Positions 1 to 64,000 of a stretch of 64,000 bases of DNA are shown here, in pieces. The DNA is from Brachionus manjavacas (lineage: Eukaryota > Rotifera > Eurotatoria > Ploima > Brachionidae), in the NCBI GenBank assembly GCA_019054805.1, contig JAHQIY010000003.1:5146001-5210000 (forward strand), in the 5' to 3' direction. The position numbers and the translations under genes are program-made. Each line of letters opens with the position of its first letter. Within the stretch, counting starts at the first letter, position 1. The notes under the pieces were generated by a model that did not search any database, was not told where the DNA came from, and worked only from the letters and a program-made list of their open reading frames with translations.

Positions 1-3000
1 TAAAATTTTTATTTTTATTTTAAAAAGGTAAAAAAAAATCCTCTAAACTATTTAAATGAATAAAATATATTTTTTGCCAAATAAAGGAAATAAAAGAAAA
101 AAATCCATTCTTTTTGTATCTGAGACACATAGTGATGTTCCGCTTTTGTTTTTCACAACAATTTACGTAGAATATTAGAGTTTTGTAAATTTACAAAAAT
201 AAAAAATCAAAAATTTTTCTCATTTTACGTAATTGCGTAAATTTTTGTGGAATCAAAAATAGCCAAAAAATTAAGAGCTTTGGCGTCTTATTTGTTTCTT
301 TAGCGATTTGGGAACTGTTATTTATTTTATAATTTAGAGAAGTCTGAATCATAAAATAAATCAAATAGAATCTATTAAATTTATATTTCATAATTAACTC
401 ACTCAAAAGAGACCAAAGCTCTTAAATTTTTGGAAATTATTGTTCAAACAATTTTTTACAAAAGTTTTGTTAAATCACTGTAAATAAATAATCATTTTTT
501 CCCTAATTTAAATTTTTTTTCGTTTATAAAAAATAAATAAGCTATAAATGAAATGAGGTTTTGGTTGAACATTTAGAATTTTTACTTTATGTCTAAAAAA
601 TTAAATCCAAAATAAAAAAATGCTTTAAACAACTAGAATGACCGAACACAGTAAAAATAGGAAGAAATTCTATTTTTTATTTTAGACTCAGACTTGACTA
701 GATGTTCAATTTTTTTTTTCTCAATTCATCCAAAATCTTATAGATAAAAAAAGAAAATTTTTTTAAAATTAAGTAAATTGAATGCTCTCAACTACTAGAA
801 TGAATAAACAATCTTTTTAGCGATTACAAGAATTCAAAAAGTACAAACTCCATTCTTTTGTATCTGAGACATAACTGAATAATCAAATTCATAAAATATA
901 AGAAAGAGGGTATTTCTACTGCTCGGATAAGCCTGTGGAGCTAGCTCTCCCAAGCTTTATTCTAATAATGATTAATCGAGTCCATTCAAGCACAATTGTA
1001 AAGTTAAGAACAATTTTGAACTCTTTTTCTTTAATTTTTTTGTTCAAAAAATTCAAAAAAAATTGCTATACACCCGATGCCTACTGACCTTTTTATAACA
1101 AACATAAAAGCCCTCGAAATGTTTTTTAATAAAAAAAAACATATATCTCTCTCCCTCTTTTTTATCATTTATTTTTAATCTCATTTTGGTTAATTGTGTG
1201 ATTTGATTATTAAAAATTTACAAATAATAACAAATCTGTTGGGTAACGCTTATTCAAATTAATTGAAAATACAACTAGTTCTAAAATCATTGCCTAACTT
1301 CTACGCTTTGTTTTTCTAATTCGAATAAACTATTTTTCCTAAGCCCTATTTTTTATTCTATTAAGTTTAAAAGATAATTACCTAATGGATTTAAGGCATT
1401 TTGAGAAAATCTATCATTGAAAAGATCGCTTGACCAAGACCGCTTGGGGATTAGACCAGATTAGAGTGAATTAAGTCAAGCTGGCTCCTCCAGTCCGAGC
1501 TTAATTGCCAAACCTAATTTTGTCTGACCTATCCAAGTGGTCAAAAAGGGCCCGCTTTGTCGCCAAATTTTGTGCCACAAAACATTCACATCTACGGCTT
1601 ACTAAGAAGAAATGAGTCCAACGCAAGGTAGAAATGAAGACTAGAGCATGAAGAGATTAGGCTAAAAGCGGATAATACTGCTATACCGAGCTTAGCCACA
1701 CACACACGCGCACATATACACTCGCTAAATTGTACACAAACATAAAACCTCATATGCTTATATTGTTTGATTAGAATGATTTGGATCAATATTTAGAGCA
1801 ATGGCTAATCGTGTTTGGCCATGTACAATGCATAAAGATATGATAAATCGATTTGGATAGAAATATTGAATTTTGGCGAAAATCTGCCCTTATTTGTATA
1901 AAAAATGCAAATTAAACAGGCTAGAGCATGTTTTTCTAATTGGAACTTGTAGTCAGACGCTTATCGATCCAAATGGCGAGAAAGCAAAAGCTACAAATTG
2001 AGAAATTTAATCTAAACAATAGTCCATTTTGTTGTTATTTTTAGTTGGCTTCAACTTCATCTCAAACATAATGAATTTGAAAGCATAATTTTTCTAATTG
2101 AACTTGTAGAAGGAGAAAAAAGAGAATAGAATTGAATTTAAATCCCATCCATCCTCTAGTCTCGATAGAAAAATAACAATGCTAGTCTTAAGTGTTCGTT
2201 TAATTGCAATTTTTCTTTAAGGATTGCAAATTTGCAATTAAATATTTTGCTAAATTTTAGTCTATCTCAGTCTCTTGTTTTTTCTTTTCATTCTTAATTT
2301 CTTTTTTCTTTTTTTTTTTCTTTTTTTTTTCAATTTGTAATTATATCCTTTATTTGTATCCTCATTAAATAAATCAATAGTATGAATTTTTTTTTCTTTT
2401 TAATCATAAACAGATGCAGAATTTCGCTCCTTTTATTTGACCACAAAAATCAATATATTGCGAATAAAAATAATAATAATAAAATATTAAATTTCGTGCA
2501 TATTAATCCTTTGATAGAAAAATTCTAGAAAAAAACTTCTTATTTGTTTTATTTTGAGGAGATTTAGAGCTGAAAAATTAGTATACAAAAAAAATTATTT
2601 TTTTCTTAGCTAATACAAATTTTAATCAATACCGCAAATAACAAATGATCTTGTCAAAGAAAAATAACAAGACATGAAATGACAAATGAACCTTTTTATT
2701 TTTTCTAACAAAAAATGGAACTACTCTAATTTAAAAAAAAAACAAAGATTAATATTGACAAAAATCAGCATAAATTTAATAAAATTTCTAAGGTATCACA
2801 AATTTAAAAGCCTTAGCCTTAGATTTACTCGGCTTAATAACCCATAACGCATAAATGAATCACACTTTAAATGAGGCTGAAATTTTTAGAACCCAAATGT
2901 TTTATTTATTGTCTAAATTTTTTTTTTAATTAGAAAAATAGAACGCAACAAAATTAAAAAAATAAATTTTTTTTTTAAATAAAGACTATATCGTATTTTT

Positions 3001-3757
3001 ACTGCATGAATCTGATGCTCGATAGAGTGGGCACTGAAAATATTTTAATAGTTGTGAGACCATTAAGAAGAAGCCGTCTAAAACAAGTTCAGTTATCAGA
3101 TATTTAGCATCTTATCTTATCATTAGAGCATTTTCAGAAGCTCGCATGATTGATGAGATATTATTTTTAGGCTTCACTTAATCTCGGCCCCACAAAAATT
3201 TAAACAAAAACAATAAATCGAACTTGGATTTTTGATCACCAAAATTTTAAATAGATATAATCAAGACTTGTTTATCTCTTGGCTAATTATCCATTCGCAT
3301 CCATTCATCTTGGTCCATTATATCAAGAATACATTTAAACAATGTCAATCGAAAATTAAATGACTTAGGCTAACATTTTGAATGTTCATCAAAATTTTAT
3401 GTGTTTTTTAAAAACGCTAAATTTGCACTAAACTTCATTAATTTTACGTCCGTCCGTCTCTTTCCTCTTCATCAAAGACTCACCTTAATTACTTTTCACT
3501 TCCCACTTGCACACAATTTTATTTACTAATAAACCTGTCAAGAGATATCAAATATCCGCATAAGGGTGTTCACTAGTTGTCTAAAATGTTAACTTATCTA
3601 GACTTATTTAGATAACGATTTTGTATTTGAAAAAAAAAGTTTATAAAATAAAATAGTTAATTTTGTTCAAGACTAGTTAGATAGAGCAAGCTATCTAGTA
3701 AGTTAATACCATCACCGATTTAGCCAGGTTAGAGTAAAAATGGAAAAAAAGACATAC
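1..3757. other. AT-rich non-coding stretch
   Basis: I see no convincing exon here. Open frames are short, low-complexity and without recognisable domains. The stretch lies 3' of the WIP-family exons on the minus strand, so it probably contains intron of that gene, since exon 2 ends at a good donor and no terminal exon is visible before the left edge. A repeat of about 30 bp (core TTGTATCTGAGACA) occurs near 97-134 and again near 846-877. A patch near 1430-1570 is less AT-rich but has stops in the frames I read. Confidence 0.5.
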
Positions 3758-4174
3758 TGTTTGATTGATGGACCATGGGTGCTGTTGAAGTATTGGGTCG
3801 ATTTCTTTCCTGTAATCGTCTTGTTAGTTGATCTTGAAGACTCATGCCTGCCATCGGATTTGGACCTGATGAAACAACTGCGCTAGTTTCTGAACAAAAA
3901 TTAAATAAATTTTTTTCAAATTGAAATTTTTACTTTTAGTCGAGACGGGGTCCGATGCAGAACTAACTGCTCCTCCGCCTACTATAGGCTTACTTCGATC
4001 TTTGATCTTTGATGGATCGACTTTTTTCAGCTTGGGTTTGGATGGATCTGCAATTGATTTTAGCAGGGCATTCCGATCAGGCGGCGCTGCTGCTGTTAGA
4101 CCTCCTAGAGATGGAGGTGGTGGCGGTCCGCCCAGCATCGGTGGTGGTGGTGGCGGAGGCGGTGGTCCAGGCAT
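3758..4174 (-). CDS. WIPF: WIP/verprolin-family actin regulator, first two coding exons (partial)
   Basis: Exon 1 is 4174-3934 and exon 2 is 3889-3758, joined across a 44-bp GT-AG intron in phase 1. The ATG at 4174 is followed by a run of prolines (MPGPPPPPPPP), then a WH2 actin-binding motif (DRNALLKSI ... LKKV) and a DRSKPIV stretch, the same order as the N terminus of WIP/verprolin proteins. Exon 2 encodes a basic amphipathic segment (SLQDQLTRRLQERNRPNTS) and ends at a canonical GTATGT donor. By family knowledge the protein binds monomeric actin through WH2 and stabilises WASP/N-WASP to control Arp2/3-driven actin assembly in the cytoplasm. The C-terminal WASP-binding part is not in view and should lie beyond the left edge. 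The poly-Pro plus WH2 order makes WIP more likely than another WH2 protein. Confidence 0.85.
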
Positions 4175-6481
4175 TGTTTAAATAAAGCAGATTTTTTAAA
4201 ATTGATTTTGAGTCTAAAAGTTTGTTCACTTAGTAATTTTTGGAATTCTAAATAAACATCTAAATTGAATTTAAAATAATTTATTTTTTTTTAAATGATT
4301 TATTCAATCGATATAAATGGAACATAATTGTTTGAGCGAAATTTGCCATAATTTCGATATTGACCAATTTTGTTTCCTTTCGCTTAAACATTTGTGAGAC
4401 TTTCGACAATGACTTATTGCTGAAGCTTTTTTTTTCAAATACATGAAAAAAAACTTAAAAAACTTACGTCATTGAATAATTTTGAATTTAATCATAATTA
4501 TTCTAATTCAATGAATAAAATAGAAGCATTAAATGAGTTTTTTTGCCGGAAAAAAAATCAAATATCTCTCTTTGTTTTTGAATTAAATTTTGAAATATTT
4601 AAAAACTAATTGAATCTTAAAGAATTTTATTTAATAATCCATTTGGAGAGAATAGTTAATAGACTTTAAACAAAAAAAATTTCGATAAGAACTTTTTTTA
4701 GCATAAAAAGCTTTAAAAAAAGCCTAATTAAATTTTTTTTTATTTGACCTAAATTTTGCTTGCGGAATCCTGATAAATTTAAAATAAAACCTGAACATTC
4801 AGAAAAAAAGTCACTCTTTGGAGTTCTTTGAAAAAAAAATAAATTATTTCGTCTTTTAATTATTAAAATATTTGTCAAAAAGATAAATATATTTATCGCA
4901 ATGAATAATTCACCTTTATCTGAATTACCTAATAAATTTTTTGTACCTTAAAAAATTTGCTATTTTACAAAAGATCACATTCCTTGTAAAACAAAAATTT
5001 CACAAATTACATGAACTCAATTAGCAGGAAAAACTTACCACTGAATAATTCGGGCGCTATTTTTCATTATTTTGACACACCGGACAGTATCCAAGTTAAT
5101 GCATGAACATAATTTAAAAATAAATTACCTGCAAAAAAATAATGAATATTTAAAAAATTTACATTTGGCTAAACATTCATTTTGGGCCGAATTTTAGGAA
5201 AACTGAAGCCTCTTATTTTATAGACAAGAAATTTTAAAAACCATCTGGCAATACTTTTGCACTTGGATAAGTTTTGATGCTTAAGCAAAAAAAAAAAATT
5301 TCTCAAATTTTAATAATTTATTAAAATTTGAGAAACTGAAATAATAATGGTATAAAACGAACTAAACGATAAAAAATAGATCATTCAATTCATACGGCTT
5401 TGTATTTATCCAAAAAAAACATATAAAAGATTTAAGAAATATATAAATAATCTCGATTGGTCTACTAACCCGGTATGATTTTTAATAATTTTTTTAAGCT
5501 ATTGTTGAAATCGGTCCAACTTAAAAATAATGTAAAATATACGTCTGCAATCTCGAGTAAATGTAGGTAAACTTTGGTTTTGTTTTAAGTTGAATGCATG
5601 AGTTGATGTTTAGGTCCATTCAAATTTTACATGTGTTTGGGTTGAAGCTATTTCTATTCAATGTAGACTCGAGCAAATTATCATTTATTTGTTCGTATAA
5701 GGCCTTCGTAATTATATTTTTAATTAGGCCTTTTAAATTTCGTTTCTTTTTCCAATTTATTTACTTAGGAATTTTTTATAAATTTAATAAAATTTAGTCA
5801 ATTTAGAAAAACGAAGAGCTTTAAAAATACCAGCAAACATAAATTTCTCCACTGTTTCTTTGATGAGCAATCTTATTTTCAAAAATATGCTGCAAATTTA
5901 TAATTTTAAATTATCATTTGCAATTTTTTCTTTCTATTGTTAATCAAAATCTGGCTATCAAGCGATTTTTTATAGCCATGAATATTTTATCTAAAATTGT
6001 CCTCGTAAGCTTTTGACTTAAAATTTCTAATGAGCTAAAAATTTTGATGGCTGAGTATTGTTGATAATTTTATACCAGTCGAAAAATTCATTAAATTTAA
6101 ATTTGAAGAGTTTGTTAATCTACTTACTGAATTAAAATAAATTGAGAAATATTTGGTGAACAAATTTCCTCAAAACAGTATTTCAGTTCCCAAGTCAAAA
6201 TATATTCTAATATTTAAATATTTAAACTAGATGGAAAAATTTTTCAAAAATAAAAATAGCTAGGTGAAAAATTAACTTTTTATTCGAAAAAATTTAAAAA
6301 AAATTTTTTTAGTAAACTTTAACTTGCTTGATCTCTTTTGAATTATTTATTTATTTATTGCACGAAAATGCCAATGTTAATTTTCTCATATTTAAATATA
6401 ATTCTCAAAAATCGATCAAAAAAAAATACTCATTAATTTTTCTATTTGTCTTGAAATAAAAAAAAATCTTCAATTATATTG
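4175..6481. other. Intergenic, AT-rich, no gene seen
   Basis: This lies between the WIP-family start codon and the 3' end of PIG-X. The reading frames, for example near 4666-4878 and 5594-5797, are short and low-complexity without recognisable domains. The 5' untranslated region and promoter of the WIP-family gene should be just right of 4174, but I see no clear core promoter motif. Confidence 0.5.
5299..5335. repeat. Perfect 37-bp palindrome
   Basis: Two 18-bp arms (TTTCTCAAATTTTAATAA and its exact reverse complement) are separated by one T. There is no uridine-rich terminator context or gene end next to it. It may be the remnant of a small inverted-repeat element, or chance in AT-rich DNA, although 18 of 18 matched pairs is long for chance. 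Confidence 0.7.
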
Positions 6482-6487
6482 TTTATT
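6482..6487 (-). terminator. AATAAA poly(A) signal of PIG-X
   Basis: AATAAA on the minus strand begins only a few bases past the PIG-X stop codon (6492-6494). If used, the mRNA would have a very short 3' untranslated region. A second A-rich hexamer-like stretch follows near 6450. Confidence 0.5.
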
Positions 6488-6491
6488 GAAA

Positions 6492-7289
6492 TTAATTGAT
6501 TTTTTTATTGAATTCCAGTAATTTTTCGCGGAACAATTTTGAGACATACAGTGCCAAGAGTATCAAAAATCCCAGAGTAATCACAATAATAATAGGTGCA
6601 TGTTTTGCTTGACCAACAGGCACATCAAATTCAAAACTATCTTCTGAATAATTGGAATCAATTTCGTTCCAATAGCAATTTCCAATAAAAAATTCTTTAA
6701 TCAATATTTTGTCAATTTTTTTATCAGAATTGAAAATAAATTCATTTTGGTCTTTTAGATTTTGGTTGCAGTCAGACACTAAAACACGAGGACCATAAAT
6801 TTTAAGTCGTTGATACAAGTAATTGTCAGATGGAGCATGATATCGTAAATGAAACGGATAGCTAAAGGATAAATTGCATAAATTTGACGATTCATTACAT
6901 GATAATAAACTTTTTTGGAAAAGTAAAAAAAGCAAAAATGGCTCCGATCTATACTCGATTGATTCAGTATTTACCTTTTGTGATAGAAAAAATAAAAATA
7001 GCTGATTGTAGATACTTTGTTTTAATTCGAATTCATCAACATAAAAATTCGAATTAAATTCTTGAATCAACATTATATTACAATTTGTTTTTAAAAAATG
7101 TATTTCATCTGTATTGATTTGAATATTTATGGAAAAAAATTTATGAAAGCCATCATTATCAATTTCATAGCTGAATGTGCTTGATTTGATCACATTAAAG
7201 CATCTATTCGAAATCTCACCTGAAAATACACCAACAATATCAAGTACCATGAAAAATAAGAACTTTAATGTTATAAGTTTCAACAGCAT
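6492..7289 (-). CDS. PIGX: PIG-X (GPI mannosyltransferase I stabilising subunit, PBN1 family)
   Basis: A single uninterrupted 265-codon frame starting with ATG at 7289. It has an N-terminal hydrophobic signal sequence (about residues 1-24), a lumenal domain with the family signature around HLRYHAPSDNYLYQRL, and one C-terminal transmembrane helix (about 235-253) introduced by VPVGQAKHAP and followed by a short basic tail. Vertebrate PIG-X has the same topology, a similar length (about 258 residues), the same xxRYH motif in the lumenal domain and the VPVG before the helix. In the ER membrane PIG-X stabilises PIG-M, which adds the first mannose of the GPI anchor; the catalytic partner is not in this window. 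No intron is visible, which is unusual next to the short-intron genes here but not unique. Confidence 0.85.
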   Translation of the reverse strand: MLLKLITLKFLFFMVLDIVGVFSGEISNRCFNVIKSSTFSYEIDNDGFHKFFSINIQINTDEIHFLKTNCNIMLIQEFNSNFYVDEFELKQSIYNQLFLFFLSQKVNTESIEYRSEPFLLFLLFQKSLLSCNESSNLCNLSFSYPFHLRYHAPSDNYLYQRLKIYGPRVLVSDCNQNLKDQNEFIFNSDKKIDKILIKEFFIGNCYWNEIDSNYSEDSFEFDVPVGQAKHAPIIIVITLGFLILLALYVSKLFREKLLEFNKKIN

Positions 7290-7550
7290 CGTTTCTTTTA
7301 ATAAAAAATCTAATTAATAAATTATAATTTATTTACTTATTGGCAAAAAAAATTTCATTTTTCTTTTAAAATCACTTTTTGAATTTAGAATAATTTTGAG
7401 ACTAAAATTATCACATTATTTAATTTATTCAAAAATATTAAATTTAAATAAAATAATTTAACATTGTCAAGAAAAAAAGAATCAGCATAAACCAAGAATT
7501 GATTCATGTCAAGAATTAAAGTAGAACTATTTAGAAAAAGGAAAAAACAC

Positions 7551-7686
7551 ATGACCCGATGCTGAACCTGCTGCTCTTCAGTCTAATATAGCTATACTTT
7601 GATCGTTGATCGTTGATTGATCGTCTTTTTTCAGCTTGGGTTTCGATAGATCTGTGATTGATTTTAATAGGACCCTTCGATCAGAT
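7551..7686 (-). pseudogene. Decayed duplicate of the WIP-family WH2 exon
   Basis: About 135 bp aligns clearly with 3945-4082 of the WIP-family exon 1 in the same orientation. Translated on the minus strand it keeps LLKSI, SKPKLKK and DDQS in the order of the WH2 region, but the LKKV core is changed, the poly-Pro start is gone and a stop follows ILD. It lies 3.4 kb upstream of the real exon, with PIG-X between them. The lack of a start codon and of conserved splice borders favours a dead fragment of a segmental duplication. Confidence 0.8.
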
Positions 7687-7863
7687 AGAAATGACATTTG
7701 AATTTATAGAATTAAAAAAAAAAAAAAATTGTGTTGATAACAATCACTTGCAAAAATGCAATGATAAAAAAATTAGCCCATGATTCGATTCATTTTTGAA
7801 GCTCTTTTTTTATCCGATGAGAAAAAACATACTTCATTGCAAAATTTAGAGTCACATTAATAC

Positions 7864-8063
7864 CAGAGTTGTTCAAAAGTCACAAGTCTCAAGTCAAATC
7901 CAAATCAAAGATTTTAATTTTTTTAAGCCTGGACTTGTAATTTTATTTTAGTGACTTTGAATTTAACTAGGCCGCCACTATAAATGCCTGGAACGGAACA
8001 AAATTCATGTGGCCAGACTTTTCTTTGACTTGGACTTTAATTTGTGACTTTTATACGACTCTG
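7864..8063. mobile_element. hAT-like MITE, 200 bp, with perfect 8-bp target site duplication
   Basis: The ends are inverted repeats starting CAGAGTTGTTCAAAAGTCA and, from the right, CAGAGTCGTATAAAAGTCA. The element is flanked on both sides by ATTAATAC (7856-7863 and 8064-8071), an exact 8-bp duplication. Ends beginning CAGNG and an 8-bp duplication are the hallmark of the hAT superfamily. No transposase frame is present, so it is non-autonomous. A more degraded relative lies at 51723-51858. Confidence 0.88.
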
Positions 8064-8309
8064 ATTAATACGAATGCAACTAATGAAGAAAAAAAAGCTT
8101 ACATTAGATGCACTTAATCTAATTTAAAAAGAGATCAATTCCCAATGATTAAGACTGAAAAATATAGAAAAGTTTAGTTTTTTTTAAGAATTTCTCCCAA
8201 AATAAGTATCTTACTTTCAGAACCCTCAAAATAGTTATAAATTTTTTTAAACTAGGATTTTTAATTTAAAAATCTAATTAAAAGCATTAATTTTATTAGA
8301 AAACAACTT

Positions 8310-8583
8310 CAGTGCCGGAAATTAACTTGTCATATCATTTCATCTGATGTTCTTTAATGTCATTTTTTAAACTTTCTTCATATCAGCTGATATCAGCTTT
8401 TATCATTTGATATCAGATAAAATCAGGTGAATTAAAATTTGAATTTCTATATGTAAAAATATGTAAATAATTTATTTTCCTGATATTAGCTGATATCAGT
8501 TGATATCACATCATATCATTTGATATCAAATTATATCATATAATACCATATGATATGATGTAGCAAGTTAATTTCCCGCACTG
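8310..8583. mobile_element. Inverted-repeat element rich in TGATATCA motifs
   Basis: The ends match as CAGTGCCGGAAATTAACTTG (left) and, reverse-complemented, CAGTGCGGGAAATTAACTTG (right). The interior carries many copies of the palindrome TGATATCA and close variants. No target duplication is evident next to the ends (AACAACTT against TAATATTG). It is probably a non-autonomous DNA transposon; the superfamily is unclear. Confidence 0.7.
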
Positions 8584-10020
8584 TAATATTGTTTTTTGTA
8601 ATTAAGCCAAAGCCAAGACCTGAGAGTTGTTGAATCTCTGGTAACTATGAACATTGACTCTAGATGAGCATATTAGCCATTAATGACGATGACGGGTATT
8701 CAAAAAAGATTGGTGCATTTTTGTTCGTTAAAAAAACAAGAATCTAAAATACAAGAGTTCTGAAAATTTGAACATTAAAGTAATAAATTTTTACAGTTGA
8801 TGGTGGTTTAAATAAACAAAATCAAAAAATTCACGCTATATAACGAGAAGAAGCGGATAAAAAGGAGGCAATAATTAATAAATATTTTTAAAGTTTGATT
8901 TATTTAAATTTAAAATTTAAGCTCTCTATAGTTTCACAAAAATTGTATTTCGTTAATGTTATGGATTGGAATTACTAAATTTGGCCTTAAATTATCTTAT
9001 TATGTTAAACGAAGGTATAAAAAAGGGTTTAAATTAAAAAAAATAAACAGAAATTATAAAACAGTGGTGTTCCGTACTTTGTATTTTTTAAAAAAACTAA
9101 AAAAAAAATTACCGGAATTCACGTAAATTTTGGTAAAATTTAATTAAATAATGATTTAAAATCGTAAAAATAGTTAAATTTCAAATAATGAGAAATGAAA
9201 CTAGTTTCAAATTAAAAAAAAACTTTTTCTCTTGGCTCCAAAAGACTCGATTTTTTTATATTTTTTTTATTAAAAAAAGGAAAATAATAGGATATTTTAA
9301 TCAAGTTTTTGTATTGAAGATGTATCCCTACATTTAAATAATTTTTAAATCTTATTTTTTTGTAAAATTTGAAGAATATTACTTCTTGTGTTTATTTAAT
9401 TTATTTAATTTTTTAATATATAAATAACTTATATTTTGCATTGAAAGGTTAATTTTGAAATAAAGTACATTAAGTACAAAAATTAATAAATCATTTTTTG
9501 GACGTCTTCACTTTTTTGCTTTAATCTGTTGTAACAACTTCTTCCACGTTTAGGAAAAGAAAAAAACAACTCTAGATATATATAATTCATTGAATTTTCC
9601 TAAGAGATATGACACGAAATTAACAAATAAAAATAAAATTTTGATGATATAAATTTTTCTTTTCAAATTCTTATTGTAAGATTACAATTACAATCAATTA
9701 CTTAATGCTCACTAATGCTTTGTCTTTAAGCTCGAATATTTTAAAAATTGAGCTGATTTTGGAGGGATTTGAGTATAGAAAAGAAGTAAAGAATCAAATT
9801 TTTAATTTAAATATTAAAAATTCTAAAAGGAAAAACAAAATAAAATGAAATAAATCATTTATGATATTAAAGATCTGAATGGAAATTATGAAAAATGACT
9901 TCAAACAAGAGTCACAGGTAATACATTTTTTAGATATTTGATAAAATTTAAAAAATGGCATTGTGAATTTCAAATAAAAATTGCATAAAATTCTTCCTTT
10001 TTTTAATTAAAATTAAAATT
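8584..10020. other. Intergenic, AT-rich, nothing recognised
   Basis: No reading frame or repeat here is convincing. A patch near 9060-9080 (CAGTGGTGTTCCG) recalls one near 131-146 (TAGTGATGTTCCG), which may mark ends of an unresolved repeat family. Confidence 0.4.
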
Positions 10021-11935
10021 AATATGAACAAAGAATGTCGAAAAGCGATCAAGCTTGCAGTCAAAAATTACGAATCGAAGTTAGCAAAGCTATCAAGAGC
10101 AAACCCAAAACTCGTCTACAAGTCCATAATTAGTAAAATTTCTAATAAACAGTCGATTAAAGCGTTGAAATCGAACGAACTTTTGGTAACAAACCCGATC
10201 GAAATAGTTAGCATATTGAACGAGTATTTTCTTTCGGTTTTAAATATCGATACTTTGTTATTATTACCCCCCCGTTCAATTCCAAAACAGATAAAGTTTG
10301 TGATCCAGGTCCGGAAGACATCTCAAGTGTAAGTTAAATTTGTGAGAAGCTAAAATTATTAGATCCAAATAAGGCAGTAGGCCCTGATAAAATTCATAAT
10401 AAGGTCTTAAAGTCTGCAGCCGATGCTTTCTCAATTCCCCTGGCTTATATTTTTCGAAAGTCATTTGTTGACGGAATCTTACCAGCAACTTAGAAACGAG
10501 CGAACATTGCACCTTTACATAAAAGTGGAAGCCGTACTGAAGCCAAAAATTATAGTCCTTTTTCTTTCACAAGTGTCGTCTGTAAAGTGTTTGAGAGTAT
10601 TGTAAAAGAATACATGTTAAAGGATCTCATTGGGAGCGATTTAATCTCTAGGGTCCAACATGGCTTCCTACCGAACAAGTCTTGTACAACCAATCTTCTT
10701 GAAACGATTGATATTACAGACGCTCTTGCAAATGGCTTTCCAGTAGATGTTATTTATACAGATTTCGCCAAAGCTTTTGACAAGGTTTCTCATCGTAAAT
10801 TACTGTACAATTTCCGATTCAATGGATTTGGAGAAAAACTAATCGCTTGGATCAATGGATTTTTAACGGGGCGCACACAAAGAGTGGTCCTTGGAGAATC
10901 ATCTTCACAATGGGCTGAAATAGCTAGTGGTGTACCTCAAGGTTCGATTTTAGGACCTATTCTTTTTGTCATCTTCATTAATGACATGTTAGAGATGATT
11001 AAGTCAAACTATGAAGCTTATGCTGATGATACGAAGATTATTTCTGTCGTTAAAAATTTCCAATCACTGATAGATCTTCAAGGGGACAAAGTATCAAATT
11101 AGTCAATGGATTGGTCTACTCAACTTAATACTGATAAATGTAAAGTTGTGCACTTTGTTTATTCAAACACAAGGTTTGACTATGAAATTAAGTCGGAGAG
11201 TTTGGGTCGACAACCCTTGGCAAAGTCGATTTGTGAGAAAGACCTCGGTATTCATATCCAAAACGACTTTAAGTGGGACGTACAAGTGAAAAATTGTACT
11301 GCTAAGATCTGGGCAAACAGAGTTTTAGAAATGATCAAGAAAGCTTTTAATTTTCCTTAACAAGAAAACATCAGATTACTATACACATCATTGGTCAGAC
11401 CTCATCTGGAATATGCTATTAGTTCGTGGTGCCCGTTTTTTGAAAAGGATACCGCGGAGCTTGAAAAAGTACAGAGAAGAGCGACGAAGCTTGTTCCGGA
11501 ACTCAAATAACTCAAATACCCGTAACGACTCATGAGACTAGGCCTAAGTGACCTGAAGACGCGAAGGTTGAGAGGAGATTTGATCCAAATGTACAAATTA
11601 GTAAATAAAATGGAGAAAGTGAATTTTGTAAACGACATAAAATTTCGATCTGGGCTGCCTCAATCTGCGCTTACAATCTTAGAAGGCACAAAAAAACGAT
11701 TCATAGAGAAAAAGTAAAAAATTGTCTTGCAAGATTTAAATTTTTTGTTATAAGAGTTGTAAACGATTGGAATAAATTGTCGGAAGAGGTTATTGAAGCA
11801 AGAAGCCTGAACAGTTTTAAGTCGAAGCTTGTTGACTGGTTGAAAAAATGTGTAACGACTGCTATTGCTCTATGAGCTCACTTGAACTGGTTTCAAGTTG
11901 CAGTTTATTTTACTACTACTATTAATAAAAATTAT
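10021..11935 (+). mobile_element. Decayed non-LTR (LINE) retrotransposon, reverse-transcriptase half
   Basis: Successive frames broken by shifts and stops read through a LINE reverse transcriptase: a linker with NKAVGPDKI (about 10370-10390), the finger/palm segments DFAKAFDKVSHRKLL and SGVPQGSILGPILF, and the catalytic YADD (about 11018-11030). Then come the thumb (KDLGIHIQNDFKW), the RPHLEYAI...VQRRATK region and a C-terminal NDWNKLSEEV...LNSFKSKL tail. The 3' end is a TAC/TAA-rich simple repeat (about 11908-11935), common for CR1/RTE-like LINEs. The 5' part with the endonuclease is missing. At least five lesions make it inactive, for example the stop near 10490, the shift near 10330 and the stop at 11100. 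I cannot assign the clade with certainty. Confidence 0.85.
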
Positions 11936-13257
11936 TAAAAACTATGCAACAATGTTTAAGAAACTTTGTTGAATCTTTTTTACTGAAAATAAAATCTTCA
12001 TTTTCTTTTTTCAAGTAAATTAAATTAATAACACAACATATCACCATAAATGGAGCCTACGCCTTGGCACTACAACGAACGCCTATAAATATAAGCTGCC
12101 TGACGTATTACCGGCAGCTTTCGAACTCTTTGTATTTTTTCTTAATAAAAACGACTGACTCGTGGTCAAGCCACCGGTCAGCCAACATTTTTACTATACT
12201 AACTGAATTATTTTTTTGTCATATTATAACATGAGAAAAATTATTTTGGGTAAAAAAGATGCAACAAAGTATGTACACTATGTCGTAATAATTTTTTAAA
12301 TATTATTTATTAACTTTAATAATATTTAAAATTAAAGTTAAGCAATTATGAAAAGCAATTTTCAAAAATTTCCTATTAAGATTTTTTCCACTTTTGCTTT
12401 TATAATTTCTCACTCCCTTCATATCAATTTAATCAGATCAAGAAGTTTTCAGAATCAGAGAAAAATCAAAAAATTTTGAAATTTTACTTAAGATTTTAGG
12501 TCATAAAATTTGGGATGTAATTAGTTATTAATTGAATTTTTCTCCTTTTAAGGAGAAGCAAATTTAAAAGTTCCCAAAAAAAAAAAGAAATACAAACATT
12601 CTAAAAAAAGCATCTTTAGATATTTGAATAAAACACATTTTAGTCGATTATTAAAAAATTTAGAAAAATAAGAAAGACCTAGAAAATGAGTCTCATTAAT
12701 TTTTTAGAAGTTCATTTAGGATAGTTCTGATTTGATTAAGTTTGAGATTGCCCATGCAAAGTCTTATGGAGTCAGAAATCCCATCTCTTGTGGTTAGTTC
12801 TCTTTTTAAACTGTTTTTGAATTCTTTAAAATTTTTAATAGAGATTGTGTGAAAATTTGCTTTAGAATGATTTATATCGCAATATCTTCTTAAAAAGATT
12901 TTTTTGTTATTAATAGATATTATGTTCATTATTTGAAAAGAGAGAAAGTATCGATAAATGATAATTTTGAGAACATCCAAAGTTCCTCAAAGTTGAAAAT
13001 ATTTAGGATTTTGAGGACACTGGACATGTGGCAGTACATTAATAATCAACTATATTTTAAAAAAAGAAAAAATAACAGGAGTTCAAGATAATTTTTTATT
13101 TCTAAATTCAAGTTAAATAAAATTACTTGATTGAAAAACAATTAGACTCGTAATTTGAAATGGATTTAGAGGTGTTGAAAATTTATTAAGAGAGTCGAGA
13201 AGACTTTGGCTAAGTTTTCTACCACAAATAAAATTTAATTAAATAAAAACAACTTGT
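11936..13257. other. Intergenic between LINE and the Ig-gene 3' end
   Basis: A less AT-rich patch at about 12045-12190 has no long frame and is unexplained. A minus-strand frame of 94 codons at 12696-12980 has no recognisable domain and no clear exon borders; I treat it as unsupported. The Ig-gene transcript should end near 13.2 kb. Confidence 0.4.
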
Positions 13258-13263
13258 TTTATT
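13258..13263 (-). terminator. AATAAA poly(A) signal of the 28-Ig gene
   Basis: AATAAA on the minus strand lies about 45 bp downstream of the stop codon at 13308-13310, a normal distance for the end of the transcript. Confidence 0.6.
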
Positions 13264-13307
13264 CAACTAAACAAAAAAAAATCTAAATCTAAAATTAAAA
13301 AAAAAAG

Positions 13308-15764
13308 TTAAAATAATAATCTTGGTTTGTTAATCATTATTTGTTTTGAATCTTCACCAAATTGATTTTTAGCCACGCACTCATAAGCTCCATAATCATC
13401 TGGTTGAGAATACTTAATACTCAAAATATCATTTTTGATTTCTACTCTGCTCGACATCGGCCGTCCGTCAACTCTTCTCCATACAACTTCAGGTCGGGGT
13501 ATGCCAGCTATTACCTGACACCTCACTGATGGAAATTTTCTATAAGCATCAATTATGTCCTGACTCGGACTCGTACTAATTCTGGGCTTCTCAACTCTAT
13601 TTACTTCAATCCGACTATACTTTACATGATAATTAGTATCACTGTAAAATGCTTTGCATTCATAGTCACCACGATCTTCAACTCTTATATTTTTTATGTA
13701 CAAAAAATTATTTTCAGGAATGTGTATTTCTTTTTCTAAATTCATTCCAATTTTTTTCCATTCATATTTTGTATAGTTTGAAGATTTAACACCACATTCT
13801 AAAGTTATGTTTTCGCCTTGGTTGACAAATGTCATTGGTACTGACAGTATAGTCAGTCTGCTCACAGCCCAATTGCTTGATCGACCATTCAATACATTTG
13901 AAACCTTACAGTAATAATTGCCCGCTGAACTTAAATCAACTCGGCTAATTCGAAGTGTTTCTTCGTCTCCTATAAGTTTATCTGATAAATGCCACTCATA
14001 TTTAAGATATTTTCGGTCAACATTCAAATTTTTGGATATAATGCTACATTTGAATTCAATCGGATAGCCTTCATTCAATTTAGGATCTTTGGGTTCTATT
14101 TCTATTTGGTAAATTTCCCTATTTTCTTCCACTTCCAAAATAACTGAATCATTTTTTTGCCACGGATAATCATAGGCAACACATCTTATCTCTCCACTGT
14201 GCTCTTTTTTAGCACCATTTATTCTCAATAGATCATCATAGGCTCTAAAGTTGGAATTTTTGGTCAAACCAATTAAAGTACCATTAAGAAACCATTCTAT
14301 CCTTTTATTCAAACCTGAATTTCCTATTACATTGCACTTAATTTCAGCATTATCACCTTCTGTCAAAACAATTTTCTCATCAAGTATGTGCACACTAAAT
14401 TCTTCGTGTGAAGGCTTTTTTTCCTCGAGATCATAGATTTCTGACTTTGTTTCATATTTGTTCCTCGCACTACATTTATACAACCCGTAAATATCTGTGT
14501 CATTTTTGTTAATAAGAATTTCAAAATGGCTCTCCGGGTATTTTCTAATGGTGTATTTTCCCAAGTCTTTGTCCACTTTAGCCCATTCTAATTCCGGAAT
14601 AGGATATCCGCTTTTGATAAAGCATTCGATGATGTACTTGTCCTTATCCTCATTAAATTCTGTGTAAATCTCAATCGGCTCATACTTTTCTACTAAAATG
14701 TCCACATAATCCTTGATCTGCTGTAAATTGGCATTGCCGAATATGTTCATGCATGAATATCGCCCAGTGTGAATTGGTTGAATGTTTGTTATGGTCATCT
14801 TGGAGCCGTCTCTGGATTTTGAATGATATTCTGAATTCAAAGAACCCTCTTCCAAATACCAGTTTGTCTGAACAGCTGCCTCACTCGACTTGATCAAGCA
14901 TTCCAAGGTTACATTATCATTTTGTTTAAGAACTATACTTTTACCTTCAATTAACCTATCTGATTTTATTTCGATTTCTATGGTTTGCTTTTTATCTTCG
15001 AAAACGTCAACATTTACTTTGGCAATGTTGCTTTTGAGATTTGTGTCAAACGCCTGACAAGTGTACAACCCTGCATCTTGTAAAGATGTTATGGTCAAAT
15101 TTAAGCCTCCTTGTTTATCTATGATCAAAAAGTTGCTCTCTCTGACCGGAGTCCCGTCTTTTCTCCACTCAAACTCTACGTTTCGTAAATCACCATTGTC
15201 TCTAAGTGATTCCAATGAGCAAAACATTTCAATCGTATCACCAATGGCTAGATTGGTCATTTTTGGATAAGTATCTACAAAAAGAGCTTTGTGTTTGTTC
15301 ATTCGAATAACTGCAGTATCTTCAACAAAATGGCCTTCTTTGCTTATTGCTCTACAAGTAACTACCCCATGCAATACTTGGCTTGCGTTTGTTACATAAA
15401 GCTTGTCCCGAGATGACACCAAATTGCTATAAAAGCTTACATCTTTGTCATTAATTAACCACTGAATGTTCTGGATCAAATTTTGATCATAGTCAAAATT
15501 TGGATAAGTTTTGCAGGAAATAACAGTACTTTGACTATCTGTAAGCTCATAATAATTCCTCGTTAGTCTTACCTGTATTTGGTTTTCATTTTTTGACTTA
15601 ATTGTTATATTTAAAGAATTTGTCTCGAATTCTGTTGAAATTGAGCACAAATAGCTTCCTGTATTGTAGTAATCAAAATCTCGAATTTGCATTAGTTCAT
15701 TTTTACGAACCATTTTTTTCGGCCAAGCTTTTTGGTCAGCCCTGTGCCAGAAGATACTCACATT
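13308..15764 (-). CDS. 28-Ig gene, exon 18: end of Ig20, third and fourth four-Ig blocks (Ig21-Ig28), stop
   Basis: A 2,457-bp terminal exon. After the SYLCSIS half of Ig20 come eight Ig domains. The first four follow the A-B-C-D order (CRAISKEG...VEDTA; FEWRKDG, LYTCQAFD; VTLECL, YSCMN; linker VEKYEPIEIYT, GYPIPELEW). The next four repeat the order and are closest to the perlecan block: type C YEWKKIGM, YECKAF against [14 protein letters not shown], and type D PRPEVVWRRVDGRPMS against [16 protein letters not shown]. The coding region ends PRLLF-stop with no transmembrane or GPI-type tail. Confidence 0.85.
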   Translation of the reverse strand, partial: NVSIFWHRADQKAWPKKMVRKNELMQIRDFDYYNTGSYLCSISTEFETNSLNITIKSKNENQIQVRLTRNYYELTDSQSTVISCKTYPNFDYDQNLIQNIQWLINDKDVSFYSNLVSSRDKLYVTNASQVLHGVVTCRAISKEGHFVEDTAVIRMNKHKALFVDTYPKMTNLAIGDTIEMFCSLESLRDNGDLRNVEFEWRKDGTPVRESNFLIIDKQGGLNLTITSLQDAGLYTCQAFDTNLKSNIAKVNVDVFEDKKQTIEIEIKSDRLIEGKSIVLKQNDNVTLECLIKSSEAAVQTNWYLEEGSLNSEYHSKSRDGSKMTITNIQPIHTGRYSCMNIFGNANLQQIKDYVDILVEKYEPIEIYTEFNEDKDKYIIECFIKSGYPIPELEWAKVDKDLGKYTIRKYPESHFEILINKNDTDIYGLYKCSARNKYETKSEIYDLEEKKPSHEEFSVHILDEKIVLTEGDNAEIKCNVIGNSGLNKRIEWFLNGTLIGLTKNSNFRAYDDLLRINGAKKEHSGEIRCVAYDYPWQKNDSVILEVEENREIYQIEIEPKDPKLNEGYPIEFKCSIISKNLNVDRKYLKYEWHLSDKLIGDEETLRISRVDLSSAGNYYCKVSNVLNGRSSNWAVSRLTILSVPMTFVNQGENITLECGVKSSNYTKYEWKKIGMNLEKEIHIPENNFLYIKNIRVEDRGDYECKAFYSDTNYHVKYSRIEVNRVEKPRISTSPSQDIIDAYRKFPSVRCQVIAGIPRPEVVWRRVDGRPMSSRVEIKNDILSIKYSQPDDYGAYECVAKNQFGEDSKQIMINKPRLLF

Positions 15765-18700
15765 CTTTTTGATATAAATAAATTTATTGTCGAAAAAAAA
15801 TTATTTTGAGATGATGGAAATGTGAATTAAAAATATTTTGAGAATTTAGCGACAAAAAATGCTAGTTAAACCATAGAGAAAGATTAATCCTTATACCTTG
15901 AAGATATAAAAAGCAACGTTTACGATTAGAATTGGTATCAATTGAACCGATTTCAGCATTTAATTTTTATAAAAGTTTTAATATTTTTGAGTCGTTTTTA
16001 ACCCGATTGTAAACCGATAAGGATTAAGTAAAAAAGACAGCAGAAAAATTTATTTATTTTAGCCTCTATTCTTATATTTATTTTTGTATTTGTTTGTAAA
16101 AGTACTAAAATAAAAAATTTTTCTAATAAAAAGACCAAAAAACAAAAAAATGTTTATTCAAAGAACTTTTATCTAATATTTCATTAATGAAAGTCTAAAA
16201 ATTAAAATTAACCATTTAATTGATTTTTTAAAAATTTTTGTCTTTTAACATATTTGTTCTATTTATCTGTGTTACATTAAATCATTTAATATTTTTAATG
16301 ACATGTTATAATAAAAATATCCAAAAAAATATTTTTTTAGGCAATAAATTTAATGAGCAGATTTAATGTTATCAATTTAATGAAAACAATTAACCACAAA
16401 TTTTAATAAAATTTTCTCTAATTAAAATAGTTAAATCTTCCACGAAAATAATATATATTACACAAAATTAATTTTTTATACCAAAAATAACAATTAATCA
16501 CTTTTAATGATAAAATTTAATGTTTCAGAATTTTTTTCAATATGAAACAAAAATATACAATCAAGTAAAAATAAAAAATGAAAGATTTTCAAAATTATCT
16601 TTTTTTAAAAAAGTAATGTCACTCAATCGTAAATTAAATCATTGGTAGCCTAAATTTTAGTATGCTTCTTATGAAAAATGCTGTGCTAATTAAATGTATT
16701 AAAAAATACAGTATTTTTTTCTCAAATGGCAAACCAATCTAGGAAAGCGTACTTTCAAATTCTTTCGATGATATCTTATATTTTTTGTTATTCTTTTTTT
16801 ATATAGTTATATGTGAATTTAAAAGAATCATTGTCTTAAAAAACAAATATCTTTTTTTATTTCAGTCATTTTTTTTCAATTATTTTTGTGGAAAAAATTG
16901 GTTAGAAAATGATTTAAAATTTTTGAAAAAAAATTAGTTTACCTGACTTTTTTCGATTGCTAGACTGCACTTCAAATCCAAATTTTCCCCTAAGTCGAGA
17001 TAAATTATTGTGTCAGTGGTCACAACTTCTTTTCTAATTAAAAGATCTGATTTGGTTGATGGCAAAGTTTTAAAAACTCTAGTGGTAGTTGTTGTATAGC
17101 TAGATGTTGAAGTGGTAGTGGTTGTAGTGGTTTTTGTTGTAGTGGTAGTAGTCGTAGTGGATGTTGTAGTGGTAGTGGTAGTAGTAGTGGTTGTAGGGAT
17201 AGAGGTTGATGTCAAAGTTATAGTTCTAGATTCTTCTGATTCAATCTCTAAACTAGTGCTTTCCATTGATGCTTCTCTTGTTGAATAAAAAAAGATGGAT
17301 TCATTCTCGATTTTTTCAGTTGCTTCTGCTGAAATTCTGACTGTATGTAAAAATTCTTGTGACGAATTTAAACTCAAACTTTCAAAAGTATTTAAATTGG
17401 TAGTTGTTTTGTGTATTTCATCCGGAATACTGACTGGCCTATGAGGGGTTTTACCAATTGACAAATTTATTTCCTGAATTTTTGTTTCAAATTTATTTTC
17501 AGCATTGCATTCAAAAGTTATTATATCCTGAGAATCAGTTTTGTCCAAAACTAGCTGAACACCTCCAAACGAAATTTCATTTTGAATAAAATTTACTGCT
17601 GAATTGTTATTTTTTTTAATCCATTTAAGTTTTGGCTCGGGAAACCCTTCGTAGACGCAATCTACAGCTAGATGAGACTCTAATTCATCGACATAAATTT
17701 TTAGCTCAATTGGTTCATATCTTTCAACTTCTATTTTAATGTATTCCCTTACAGAATCAACTTTGGAATCATTTGAATTAGCCAAGCAAATGTATTCTGC
17801 AGAATCGTCTAAATTTGCATTTAAAATTTTAATTGTTGAATTTGATGAAACATAAAAATCCGAAAAACCGGCAATAATTTTATCCGATACCCATCTAGAT
17901 TGAATTTTATGATTTTTTATTTCGTTTGTTATACAATCTATGGTCACATTATCGCCTTGTTTAATTTTTATTGTTTTGTTGTCAATATCAAAATTTGATT
18001 CAAATTTTATTTTTATTTCAATTTTTTCATAAACCTGCATTAGTATTTCATCTTTATTGCTAATTTGAATGTTTTTAGCATCCTTAGCTTGGCAAGAATA
18101 AAAACCAGAATCATCGACTGATGACACATTAAATTGAAAAGTTTCTTTTTTTGAGTCTTGTTCTATTAATTTTCCATCTTTATACCAATTATAAAAAAAT
18201 TGCTGAACCCATAAATTTTTTTTGTTCTTAATAATACAACTGAATTCTGCCAAAGAACCAATTGTTAGATTATTTTTATTTAGAGTTATATCTACTAAAG
18301 GTTCTAGATCATGCGCATAGACCAAAAGCGCACTTGATTCAGCTTTTTTGTTTTCGTAGCCGATTGCTTGACAAGTAATATAGCCATTTAAGTCAATACT
18401 TGGATTTCGAATTCGCAATAAATTACTAAAGCTGTAAAAATTTGGATGATTTGAAATCTCTTTTCCATTAAATAGCCAAATTATTTTAGGCTTTGGATAC
18501 CCATTAGTAAAGCAAGTGACAGTTATTTTGTTTACATTATCCAAATCGATTATTTTGGTATTTATTTCAGCTGTGGCTCGTTCAGGTTTTCCTTTTGAAA
18601 ATTTTTAAATTTTTATTTATTTATTTTTCATTTAGTTTACTTTTAACTACAAGGTTAATTATAACACTTTCTGTTTTCATATGATTTTTTTTTTCTATTT

Positions 18701-21700
18701 GACACTCATATTGGCCTTCATTTTTAAAATCCAAATTTTCTATTTTTAAGATGTTTCCATGGGCTTTTACATTCGGTTGAAATTGTTTTCTAAATTTGGC
18801 TTCCCAATTGAATGTTAATTCATTCTTGATGAAAAAAAATTTGAATTAAAAATTAATTTTTTTAAGAATTCAAAGTTAAAATTATTAAAAAAAATGATTT
18901 AAGCCCTGGTTACAGTGTTTAACTTTTTTTTTAATTAACATTATTTAAGTTTTTTTTTTGAGTATTTTTAATAGATGCATCAATTTTATGTTGCATCTTT
19001 AAAAAAACAAGGTTTTATCTGTTGCTCCGCTGCCAGAATAATAAAAATAAAAGAAAAAGAAATTACTATTGATTGTTTAATTGATTGATTTATTTTATTT
19101 ATTTTTTTGAAAAATTCTTTTTAAAAATTGATTTTAAAGAATTTTTTCATAAGTGTTGATTAATTGATTTAATGAATATTTCTGTACAGTATGTCACAAA
19201 AAGTTAGAATCAAAATTTTTTTTCTATTTGATTGATTTTTGTTCATTATTTCGTTAACTCGGCTATTTCTCTTTTAGTCTTTGTCTGATTTTTCAAAAAA
19301 CATGGAATTTGCCATCTCTGTTGATCAGTTATTTTATTTTTACCCATTTTTTTTCTATTTTGTCAGATTTTTGGGTAGTTTTACTTTAAAAAAGCTATCA
19401 TTTGAAAAAAATTCATAGTTAACGATTTTTTTAAATGCAAAAAAACAATATTTTTATTTTTTTCAACTTGATTCTAACTTTTTGTGACATACTGTACAAA
19501 CAACATTTCTTTAAGAAAAACTTGAATGAATGAATTTCAATGAATTTAAATATTTTTTTCTTTTTATTAATTTTTAATTAAAATTTAAAATTTTTTTTTA
19601 AGTTGTAAAAAAATTAATATATATTATGTAATCTGAAAAAAAATGGATTAAGACGATTATAAAAGCACTTTATTAATAAAGTTACTATTTAATATAGTGC
19701 TTTTATTAGTTTTAAAAGCACAAATATTAAAGTTACTTATCGTAAGTATATGCATGAAAATTTTACTTTTTTTCACACATTTGGGTTTTAAATATTAAGA
19801 TAATTTTTATATACTAGAATGAGACTTTTTAATAATTAATAATTTAGTAAAAAATAGTCTCAAATATAATTTTTTATTCAATTATTGATTTTTATATCTA
19901 AAAATACAACTTATTAGCTTTTTATTGCGTTATCAAATTATTTATATAAAAGTAAGTTAATTTTAAAAGTGAAATATAATTCAAATTTCTAATAGGCACA
20001 TAATTTGAACAACACACAATAAAGTAAAAAGATATCCCAAAACTTTTTTCCTTTTTTCCAAAATAGTATATATGATTTGGTGGTGGTTTTCAATTAAAAT
20101 TGTGAATTTATAACAACTAGTGTATGCTTTTCGTTTGGTTTTTTTAGCTAAAAAAAATTATTAGTTTTGATCTAAGATTTAATTTTTAATTTAAAAACAC
20201 ACATTGTGGTTTTTCAACTAAGTATTTTTTTTTCTTCATAAAATATTTTTTAAAAAGTTACCATAAATTGTTAAGACATTTTTTCACAAATTTTGCTTAT
20301 TTATTTAGAATAAAATGTCCGTTTTAGAAAAGTATATAACAATCATTAATTTTTGGTATAATTTTTTACAAAAATATAATAATAGAATTTGAACCTTGTT
20401 AAATTTATTTCCTTAAATTTTTATAAAATAATTAAAAAAATATTATAGAGAAATTTTATTGAAAAATTTTCTTTTGCGGAACAAACACTTATTAACTTAA
20501 TTATCTTTAAAAAACTCACCTTTTTCTGATTCTATCGACTCAATAATAAGCCTAAGAAAGTTTATCAACAGAGATACTCAGATTATAACTTGCAATTGAA
20601 AATGATGCCTTTGAATTTTTAATGAATAGTAAATAAAGCCTTTACTGCAAAATTATTGGATTTAATTATTGGGGTTTTATAAAGAACTATTCTAAATTAC
20701 GTCAAGTTAAATTTAGTACAAGAAATACAATATAAAATCTTTCATCTTTCTTCTAAAAGTTAAAAATTAGCTCTGTTAGCGCAACAAGATACAATAAATC
20801 GAGTTGCATTTATTATTAAAATCTCTTAATGTCTGCATAGTTAATACATTTAAATATAAAGAAATTAAATTCTTGTGTAAAATGCCAAATATTTGAATTA
20901 ATTTAACAGTGTTCTGTAATTTTTTAGTTTTTAAAAATCGAATTTCAAAAAACTGTTAATTAAAATTTCTTTTTACTTATGATTTCTACGAGAAATTGTG
21001 GTTCAGTTATAAAAATAAAAACAATTGTAATTTTAAATTTAGACCTCTTTTTTAATTGATATCTTTTTTTTTTTTAATTTATTCTATAAATACCTTATTT
21101 AAATGATTAAATGAATTGCAAATTATTTCAATATTTGAACCAGTATGAAACTCATAATTAGCACTGCTATTAATGCTCAAAGTCCAATTAGTAACAACTG
21201 GAACAAAAGTTGTACTAGCAATCGAAGTTGTACTAGTAGTGACGGGAGTGGTTGTTTGAGTTTGTGTTTGATTGGGACCTTGAAAAATAATATAAATTTT
21301 TTGTTGAATTTTATAGTTATTTTATACCAAAGTGAAATTCTTGATGAACATCTTCCAAATCATTATCAGCGATACATTTAAAAGTACCAAAATTATCTTT
21401 AATGGTTTGATCTATTAAAATCGAATAATAATTATAAGGACTTATGATCTCTTCAACTGAATCATCTATTTCTAGGCCATCTTTTGTCCACCTGATGTCA
21501 GGACTCGGCAAACCTTGAACTACATTACAATCAAGTCTAAGGACATTTTTCAAATATGATGTATTTATTTTAATTATTAATGGTTCGTATTTAACAGCAT
21601 AAACATTAATAGCATATCTCACTTCTTCTTGAACTTGAGGTATCTTAACCACACATTCATAACGTCCAGATTGGTTTTGCAAAATACCATCCAAAAAAAG

Positions 21701-24700
21701 TTCTTTTCCGAATTTTTGCGACTGACCATTTAATGTGCTATTAATATTCCAATAAACTTGACTATCATCAGCCTCAGCTTCACATTTCAATGTTACATTA
21801 TCTGATTCCTTAACTACCAGTTTAGAATTCCGATAATCTATTTTATAATTTGATTTGATTGTGGTTGAATTCAGATTTGGAAAAACTTTTATCTTTGAAA
21901 TGGATGACTCACTTTTTCTGTTACCATCGAACACTTGACAACTATAGAGACCACTTTCATTCAATGATTTAGTCTTAAAATTTAATTGACGATGATTGAA
22001 CTCATTTAAAATGATGCTATCCTTAGACCAGACATAGTTTAAGTTTGCCAGATCACCAATATTTGGTTGAATAATATCACAACTTAAATTAATATCTGAC
22101 CCAATTTGAACTATGGCCTCTGGTGGTTGGATTTTAACCAAAATTCTATCATCTTTTACAGTAATTAGTGCGCTATCTTCAGCAAAAATGTTGTCTTTGC
22201 CAATTGCTCGACATGTTACTTCACCATTTGTATCCTCATTTGCATTTTTTATTAGTAATACATTATTTAAAATTTCGAATTTTTTTGTATCATTTATTAA
22301 TTCATTTTTGAATAGCCAAGTGATTTTGGGCATGGGATATCCCGTTATGTTGCATTCAATTGTCTTATTCTGGCCATACGATAGTTCTATGTTTTCATCA
22401 TCTAGATAAGCTGTAGGTTCTGTTATCTCTCCTGAAAAAAATAGTATAAATAGAAATAAAGATAATAAAAAAAGCGTACAATAAAAAATTTTATAGAAAT
22501 GAAAGATCATTTTTTACGATAAATAAATTTGTAAATAAATTTAAATCGAAATTTAAAGATTATCTACATTTTTTAGTTCAACTTGAAATGTAGTGTACCA
22601 CAAAGATCTGTCTTGAGACGTTGCTTTTAATCATTATACAAAAACATATAAAAACGATCTAGCAAAGAAAATGATAATGATACCAAAATTTTCAAGGCTT
22701 TCATAATTAAGTCCTTACCAGAAGATATGAACTCATTGAAAAAAAATTAAATTATAAAAAAATTATTTTTTATCAATTTGATTTTTAAAAAAAGTTGACA
22801 TGATAGATCCTGAATGATGGAAAATTTCCAACTCGTTATTTAACAAGGATGGTTGAGGGAATAGTTTGCTGCATTTTTTGTTTTTTATGATAAATTAGAC
22901 TATCACGGTCTTATCAGTAAACAATTAAAAAAAAAAGTCAATTTCAAGAAAAAGAAAAGCAGAAAATGGTTCGATAAAGAAAAAAAAAATTTTTTTCTTT
23001 ATATAATCCGATTTCGATTTCAGAAGAGGCTGAAGATGTTTTTCTATTTTTAAGAAATTAAGATTTTTAATAAAATTACGCTGAAACTAGTTTAGTTTTA
23101 TTTTTTACCATTTTTTTGCCAAATTTTCCAACATTTTGATCATTTTACAAATAATTTTTAATTTTCACTCACCTTTGATAACGAGTGTCAAAGTAAGAAT
23201 ATTTTCCAACGATTCACCATATTTGCATTCATAATTATCTTGGTTATCTCTATTAAAATTTTTAAAAATCAATTTATTCTTATCTCTATCTACGTTATCG
23301 GTTAATTTAACTTTATTTTTTTTTGTCCAAATATAATCAGATGAAAACTTTCAAAAAATATAAAAAATAAAACAATATTTAAATCTTTATTTTGTTATAT
23401 CTTACATCAATGTCTTTGTTTGTAATACAATACACAGTTAAATCGATGCCATTTTCAAATTCCAATATTGAATCGTCTGTCACAATAACTTGGTGTGACA
23501 TTCTCTCAGTAACAGGTGCAGTCGTAGTCATAATTTCTTTTTCAAATATAATTATTTCTATATTTTTGGGTTTAATTTCATGATTGTCCGATTGACATGT
23601 ATAGAAACCACTATTGTTGAGATGAGTTTTATTGAACAATAAGATCCCATAGTCTACTGAAAATTTTGAATCATTCTCTTTTGACCAGTGGACAGATTCA
23701 TTTAAGGGATCAAAGCATTCAATTTTCAAAAAAGACCCTGATTCGATGTTTATCACATTGTCTTCTATCTCTAAATTCGATGAAATGTTCACACTTTGAA
23801 CAATTTTTACTATGAATGGAACTGTTTTGGAGCCTTTAACCTCATCTTTGACTGTTAAACAAGATATTGAACCATTCATCTCTAACGAAGCATTCTTCAC
23901 CATCAAAATATTACCATTTATTTCAGTACTAAGGAAATTTTCCGCTTTTTGATTATTGATAAGCCATTCTTTTTCTATTTCTTCATCAGTTGAGCAAATT
24001 AATTCAAAACTATCTCCTTGATAAACTTCAATTTTTTCCTTATTAAAACTCGGCTGTATTTTATCATATGGGTTAAAGATGTTAAACTCTAAAGTTTTAA
24101 TCATGTAGTGATACAAAATTCTACATTCGTAACTACCAAAATCTTCCAAACTTATTTTTTTTAATTTTAGGGTTGAAATTTTTGTTAATGGATTAGCACT
24201 GGTAACATAATTTTGAATATCTACATTTTCTTTATTTTCTAACAATTCACCATACTGATCATACCATTGTATTTCTAAATTCTGTCCAAACTCGACCCCA
24301 TTCATTATTGCTAAACAGCTTTGATTGATTGAATCATTAATTTTGGCATCTGAAAAAATTTTCCTTTCCAAAAGACCATTTATTTCAATTTCTCCATTGT
24401 CTACCAAAAAAATGTCAACTTGTGACTCATTAAAGGTGCCGGCAGAACAAACATAACTTCCACTGTTCGTTTGATTAAAATTGATGAACTTTAACTTGTG
24501 GTTCAAAGTTTCAGCATTAGGCTAAATTAAAAAATAAAATTTTAATTGAAAAAAGAAGTTTACAAATTGGAATTTGGGCAACTTTTGGAGATGTGAATGC
24601 TTCTATCATTGCTTAATTTTTATTATTTATTCCTTAATTATAATAACAATTTCTTAATTACAGTATTTAAATGAGTTTCTTAATTAATCAAATAAAAATA

Positions 24701-27700
24701 CTGTTTGGAACCCGTCATAACTATGCCAAGGATAAGAAAATGGAATTTAAAGCATTAGAGTTAATTTTCATTTAATTTTGGACAAGTTTCTTTAAATGAA
24801 ACTTAAAACACATATCTGATATTTAATTTTAAACGATGAATGTTGAAGTTAGGGTTACTATTAGGCGACCAAAAATGAGTTCAAGAAATTATCGAAAATA
24901 TTTTGAAAAATTAGGATAGTCTTTTTGATCTCTTTTAATTTTAAACTTGATTTGATAGAACATAAATTTTTTTTAATTTTTAGAATCGTTTTTATTTAAT
25001 AATTTCATTAAATTTTTATGAATAAAAAGCTATATTTTCTAAATAATTTCTTAAGATATTAATTTAATATAAATCTTAATAAGTTAATTTTAACTTAAAA
25101 TTTTATACATTCAAAGAACCACATAATTGTGTCTGAAATTTTTAATCCATTTAAGGCGTGGCTTAAAAAATAGATGTTTTAGTTTTAAGATGTTAAAGCC
25201 TTTGATTAAAGCTCTAGAATGAAGATAAAAAGAAATCTCGTTCCTAATAAATTGATTTTAAATACTTTAAAAGAAAAGATATATTCGGATTAATGTTTAA
25301 CTTTTAAAAGAAAAAATTGATAAAAATAATAGAAATAATTAATTATTAATAATAATAATAATAATAAGCGATGACAAGCAAGCTTGCGGAGGCGGTCTAC
25401 TAGGAGATCGCCTATGGTAGCACATTACGCAATAAAAGAAAAATTACATAAATAAGAGAAATTGATAAGATTATGTAGTGTAATAGACATAATTGGTAAC
25501 TTTGATGTACAATACAAATAAAAAGTAAAAAAAACAGAAGAAACTGAGAGGGGTATATAATAAAGAAATTAAAAAGAAATATAAATAAAATTTTCATGTG
25601 ATAAAACTTGGTGGCCGATTTTAAAAGCATCGTAGCGATTCTTGAATTGATAAACTGAGTCAGCGGTTGTGACCGCACTTAGGTTGAAAATTAGGTTATT
25701 ATTATAATAAATAATAAATCAAGTAAAAAAACACTTAAAATTACAATTAAGTAAACTTAAAATATAATTCAGTATAAATTTGTTTTCAAAATGAAGTAAA
25801 ATTCAAATTTAAGATCATGTCTTAACGATCGAGAAAATAAAAATAAATAGAAAAAATCATTTTTTTTGTTGATCGTCAATTTTAGTTTATATTTTATCTT
25901 ATATCTTTTATTTTTTTTATTTTTTAGAATAGCTATTTATCAATTCTCAAAGATTAGTAATTATTTTAATTTTTTAATTTCTAATTAAAAAAAAAAAGAT
26001 TTAAAAAAATTGTTCAGTTCACACATATTCAATCGATTTTATTTATTTTTTTTTAATGAATAAAAAAAATATCTTACTTGATCGATTCTTTTCCATTGAG
26101 ATTCCTTGCATTGAAGCGAAAAGTTCGAACCCTTGGCAATGAATATTTCATGTGAATTTACTATGAATTAAAAAATTTTAAATTTAGTTTTTAAATTTTC
26201 TTTTTTACCAATATCAATTTTAAAAGATTTTTTTTCAATTTCGAACGAAGAATCTGAAACATCATATCCCTTGCATTCATAAAGACCCATATCACTTAAT
26301 CCAGCATTGTCTATTTTGTATGAAATAGTTTTCGTTTTTGATGTTTTAATAACATACTTAATAAAAAAATTAATTAATTGAATTTAAAAAAATCAATTCT
26401 ACATTATTCCTGTAAAGAACTAATTTAAATTGACCAATTTGATTCGAAATAGAGCAATTAAATTCAAACGATTCATTTATTTCGAGTTTTTTCACTTCTT
26501 CCGAGAATGAAACATCGATTTTTATAGCTAAATTTAAAAATTAAATTAGAACCAAAAAATACTAATAAATTTATACAATTATCATTAATGATTTCAAATT
26601 CCGAATTTTGAGTTAAATTTGAAACCTGTGACCGGCACTCATAAAAACCAAAATCATCATCCCGTAACTCTTTTATTTTAATAATTGAAATCAGCCTAGT
26701 TTCTTTTCCAGAAAAAAATCTTGTTTCTATTGACACTCTTTCGTTTGATTCCAGTTTCTTAAAAAATTTTAGTTTTTCTTTACCACATGTTTTGTTTAGA
26801 TTACTTGTCGATCTTTCTTTAGCCAGTTAATTTCTACATCATTGCCATCGGTTTGACTGGTACAAGTTTGATGCAAAGTTTCACCAAGTCTTGCTTTAAT
26901 TTTCTTTTTTCTTAATTCAATTTTTGAATTCACTGCTTTGTCAAATGATGGTTGAACAATAAGGTTTATTTTCTGGACAGAAGTTTCTTCTACTTGGCAC
27001 TCGTAATCTCCAGAATCAGTAATTTTTAGACTATCGAATATTAAAAAACCTTTTTTTGATATCTGTGTCAATTTTTCTGACTTAAATTTAAAAAAAAATC
27101 AAATTTTGAAGATCAAATCTTTAATTTTTAGATTACAGAGTCCAATTTAAACCATCTAGCTGCCGATAGGTTCCCCGAACAGTTAAGGATGAATTTTTCA
27201 TTTTCAAATGCAGTTACTTGATCACTGTTTTCGACTAGAACTTTAATAGCTTTGTACTCAAAATTTTGGTAATCGGACGAATTCGCTTGACATAAATATT
27301 CACCTTGGTCTATTTTTGAAAAATTTTTAACACTTATGGACAATGAATTGTTTTTCGTGGAAGATAAAAACTCCTTTAAAAATGTTATATATTTAATTTT
27401 AATTAAAAAATTTAAGAAATACTTTATTTTTGTAAAAAGTAATTGTAGCAGCTGAATACGAATTTAAATGACAATCGAGATTCAAATCATTTCCTTCTTT
27501 TATTTTTATTAATTTTTCACTTGGTTTTAATTCAACATTGAATTCATTTTTTTTTTCTAAAATTAAAATTTATCAATGACATTTTTTGGAAATATTGTTT
27601 CAATTTATTTACTCAAAACTTCTACTTGGATTGATGAAGAGTTAAAAATTCTTCCGTCTGAAGAAAATGAGAAACAAGTAAAAACACCTTGATCGTGTTC

Positions 27701-29028
27701 TTGAGCATTTTTAATGTCAAATTTTACAAAAGATGAGTTAGAATATTTAAGAAAAGTCTATAAAATTTGATTATTTTTTTTTCCGAAATTTAGCCAAAAA
27801 ATATATTTTACTTGATCTTTATAAATTATTGAATAAAGGCCGGTCATTGATCTAGAGATTGACACACACGAAAGAGTAATGCTTTCACCTTGCTCAATTT
27901 TTATTGATTCCTCTGCATTTAAAAAATTTACTTCAATTGTGTGAACTAAAATAAAAAATGTTATTTAAAAAATAAATTTAAATTTGAATTTACTTGTTTT
28001 ATTTTCAATGTCTTGTGATGAAGTACTTTGAAAGTAATTAGATGTTGGCATGTATTCAAAAGTTTCAAATTCTATTGTATTTTCAGTCAAATTTTGGGAA
28101 ATAAAATTTTCTGTTAAATGAGTTGGGTCAGTTACAGAAAAGTTAAAATGAAAGTCTGTAGTATTTTGGTCAAAATTTTCCGAATTTTGTTCAGAATTGT
28201 CTAGTTTTTCTGTAAAATTCTGTTCATTTGAATAAATGTAAGAATCATTTTGAGAGATATCCGATGAATTTACCCAGCTTTCGTTTTCGACTTCAGTTTG
28301 ATTTTTTTCAATCACAATTTGTTCCAAGTTATCTAATTCAGAATCAAATGCTACATCATCTGGCTCATTGGTAGTGTTTAATGTAGTTGTTTCTTTAATA
28401 TTTTCATTCTCGAATTCTACCTCTGGGTTTGTTTCATTCTTTATTTGATTTTCAAATTTTAAATTAAATTCTGAGTTATCTATTTCTTCTGTAGCATTCG
28501 ATTCATTTGAATAAATGAAAGAATCATTATGAGATAAATCCTGTTCAAGTATCAAACTTCCATTAGTGACTTCTGTTTGGTTATTTTCATTCAAAATTTG
28601 CTCCGAATTATCTAATGCTAAATTATCTGTCTCATGGGTGGTGTCTGATGTATTTGATTCATTTGTATTCATATTCTCAAATGTGCCCTCTGGATCTGTC
28701 TGATTTATTATTTGATTTTCAAGTTTTGAGTCAAATTCCGTCTCCGTGCTATCGAACATTTCTATCATATTGTCTTTATTTGGTTCCTCATTTAAATTTT
28801 TATTTTGAGCAAACGCCATTTCATCGTCACCATAAAAATCATAAAAATCAGACAAATTATTTTTATCGGAGGAATCAGATTTTGTGTCAATAGATCCTTT
28901 TCCTGACTAGAAATAAATTAAAATTAGAATACAATTTTTTTCTTAAAATTTACCTCGGAAATTTTTACTTTTAAAAAAAGCATCAACATAAAAGACAATG
29001 ATAAAATTTTTGGCTTGAATTTAGCCAT
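13308..29028 (-). CDS. Secreted 28-Ig-domain perlecan-like matrix protein (18 exons, apparently complete)
   Basis: Exons (5' to 3'): 29028-28954, 28906-27994, 27945-27812, 27757-27613, 27556-27423, 27373-27137, 27080-26805, 26757-26577, 26527-26403, 26356-26209, 26160-26078, 24521-23406, 23347-23173, 22431-21328, 21278-21094, 18824-18641, 18591-16943, 15764-13308. All borders are GT-AG and the summed 9,321 bp stays in frame, giving about 3,106 residues. Order: signal peptide, acidic Asn/Ser/Thr-rich region, then 28 Ig (I-set type) domains with the usual C...W...YxC pattern and three Thr-rich linkers. There are no LDLa, laminin, EGF or transmembrane segments. The Ig sequences resemble those of the perlecan gene on the right, so I infer an extracellular-matrix protein derived from perlecan domain IV. 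Function is otherwise unknown. Exon borders are predictions; the two long introns could hide extra exons. Confidence 0.85.
15765..16942 (-). other. Intron 17 of the 28-Ig gene (1.18 kb)
   Basis: A very AT-rich intron separating the two halves of Ig20 (SLAIEKSQ | NVSIFWHR). No other feature was recognised. The acceptor before exon 18 (ATCAAAAAG) lacks a strong pyrimidine tract, so a few residues of uncertainty remain at that border. Confidence 0.6.
16943..18591 (-). CDS. 28-Ig gene, exon 17: second four-Ig block (Ig16-Ig19), poly-Thr linker, half of Ig20
   Basis: A 1,649-bp exon. Block order is the same as exon 14: type A (GYPKPKIIWLFNG, ITCQAIG), type B (FFYNWYKDG, FYSCQAKD), type C (VTIDCI, YICLANS), and type D after VERYEPIELKI (LAVDCVYEGFPEPKLKW, FECNAEN). 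About 80 residues of Ser/Glu/Thr follow, then a nearly pure Thr run (about 17080-17210, a GTAGTG-type repeat on the plus strand). Next is LDLKCSLAIEKSQ, the first half of Ig20, ending AGTCAG|GTAAAC in phase 0. Confidence 0.85.
17080..17222 (-). repeat. Coding microsatellite for a poly-Thr mucin-like linker
   Basis: An imperfect ACT/ACC/ACA codon run (seen as GTAGTGGTAGTAGT on the plus strand) encodes about 40 residues that are almost all Thr. It lies between the fourth Ig of the block and the split Ig20. It is likely O-glycosylated and likely length-polymorphic because of its repeat nature. Confidence 0.8.
18641..18824 (-). CDS. 28-Ig gene, exon 16: second half of Ig15
   Basis: It begins NELTFNWEAKFRKQF and continues to EGQYECQIEK and the strand INLVVK. 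It ends GTTAAAA|GTAAAC in phase 1; a 49-bp intron separates it from exon 17. Confidence 0.82.
18825..21093 (-). other. Intron 15 of the 28-Ig gene (2.27 kb)
   Basis: AT-rich, with a Tc1/mariner-like MITE at 19187-19494. No Ig half-exon or other coding signal was found, and the exons either side of it already complete Ig15. Confidence 0.65.
19187..19494. mobile_element. Tc1/mariner-like MITE, 308 bp
   Basis: The ends CAGTATGTCACAAAAAGTTA and their reverse complement at the right are nearly perfect over about 27 bp and are flanked by TA on both sides (19185-19186 and 19495-19496). Ends of the type CAGT..GTCACAAAAGT next to a TA duplication are typical of Tc1/mariner elements. There is no transposase frame inside. 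Confidence 0.82.
21094..21278 (-). CDS. 28-Ig gene, exon 15: Thr-rich linker and first half of Ig15
   Basis: It starts after TTCAAG with GPNQTQTQTTTPVTTSTTS, a short mucin-like linker, then NWTLSINSS and IEIICNSF, the first-Cys half of an Ig domain. The donor AATAAG|GTATTT is in phase 0. Splicing to exon 16 supplies the missing Trp and YECQ half. Confidence 0.8.
21328..22431 (-). CDS. 28-Ig gene, exon 14: first four-Ig block (Ig11-Ig14)
   Basis: A 1,104-bp exon with four Ig domains in fixed order. Type A has GYPMPKITWLF and VTCRAIG...AEDSA. Type B has LNYVWSKD and SGLYSCQVFD. Type C has VTLKCEAEADDSQVYW. Type D has the linker VKYEPLIIKI, then LRLDCNVVQGLPSPDIRW and FKCIADN. The same four types recur in exons 17 and 18 and in the perlecan exon 55068-58493 ([17 protein letters not shown]...AEDSA). 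It ends TTTG|GTATAA in phase 1. Confidence 0.85.
22432..23172 (-). other. Intron 13 of the 28-Ig gene with LINE fragment
   Basis: A 741-bp intron. It holds a short reverse-transcriptase remnant on the opposite strand at 22570-22745 and otherwise AT-rich sequence. The hydrophobic N-terminal stretch that precedes exon 14 in the open frame is intron sequence before the TTTTTTCAG acceptor, not a signal peptide. Confidence 0.65.
22570..22745 (+). mobile_element. LINE reverse-transcriptase remnant
   Basis: The plus-strand frame reads SVPQRSVL, a decayed form of the LINE motif S/GVPQGSVLGP, followed after a deletion by DNDTKIFKAF and EDMNSLKK, matching the ADDTKIF region and what follows it. Too short and shifted to be active. 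Confidence 0.65.
23173..23347 (-). CDS. 28-Ig gene, exon 13: second half of Ig10
   Basis: The acceptor GAAAG is followed by FSSDYIWTKKNKVKL and NYECKYGE, completing the Ig10 begun in exon 12. The donor AAAG|GTGAGT is strong and in phase 1, reading on into GEITEPTAYL of exon 14. Confidence 0.82.
23406..24521 (-). CDS. 28-Ig gene, exon 12: end of Ig6, Ig7-Ig9, Thr linker, start of Ig10
   Basis: A 1,116-bp exon. It begins after a TTTAG acceptor with PNAETLNHKLKF and gives the YVCSA half of Ig6. Three complete Ig domains follow (Cys pairs around NQSCLA/YECRI, FELICS/ISCLTV, LKIECF/FYTCQS). A short Thr-containing linker (EIMTTTAPVTER) leads to the first half of Ig10 (LTVYCITNKDID), cut at a GTAAGA donor in phase 0. 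Confidence 0.85.
24522..26077 (-). other. Intron 11 of the 28-Ig gene (1.56 kb)
   Basis: It runs from the GTAAGA donor at 26077 to the TTTAG acceptor at 24522 and contains the 3' end of a LINE (25340-25690) in the same orientation as the gene. No further Ig half-exon is visible, and the two flanking halves already make a complete Ig6. Confidence 0.7.
25340..25690 (-). mobile_element. 3' end of a LINE inside intron 11
   Basis: On the minus strand a C-terminal LINE motif is readable (VTTADSVYQFKNRYDAFK, about 25670-25610), followed by an AT-rich tail, a less AT-rich 3' untranslated patch (GATCTCCTAGTAGACCGCC, near 25395-25415) and a (TTA)n simple-repeat end at about 25345-25370. This is the usual 3' structure of a CR1/RTE-like LINE; the rest of the element is absent through 5' truncation. 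Confidence 0.7.
26078..27945 (-). CDS. 28-Ig gene, exons 3-11: Ig1 to Ig5 and half of Ig6 as half-domain exons
   Basis: Nine small exons (27945-27812, 27757-27613, 27556-27423, 27373-27137, 27080-26805, 26757-26577, 26527-26403, 26356-26209, 26160-26078) encode Ig domains, each cut in two between the strand following the first Cys and the strand leading to YxC. First halves contain motifs such as ITLSC, LNLDC, FILNC, FEFNC and FSLQC; second halves contain VFTC, EYLCQ, DYECQ, FYECR and LYECK. Introns are 40-65 bp. Each domain becomes complete only after splicing, which supports the model strongly. Confidence 0.82.
27994..28906 (-). CDS. 28-Ig gene, exon 2: acidic Asn/Ser/Thr-rich region with internal duplication
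   Basis: About 304 residues with almost no hydrophobic core, very rich in D/E/N/S/T and crowded with N-x-S/T sequons (NQT, NES, NDS, NAT, NFT). Two tandem units of about 88-90 residues are visible: each has ENQI(I/K)N(Q/E)T(D/N)P near the start, NQTEV in the middle and (S/Q)HNDS(F/Y)IYSNE near the end (about 28460-28725 and 28195-28460). The exon ends in phase 1 just before the first Ig. Its place between signal peptide and Ig array matches the acidic stretch of the perlecan gene at 47.9 kb. It may be a heavily glycosylated, extended spacer. Confidence 0.8.
28954..29028 (-). CDS. 28-Ig gene, exon 1: signal peptide
   Basis: The ATG at 29028 opens a 25-codon exon: a basic start (MAKFKPK) followed by a hydrophobic core (ILSLSFMLMLFL), a typical signal peptide. 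It ends with GAG|GTAAAT in phase 0 and joins TCAGGAAAAGG of exon 2, so a Ser-Gly pair lies just after the junction. This is the only in-frame ATG upstream that makes a secretory start. Confidence 0.8.
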
Positions 29029-31155
29029 TCTATGAATATTGCGGTATTGTTGAGATGTGTTTTTTAAAAGAAAATAAAATATTTTAAACTACAATTTTTT
29101 AATTTGCATTGATTTTATACACATTTTTTTAGTATTAAAAAATGAGTAATATTCAATTTTCTATCACTTTAGCCAGTCATGTTTATTTAATTAAAAATAT
29201 GCTACAAATGCATTCTTACTATTTCTGGGATCTAAAATCAAGAATACGGATAATTTAGATCTAACATTTTTTTAGATTTTATACATTTAAAAAAAAAGTG
29301 GAATTAATTAAGATAAAATTTAAGCATGAGTATGCGACTCATCATTTGGAACTAATTTATTTTACTCATAAAGTTGAAGCATAAAGCTTTTTTACAACTA
29401 GTGCCTTAATATTTCAAAAAAAGATGTTTGCTATTAAAATGTATTAAAGACGTAGAAAATACTAAATTTTATGATTTATGTCAACTTTTAGTTATAAAAA
29501 CATTAATACTTCGAAAAAAAAATATTTACCAAAAAAACTTGCCATTTTTCAAATATTGCTTCATTAAACCATGATAAATTCAATTTTTGAATTCCAACCT
29601 AAATTAAAAAAAGATTCTCAAAGCAGAAATTTTTAAACGCGAGTAAAACAAAATCTTAAATTAATTGTAAATCAATGTAAATGTTTAAATCTTTTAATTT
29701 AGTTGTACTATCAATTTTTTCTAATATATAGATAAACCATTAAATGAGTATTCTGCTGATCACTTTAATCAATTGTGTCTCTTTTGTTTTAATTTTTCAA
29801 AATTTCTATTAAAATTTTAATAATCAATATTTTCATTACAAAAATTAAAAAGTTATTTTCAACAGTTAAGGTTATACTGTCAATGGAGTTGAAAATGTCT
29901 GAAAAATGTCAAACGCTTTCATGATCAATAAGTTTTGTTTTTTTTCCAATTCAATTAGTTTCTTTCCGCTAATAGAATCAAAATCCAAATGGTAATTGAA
30001 GATTAATCGGAAAACTACAAAAAATGCAAACTTCTTTTAACTTTATTCCACTTTTTTTCAAAAATATTCGAAACAAAATAGACACTCCTAGTTGGGAAAC
30101 TTAAAAATTCTTTTTTATTCAAAAAAGGCTTAAATTTTTTGGGGGGTGACAAATTTAATTTTATTAAGATGACAAAAATAACATAAAGTGGTGACTAATT
30201 TAATCTATTTTAGCTGACTTTAAAAAACTAATTATTCTGACAAAAACACTAAACGACTGACAAATTTATATTTTGAAATGACTATTTAATAATTTTGCAC
30301 TGACAAAATAAAACCTATTTTATAGATAGGTTTAATTTTAATTTTATTTTATTTTAGTTCTAATTAAGCTATTTAATAATGTAATTTTTTAAGATTGTAA
30401 TGAATGAATTTTGACGTGTTCTCATAGTTGACTCTAGCTTGATGATGAGATTTGGACAAACGGTTTGTCATAATCGTCTGGAACTTCCTTCCGATTTCGG
30501 TGCTATAGTTCAAGATTTTGATTTTTATTGTCACCTCAAAATCATTAATTTGTTGTAAAAATAATTTATTAGTCAAAAAAGTATTTTTGTCACTCAAATC
30601 ATTATTTTATCAGTCAAATAATTTATTTGTCATCATATGTAGTTTTTTGTCAGTAAAATTTAAATTTTTTGTCAGTCCATTAATTAATGGCCTTTAAAAA
30701 ATAGTTTAACATAAAGAGGGTTATCTAGTTTTTATTAAGAATTTAAATTTTTTGTTTACTAATTTACTTATTCTAAGTTTTTAATAGAATGTCTATACCT
30801 GTAACCATTTTTTGGCTTGTATACTATTTTTATTTTATTTAATAAGAGTAAGATTTATTAACATAGCGATATAATTTTTAATCAGAAAAAAAAATGCTCT
30901 TAAAGTTTTCGATTATGAGAAATTTGATTTTTAAAAAGGTTTTTATTTTTTAAATGCACATCAAAATTATTTAATTCCATTTGAATTTGTAATGTAATTT
31001 AAAGAATTAAACATTGAAATTCTAGTCTACATAGGTAAATGTTTTTTTATTTCTAAAAAAAATAATTCAAATAAAATGTTTGAAAATTTTTTTACACAAG
31101 ATTTTTAATTTGTTTGTAATCACCTTTCTCCTTAGATATTGTAAATAAAAAATTG
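29029..31155. promoter_or_regulatory. Divergent intergenic region between the 28-Ig gene and the 7TM gene
   Basis: The 28-Ig gene reads left and the 7TM receptor reads right from this 2.1-kb interval, so both promoters should be here. I see no unambiguous TATA box or initiator. The main visible structure is the TGAC/GTCA array at 30147-30674. The rest is AT-rich without a frame worth reporting. Confidence 0.4.
30147..30674. repeat. Helically phased TGAC array facing a GTCA array
   Basis: On the left, TGAC occurs at 30147, 30170, 30192, 30215, 30238, 30258, 30279 and 30301, that is every 20-23 bp, usually followed by AAA or TAA. On the right the reverse complement GTCA occurs at 30530, 30572, 30589, 30613, 30629, 30649 and 30671, mostly as TTTTGTCA. 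Spacers differ from each other. The two arms converge on a core of about 230 bp. Best guess: a non-autonomous DNA element whose long ends are built of transposase-binding subrepeats; a regulatory array for the flanking divergent promoters is the alternative. Confidence 0.7.
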
Positions 31156-33423
31156 ATGCTGAACATAATTGTGACTATTTCTTTATTGAGCCAAATACTG
31201 ACTCTAAGTATTCGTAATTGGTCTAATTGCACCGAACAAGTTTCCAAATTTGATTTTATCAAAGATTTTAATAAAGAATATTTAAAATTGTCAATTAAAA
31301 ATTTCAACCATTTTTCTGAAATAAATTTTGATTGTATTCAAAGTGATGAGATTTTGACTGAATTTGAAATTAAATTTGAACCCAATAAACAAATTGATTT
31401 AACAGACGAACTGCAGTTTAAAACAGGAGGAACTTTCGATGTAACTAACATAGATTCTCCAATTATTGTGTTCAGCAAAATTGGTATTATTCAAAGGAAT
31501 CTATCAATATTTGACAATTTATTGGGTCAAGTTGTTGTCAATTTTGTTTATTCCAAACTCAATCTTATTTTCGAATGTAACTATTTAGAAGCAAACCAGT
31601 ATAGCTTTATAAAGAATTGTTATGCAGTAATTTTCAAAAGTATAAAATACAAAACACCAATTTGTCCTTTGATATTTTACAATAGCAGCATCAATCAAAT
31701 ATTTTTTAATTCAATTTCTGATACCTACATCTTTAAAAATAGCATTAAAATCGTAAATTTAAATATCTCATTTGAAACAAAAATAAAAGAATTAGTACTA
31801 AGTGGTCACGAAATAAGTGTGGCAAAGGATGTTATGGATTCAAAGGTCTTGGGTGGTCTCAATTATTTAACAATTAATGGACACGTAAAAAATGTTGACT
31901 GGCAAAATTTACTAAAATTCAAAAATTTGATTGCCATCAGTTTTAATATTTACGAATTGAATAAATATTTGTATGAAAACCATGATTGTTTTCGTATATG
32001 GAATAAAAATTTAAATAAACTGGTTTATATTAATATTGGAGTCATCGATAGCTATTTGTTTCCAGATCAAGATTTTTGTTTATTTTATAGGTTCCAAGAA
32101 TATGAATTTATAACTTTGGAAATATTTTTGGACATTGATGAAGTTTCTTGCAATTGTTTGTTAATATGGCTTAAGAAATGTGAATCCAAGCAAATAAATG
32201 GTTCATGTGATTTTATAAGATTGGAAGATGATTGCAAAAATTTACAAATGAATTCAATTAAATCTGAAGTTAATCCGAATTTAAAGTTTAAATTGAATTA
32301 TTTTATCATAGGAGCTATTTTAAGCTACGCTAGTTCAATTGGGCACTTTATATTCTCATTGACTGGAATAATCACTAATCTTTTGAACATTTTTATAATA
32401 AATAAATGCAAAAAAATTGAATTAAAAGAAAAAAAAAAGATAACGTTTACATTATACAATTTCATGACATTGTGTTCAATTGTAAATTTATTCTATTGCT
32501 TAATTTTGTCTTTTCACATCATGAATTCATGTACAGTGATCAATGGAATATTTTGTTCACGTCTTTATGGAAATGTTATAGTACAGTATTATGAAATTTA
32601 TTTGGTTGATTTTCTATGTGGTATTCTAAAAACCTTGTCTAACATTTTAAATATTTGGATTTCTGTATTTCGTTGCTTCATGATTGATGAGAAATCAAAA
32701 TTTTTCAAATCGATAAAAAATTTAGTTAATTCAAAAAATAAATTCACAAAAATTGTCTTTTTTTTGTTTTTTTTTATAGTTTTAATCGGATCTAACATTG
32801 ATAAGCTTACCTCATCGATATTCAAATACACAGATGGTGATTTTGATCCTGATTACTATGGATTCCCAATGAGAAATTGGTTCATAACAGAAGATGTCGA
32901 AGTACTAATTGATTTTTATGGCAAAGAAGTAAAAAAGCTACTGAAAAATAGATTTTTTTTCCTTTTTGTGATAAATATTTTATTCAATGGTATAATTTTG
33001 TGGACAATTTTGTTAATATCAGATGTTTACTTATTATTTAAATTTAAAGAGCAATTGAAAATTAGTAAGAAATTTTGGACTCAGTCCTCAAGTCAAGAAG
33101 CGAAAATTGGCCATCTTAGATCAATTCAAGACAAAATTGTCAAAATGACAATAAAAATTTGGCTCAATAATTTCATTCTTTGCTTGTTTCGCTTATTTGA
33201 ATTATCATTTATTTTATTTATGTTTTATTTGGCTTTAGGATTTAATTTTTGTCAAAAATCAGAAAAAATATGTGATAATTTTTTAGATTTTGGCAATCTT
33301 TTCTACATCGCATCTTGTTCATATTCGATTTTTATTTTCTATTTATTAAACAAACCATTTAAAAAAGTTTTTAAAAATTTTTTTGGCAATCATAATAATG
33401 GGACAAAAAAACAAAATAACTAA
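31156..33423 (+). CDS. Intronless divergent 7TM receptor with LRR-type ectodomain
   Basis: A 755-residue frame. I start it at the ATG at 31156, which gives a signal peptide (MLNIIVTISLLSQILTLS). The ectodomain (to about residue 370) is irregular and Leu/Ile/Asn-rich, and ends in a Cys cluster CNCLLIWLKKC...CDF...DDC like an LRR C-terminal cap. Seven hydrophobic helices follow at about 394-416, 433-456, 478-505, 533-551, 600-627, 669-697 and 712-733. TM1 has a GxxxN-like LTGIITNLLN, the end of TM3 has ISVFRCF in place of DRY, and the tail after TM7 is NKPFKKVFKNFF, like helix 8 of rhodopsin-class receptors. Ligand unknown. It is transcribed divergently from the 28-Ig gene. Class assignment is by topology only. 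Confidence 0.75.
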   Translation: MLNIIVTISLLSQILTLSIRNWSNCTEQVSKFDFIKDFNKEYLKLSIKNFNHFSEINFDCIQSDEILTEFEIKFEPNKQIDLTDELQFKTGGTFDVTNIDSPIIVFSKIGIIQRNLSIFDNLLGQVVVNFVYSKLNLIFECNYLEANQYSFIKNCYAVIFKSIKYKTPICPLIFYNSSINQIFFNSISDTYIFKNSIKIVNLNISFETKIKELVLSGHEISVAKDVMDSKVLGGLNYLTINGHVKNVDWQNLLKFKNLIAISFNIYELNKYLYENHDCFRIWNKNLNKLVYINIGVIDSYLFPDQDFCLFYRFQEYEFITLEIFLDIDEVSCNCLLIWLKKCESKQINGSCDFIRLEDDCKNLQMNSIKSEVNPNLKFKLNYFIIGAILSYASSIGHFIFSLTGIITNLLNIFIINKCKKIELKEKKKITFTLYNFMTLCSIVNLFYCLILSFHIMNSCTVINGIFCSRLYGNVIVQYYEIYLVDFLCGILKTLSNILNIWISVFRCFMIDEKSKFFKSIKNLVNSKNKFTKIVFFLFFFIVLIGSNIDKLTSSIFKYTDGDFDPDYYGFPMRNWFITEDVEVLIDFYGKEVKKLLKNRFFFLFVINILFNGIILWTILLISDVYLLFKFKEQLKISKKFWTQSSSQEAKIGHLRSIQDKIVKMTIKIWLNNFILCLFRLFELSFILFMFYLALGFNFCQKSEKICDNFLDFGNLFYIASCSYSIFIFYLLNKPFKKVFKNFFGNHNNGTKKQNN

Positions 33424-34549
33424 AAAGAAAAGATTTAATTCTTTGACTTTGAATTTCAAAATGTATCCACTGTTGAAATAACATTGCAAAAATGCGATGT
33501 TTCAACAAAAAAAATTTTAAAAATTCTTTTATAAACTTTAAACTTAAATTAAGAAATGTGAATCAAACCATCGAGTTGAATGATTTATAAATAAATCATT
33601 GATGAATTTTTATAAAACAAATGATATACATCACTACGTACTGTTCCACACAGACAACTAACAGTTAAATAACAAAGCAAATGGCTTTGATGATCTGACA
33701 CTTTAATGGATCAAAGCTTTCTTGAAAAATTGAAGACAACGAGTTTTTCAAGGTGAAATTTTGTCGGATTGGGTTGACATATTTAGCGGTGTACCACAAG
33801 GTTCAGTGACTGGTCCAAGATTGGCTTCTTCTTTTCAACACATCAAAATTTGTGGTCATGGATTATGGTCATTAAAACAATGTTATCAATGGTAAGCAGT
33901 TATCAGAGTCAGAAACCGAAAGAGATCTTGGAGTTATTTTCAGTACAAGTCTGAAATGGAAAAATCAAGTGATAGAGGCTACAATCAAAGCAAATCAAAT
34001 CTAAGGTCACATCATAAAATCATTCGCTCGTTATGATTGTAAGATTTATGTTGAGATCTCTGTATTTAATTTTTGCTCGTCCTCTTAAAATATATAAAAT
34101 ATTCTCAACGATGATGATTATGCAGCTTTTTAGTGCGTGGCTAAAAATCAATTGTATAAAGATTCAATACAAATAATGATTAACAAACCAAGATTTTTAT
34201 TTTAACTTTTTTTTTTAATTTTAGATGTGGATTTTTCTTGTTTAGTTGTATAAAAGTCTAATAACATAATTCTATTAAATTTAATTTATTTGAAAAATTA
34301 AAGTTTAAAGGCTCTTTTTCTCAGAGTAAAATTATTCCCAACTTAAATGAATGACTAATCTTAAATATTGATTTAATTAACTTTGAATGATTCTAAACAT
34401 TTCAATTTTTAATATTTGTTAATATCATATTCATTATTTAAGGATTCCCTCGAAGATTTACTGTAGCGATTTTTTTTATTTTAGTTGTTTGAAGTTTTAT
34501 TTTAGTGTTTGGATTTTTTTTTGTTTAGTTGAATCAAAGTTGTTTTTAT
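33424..34549. other. Intergenic with LINE remnant and a repeat-family arm
   Basis: Near 33463-33512 a 50-bp stretch (core CACTGTTGAAATAACATTG) matches the arms of the repeat at 36812-37790. A LINE remnant follows at 33660-34040. The rest, to the GEMIN8 stop, is AT-rich with nothing recognised. Confidence 0.5.
33660..34040 (+). mobile_element. LINE reverse-transcriptase remnant with internal deletion
   Basis: The plus strand reads WIKAFLKN and VFQGEILSDWVDIFSGVPQ followed by GSVTGP, the RT segment that precedes the catalytic site. A deletion then removes the YADD region, and the text resumes as NGKQLSESETERDLGVIF and SLKWKNQV, the thumb. One stop and several shifts. The order matches the LINE at 10.0-11.9 kb but the sequence is only distantly similar, so it is another family member. 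Confidence 0.78.
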
Positions 34550-35252
34550 CTAATTAAATTTTATTCGCAGTGGGAAGCTTGGCCAAAATTTAGGTTGGTA
34601 TAGATCGTAATTTTTATCATGAATCATTTGTAAATTTGTCTCAAGATACTGGATCTCTTTGGCTTTTTCTCCATACATTAGCCTTAGCTCTTCTTCTCTT
34701 TCTAGACCAGCTCGTTCCAATGGAGCATTTGAAGAACTTGATTGAGTAAATAAATTCACTTAAGATTTTGAAATTTCAAACAAACTTATCATATTTAAAT
34801 AAATTTAAATTTACATTGTTCACCTGACATATGCTTTGACTCATTTGGTTTATATTTTTGTTTTTTTTCTTTTTCTTTGATAATTTAATTTAGATTTAAA
34901 TTTTGGATTGAGTAAATTTACTTTGTTCAAGTTTGAATTTAAGGCTTTCTTCATAAAATTTCAACACCTCTGAGTCTATTTCGAATTCTAAATTTTCCTT
35001 TGCTTCTGATAGCGCATGAAAGCATTCAGAATCATGATTCCAATTAGTGCTGCTCAAAAGATTCATCGTTTCCAAGTGAGCTTTCTTACTAGCTTCAAAT
35101 ACTTTATTGTAATGCTTCATAAACACCTCCGTTTTAGGATCTTAATTTAAAGGTTAATTTTTTTTTATTGATGCTAAATTTTTACCGTTTTTCGTAACAT
35201 CGGTATAATTTTGCCAAAAAAAATTGTATTTTGGATCATTGTACCAACTCAT
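34550..35252 (-). CDS. GEMIN8: GEMIN8, SMN-complex subunit (four exons, complete)
   Basis: Exons 35252-35186, 35140-34922, 34874-34824 and 34758-34550; introns of 45, 47 and 65 bp with GT-AG ends; 546 bp, 181 residues. The N terminus SWYNDPKYNFFWQNY resembles the WYSHPVYARYWQHY motif of GEMIN8. The C terminus LRLMYGEKAKEIQYLETN...YQPKFWPSFPLRI matches the conserved GEMIN8 end (KRLYG..A.KIQ..E...QPKYWPxIPLKF). The protein is shorter than the human one because the middle is reduced, with a small Lys-rich 51-bp exon in place of a long linker. In the cytoplasm and gems, GEMIN8 bridges SMN to Gemin6/Gemin7 during Sm-core assembly on snRNAs. The identification rests on both conserved ends. Confidence 0.88.
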
Positions 35253-35514
35253 TTTTGACTAATAATTTATTATTCATTAATGTTAAAAAAACAAATTGGT
35301 ATATGAAATAAAATATTTGACTAGGGATTAATTGACTTTAAGACAAAAAGCTCCTGTTAAAATTTAACATTTTCTTAAAAACATTTAAAAATTATCTAAA
35401 TTTAAATTTTCGTTTTTTATTCAAATATTTGTCCAATTATTTATCCAACTGCTTGAAGCTTGTAATCATGTTCACATGATCAAAACTAAATTGATTTAAA
35501 TCTAAATAATGATG

Positions 35515-35914
35515 AAATTCATGGATAGACAATGAGATCAAACTTTTAAAAAATCATTTTCTTTTCTGTACTTTTTGTACTTTTTCAAAATATTATTTTA
35601 TTTGCCCCTGTTCCTTTTTGTACTATTTGTCCTTTTTGTTCCTTTTTTTATTTTATTAAAACTTAAACGGGGTCCGGGGCGGAGCCCTGGTTTAGGGATT
35701 CGGGTATGCTGAAGGTAAGAAAAATATTAGTTAAATTTAAAATTTATATTTAAAATAATGATGAATAAAAGGTTTTTTTATTACCATTAAGAACAGAAAG
35801 TACAAAAAGTACAAAAAGTAACAGGGCCAAATAAAATAATATTTTGAAAAAGTACAAAAGGTACAGAAAGGATTTTTACTTTAAATATTTTCATTGTCTA
35901 TACCTCATGAAATT
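35515..35914. mobile_element. Foldback-type element with arms of about 125 bp
   Basis: Left arm 35515-35641 and right arm 35791-35914 are imperfect reverse complements. Shared landmarks are a TAGACAATGA near each outer end, TGTACTTTTTGTAC-like repeats, and CAAAATATTATTTTATTTG. The central 150 bp carries a GC-rich palindromic core (GGGGTCCGGGGCGGAGCCC, about 35671-35689) that stands out sharply from the surroundings. No frame inside. Confidence 0.75.
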
Positions 35915-35961
35915 AGTTTATTTTTATTTTTTTTAAATTGATTATAAAATATTTATTATTT

Positions 35962-36305
35962 GGTTTTGTGAAGTGCAGTACAAAAGAACAGAACAAAGTA
36001 TAAAAAAATTTAATAAATTTTTATTAAAAAATTTAAAATAAATTCTGTAAATGCAGCATGGTGCAACATTCAAAGTTGCATCAAATGTAAAAGTCTGCTA
36101 ATGGTGTGCAGAATCTCTGCAAAATGCACCACGCTCGATTATTTTGAAATTTAATTTCTGCATAACTCTGCAAATTTAGCAGCCTTTGATATTTGCACTA
36201 GGTTGCATTTACAGAACTAAGTTTAATCCTTTAGAAAAAAAGTTATTCAATTTTTTAACATTTTTTCTGTTTTTTTTTTCACTTTGTACTGAATTTCGCA
36301 AAACC
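35962..36305. mobile_element. MULE-like MITE copy 1, 344 bp, with perfect 9-bp target duplication
   Basis: Outer ends are GGTTTTGTGAAGTGCAGTAC and, from the right, GGTTTTGCGAAATTCAGTAC. TTATTATTT flanks both sides (35953-35961 and 36306-36314). Inside is a second inverted repeat TTCTGTAAATGCA ... TGCATTTACAGAA with many TGCA motifs. The same nested design and similar ends occur in the copy at 61511-61867. Long ends and a 9-10 bp duplication suggest a Mutator-like element; the superfamily is inferred. Confidence 0.82.
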
Positions 36306-36811
36306 TTATTATTTTAATTTAAAAAAATATTACAAACGCTTTAAATGATATTTTAAAATATTGATAAAGATTTTATTTTTGCTTCAGATTAAAAGTCACA
36401 TAATTTCTTTCATAAAGATTCAAATTGAATAAAATTAAGTAATTTATTATTAAAAATAATGATAAAATACTTTTTTAAATCTAAAACAATAAATTTTGAT
36501 TTGAAATTTACATTTTATCATAAACTTCAATTTGCCCAAAAAGTCATTTTAAAGGGAATAAAATTGAAAAAAAGAACGGAAGTTTTTTTCTAATTTCGCT
36601 TCGTAAAATCTTGAATCATCATTAGAATTTAATTCTTTCTTTTTGTTCAATACACAAATTTTTGGTTTATAATAAATAAATAAATCATTTTATTTATTGA
36701 ACAACATAATTGAAAAATAATCGAAATTAAAATCTATTTATATTTCTTAAAATTGACTATTTTGATCATTAATTTTAAGGCAAAGAATATTTTATCTTAA
36801 ATTTGGTTTAA

Positions 36812-37790
36812 TTTTTTGTGTTTGAATTACAAAATGTATCTGTTGCCGGGTGGGTTGACTGGATCTCTTTGACATAGTAGTGAGAGTAGTGTTACATAAA
36901 AGATATAAAATTTTTCTATTCAGAACACAAAATCAACACTATTTTTTAACTAACTAACTAACTAACTAAATTTAAAGTTTTGTGATGGTATGAGCTGGTC
37001 AGCATAACGGGATTATGCACCACCCATCACAGGATTGCTTTAAGGCCCGGCCTTTTTCAACCCATTTTTTTGGTTTCTTTGTTGTTTGTTGTATTTATTA
37101 ACACTTTTTTTTAAATTTTAACTTATATTTATATATTTCTTAACTTGGCGCCAGCAATCAATCAGTTGAGTTAGACTAACAAACTAGCAACTAGATTCAT
37201 GACACTCATGAATATGAAAGGACTAATAACCGGGGCCTAGCTACGCCTATATAATATAGTAACACGACAACAGTATCCAATGTTGAAATAACATTGAAAA
37301 AGTGCAATGTTTCAATATCTTTTTTAGTTTCAAAAAAAAAATAATTTTGAGTTATTTTTTCTAGCATTTTCATATTTGAAATTAGACTCGTTAGTAAAAT
37401 AGAATGAGTTTAATTTTTATTTGGAAATTTGAACAAAAATATTGAAAATTCTTTTTTTACTTGTAAAAAATTCATTTCTTTATTTTTTGCCGAGCAATTG
37501 CTACTTCAGAATAAAAATATATAAAAAAACAAAAAAAAAAGTTAAATAATATAGGATAAAATAAAAAATGAATAGAAATAAAAAAAAACTACAAATATTA
37601 TCTTTAAGGATCATCATATAACAAACCCAAAGTCAAAACTTATAAAAAAACACAAAATTTTTAATGCTTGCAACATTAACTTAAAATTATTTTTTTTTGA
37701 ACTGGAAAATTATTTGAAACATCGCACTTTTTCAATCTTATTTCAACAATGGATACAGTTTGTAATTCAAACACAAAAAATGAAACCATT
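36812..37790. repeat. Large inverted-repeat element with a third internal arm
   Basis: Outer arms carry TGTGTTTGAATTACAAA...TGTATC (36816-36840) and the reverse complement at about 37751-37785. An inner arm at 37273-37316 (GTATCCAATGTTGAAATAAC) is the reverse complement of 37713-37756, and a solo copy of this arm lies at 33463-33512. Inside are a (TAAC)n microsatellite at about 36947-36970 and a GC-richer patch at about 36980-37060. No reading frame of note. Probably a non-autonomous transposon or two nested ones. Confidence 0.6.
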
Positions 37791-38173
37791 TGGCTTTCAA
37801 ATTATTTTATTAAGGAACAAAAACTTGAATGATTATTAGAAAATCTTGCTTGGCAACTAAAATATCTCATTAATTAATTTTTGTGCTTGATTATTAGAAT
37901 TATTTTCGAATATTGTGCCATTTTAATTAAAATACGAAATCATATTTTGAAAAAAAAAATTTATCTATAGTATCTACGAATATTGGTTTTTAGATGTGGA
38001 TTCTGAAAATTAATTTGTTTTGCAATTAATGAAAATGATGGCCAATCGAACAATCAGACAATTTCTTAGTCGTCTATCAGATTAGAACTTTTTGTCTTCA
38101 TAATCAGCCATTTGTCTGATTTAGCGTATTTAAAAAGATAATTCTGAAATAAAAGGTCTTTATCATAAACAAA

Positions 38174-39697
38174 ATGAATCAACTATTCACATGCCAAAAT
38201 TGCAGATGCAAATTCAATAGCAACAAAAACAAACCAAAAGTGCTCCCTTGTTCAGACCTGGTATGTTTGCAATGCTTGATTCAAAAGGTCAATATTTTTC
38301 TTAGTGGTATAATCTATGAGTGTCTTATCTGTAAGAAAACAGCTCATTTAACTGATCCAAGTCAGCTTCCTGACAACAAAATCTTAATGCATTGCTATGA
38401 CACCATGACAATCCATTTCGACTCATCAAGTAGCTTAAACTTTGATCAAAAGCTTGAGGAATTAACTGTAAATAAGCATTATGACCAAGTTATCAATAAT
38501 ATTGATATTAAAACAGAGCTTCTAATTCTACAGCTTAACAATTTACGAGACTCACTAATCGACAGAGTGAACGGACTGCGAAATCAGTCTTTATCCCAAG
38601 TTGATCAACTGTCAGTCAAAGAACCAGAAACAAATAATTCAAGTTGCGAGGAAGTATCTAATAAGAATATTGTAACTGCTGAAATGGTATATTCTCACAG
38701 CCGTCTTCAAGCAAGTTTGTATTCATTGAAGGAAAACTTTTTGATTTTTGAAGACTTGACTGACAAGTGTCTATTAGGGCATGTAATGAATAGGTCTAAG
38801 AATAAAAATTATTTCAGGATAAAAAATTTGGCAAATAATTTTAAAAATAATTTAACTCTCAGAATCGACCTGAATAGCAAAGACAATTTGGCAGAGGGAT
38901 CGATTCGCCAATATCTTTTGCCACTGTCAAGGAACAAAATTGTCAAAATCTATTTCAGCCTAAAGAGAGATCTTACCATGGATCTCTTTGATCAAAGTGG
39001 CAAATTAGTTAAGCGCGTTTATGCCTTAAATAATATCTCCAGTTTTCCTATAGTCTGTTCTTATGGCAAATACATTTGCATTTCTGCCACTGGGAATGTG
39101 CCAAATCAGGACTCATTTTTTTCAAGGTTCAGTCATCTGATTTTGTTCGATTGGAATCTAAACTTTGTCAGAGAAACCCAAAAAACATCTATGATAGAAT
39201 CTTTATATATGAACGAGAAAAATCTGTTTCTGATGTATTCTCACCGCAGCACTGACATTTGTGAAATTCTTGACTACTACCTGGACCAAACAGATTCCTT
39301 TGGTCAACAAATAAATCCAGACAGCCAGTTTTATTTAGAGAAAAATGACAATATCTATAGAAGCAGTCAAAGAGAATTGAGTTTTCCGAAAGTATTCGGT
39401 TGTTCAAATGAACATGTTTATATGCATAATAGATTTCAGGTGATCAGAATGTGCAGACAAACTGGAGTTAGTGAAAAAATGCTTGAACTGAATGGCGAAA
39501 CATCTAGTTTTCTTTTTGATCACCAGAAAAACATTATCAAAACAAGTGGAATAGCAAAACAAATTAGTTATTATAATTTTGAAGACGATATTTCAGTTAC
39601 AAGCGCTTTTTCATTTCAATTTGATGAAGTCTTTATTTCATCTGACGATTATTTAGTTTTTTGCGATAGTAATAAAGAATTTTTGAATTTTATGTAA
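38174..39697 (+). CDS. RING-like zinc-finger protein with unknown C-terminal domain
   Basis: An intronless 507-residue frame starting MNQLFTCQNC. Residues 7-53 have RING spacing: C7-x2-C10-x15-C26-x-D28-x2-C31-x2-C34-x15-C50-x2-C53, with the LPCSDLVCLQC core of TRIM-type RINGs but Asp where His is expected at the fourth ligand. A Leu-rich, probably helical stretch follows (about 90-220: KTELLILQLNNLRDSLID ...). The C-terminal 270 residues show repeated short beta-like motifs (IVCSYGKYICIS, LYMNEKNLFLMYS, HQKNIIKTSG, SSDDYLVFCDS) that recall a degenerate beta-propeller. By family analogy it may be a TRIM/NHL-like E3 ubiquitin ligase, but neither ligase activity nor target can be read from the sequence. 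Confidence 0.7.
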   Translation: MNQLFTCQNCRCKFNSNKNKPKVLPCSDLVCLQCLIQKVNIFLSGIIYECLICKKTAHLTDPSQLPDNKILMHCYDTMTIHFDSSSSLNFDQKLEELTVNKHYDQVINNIDIKTELLILQLNNLRDSLIDRVNGLRNQSLSQVDQLSVKEPETNNSSCEEVSNKNIVTAEMVYSHSRLQASLYSLKENFLIFEDLTDKCLLGHVMNRSKNKNYFRIKNLANNFKNNLTLRIDLNSKDNLAEGSIRQYLLPLSRNKIVKIYFSLKRDLTMDLFDQSGKLVKRVYALNNISSFPIVCSYGKYICISATGNVPNQDSFFSRFSHLILFDWNLNFVRETQKTSMIESLYMNEKNLFLMYSHRSTDICEILDYYLDQTDSFGQQINPDSQFYLEKNDNIYRSSQRELSFPKVFGCSNEHVYMHNRFQVIRMCRQTGVSEKMLELNGETSSFLFDHQKNIIKTSGIAKQISYYNFEDDISVTSAFSFQFDEVFISSDDYLVFCDSNKEFLNFM

Positions 39698-40100
39698 TAT
39701 TTTATTTTAATATAATATTTTTTCTTATTTTTTAAATGAATATTTAATACTAAAAATATCAAATACTTTTTTAATTGATTTACACTAATGCAATCATTTT
39801 TTGGTTGCTTGCAAAAATTGCAAAAAATAAACAATTCAAAAAATTTTTTTACGATTGTTGATTATTTTGTATAAATTTTTGACATGAATTCATTGAAAAA
39901 AATTATTTTTTTTGGCGTAATCTTACATTGTATTTCTAAAATTAAACTCGTTAATAAAATCAATGAGTTTAATTATTATTTTGAAATTGGAAAACTTAAA
40001 ATATTTATAATCGGACAATCAATATTAATGGAACCAATTTCAGTCTTGAAGACGCAAACAAATTACCAGATCTTAGGTTATTTAAACATTAAAATCCGGT
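39698..40100. other. Short intergenic stretch after the RING gene
   Basis: AT-rich. A segment near 39935-39990 (ACTCGTTAATAAAAT...GAGTTTAATT) resembles 37384-37425, so the two sites share an unresolved repeat. No gene seen. Confidence 0.4.
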
Positions 40101-40604
40101 AATTTAAATATCTTTAAATTTATTAGAAGAGATAATAGATCTTTTCAATCTTAGTCTCGAAGAAGGTACAGTTCCTAAAGTTTGGAAAAGTGCCAATATC
40201 ACAACGGTACCTAAGACATCTTCTCCTACACAAGACCCGTCTAATTATCGACCAATTAGTATTACTAGCTGTCTGGGTAAACTGCTTGACCGTATTATTT
40301 TTTCAAGATTATATGATTTCTTGGAAAAAAATTCGTTGCTAATCCAGGATCAATCTGGTTTAAAAAAACAACGAAGAACAGCATAAAATTTAATTTTCCT
40401 TATCAAAAAAGTCGTCGAATCATTTAAAAGAAAAAAAAAAGTATGTTGCTTATTTTTTGACATTTCCAAAGCTTTCAACAAGGTTTGGCATGAAGGTATA
40501 ATTTACAAGTTTATAAAGATAAATCCCTGCCTATTTAATTTATTGGATTAAATCGTTTCTTAACTCTAGAACATTTAAAATAAATATAAATGATCATATT
40601 ACAG
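40101..40604 (+). mobile_element. Old LINE, part 1: N-terminal reverse-transcriptase segment
   Basis: Frames with stops read LEEIIDLFNLSLEEGTVPK, then VWKSANITTVPK, NYRPISITSCLGKLLDRII, then CCLFFDISKAF and NKVWHEGI, and finally LNSRTFKININDHIT, the usual order in a Jockey-like reverse transcriptase up to just before the VPQG motif. The element is interrupted at about 40605 by an inverted-repeat element. Confidence 0.78.
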
Positions 40605-40928
40605 TGCTGCTAAGATACGATTAATTCACAATATTTTACGTAAAATTACGTTAATATACCAAATTTGACGATAAATTACGTGAAATGACAAATTCTACAA
40701 AACGTCATTAATTTTTTTTCATTGAAAGTTTTTAAAATCGATTTTTTTTTTGAACAAAATTTACGTAAAATATTGCTATTCGATTGTTACGATTTTTTCC
40801 AAAAATTTTGGCAATTTTGTGTTTGACCAAATAAAACGTTAATTTTCGAAATTTTACGTCAAATGACGTTTTGTAGAATTTGTCATTTCACGTAATTTAT
40901 CGTCAAATTTGGTGAATTAACGTAATTT
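40605..40928. mobile_element. Inverted-repeat element inserted in the old LINE
   Basis: The 65-bp arms 40643-40707 and 40864-40928 are reverse complements with about two mismatches (core TTTGACGATAAATTACGTG); spacer 156 bp. The flanking LINE text resumes right after it at the FIIFINDIP motif, so the insertion, with a small deletion, falls inside the reverse-transcriptase region. Outer limits beyond the arms are approximate. Confidence 0.75.
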
Positions 40929-40990
40929 AGTCCTTTTTTATTTATTATATTTATTAATGATATTCCTAAAAGAAATAAATCTAATAAAGC
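40929..40990 (+). mobile_element. Old LINE, part 2: LFIIFINDIP segment
   Basis: Only about 60 bp, reading PFLFIIFINDIPKRNKSNK, the conserved stretch between VPQG and the catalytic Asp pair. The next sequence belongs to a different, younger LINE. Confidence 0.75.
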
Positions 40991-41745
40991 CTTGGCAGCA
41001 TGGTGCGACAAATGGCTGATGAAACTGAACCTCGGCAAATGTAAGGTCATGCATAACGGTAAGCATAACCCGGGGAATAAATACCACATCTTAGATAGGT
41101 CGACTGGTATACCACACGAGCTTGAGGTTACTAAAACGGAAAATGACCTGGGAGTCTATGTGAGTGACACTTTTGGCACAAAGATTCAGTTGGATAAATC
41201 CGCGGCAAAAGCCAAATCCATGCTTGGAGTGCTTCGCAAGACGCTGGTTTCGAGGGATGAGTACATATGGAAACAAATGTACACTACGTACGTCAGACCG
41301 CATCTTGAGTATGCAATCCAAGCATGGAGACCATACCGCCTCGGCGAGATAAACACACTGGAAAAAGTTCAGCGCCGTGCCACCAAAGTCCCAACTCAAC
41401 TCCGCGACATGAGATTCGTAGACAGGTGCCCAAAACTGAAGTTGACAACGCTGGAGGAAAGGAGAGCCAGGGGTGATTTGATAGAAATATTCAAATTCAG
41501 AAAGGACTGGACTCTGTCGAATGGCACTCCTCTCTACAAGTTGGACCGCCCAGAAGCCGGCATCGAGGGCACATCAAATCAGAGCTAGTGAAGGACTGTC
41601 TAACTAGACGTAACGCTTTTCGCAACAGGGTAGCACGAATGAGGAACAAGCTACCCGATTCAGTCATTGACGCACAAGTGTCAACTCTTTCAAGAAGAGG
41701 ATTGACGACCAACTCGCAGTCATCCAAATACTACTACTAATAATA
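40991..41745 (+). mobile_element. Young 5'-truncated LINE inserted in the old LINE
   Basis: An almost open 198-codon frame begins AAWCDKWLMKLNLGKCKVMH and continues with [21 protein letters not shown] and VQRRATKVP, the thumb and C-terminal part of a CR1/RTE-like reverse transcriptase. A frameshift near 41565 leads to RRNAFRNRVARMRNKLPDS. The end is a TACTACTAATAATAAT tail. Base composition is much less AT-rich than the surroundings and lesions are few, so this copy is recent. It is truncated at the 5' side at about 40991. Confidence 0.85.
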
Positions 41746-41940
41746 ATGAATATTCACAAGACGATCTTGTGAATTTTTTATTTATAAAAAAATTGAATCA
41801 TAGAAAGTAAGATGAATAAGTACTTAGTTGAATTAGAACAGTGGCTTATCAAGTGGAAAATGAAGATTTCGGTTGAAAAGTCTTGCTCAATGATTTTTAG
41901 TAAAAACAACAAAAGGGCTTGTTTATCAATTTTCTAGAGT
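41746..41940 (+). mobile_element. Old LINE, part 3: resumes after the young insertion
   Basis: Reading resumes with EYSQDDLVNFLF, in the position of the catalytic (F/Y)ADD block, then MNKYLVELEQWLIKWKMKIS and VEKSCSMIFSKN, the segment that normally follows. This continues the frame left at 40990. Downstream decay is too strong to follow beyond about 41.95 kb. Confidence 0.72.
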
Positions 41941-44900
41941 ATGAATCCAAAATTGTGAAAGCTTTGATTTCATTTAGTTTTAGAAGTCTCAAAATAGGAC
42001 TTTTATTCTCTGTTAAATTTGTTATATCAAATATAACTTATTATATGGAAACAAATCAAGAGTTTTTTTATCTAAATTAAGTATTAAATAATTTATTAAA
42101 AGTTATTTATGACTTCGGATGACTAACTGTGTAATTTTATTGGAAAATTAGGAATATTTTTAAAACTGATTTAATTTTGTAATTTTAATTTTTTTAATTT
42201 TTATAATAAATGTCAATGTGACAATGTTCTTTCGTATTGGGTTAAAATATTCGGCAAAATAAACGTAAATAAATTTTTCACTTAATTCAGAAATCATTAA
42301 TAAACATTTAATTAAAAGTTGTCATTTTCAGCTCGTTTTGGAATTATAAATAAGCTTTGAAAATTGAACCTATCTCCAAAAAATAAGAGTCATCAAGCTC
42401 CCCTATTAATTAACTAATGCATAATATTAAAATAGATTTGATTTTTAGAATCTTTGAAATATTTTGAAATCAAAACTTTAATTATTACTAAAACTATAAC
42501 TACTGTATTGCCTCATTCGAATATGCTGCACCACAAATTAAGACAAGCTGTTGGACCAAGCACCAAAGAAAATCTCGCCCATGCTAAAACACTCTTGACT
42601 AAAAACGCATGGTCTAATAGTATTGTATTATTACGGGTTTAGGGCCGCTTCGAACCCTGATATTCTTAATTTAATGCGTCATCAAGACTTGAGTTTAAGA
42701 CAATAGATAAAAGGAATCGAAATATTAAATAATTAATTTTTCTAATATATAATTTTTATTAATTCTTGGTGCTGTACCAAATGCATAGTAAAAAAAATTC
42801 CTTTTATTTATTGTTATTGTCTCAAACAGTCCTCAAGGAAACTCAAGCAATGTAAAATGTCTTTATAAATCATTCTCTTGAACAACAGAATAAATCTAAC
42901 CTAATCAAATACTTAAAGCTAATAGTGAATTCTGACAATCAAAAAAATTAAAACTCTTTTTGTAACTTGCCAAAAAATCGTCATGAATTTTCCGTTATGT
43001 TGATTTTTAATTCAATTCAAATATTTTCAATTTTGAAACAAGAAAAATAAAAAAAGATAAGTAGTAATTTTTAATAATTTTTAAAATTTACAAAATAAAT
43101 TTAAAATCTAATAGAAAATTTTTCAAAATAAAAAAATCTCCTTTTTACTTGATAAAATTGTTTAGAATAAATGCTAAGAATCATTCTTATTTGAAACATT
43201 CTTATTCAATTAATTTTTGATTATTTAAAAAAAAATTTTCCTAGTAATTTTTAAGAAAATATTTTTTGATTTAATTTTACAATTATTAGAATCGTTTTCG
43301 TAATGTTACTTTTATTATCTGCTTTTATTTGAAAGAAATGATAAGAGTAAAATAGAATCGTATTTCTTAAGGCATAAAAGCCTGCAAGCCTTTATCTAAT
43401 TGCTCGACTCATAGAGACCAAATGGTATTAAACCATTCTAAAAACAATTATTATATAAAATTTGTTGTATCTTTAAGGTTAGTCCAATTATAAAGTCCGT
43501 TTATAATATTTACCTAATACAAATCAAGTTAATGATTACGGTACAGAGATTATTTCGCTTAAGACTGTGTGTTTAAAACACAAATTTTTGGTCTAATTGA
43601 TAAATTTATTTATTTTTTAAAAAGCAAAATTGAAAAATAAACAAAATTTAAATCTATTTATATTTCTTAAAATTCATTATTTTTCATCATTGATTTTTAG
43701 ATTTTTAGGCTCAGAATACTTTATCAAAAATTTGGGTTTTAAAATTGTTAATGCGGAACAAACTTTTTTGGAATATATCAAAATTTGGCAATAACTTACT
43801 CCGAAATGGATATTTATTCTTTTCCTGGTATTTTTACGACTGGAAAGCTAAGCAAATTTATGATATTACAAAAAAAAAGCAATACCCAATATGAGCAGTT
43901 TCCATGTGTTTATTTTCTTAAGATCATCTATTTTTCTTAATCCAGAAGATAAGCTATTTTTCATATTAAAATTCTTTAATAAAATATGATTATGGTTGCC
44001 TAATACGTAACTGGGCATTTCTGTTATGCTGATTTTTCATTCAATTGATCGATTTGATCGTGAATATTTTCAATATAAGTTTCTGAAATCTGACTTTAAA
44101 ACTTCTTATAAAAAGATCAAAAGCAGTTTTTTTCATATCAAAGAATTTTTTCACGATTTAAACAAAAACTTTTCAAAACAAATTTTTCTAAATTAAAATT
44201 TAATTTACCAACCCATTTTTCAGCCAAAAAAAAGTTTAAATTTCCAGTTTAGATACATAAGTAATTCGTTGATATTGACTTCCAAAATATAATTTAAACT
44301 ATTATTATTTTAAACTTCCTAGGATAGCCCATACCCAAAAAACATGTGCTAAGCTATCTATAACCTGCCATAGCTAAAATACATATGTTAGCTGGTAAAT
44401 TTTTTAAATCTTTTCTTTCAAAGTTCAATCGATAAATTTTTCAATGGGCAGGTTATTTGGGCTATGTGCATTTTTATTTTAGTTTTGCTCCTTGTTTCTT
44501 GAAAAAGTAAAAATAAATTTTTGTAATCTAAATTTGCTAATTTTATTGAATAAAAGATAAGCTTTGCTCCTTGAGTTATTTGCCTTCAGGTCCAAAGCAA
44601 GCATTTAGCAGGGGAAATAGTTCAGAAGATTAAACTTTTCTTTTGTTAAGGAGGCTAGAATTGAAAACAAAAATGGTAAGGAATACAATTGAAATGATTT
44701 ACAAAATTTGGTTGCATAAGAGCCTTTTCTGTTAATTTAAAAAAAAATAATTTTCATTTTTCTTAAGAATTTTTTTCTTTTTATAATTTTGAATAAAGCG
44801 ATTATTTTTTAAAGGCCACGGCAACAAAATTCAAAATATAAATTTGAAGAATTTGAATTTTATGGTTGATTTCTAAAAGGGAAGAACAGCGTTCACAATT

Positions 44901-47900
44901 AATTTTAAAGCAAAAACAGGTGACATGGTTCAAAAATAGAAATAATTAAATTTAAATTTGCACAAAAAGAATATCGAAGCTCTTCAATTGGTTAAGAATT
45001 AGTTATCTTTTATTTCAAGTTAATTAGTGGTTTTAATAGATAGGGATATTAGAGGATTTAAAAATACTAAATACTTAATCTCTTGTCGAGGTGTCATTTA
45101 AATTTTGTTATTGCTTGCTGAATGTTTGAACAAACGACTCTGAGCATCAAGAATCTAGGTCTCTTTAAGTTTATTCGATTTTTTTCTAAATTAACAAACA
45201 ACAAAATTAATGAATATAATTTTAATTTTTTGATCTTTGAAATTCGCGGATTTCTAGAATTAAAAGCTTGAGTGATAAGATAATAGTTACGAGAAAGAAA
45301 GCATTCAAATTTGGTAGATCTACTATTTATGTAATTTATCGGATTAATTGCCGAGCCAAGTCTAATTAATCTGACAGCAACGCAAATGTGAGATAAGGCT
45401 TTTGAAATTCCGGAGAATAGCAGAGATATTAAGTATGAGAAAAACATATAAATATTGTTGGCAACTTCAATTTTTTAGTTAATATATTTTTTTTTAAATT
45501 CTCAAAATATTCAAAGCTGGTACTACTTTAAATAAAAGCCATTTAGAAAAGTTGAGAGTCTATTTTTTTGGTTTTTAAAATTTTGGAATATTCAAAATGG
45601 CTCTTAACCAACAGAAGTTTATTAAAAGCTAATTTAACGCTCAGTTCCAAAGTTTTCTAATCAAGAGTAGAATTAAATTTTCATTTTTTTTTTCTCTTTT
45701 CAAATTTTTTTTGGCGCTAGCTAAACTGAAGTTGGTCTATTTTTTGGAATAGTTGGTCATGGAGTAAAATGATAGATGATTCAAATGACATAAATATTTT
45801 TCAAATTTAGAAAATTTTCTATTGATAAAAACATCAAAAAAGAAAGAATAGCATATGTCGTTGGGATTTAGAAAATTTTCTATGATAAAAATTAAAAAAA
45901 ATCTTTTTACAATTTAAAAAAGCCCATAAATCAAAGTCTTTTTCTAGAATATGTTTTTAGTTTAGTTACTCAAATGATAATCAAACAATTTCAAAGCTTA
46001 TAAATACACTATATTATTAAAAAACTCAAGAAAATTATTCTTTATAAGATATTCATCATCAATCAGTTTTCTTAATCTAATGGGTTTTATACAAAACCAA
46101 GCTTTAAACAAACTTTTTCTTTTAAATCGTGTTACATAAATGTAGCTGAATTTAGCTCAACATTTTGCAAATAGCTTTCAGGTCACATTCGAATCGGATC
46201 GCTTGAGCTATTGCGCAATTTGGTACCTGCCGATGCCACAAATTAAGTTCAATTTTAACAAATTCTCAAGATATTTGGAAAAAAAAAGAATTTAATCTCA
46301 GCTTCTCTTGTTAACAAGCGTCTCTAAAATTCTTTAATTATTTATCCAAATATTTAATTTAAATAAGACCTGTTCTCCAATATTTAACTATCATAGCTTG
46401 TAATTCTAGTAGAATTTCAATTGACCGGACCGATCAAGAATTCGGCTCCAGTGCTCCCCAAGGAATACAACTTTGTATCAAGTTTTAGTCAAGTTAATGG
46501 AAATAGGCGTCAGTCAGCAACTCGAGTGCTTCAATGAGGCTATTAAACTCAATGTAGCATTTTGGTTAAACGCTTAAATAAAGTAATTACAAGAAATAAT
46601 ATTTAAATATAACTTGTTCATAGTTATGTTCAAGGGTTTTTGGCTAAAATCTGTAAATGGGTTAGATATTTAAAAAGTTCTATATTTAAAAAAAAAAACA
46701 TAAACAAATATTGAGTTTTTTATTTTTTTAGTTAAAAGACCGAATTTCAACAACAAATATAAATTTCTGGTTATATAAATATTTGAAATTGAACTTAAAA
46801 TGTTAGAAAGTTAAAACTGACCATCATTATTCAAGAAGTTAATTATCAGAAAATATGGAACAAATCAACTTTTTAGTTTTTGTTGCTGGGTTTTGTTTTT
46901 TAATAGTTTATTTTAAGCCAGGTTTTGTCTATTTACAATCAGACTCAAACTTTTAAATATCAAAAATATAACCTTTTAAAAATTTGTTTTCTTTTTTGTT
47001 CAAATAGTGGCAACAATGTGGTCTCATGAACATTAAAGCAATTGATAATTAAATTATCTCGTACTACTTGTTTCACTTGACTATTACTTTTAAGATAGTA
47101 AACATCATGATTTACAACTTTAGTTAAAATAACACTGTTGATAAAGTGATGCTCAAATAAAATAAGCAAACAAAGCTAAATGGTCCCATTTATCATGAGA
47201 GTTTTATTAGTCTTTTATCAATTTATTTTCACTTCCTTCAATCAAAATCTAGACATAAAAAGCATAGCTTAAATCATGTTTTTTAATTAAAGATTTATTT
47301 TTAGAAAATTTAAATTGTAAATGTGTAAAGATGATATATTTCCTTAGAACTTGAAGCACATAAATTAGAGCTTACCTAAAAGCTTAGAAAATTCAATCAC
47401 ATACAATCTAATAATATCAAATGAACAATTTAATTTTTGAAATTGTAGTTCGTATCCTAAAGAAAAACAATCACAGAATAATCTCAAATAAAAAGTGTTG
47501 TTTTAAGAGCCCGAATTTTAATTAAAGCAAAACAAGTTATGTTTAGTTGTAGCAAAAATAAAATTTTATTAAATAAGACTAGATTGTAAGTGGATTTTTT
47601 TTTCATTTCCAACAAGATTATGGTCATGCTTTGGTCGAATGGATTCAAATCACGAATCATCTTGAGATTAATATTTGCCACCGGAATTTAGAATTGTTGT
47701 TTTCTTTCTTGATCTTTAAACGTGATATTTTTTTCTAAACCAATTTTATTAAATTTATAAATATTTTCTATTTATTTCGGGATTAGTTATTTTTGAATAT
47801 ATTTTTTTTAAATATTTTAATTTTTAGACTTGCCAGACTTTGGTTAATTTAGAAAAAAAATATTAAGAAAATTATCTGGCCTACTCTTCTTGCACCCAAT

Positions 47901-47904
47901 TGAG
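41941..47904. other. 6-kb AT-rich intergenic region upstream of perlecan
   Basis: No supported gene. A coding-looking stretch at about 42480-42650 (SNMLHHKLRQAVGPSTKE) with a later shift may be a further transposon relic. A 117-codon minus-strand frame lies at 45094-45447, without domain or exon borders I can defend. The words SSAPQGIQL near 46450 may be a tiny reverse-transcriptase scrap. The perlecan promoter should lie just left of 47.9 kb; no clear core element is visible. Confidence 0.45.
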
Positions 47905-48967
47905 ATGATACTACTCAATTTACGTATTATCCTGCTAGCAGGATTTCTCCTAGTTTTGTCAACGACTGCACATGCTCAAGCAGATTATTACGGAGACATC
48001 TCCATAACTGATGGCGTCAGCGGTAATGAAGTGCCAAGCTCTGATTATTACTATGACGATCATGCTACGTCTGATGGCGTTGCCGAAGTTGCCTTAGAAA
48101 AAGAATCTGAATTAGGCCATAATCAACAATATGATCTTTTAACTGAAGCCAATATCCAGGATCATGATTATGAAGAGCATTTAAATGGTGTTCAGCATAG
48201 CAAAGACCCTGCATCAGACCATGAGACCCAAAATTTAGTCACTGAAAGAACATCACAGAACACTACAGAGAATGATGAACAAACAAAAAATTTGGACTCA
48301 GTAACCGAAGATCAGTTAATTACGGAAACAGACTTGGTTGAAGATTTGAGAAGAGCTGAACATGCTGAGGATAATCTAAATAACAACGAAGACAGTACAG
48401 TCCAAATTACTGAGATTGATGAAAATGGTCAAATGGATACATTGGAAGACGATGAGAATAGTGGAGACTCGGAAACAATTGATTTTAATCTGCAGCCGAT
48501 GGCATTTATTGAATGTGGTCCAGACGAGTTTAAATGTGATTTACTTTGTCTGAATATATCACAAAGATGTGATGGTAACATTGATTGCTTGGACTCAAGC
48601 GATGAGGCTAATTGTGTCGAGATTACGAGTCAATCAATTGAATCTACACCACTACCTATTCAAACTACAACCCAACAAATTGAAACCACCACTCTTGATT
48701 CTTTGCTCTTGGATATTGATCCTGATGTTGAAGAGGTCATCATTCAGGAAAATGGCATCCTCGAATTTTCTTGCCAAGTCAGGGGTCCTTACGAAAATCT
48801 TAATCTCCTAGTTTATAAAGACCAAGAACCAGTTAATCAATCCGATTCTGGTTTTATCAAAATTCGCATTGAAAATGTCAAGCGAAGTGATGCGGGCACT
48901 TATTTATGCTATGGTTTTCCATCAGATAGAAGCAATTATATAGTCAAATCACTGACAGTTAATATTG
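47905..48967 (+). CDS. HSPG2: Perlecan exon 1: signal peptide, acidic GAG region, LDLa1, first Ig
   Basis: I take the ATG at 47905; it is followed by a hydrophobic core ([19 protein letters not shown]). An earlier in-frame TTG at 47890 is not needed. About 160 acidic residues follow, with DDENSGDSE, a classic acidic Ser-Gly glycosaminoglycan site, and DGVSGNE, a weaker one. LDLa1 is [14 protein letters not shown]...[13 protein letters not shown]. After a short Thr-rich linker comes an Ig domain (LEFSCQV, TYLCYG). It ends ATTG|GTAAAC in phase 1. Confidence 0.88.
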
Positions 48968-51900
48968 GTAAACTAGAAAAATAAAATAGTTATTTAAGTC
49001 AGATATTTATTAATTTTTTTATTGAAGCTCAAAGTGTGACAAGACCAAGCTCAGAATCGAGTACTTCAGATGGTCGAAAAAAATACAAAAATGTACCAGA
49101 AGATTCAAATACAGAGATTGAATGTGACTTTTCTAATGAACAAAATGTCAAATGGAAACGACTCGATGATGTGAGATTTTTTTCAAATATAATATTCAAA
49201 ATAAAATCCAACATTTTCTTTTTTTTTTATAGAATATCACTGATTATAGCAGAGAATACAATGGAAAACTATATTTGTATTATTTGAAACCCAAAGACAG
49301 TGGCATCTATGAATGTGAGTTGGAAGATGGCCGAAGGGATGCTATTGAATTGTTTGTTGAAAAAACAATCATACAAGAAAATACTCCAGCAACTACTCGA
49401 ACACCAGCACAAACTACCCAACAAAATCAAGATGAATGTAATTCTTTTATTTTTGTATTAAAATATTTTATCTATTTTTGTATTATAAATTTTCTCTAAA
49501 GATAAATATGCAATAAGAGCTTATCTATCAAATCCGGTTGTAAACTACAAAAGTCAAGACACTATAGAGCAAGTTTGTGAAGCGATGACTAATGCAAACG
49601 AGTTGGAAGTCAAATGGTATGCACCTAGAAGACAAGAAATTCAATCCGGATCAAAATTTGTTATCACCACAACCGAAACGTCTCAAGCTCCATTGGGAAA
49701 ATCTTCCAAATTGACAATTTACGGTGCAAATCCGGCAGATTCAGGATACTATGAATGTGTTGTATTGGTTGGTAGACAGAAAGAAACCGTACAATTTGAA
49801 CTTAAGCACGAAGCCGCAGAAAATAGTAAAAAAGTTAAATATTTTATTTGGTTTATTAACAAATTTTTTTTCAGCACCAAGTCCACCTATTTATGAGACA
49901 CCAGGTAAAACAAATTAACCTGTTTACTCTATGTTTTTATTTTAATCAAATTAGTATGTGACATCGACCAAGCAACTTGCAGAAATGGTGAATGTATTCC
50001 AAGATCGGGTCTATGTGACGGTAGAACTGACTGCTCGGACGGCTCAGATGAATCAAACTGTGGAGGTAGATTTCTTAGTTTGATTTTTCTAATTATTTTA
50101 AAAATAATTTTTTTTAAATAAAAAAATAGGGTCTAGTGATGGAAGTAAGTTAATCATCCAAAATAATAACCTATTAGTTTAATAAATGAATGAATATCTG
50201 ATCCTAACTGTTCTAAGACCTAACCTCCTCACACATTCATACTCACACACATGTATATAGCAGGAAAAAAATTTTACTAATATTTGTTTTTAAGGATGTG
50301 AGCCAAATGAAAAACAGTGCAGAAATCAAAAATGCATCCAAAAAATTTGGTTCTGTGATGGTGAAAACGACTGTGGTGATAATTCTGATGAAGATCAATG
50401 CCGTAAGTTAAAATTTAATTCAATTTAATTTAAATTCTCATTTTTTACCAAAAAACTAAAAGCATACTACAATGGTAAGATGTCAAACGATCCTTAGATT
50501 TAATGAGCTAATTTTAGTATTAAATAGTTGACTCTTATTTCAGTCAACACTTTAGTACTTTAGATGTTTTATTGAAGCATGAAAATATGGTTTCTTTTCA
50601 AGGCATAAGCTGGTCATTTTTGAACTCAAATAGAAGAGTTAAATTTTGACCGGAATATTTCTTTCTCTATTATATTTATAAAATAAAATTAGTTATAGTT
50701 TTAAAATTGTTTGAAAATTTTTAATTAAAATAATTTTTAAACTTAAGCTGAGCCAAGACCGGGTGAAATTTGCAAAACTCACGAGTTCTTGTGCAGAAAT
50801 CAACAGCAGTGCGTTTTAAAAGGTTTCGTTTGTGACGGTGAATATGACTGTTTGGATCAAAGTGACGAAATTGGATGTGGTAATTAAAAAATGAAAATAA
50901 GCAAACTTTTAAAAAATCTAAATTTTATTTTCAAAGAAAAACCTTCAATAATTCGAGGTCCAGTACGCAATGTGACTGTGATATTGGGTCATACGTTCAC
51001 AATTACTTGCGAAGCTTCGGGTTTTCCTGCTCCTTACATCAATTGGCGTCTTAATTGGGGTCACATTTGCGAAGAACCAAGATGTACTTCTTCGAGCGAA
51101 AATGGTTTTGGCACTCTTACAATCACTGATGCAAGAATCGCAGATGCCGGTGCTTATTCATGCGAGGCTCTAAACAGTAAGGGTCGAATTTTTGCCATCC
51201 CGGACGCCATCGTTTATGTAAAAATTGATCAACAAACGACACGTAAGAATTGAAAACTAAAATTTTATTTTTTTAAAAAAAAATATATTAATTTATTTTT
51301 GCTATCCGATTTTCTCTAAACTATTAATTCACCTATTGAAATAATGAGTGAGAGATTTATTTACAATTTTCAAAAAACTTAAGAAACTTTAAAAAAAACT
51401 TTAAAAAACAAAGATTTTTGAGGTCTTAAGGCATATTATCATTATCAAGTCCAATTGGTCTTATAAATTAAATCGAATTTACATACAAAATTTTAAAACG
51501 ATTTAATAAATTGTTTTTTAAATAAATCTAAATACTTTTAGAATGCATAAAAATATTTGAATGTGTCAAAAGATTCAAAACTTGAGTTTACTAATATTCA
51601 AAATTAAACCTCATATTTAGAAAATAAATTTAAATTTTTGACAATTATATCGAAAAAATTTTAATATTTATTTTAAAATTTAAGTTAAACTCTTGGACTA
51701 TGTTGTTTTGTTTATTTATAAACAGACTTGTACAAAAAACAGGAATAAAAAATCCGAACAAGTCTTTTACAAGTCAAAGTCATGACTTTGGAAAAATTTT
51801 AAAAATACAAGTCAATGCTTTGACTTCACTTGTTACTTTTGACTTTTAAACAACTCTAATATTTAATTATTAAGTTTAAGATTAAATTAATTCCCGTTAA

Positions 51901-54900
51901 TTGAAAACTGAAATTAAGAAAATAAGAAAAAGATCAGAAAAAAATTGTGAAATTCGGCACAAATTTAGAGAATAAAAGTTATGAAATTTAAAATTACATA
52001 TCTGGTAGTCAATACTGTTAATGCAACAAGGTCCAACACATTTTATTTCATTATTTACCAAAGTATGGCAAAATAAAGCATTTATTAGAAATTAAATTAT
52101 TTGTTTAACTCATGGATTTTGTCAATAATGCAAAAATTACAAAATTTTCTTAAACACCATTTTTTATGTTTATTTATCTAAAAATGTTAACAAATTTCTT
52201 CAATCTATTTTAGCTCCACCTCCATCTGCATCTCGTACCTGTGATCCAAATGGCTCATACAATCTATACCCACCATGTCAATGTCGAGTAAGAAATAGAA
52301 AATAAAAAAAATAAATAAAGTTTTAAATTAATTTTCATTAGAATTATATAACCGGAACTTATTGTGATCAGTGTCCAGAAAACACTTTCCACTTAGTGGT
52401 TGAAAACCGCAACAGTCTATGCGCCCAATGCTTTTGCAATGGTTTGCGTGTAAATTGCCGATCAAGCAATTTAATCTATGATCAAATAACTTCCAATTTT
52501 GAACAAAACAACGAAGACTGGACCATAAATAATTTAAATAGATCCTTGTCCACAGCTCTGCTGACTAGTGACGGCTCTTTGGAGTTCAGAGATTTTGACA
52601 ACTATCCGAATGAAGATTTCTACTTTTTCGCTCCGTCAAGATACTTGGGCAACAAGCTTGGATCCTATGGTGGAAATTTTAGTTTCAAAATTCGTTTTGA
52701 AGGACCATATGCTACCATGGCTAAAAGACTTCAAGTCAGATTGGGCGGAAATGGTATTATAGTTGTATACAAATATCCAAGATTGATGGATCCATATCAG
52801 AATTATGATATGAATATTTTGATAACAGAAGACGATTTTAGAAAATTAGATGACAACAGTCGAATCGACAGAGAAACATTGCTTATGGTACTGGCCGATT
52901 TGGACTCAATGGCAATCAGTGCAAGCTTTTTAGACAAACAATACTCAGTAATTTTGAGTCAAGTGTCATTTGACCATGCCGAAAGAGCAGCATACCATTC
53001 GGGTCAAAAGGCCCTTGCTGTCGAAACATGTGATTGTCCAGTTGGCTACACTGGAAAATCTTGTGAAGTATTTCAACTCTATTTATTAATTAATTTTATT
53101 CTAACTTAATTATTAAGTCATGTGCTCCAGGCTATAAAAGATCAAGGACCGGCTATTACTTGGGTCAATGCGAAAAAGACAATCAGATATCCATTAATTT
53201 TGAGAATATTCCGCCAAATAATGTAATAACTTTAACTCCAGGTGAAAATCATGTGGTTTATGTAACTGTGGTAGGTGTTGGCGACTATGTCAGGTGGGTC
53301 AAAGAACCAGAAGGCTATTTGCCACCAGGTGTTTCACAGGAATACAACAATTTGGTAATTCAAAACGCACGTCCTGAGATATCTGGTAATTACACATGTT
53401 ACATTACGACTCCAAATGGTCGCTTGGAAAAAGTGCTCGTGATCAATATTCCGCGCGAAACAGTCACCCGACCGCCTGTTATTTACAGTCCAAACTCAAA
53501 GTCTATCCAAGTAGGCCGTGGCGAACCATTTAGTTTGGAATGTTCGGCGATCGGAGACCCACGACCATCTGTGCGAATTGAAGCGCCAAAGAATCCATAT
53601 ATATATGAATTCAGAAGTCCATTAATTGAAGGTCAGCAGCAATCCGAGGCTAAATTTGAGGTAAACTATTTCACAGAAGCAAATGCTGGTACTTACTACT
53701 GTATCGCTGACAATGGCATACAAGTAGTCGAAAGATTTGACGTTGAGCTAAAAACCGGCTATCCACCATTTATACAAATTTATCCAAAAGATATAGAAGC
53801 TTATGAGGGCTCGTCATTAACAATCAATTATACAATTACTGGAACTCAGCCTGTACGAATAAAAGTCAAATTGTACTCAGCCACAGTCCAAGGCGAACAA
53901 ATTGAGAGCATTAAAGTCGACAAGGATACGAATACAATCATGATTAGACAAATTAATAAGGACATGGAAGGACAATATTTGATAGAAGCCAGCAATGATT
54001 ATGGATCTGTACAAGATTATTTTTCTCTGCGAGTCTTGGAAAGTAAGTCTACATTTAAAAATTTGCAAAAGGGTAGATGAAGTTATGCAAGGATAAATTT
54101 TTTTTTTCATTAAGAAATTTTTAAATAATCATTTATTTTCACTTTAATTTTCCGCAAATATATACAATCTACTAAATAGAAGAGGACCATTTCACATTTA
54201 GTCCAGATTCAGAGTCTTATAAAAAAACCTTATTTTTCTCCAAATATTAATGTTTCCTTTTTAACCAAATCATTTTTAATTCTATATATTTTGTTTGATA
54301 CTTCAATTTTTCAAATACTTAACTAAAATAAATCTTAAAGGATTTAAAAAAAAAAATATTTTTAGGTTTTCAAAATCGTCTAAGAGGCCAATATTTAATT
54401 GATAAATTTTAGTTTTTTTTTCATGAATAGGAGTGTAATTAATTAAAAAAATAAAACATTTGTGGTGTTGCAAGAAAAAATTCTTTGAATAAAAATAAAA
54501 GAACAAAATCATATCTTTTTAGTTAAATTTAAATTCTAAAAAAAAATTTAGATTTAAAACCTTTGATTGCATTTTAGCATCTTCTATCCGAATTCGCTAG
54601 GATTTTAAATATAATTTAGGAAATTAAGATAATTATAAAAAAATTGATTTTTCTTACTGATGAATAAATTTAGTTTCTGCAAGCGAACTTTTGGAATTTT
54701 TTGTTTCATCTTTAAAAATTAGTAAAATTACATTTAAAAAATATACCAAATTAACCAAATTTTAAGTCTTTAAATAAGTCTTTTTTTAATTCTCTGTTAA
54801 GAGTAAGATAAATTTAGTAGAATTAAATTTTTAATTTAAGCTTTTCAATTTAATCATTAACTTAATCTACCGCTTAATTTCCCTAAATAAGACAAAGTAA

Positions 54901-57900
54901 TTCAGAAACTTATTAATTGATTAGAAATTTTTGCAGACGACGATTGCGTAAATCACATTTATCACATAATTGGTAATATTTTACGACCTGTCTTATTAGC
55001 ATAGAAAAACTCTTCGCTTATTAAAAAATAAAAATTTAATTTACTGATTAATAATTTTTTTTCAAAGCTCCTGGTCCAAGGATCACCATTCCGCAAACAG
55101 TAATCCGAACACAAGCCGGATCTAACATAAAAATTGAGCCAAAAGTTCAATTTTCAGGAAGGCCTTTCTTTACATGGACCAAAGATGGTTCCTCCCTACC
55201 ATCGGATGTATTGGCCGATAGGGAAATTTTATACATACCAACCACATCCAAAACGCATCAAGGCACTTACACTTTGACTCTAATTGATGACTATGGTACT
55301 GCCAAGATTCAAGTCAATTTAATTGTTGACGAATACTTGCCGCCAAGGCCCACAAACCCATCTCGTATCATTGTCAAACATGACATGGAAATTGAACTGG
55401 ATGCCGGACAAAACGCAAACCTAATATGCCAACTTGGACAACGGGACTATTTTAGTAATGTTATTTCTTTTACTTCATGGATCCGAGGAAATAAAGTTCA
55501 GCGCGAACGATTTCCAAGCAACATAAGGCCCAATCAAGAAAGATTAAAGATAATCAAAGTGAAACCATCGGACGCTGGTCAATACACTTGTATTCTAAGC
55601 TCAAGTGACGGAAGTAGTCAGAGTGCAGTGGTAAATTTAATTGTCCGAAATGGCAATCAACCCCAAAACGTGCCACCATCAGCGCAACTGAACACTAGAG
55701 AAAAATCAGTGTTCGCTGGCGAAAGCTTGGAATTAACTTGTACTGTAACAGGCTATCCAAGTCCATCTGTGTCATGGCTCTTCAATAATGACAAAATTGA
55801 CAATTTACAGAACGTTTTTGCTCGAGAAAATGTTCTTTACATCCGTGATGCAACCATTGATCTAAATGGTTATTTCACGTGCCGTGCCATTGGTCAAGAT
55901 GGTCGCTATGCTGAAGACTCGGCTAACATCCGAGTTCTAGAGCGACAAACTGAAGCGCCTAGACAGCTTTCAGTAGATGTGTCACCAAGAGCCTTGAATC
56001 CATCAAGTGGCGAAGCAGTTCAACTCGAATGCTCAGTGACCGATGATTTGTCTGCAAATGATTTGGTATTCACTTGGTCTAGGCAAGAGAGTGCACTGCC
56101 AAGCGATTCTTATGCAAATGGTCCCGTTTTGTCATTGTATGGCTTAGAAGTACAAGACTCGGGCACATATATTTGCCAGGTTGAAAATTTGAACAACGGT
56201 GCAACTGGCATCGGATATTCGGTATTAAGTGTTCAAGCTGTTCAGCAGCCGGTCACTGTTCCAGTTGAGCCATTACGAGTTGAAGTGTCTCCAAAAGAGC
56301 TGACCATAAAGCAAGGCCGAGATGGAGAGTTATACTGTTCGGTATCAGGCGGACCTAGAGACACAACATTTAAATGGAAAAAAACAGGTGAAAGCTTGGA
56401 TTCTGAACGACACGTTGTTCAAGGAAATACTCTTAAAATAAAAAATGCGTCCACAATGGACCGTGGCTACTATGAATGCGAGGCCGAGGGTTCTGATTAC
56501 TATGCCCGTGATTATGCTCTTGTTGAAATAGAGCCACGAGAATTGCCCCGAGTGGAGCTTTATCCCGAGCAAGACCAAGTTGAGTTGGACTATCAAGGAA
56601 CTATTTATATTCAGTGCAGAATTATGGCCGGAACTCCGATTCCGAGCCTTGAATGGCGCAGAGCTGACCGACGACCACTGTCGGCAGGTGCAGCTGCTAT
56701 CCAAGACGCCGCATTGCTGCAAATTACAAATGCAGGTAGCGAAGAATTTGGTGAGTACGAATGTGTAGCTCGAAATGAAGAGGGCGAAGCTGTGGCCAGA
56801 GTTAATGTGGTGCCAAAAGGAACTCGACCAACTCAACCAACCACCACATTTCAAACAACTGAAACTTACCGACCAATTGACACTGCTCCTGATGTAATTA
56901 TTGAGCCCAAACGTCTTGAATTCAAAGAAGGAGAAAGTGCCACACTTTCATGCTCCACTTCTAGCCGATACCCGGTACGCTTTGCATGGTTCAGTCCAGA
57001 AAATAATTACATTGGAGGTGATGAACAAGGAAATGTACAAATTGAAAATATCAGAAAATCGCTATCGGGCTACTATACTTGCAGGGTGCTAAGTAGCTAC
57101 GGTGAATCATCAGGCAGAGTTTTTGTGGATGTGATTGAGTCCGAGCCAGCTCAACTGCGAGTTCAAATCAGGCCCAAATCAAAGACTGTATCTGAAGGTG
57201 GTAACGTTGAATTTACCTGCAATTACAGTACAGATGATGGCCAAAGTTTGGAAAACCCAATAATCAGATGGAGCAGACAAGGAAACGAGAAAGAATTGCC
57301 AGAGTATCACTTAATAAACGACAACACTCTTACTATTTATAATGTTAGACCGAGCGATGCTGGTAGGTATTTGTGCACTGTACAAGCCACTTATGGTCGA
57401 ATAAGCTTTGATGCCGCACACTTACAAGTGTCAAGCAGCGATCCAACGAGCGCTTTTCCAGTCTTTATTCGTGTTTTAGATACGTCCGAAGACTCGTATC
57501 AACCAACATTGGGCTTCCGATATGGAATAAAAGTTACTGCTGAATGTGTGGCTCAAGCAGATGATATTGAGGAAATTTCATGGACCAAAAGCGAAGGTGT
57601 TAGTCGAGCTAGAACCCAAAGATATGGAAATACAAATACCTTGACAATACCTGCTTTGGTTCCAATGGATTTGGGAACTTATGTTTGCATTGCAGTCAGA
57701 CGAAATGGAGAACGAGCCCAGAACAACATTGTTTTCTCTCGTGTGGCCGATGAAGGCAGTCAATTTACCTATCATGTCAAAGGACCCACTGAAGAAGTCT
57801 CAACAAGCTCTACAACACAGTTGGTGCAAACAACACAACCGCCGCAAACAAATGAAGTTAAAGTAGCTATTTTGGGAGATAGAACGCAGACTCATATAGC

Positions 57901-60900
57901 TGGCGACTCTGCTGTTATTGAATGTGAGGTGCATGGCGCCAAATCAGTTGAGATTGTGAAACATGGTGAACAGTTGCCTGAAAAACATTATTTGGAAAAA
58001 TCTGGTAATATTCATAGATTAAGTCTTTATGACTTGAAACAATCAGATAGTGGCTATTACCTATGCAATGTCGACAGTGATCAAGGTTTAATGAGAGACT
58101 ACATATACTTAGATGTGGTCGGAGCTGAAACTGAAACAAACCAGCAAAGAGAAGAACCGGAGCAAAATGAAGCGGAACAATTGAAACCGTTGGTATTCAT
58201 AAAGACTCAAACTAATGGAGCTCCGATTCGAGTTGGCGAAGAGCTGAGACTTGTTTGCATAATCAACGATGCCGATGCCAGCGTGTATTTTAGACGTGAA
58301 GATGGTAGCAATTCAAATGAAATATCTGAAGTTGAGCGATTAGATAATTCGATCAGACACGAGTTGGTTCTGTCACCATTTATGTCCGAAAATGTTGGCC
58401 AATACAGATGCTATGCCAGAAACAGATATGGTGAAAGTCAAGACATGGCATTCATTGGTGACAATGAGGATCAAACATTTTCTTTCAGGACAGGTAATTA
58501 ATTTTAAAAGGATGGAATTATTAATAAGTTGATTTTTTTTTAAAATTATTTGTTTAAACATAATACGGTTGCTTTCTAAATTTATTAATTAATTCATTAA
58601 AAAATTAAAAATAAGAAAAAAGAAATTTTAATATTTAGTTACACTAGACCGCAAAGTTAAATTTTTTTGTGTGTGTTCTTTCTAGTATACTAAGTTTCAG
58701 TTTAATTTCTTTTTTTATATGTCAAGATTAGAAAAAACCTTATTCTCATTGTTGAGTGAAAAATTTTCTTCGAGTTTGAAAATCTAAAACGCTTTGTGAC
58801 CAAAATTGCTTTTTCCATTCTTTGAATACTGATTTAAATTGGTGAACTTAAATATTCCGAATAGCATGAACATTGATGAATTCAAGAATTCAATTTTTTG
58901 TGAACTTATAACTTATTGATCACAGACCAGAGCAGATCTTATTTTCTAAAATCGTCATTCAAGTTTAACTAGATCCGAAATTTGTTTGAATTAAATTTTT
59001 AAAAAACTATCGAAAAATTTTTACTTATTTTTCTGCAAATAATTCTACTAATTATTTGGAATTTTTTTTATTTAATTTCTCTTTGCATCAAATTTTTAAA
59101 TTTAACACAGGAAGGCTTTTAGAAGTAAATTAATAATTAAATAAAAAAGTTAAAAGAAAAAATAAAACTTTTCACATGTTAATTTATTAAATCCAATATT
59201 TAAAGTTGGCAAAATAGTTATTAAGTTTGCTTAGGTATGTTTAATTAAAAAAGTTTCATTATTTACATTTTATTAGCAAAGAAAAATGAAAAAGTATAAT
59301 GAGCTTAAAAAAATAACATAAATCTGTCAATTTTTAGATAATAATCTTTTATATGAAACAAAAAAAAAATTATAAATATTTTTCATTCAAGAGAAAAAAA
59401 CTAAAAGCGAACAGGCTCCTGGAAATCCTTATGTAAAGGTATCAGTTAGAGGAATTGTTGAAGACAAAAACTATGTCGAATTAAATTGTTCCTTGGAGAA
59501 CGATAACGGCTATCCAGCAAAATCATTTTCATGGATTAGATATCCAAGTCTCCCCAGTTCAGCTCAAAATGACCAAAACCGATTGTCCATTACGAGCTTT
59601 GACAATCAGTTAGATAACGGTTTGTACACTTGTGGTGTGTGGACTGATTATCTTGAATATGAGAAGAGTCATCTAGTTGCATCTACGGACTACTTATTGG
59701 GCTCAAATCCATTTTTTAGATTTACCAAGAATCCGGATGAGGATGCCATCAAAGTCACATGTAGACCAGGTATTTATTTATTCAAAATTTATTGAATTTA
59801 ATTGAGAATTCTAAATTGAAAACAAATTTAGATTCGGCAAGTACCTATAGATGGATTGCAAGATCGAAAGAGAATCCTTACTCTTATCGTATTGATGGCG
59901 ATTCTCTTTTATTATTTAGATCAGATTCAAATAATGTGTTCACTTGTGAGCTTGTTGCTGACTCAGAATTGGGTCCGATTAGCATTGATTTAGAAGTTGG
60001 AAAAGATTTATTGGAACGTACTTTCGAAACTGTAAATGTAGATATAAACAAGACCGAGAACGAACAAAATGTCACAGCTGATTGTCAGCCGGGTGAGGAC
60101 TGCTAAATTTTAATGTCTAGATGTACTATTAAAATAGGATAAACATTAATTTTTGCTTTTTTAAATTTTTACTATTAATCTTTAATCACATCTATTGTCA
60201 CTTTTTTTATTATTTTAATTTTACATAGAATAAAAAAAATTCAAACATATCACTCTAATGCATTTAAGTCAAAAGGGTGATTAAAAATTTAAAACAGTAA
60301 TTTAAAAATTTTCAATAATTTGTATTAGACTTAATCATTCAATTATTTTGATTCTGATGTTTGAATTTTTTTTCCAATTATTTTTTTATATTAGATTAGC
60401 TTTTAATATTCAAATAAATTTTTCAAAAATAAATGTCACCTATAACCTTTATGTATTAGAAATATAACGCTTATCTTTTTTATTATTGATGTTTGTAAAA
60501 TCTTGCTTAATTATTTTTTTTAAAATGTTACTATAAATGGTGGATATAAAAATATAGAGCTTTGCTTAAAAAATTTTATGTCACATAAAATGAAATCACT
60601 TTATCCAAAACTAAATTATTCGAATAAGTCTAAATTTAATAATTTGTCATCCAAAATAAGAAACTGAACTTAAAATTTTTAAAATACTTTACAAAATATT
60701 TATTTAACCAAAAAAATTAAGAAATTAAATAGATTTACTTTAAAATCTACTTATACATTAAATACAATTAAAAGAAAAAATCTGATATTTCATTTGCTAT
60801 TTTTAGTTAATTTTAAATTGTCCCACAATTAATGAATATTTAGTTGGTAAATCTAAGGACCTTCAAGTTTGTTAAGAATTCAATCATGTATTTCAAAAGT

Positions 60901-63900
60901 TGCAAAGAATATCTTTTTCTAACTCTTTACCTTATAAAACAACTTTATAAAATAATACCAATTTTTTTCTATTTATTTTTCAAAAAGGAATAATTAAATT
61001 TGGTACATAATTGAAGTATAAAAATATTTATTGCTATCATTATTATTATTTATTTCAATGAACGCCTTTAAGGCGATGTTAAAAAAAATAAATAAATGAG
61101 AATAACAATTTTTAAAAAATTAAAGAAAAGTTTTTGAATTCATTTAAAATATAAAAATTATTTCCTAATACTTAGAAATGTCTTTTATTACAAAATATAG
61201 TAATTTAAATTTCGCTTAAAGTCTTCTATGCTTAATGTTAAATTCATAAATTTAGACATTAAATTGCTGATTAATTAGCAGAGATTTTTGACAAAGGTTT
61301 ACCGATGTTGAATATCGTGTTTTCCTAGTAACATTATCAAAAATAATTATTAGAATTTTTTTATTATGCCTCGTTTATGTACCACATTTGACAATTTCTT
61401 GTTAAATATTATTTTAATCTTTTTTGATCTTTCAGTCGGGTGAGAACTTCTAAATTTTAATGTCTAGATGTACTTATGAATGTTCTATTCAACATGTTCC
61501 TTCATTGAATGGAGTTGTGAAGTTCATTTCAATTCGATCGTTTCAATTCAGAAAAACATAAATTCCTTTTTTACTAAAAGAGATAATTTAGTTCTGTAAA
61601 ATGCTTAATGGTAAAGCAACTTTACTTAATCCAAAAATATATGTCTGAAAAAACTCTGCAATGTAATTGCACACTTGATTGGAATACTTTTTAATGGGGT
61701 GCAAAATGCAGAAAATAGTATAGTATTTTGCAGACTTATTTTACTGCATTAAGCAAATTTGCTTATAATTAAGCATTTTACAGAACTGAGTTATCTCTTT
61801 TAGTAAAAAAGTTATTCAAGTTTTTCTGAATTGAAATGATCGAATTGAAAAGAACTTCACAACCCCCTTCATTGAATAATAATATGATATGTAAAATTTT
61901 ATTTCTTATGCCTCTTTTATTTACCACATTTAACAATTCCTTGTAAAATATTATTATCATCTTTTTGAAAAATAATTTTGGAATAATGGCATTTAGCCTC
62001 CCATTGAACTTTCTTTTTTTAAGTTGAACAATTAGAGTGAGAAATTGATTTTATTCTTTTATCAAGGATAAAAATTAAAACATATTTTTCGGCGGAGTAA
62101 AATTTGCGACAATTTTTCAAATTATTTTGCTAATTTTGTTTAAAAAATTCAATGTTTTGGTTTATATGTGAAATTTTTTGAAATTTAAAAATAAGTCAAA
62201 ATTTAAATTTATTTATGAAAAAAATTAGCAATTTGGAAAAAATTTTACATTGTCTTTATTTAGGAAACTTTGATTTAAATAAACAGTGAAACAAGAAAGA
62301 TAAATTTATTTCAAACACATAAACTCAACAACTCTTTTATTTTTTTCAAATTTACTTATTTGATTTAAATTTTTTTATTTAAAATTTTTTTGTTAAGCGA
62401 TAAATTTTATAATCAAAAGAAAAAAAAACAAAAGTAGATAAACATTTTTAATAGAAAACAATTGTTTTATAAACGTAGAAAATTAAAAAAATAACTATAA
62501 AAAAACATACATAGTATTTATCGACTAGTGAGAAAAGCTTAAGCGAAAAAATTTTATTGAGTAAAAGCTACACTTTTAAAAAATTGCTCTCGAAAAGTCT
62601 TATAATTTTTTTCTTTTCTTGACCGCTTATTTGCATTGATCTAGCTGATGAAAGTAAATATATTTTCTTTTCATAGTTTAAATTTAGTATATTGTCACTT
62701 ATCCATGTATAATTCAAGGAATTAAACAGGATATAAAGAATGTAAAGCTTGATTAGTTTCAAATAAGAGATTAATTTTATTTTGAACCTTTTAAGTTAAA
62801 TTGTGAAATTATATAATACACTTTTACCATCTACAATTATCTATATTTGAAAAGAAATATCGTTTGAAAATTATTTATCTACTTTTAATTTATTTTCTTT
62901 CTTCAAAAAAATTTACCACCAAAAATTATTTATTTAATAACGAAAAATAATGCCTTTGAGAATAAAATTAAATTTTTTTCTACAATTCTTTAAAGAATGA
63001 ATAAAGCATAATATATTAACTAAATCATTTAGAGAATTACTGATTTAGATTTAGAACAATTTGAAAAAAATTTTATCATGCCGAAAAATATTTTTTGATT
63101 GTCAGTATTTTACGAAAATTTTTTGAATCATACTTTAAATAAATGTACTTTTTATTGACTCTTCTTTAAAAAATAGTCACTTAATGAATATTCTATTCAA
63201 CATGTTCCCTTATTGAATAATAATATGACATGTAAAATAGGCATTTGGTTTAAAAATAAATATTTCTAATATTAATAAAAAAGTGAAAGTAAGGCATAGG
63301 TGAAAGTAACTATCATTCAGCTCAGTAATTTTAAAAGATATATTTTGAATCTTGAATTTATTGAAAATTTATAGTTTTTAAACGAATCAAGAATTTAAAA
63401 GTTGTTAAAATTTTTTTAAATCTTTGTTTTTTAATTTTTATTTGACAAAAATAGTTACCTAAAAAAATAAAAATTTAAAGCTTTCCATAGCTTTTGAATT
63501 TTAAAAAATACATAGAAAAAAAACAAATTTTCTTAAAAATATTAAGTTCTCAGTCCATTAGCTTCCACTTTATAGTAATTTTGAGAATAAACATGCTCAT
63601 TTTAAAAATTCTTAATTTTAAATACAATTAAAATTTAAAAATAAGTTTAACTTTTTAATTTATTTCTGTAAAGTTCATAAACAAGTTCCGTATTTAAATG
63701 CTAGATTTTTCAATAAAGAAAATAAAATCCAAATTTGATTTATAACTAATTTTTTTAAAAGATAAACCAGTGAGAAAAATCTACTGGGAACGATTAGATG
63801 GGGCGGAACCATCGGCCAATGTAAGGACCCATTCGGGAATTTTAGAGATTAGAGACATCACTGAGAAAGACGAAGGATATTATGCTTGCAATGTAATTAC

Positions 63901-64000
63901 TTATGTAAATCAGCATATAAAAAAGACTATCCAAATAAAAAAAACAGAGGACTACTCTTCACAAATACCTATTTTAAAAATAGTTCCGATCGAAGTAGAC
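47905..64000 (+). CDS. HSPG2: Perlecan (basement-membrane heparan sulfate proteoglycan core), 5' part, continues past the window
   Basis: Predicted exons: 47905-48967, 49028-49170, 49233-49437, 49502-49825, 49875-49904, 49955-50065, 50130-50144, 50295-50402, 50463-50474, 50748-50879, 50937-51242, 52214-52287, 52342-53067, 53118-54042, 55068-58493, 59392-59769, 59832-60092, 63762 to the edge; 8,478 bp in frame. Order: signal peptide, acidic region with Ser-Gly, LDLa1, three Ig, LDLa2-4, the perlecan Ig with [10 protein letters not shown], partial laminin EGF, laminin IV domain, laminin EGF, then 17 more Ig domains so far. This is domains I-IV of perlecan; the C-terminal laminin-G part must lie to the right. 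Known role: basement-membrane scaffold and growth-factor reservoir. Notable are the single laminin IV unit (three in vertebrates) and no SEA domain. Confidence 0.9.
49028..49825 (+). CDS. HSPG2: Perlecan exons 2-4: second and third Ig domains
   Basis: Exons 49028-49170 and 49233-49437 carry the two halves of one Ig ([18 protein letters not shown] | [11 protein letters not shown] ... IYECELE), split in phase 0 exactly like the Ig domains of the minus-strand gene, and end in a Thr/Gln linker. Exon 49502-49825 has a whole Ig ([25 protein letters not shown]). Confidence 0.83.
49875..50879 (+). CDS. HSPG2: Perlecan exons 5-10: LDLa2-LDLa4 with two microexons
   Basis: Exon 49875-49904 is a 10-codon Pro linker. 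LDLa modules lie in 49955-50065 ([15 protein letters not shown]...CSDGSDE), 50295-50402 ([15 protein letters not shown]...CGDNSDE) and 50748-50879 ([16 protein letters not shown]...CLDQSDE). Each keeps the acidic Ca-binding signature. Between LDLa2 and LDLa3 is a 15-nt microexon (50130-50144) with AATAG before it and GTAAGT after it. Between LDLa3 and LDLa4 is a 12-nt one (50463-50474) with AAAAG before it and GTAAGA after it. Both keep phase 1 if included or skipped. Confidence 0.8.
50937..51242 (+). CDS. HSPG2: Perlecan exon 11: diagnostic perlecan Ig
   Basis: One whole Ig domain: [20 protein letters not shown] followed by [19 protein letters not shown] and [11 protein letters not shown]. 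The [10 protein letters not shown] stretch, followed by an extra Cys pair (HICEEPRC), is specific to the Ig that follows the LDLa modules of perlecan from nematodes to man. It is the strongest single argument for the gene's identity. Confidence 0.92.
51243..52213 (+). other. Perlecan intron 11 (0.97 kb) with decayed MITE
   Basis: AT-rich. It contains a degraded relative of the hAT-like MITE of 7.9 kb at 51723-51858. No coding signal. Confidence 0.6.
51723..51858. mobile_element. Degraded hAT-like MITE in perlecan intron 11
   Basis: The right end GACTTTTAAACAACTCTA reverse-complements to TAGAGTTGTTTAAAAGTC, nearly the end of the 7864-8063 element. The left end CAGACTTGTACAAAAAAC is weaker. 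The interior repeats AAGTC/GACTT words like the other copy. No matching 8-bp duplication remains. Confidence 0.6.
52214..53067 (+). CDS. HSPG2: Perlecan exons 12-13: laminin EGF halves around one laminin IV domain
   Basis: Exon 52214-52287 starts a laminin-type EGF ([16 protein letters not shown]); exon 52342-53067 continues it ([26 protein letters not shown]). A laminin IV type A domain follows ([45 protein letters not shown], ...[10 protein letters not shown]), then [13 protein letters not shown], opening the next laminin EGF. Vertebrate perlecan has three such units; only one is found here. Confidence 0.88.
53118..54042 (+). CDS. HSPG2: Perlecan exon 14: end of laminin EGF and three Ig domains
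   Basis: [18 protein letters not shown] closes the laminin EGF. The first Ig starts at about [10 protein letters not shown] and has YVTVVG where the first Cys is usual, with NYTCYIT at the second. The second Ig is canonical (FSLECSA, YYCIADN). The third (LTINYTITG ... [11 protein letters not shown]) lacks both Cys residues. The donor AAA|GTAAGT is in phase 1. Confidence 0.86.
54043..55067 (+). other. Perlecan intron 14 (1.0 kb)
   Basis: AT-rich sequence between the GTAAGT donor and the TTTTTTTTCAAAG acceptor. No feature seen. Confidence 0.6.
55068..58493 (+). CDS. HSPG2: Perlecan exon 15: eleven Ig domains, including the ancestral four-Ig block
   Basis: A 3,426-bp exon. The first Ig ([11 protein letters not shown] ... 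[11 protein letters not shown]) again lacks both Cys residues; the second is normal (NLICQLG, YTCILSS). Domains 3-6 (about 55670-56820) are the A-B-C-D block also found four times in the minus-strand gene: [67 protein letters not shown]. After a Thr linker ([14 protein letters not shown]) come five more Ig domains with Cys pairs at TLSCS/YTCRV, EFTCN/YLCTV, TAECV/YVCIA, VIECE/YLCNV and RLVCI/YRCYA. It ends ACAG|GTAATT in phase 1. Confidence 0.9.
58494..59391 (+). other. Perlecan intron 15 (0.9 kb)
   Basis: AT-rich; no repeat or coding feature recognised. The acceptor is TTTTTCATTCAAG. Confidence 0.6.
59392..60092 (+). CDS. HSPG2: Perlecan exons 16-17: one whole Ig and two split Ig domains
   Basis: Exon 59392-59769 carries an Ig ([16 protein letters not shown]) and the first half of the next (IKVTCRP). 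Exon 59832-60092 supplies its second half ([18 protein letters not shown]) and the first half of another (NVTADCQP). The donor CCGG|GTGAGG at 60093 lies just before an in-frame TAA, so without splicing the protein would end at GEDC. The matching second half in exon 18 argues for splicing. Confidence 0.83.
61433..61480 (+). pseudogene. Duplicate of the exon 17 / intron 17 junction
   Basis: CAGTCGGGTGAGAACTTCTA and the following AATTTTAATGTCTAGATGTACT repeat 60086-60131 (CAGCCGGGTGAGGACTGCTA and the same tail) with a few changes. Only the last exon bases and the intron start are copied, so it cannot act as an exon by itself. It shows that part of this intron arose by tandem duplication. Confidence 0.8.
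61511..61867. mobile_element. MULE-like MITE copy 2, 357 bp, with 10-bp target duplication
   Basis: The arms of about 107 bp (61511-61617 and 61761-61867) are reverse complements; the ends are GGAGTTGTGAAGTTC and, from the right, GGGGGTTGTGAAGTTC. TTCATTGAAT flanks both sides (61501-61510, 61868-61877). The interior shares GTTCTGTAAAATGC ends, TGCA motifs and a TTTAGTAAAAAAGTTATTCAA strip with the copy at 35962-36305. No transposase frame. Confidence 0.88.
63190..63235. repeat. Unoccupied relative of the MITE target site
   Basis: ATTCTATTCAACATGTTCCC followed by TTATTGAATAATAATATGACATG matches the two flanks of the MITE at 61511-61867 joined across a single copy of the target sequence, with about two differences in the 20 bp left of the junction. 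Confidence 0.8.
63762..64000 (+). CDS. HSPG2: Perlecan exon 18: second half of a split Ig (cut by the window edge)
   Basis: After a TTTTTTTAAAAG acceptor the frame reads [17 protein letters not shown] ... [11 protein letters not shown], the Trp and second-Cys half that completes NVTADCQP of exon 17 in phase 1, then a linker ([13 protein letters not shown]) and the first strand of the next Ig. The frame is open at position 64000, so the exon continues. Confidence 0.82.

Follow-up and report, generated by a model that had tools for sequence, protein, structure and literature searches.

The window, a 64-kb stretch of DNA (C3:5146001-5210000; 27.5% GC), holds two genes arranged head to head and divergently, with starts ~19 kb apart: a perlecan gene on the plus strand and, on the minus strand, a gene (29028-13308) predicted by the splice model to comprise 18 exons in a single open frame of 3,106 aa (Table 1). 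Both gene models are ab initio predictions. In the minus-strand gene, exon ends were set by splice signals and open frames, the start codon and signal peptide were assigned by eye, and one of four in-frame variants of the 5' part was taken for analysis; Ig domain borders were placed by hand. We name Igs of this gene m1-m9 and those of perlecan p1, p2 and so on, with pE and pA-pD for the perlecan block.

Perlecan reads LDLa, Igs p1-p3, three LDLa, Ig p4, laminin-B/EGF (laminin-B at 92.6 bits in Pfam), many Igs and, near the end, one weak laminin-G match (24.1 bits against a cut-off of 22.9, where two frames had been joined by eye). The minus-strand protein, in contrast to this neighbor with its 1 + 3 LDLa repeats, gave only Ig-type families when scanned whole with Pfam in five pieces: no LDLa, no laminin-B with laminin-EGF, and no C-terminal laminin-G (domain V), the protein ending in Ig D4. 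The pieces were the first 329 aa, m1-E1, block 1, linker-E2-block 2-E3 and blocks 3-4; the first of them, acidic region included, has no Pfam match. The acidic region contains DFYGDDE, which by eye resembles DYYGD and DYYYDDH near the start of perlecan; exons 1-2 hold a lone SGxG site (SESGKGS). Of N-terminal SG sites, candidates for carrying heparan-sulfate chains, the minus-strand protein has one within 340 aa of its start and perlecan two within 300 aa.

Table 1. Features of the two genes (window positions; domain limits in the remarks follow the coding direction)
Feature	Position	Strand	Remarks
Minus-strand gene, whole	13308..29028	-	18 exons, 3,106 aa, 28 Ig domains; splice models and Pfam in five pieces
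Exons 1-2: signal-peptide-like start; acidic, Asn-rich region	27994..29028	-	Splice model, composition; start codon and signal peptide by eye
Ig m1, type P1	27614..27943	-	Profile tests
Igs m2-m3-m4, first P1-P2-P3 triad	26587..27548	-	Profiles; m3 has the phase-0 intron of p2; P2 weak by sequence
Igs m5-m6-m7, second P1-P2-P3 triad	24075..26577	-	m6 by order and intron position
Igs m8 (A-like) and m9 (type unsure)	23544..24065	-	Profiles; m8 inside A in tree
Ig E1	23174..23501	-	Phase-0 intron in B-C loop; preceded by short linker with TTTAPVTE
Exon 14, block 1	21328..22431	-	A1 22423-22157, B1 22144-21881, C1 21862-21596, D1 from 21595
Exons 15-16: Thr-rich linker 2 and Ig E2	18642..21278	-	Phase-0 intron in B-C loop of E2
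Exon 17, block 2	16943..18591	-	A2 18583-18317, B2 18304-18032, C2 18028-17726, D2 17725-17453
Exon 18, first half: rest of E3 and block 3	14424..15764	-	Phase-0 intron ahead of E3 remainder
Block 3 domains		-	A3 15584-15300, B3 15287-15000, C3 14987-14691, D3 14690-14424
Block 4 (A4-B4-C4-D4)	13332..14405	-	Without E and YEP linker; B, C, D pair with those of perlecan
Perlecan gene	47905..64000, runs past window end	+	Gene model and Pfam
Perlecan E-A-B-C-D	55364..56812	+	Thr-rich linker follows
Perlecan block domains		+	pE 55364-55645, pA 55673-55939, pB 55958-56236, pC 56264-56530, pD 56540-56812

The repeat unit and its domain types

The initial annotation described a four-Ig module, A-B-C-D, repeated four times in the minus-strand gene and present once in perlecan. 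Its exon ends (22431-21328, 18591-16943 and 15764-13308) were recovered exactly by the splice model, although the codon table of that model was trained on long window frames that include exons 14, 17 and 18 and is thus partly non-independent. All 16 A-D domains of blocks 1-4 have two Cys and at least one Trp each and fall into Ig families by Pfam; the single perlecan block lies at 55673-56812 on the plus strand, with pE ahead of it. The same four types recur in order: across the five blocks (four plus perlecan), the mean shuffled-alignment Z is 9.66 for domains of one type, versus 3.82 for different types in different blocks and 3.96 within one block, none of 200,000 within-block permutations matched the same-type mean, and 19 of 20 A-D domains chose their own type when left out and compared with eight type profiles, perlecan C, which prefers B, being the sole miss.

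The regularity is nonetheless imperfect. Straight A-B-C-D pairing is the best of 24 in 7 of 10 block pairs, whereas 1-perlecan and 2-perlecan prefer a B/C swap and 1-4 an A/C swap; C ranks first in only two of five hold-outs. The domain tree, in which same-type grouping had been anticipated, places D in a single clade (96/80) and four of five A domains together (A4 sits with C1) but splits B 3+2 and C 2+2+1; the pattern that would have spoken against common types, neighbors grouping within a block, is absent, as two A-D domains of the same block never pair. Of the motifs taken to mark the module, GYPxP..WLF is confined to A1, A2 and perlecan, A4 lacking both A marks, and the YEPI linker assigned to three blocks reads YEPI in blocks 2 and 3 and YEPL in block 1, with none in block 4 or perlecan. 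Identity between blocks is 15-42% per domain, so either the duplication events are old or the gene is evolving fast.

We dropped the four-Ig unit for one of five, E-A-B-C-D, on finding an E domain ahead of A, which went unmentioned in the initial annotation; E precedes blocks 1-3 and the block of perlecan. The match of E to pE is weak by sequence: only one of four E domains ranks first in the hold-outs, whose 21 regex-added perlecan windows surely include some non-domains; E1-E3 join B4, pB and m6 in the tree, and pE weakly joins its neighbor p8; and with a profile of E1-E3, pE reaches 33.7 bits, whereas a different window of perlecan reaches 35.5. Derivation of E from perlecan p14, both of which follow a Thr-rich linker after D, was considered and rejected because pE fits better (Z with E1, E2 and E3 of 5.6, 8.3 and 6.9, versus 5.4, 4.6 and 3.7 for p14). 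The linkers, of 15, 27 and 138 residues, hold Thr runs, and the longest, Thr/Ser-rich, follows block 2 in exon 17 and leads into the first part of E3. A further A-like Ig, m8 (24065-23799), likewise new, scores 43 bits with the A profile, and m9 scores best with B at 25 bits; m8-m9 may be a degenerate extra block, the remnant of another copy.

The first seven Igs of the minus-strand gene read P1, P1-P2-P3, P1-P2-P3, which is the perlecan order repeated. P1 ranked first in four of four held-out profile tests and P3 in three of three; P2 is weak (ranks 3, 11 and 2), m6 and p2 scoring higher with non-P2 type profiles (m6 prefers E), but p2, m3 and m6 are each interrupted by a phase-0 intron at one matching position, directly following the C strand. 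The description of the protein as built almost only of the A-B-C-D block was too strong, as 19 of its 28 Igs (20 counting m8) belong to E-A-B-C-D units and 7 to N-terminal repeats.

Origin of the minus-strand gene

Kinship of the blocks with perlecan and their amplification as one unit are borne out by the Z scores, the profiles, the block tree and a search of the genome (114.17 Mb in 61 contigs) with the perlecan block, in which blocks 1-4 rank top, ahead of the rest by almost 38 bits. We consider it likely that the minus-strand gene is a diverged, inverted paralog of perlecan that lost the non-Ig modules, multiplied two Ig stretches and encodes a matrix rod. Duplication would have covered the entire perlecan gene, or no less than its 5' portion up to and including domain IV, as argued by N-terminal Igs that follow the perlecan order, the common P2 intron and a start that by eye is similarly signal-peptide-like and acidic. 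The minus-strand copy would then have lost its LDLa, laminin-B/EGF and laminin-G modules, while two stretches of Igs were multiplied: the N-terminal P1-P2-P3 triad, now present twice along with an additional P1, and the domain-IV E-A-B-C-D unit with its Thr-rich linker, now present three times and followed by a final A-B-C-D that lacks E; m8-m9 may be a worn A-x copy as well.

The same N-terminal parallels tell against the earlier proposal that a block was copied out of perlecan. Transfer of the four-Ig block by itself into another or a new gene, followed by amplification, would explain why the block is the best-conserved part common to both genes; it would not account for the P1-P2-P3 order and the P2 intron common to both, nor for E adjoining A in perlecan, the minus-strand gene and a gene on contig C1, and we judge it highly improbable. 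Even less credible, to the point of being negligible, is chance resemblance or convergence, whereby the domains would be generic I-set Igs, from a protein like titin or hemicentin, and alike merely as all Igs are. All domains are indeed I-set-like, B is difficult to distinguish from C, and titin is the best PDB match of the profile, yet the 552 distinct Ig-type sequences of solved structures that match, titin at the top, carry no information on kinship; the genome has at least 150 scored I-set matches, and still blocks 1-4 come out ahead in the search with the perlecan block by their wide margin; and the kept domain order and the permutation test contradict this explanation, unless hand-set borders biased the test.

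A more serious contender, though still unlikely, is that the perlecan ancestor had at least two E-A-B-C-D blocks before the duplication and that today's perlecan lost all but one. The perlecan block had been expected at the base of the tree; instead, the unrooted tree of concatenated blocks separates {block 4, perlecan} from {1, 2, 3} (100/99), and block 4 pairs with perlecan in single-domain trees of B, C and D (76, 95 and 98). This topology would fit a common ancestor that had two blocks and also, with perlecan as outgroup, an early branching of block 4 followed by the tripling of a changed block (YEP[IL] linker, E in front); an identical tree is expected in the latter case. The B and C profiles give perlecan p15 scores of 41.8 and 40.1, level with several true left-out members, which speaks for this reading, but a second strong A or D was not found in perlecan: the highest scores within p14-p18 are 19.2 (A) and 21.4 (D), and beyond them the best in top-four lists are p4 (at most 32.0) and pC (at most 31.3) for A and window q29 (at most 29.2) for D. 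The A domain alone does not resolve the blocks (support 53), and for that reason a mosaic origin of A versus B-C-D was abandoned.

Product, known relatives and the perlecan family

The predicted minus-strand protein has 75 N-glycosylation motifs against 45.7 expected from composition (z 4.8), and its Ig part alone 55 against 37.2 (z 3.4), versus 33 against 43.9 (z -1.8) in perlecan minus its last part. This enrichment and the Thr-run linkers suggest a sugar-coated flexible rod. An AlphaFold model of block 4 with the five-block alignment is all-beta, in keeping with four Ig folds, and has a mean pLDDT of 85; its pTM of 0.43 leaves the mutual domain angles not fixed. From the missing modules we infer that the protein would be secreted into the matrix as a long flexible rod, bearing many N-glycans and made up of ~28 Ig beads and mucin-like spacers; such a rod could space, hydrate or cross-link the matrix in the absence of the partner-binding modules of perlecan and their roles.

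Among known systems, perlecan/HSPG2 (UNC-52, Trol) resembles the minus-strand gene in its N-terminal Ig types, E-A-B-C-D order, acidic N-terminus and long Ig chain, and an Ig array matching that of perlecan in type and order is the family trait that the gene displays; the repeated N-terminal triads and domain-IV units and the enriched N-glycosylation motifs set it apart. Hemicentin has an N-terminal VWA and C-terminal G2F/EGF domains; because Pfam found no VWA, G2F or EGF in the whole minus-strand protein, we do not regard it as a member. Titin is an intracellular muscle protein, and titin/twitchin-type Ig proteins carry FN3 and kinase domains, neither of which Pfam found in the whole protein; the blocks differ from titin in matching perlecan best within this genome. 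The titin A-band super-repeats (PMC10665226) resemble the blocks in that a set of Ig-fold domains recurs as one unit in a fixed order, and hemicentin (PMC6453901) resembles the minus-strand protein, if secreted, in its long extracellular Ig array in the matrix. Trichoplax, too, has genes of perlecan type whose Ig array is very long, with parts of perlecan carried by two genes that together have 40 Ig modules; the authors saw no segregated central Ig set (PMC4398486). As presented there, perlecan itself is in two pieces (PMC4398486), whereas here a full-module perlecan coexists with further members, one of them block-amplified. Among the titles and abstract openings listed from open-licence literature, none describes an Ig-only perlecan paralog.

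A diverged sister copy beside perlecan would illustrate how a matrix protein can be remade into a rod that consists of little but Igs and is probably rich in sugar. The coexistence of perlecan with three or more related genes, one of them remade almost entirely of Igs, would mean that the modules can be shed and multiplied separately, and would serve as a natural experiment separating the perlecan functions that depend on LDLa, laminin-B and laminin-G from those for which the Ig chain suffices. The six pattern matches in viral contigs include no relative. As to the source animal, conjecturally a monogonont rotifer, a bdelloid spliced-leader sequence had no match, and a generic COX1 query hit a single place that by eye resembles a bacterial oxidase. 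Within the genome, a gene at C3:3302431-3315756 combines Igs of types P2 and P3 with three LDLa and laminin-B with EGF modules, and its p4-type Ig is 62% identical to that of perlecan; its model includes spurious exons where it crosses a retroelement. A gene on the minus strand of C1 (2016093-2011895) has the order p8, E, A, p14-like, unsure, p16, unsure, p17, with B-C-D missing or replaced. By their domain content, the two look like halves of another perlecan. More tentatively, and with rather less confidence than we place in the paralogy itself, we posit that this lineage made perlecan a gene family of at least four members, with E-A-B-C-D as a recurring unit and the Ig-only member as a new class of matrix rod that gained N-glycosylation. 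The members would be the full-module perlecan, the Ig-only gene, the C3 N-terminal-half gene and the C1 domain-IV gene, the unit being multiplied in the minus-strand gene, single in perlecan and reduced to E-A on C1.

Other perlecan-family and Ig-rich genes in the assembly

Two further perlecan-family genes lie outside the window (table). The gene on contig C3 encodes P2/P3-type Igs, as in the perlecan N-terminus, YYYRPET repeats, three LDLa domains, a p4-type Ig, laminin-EGF and laminin-B, and ends directly past the laminin-EGF/laminin-B part; a LINE-like reverse-transcriptase frame occupies one of its predicted introns on the opposite strand. In the gene on contig C1, Igs of types p8, E and A, in this order, are followed by p14-like, p16 and p17 types, and the B-C-D types of the domain-IV unit are absent from this series; a phase-0 intron again interrupts the B-C loop of its E domain. 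On contig C22 (1058409-1099822), four units spaced ~11.6 kb apart have I-set domains with identical score among the matches listed, and this region looks like an Ig-rich gene with recent tandem amplification.

Features in and beyond the window (bare coordinates, window positions)
Feature	Position	Strand	Remark
Second perlecan-type gene	C3:3302431-3315756 (L029, L030)	+	
Third perlecan-family gene, perlecan itself not counted	C1:2016093-2011895 (L031)	-	
Open frame between minus-strand Ig gene and perlecan	31150-33420	+	
Open frame between the same genes	38162-39694	+	RING match under cut-off (Pfam)
PIG-X gene	6492-7313		92 bits
TIR-domain frame	77773-78294, counted onward (L010)		77 bits
Inverted-end stretch, 316 bp	19183-19498		Intron 15 of minus-strand gene
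Reverse-transcriptase fragments	9967-11872; 40108-41737		LINE-like by eye
667-aa frame	C21:121419-121928 (L045)		

Neighboring genes

The first intergenic frame is without a Pfam match; judged by eye from its sequence, its product looks like a multi-pass membrane protein. PIG-X has a copy, near-identical by eye, ~12 kb off and outside the window (L011 4809-3989), in which the frame is interrupted. The TIR-domain frame follows soon downstream of the perlecan end.

Mobile-element-like sequences and possible bacterial DNA

The intron 15 stretch, bounded by perfect 31-nt inverted ends, is MITE-like. The C21 frame resembles, by eye, bacterial terminal oxidase subunit I, its neighbors are oxidase-like and its GC content is 34%; the region is perhaps bacterial DNA within the assembly.
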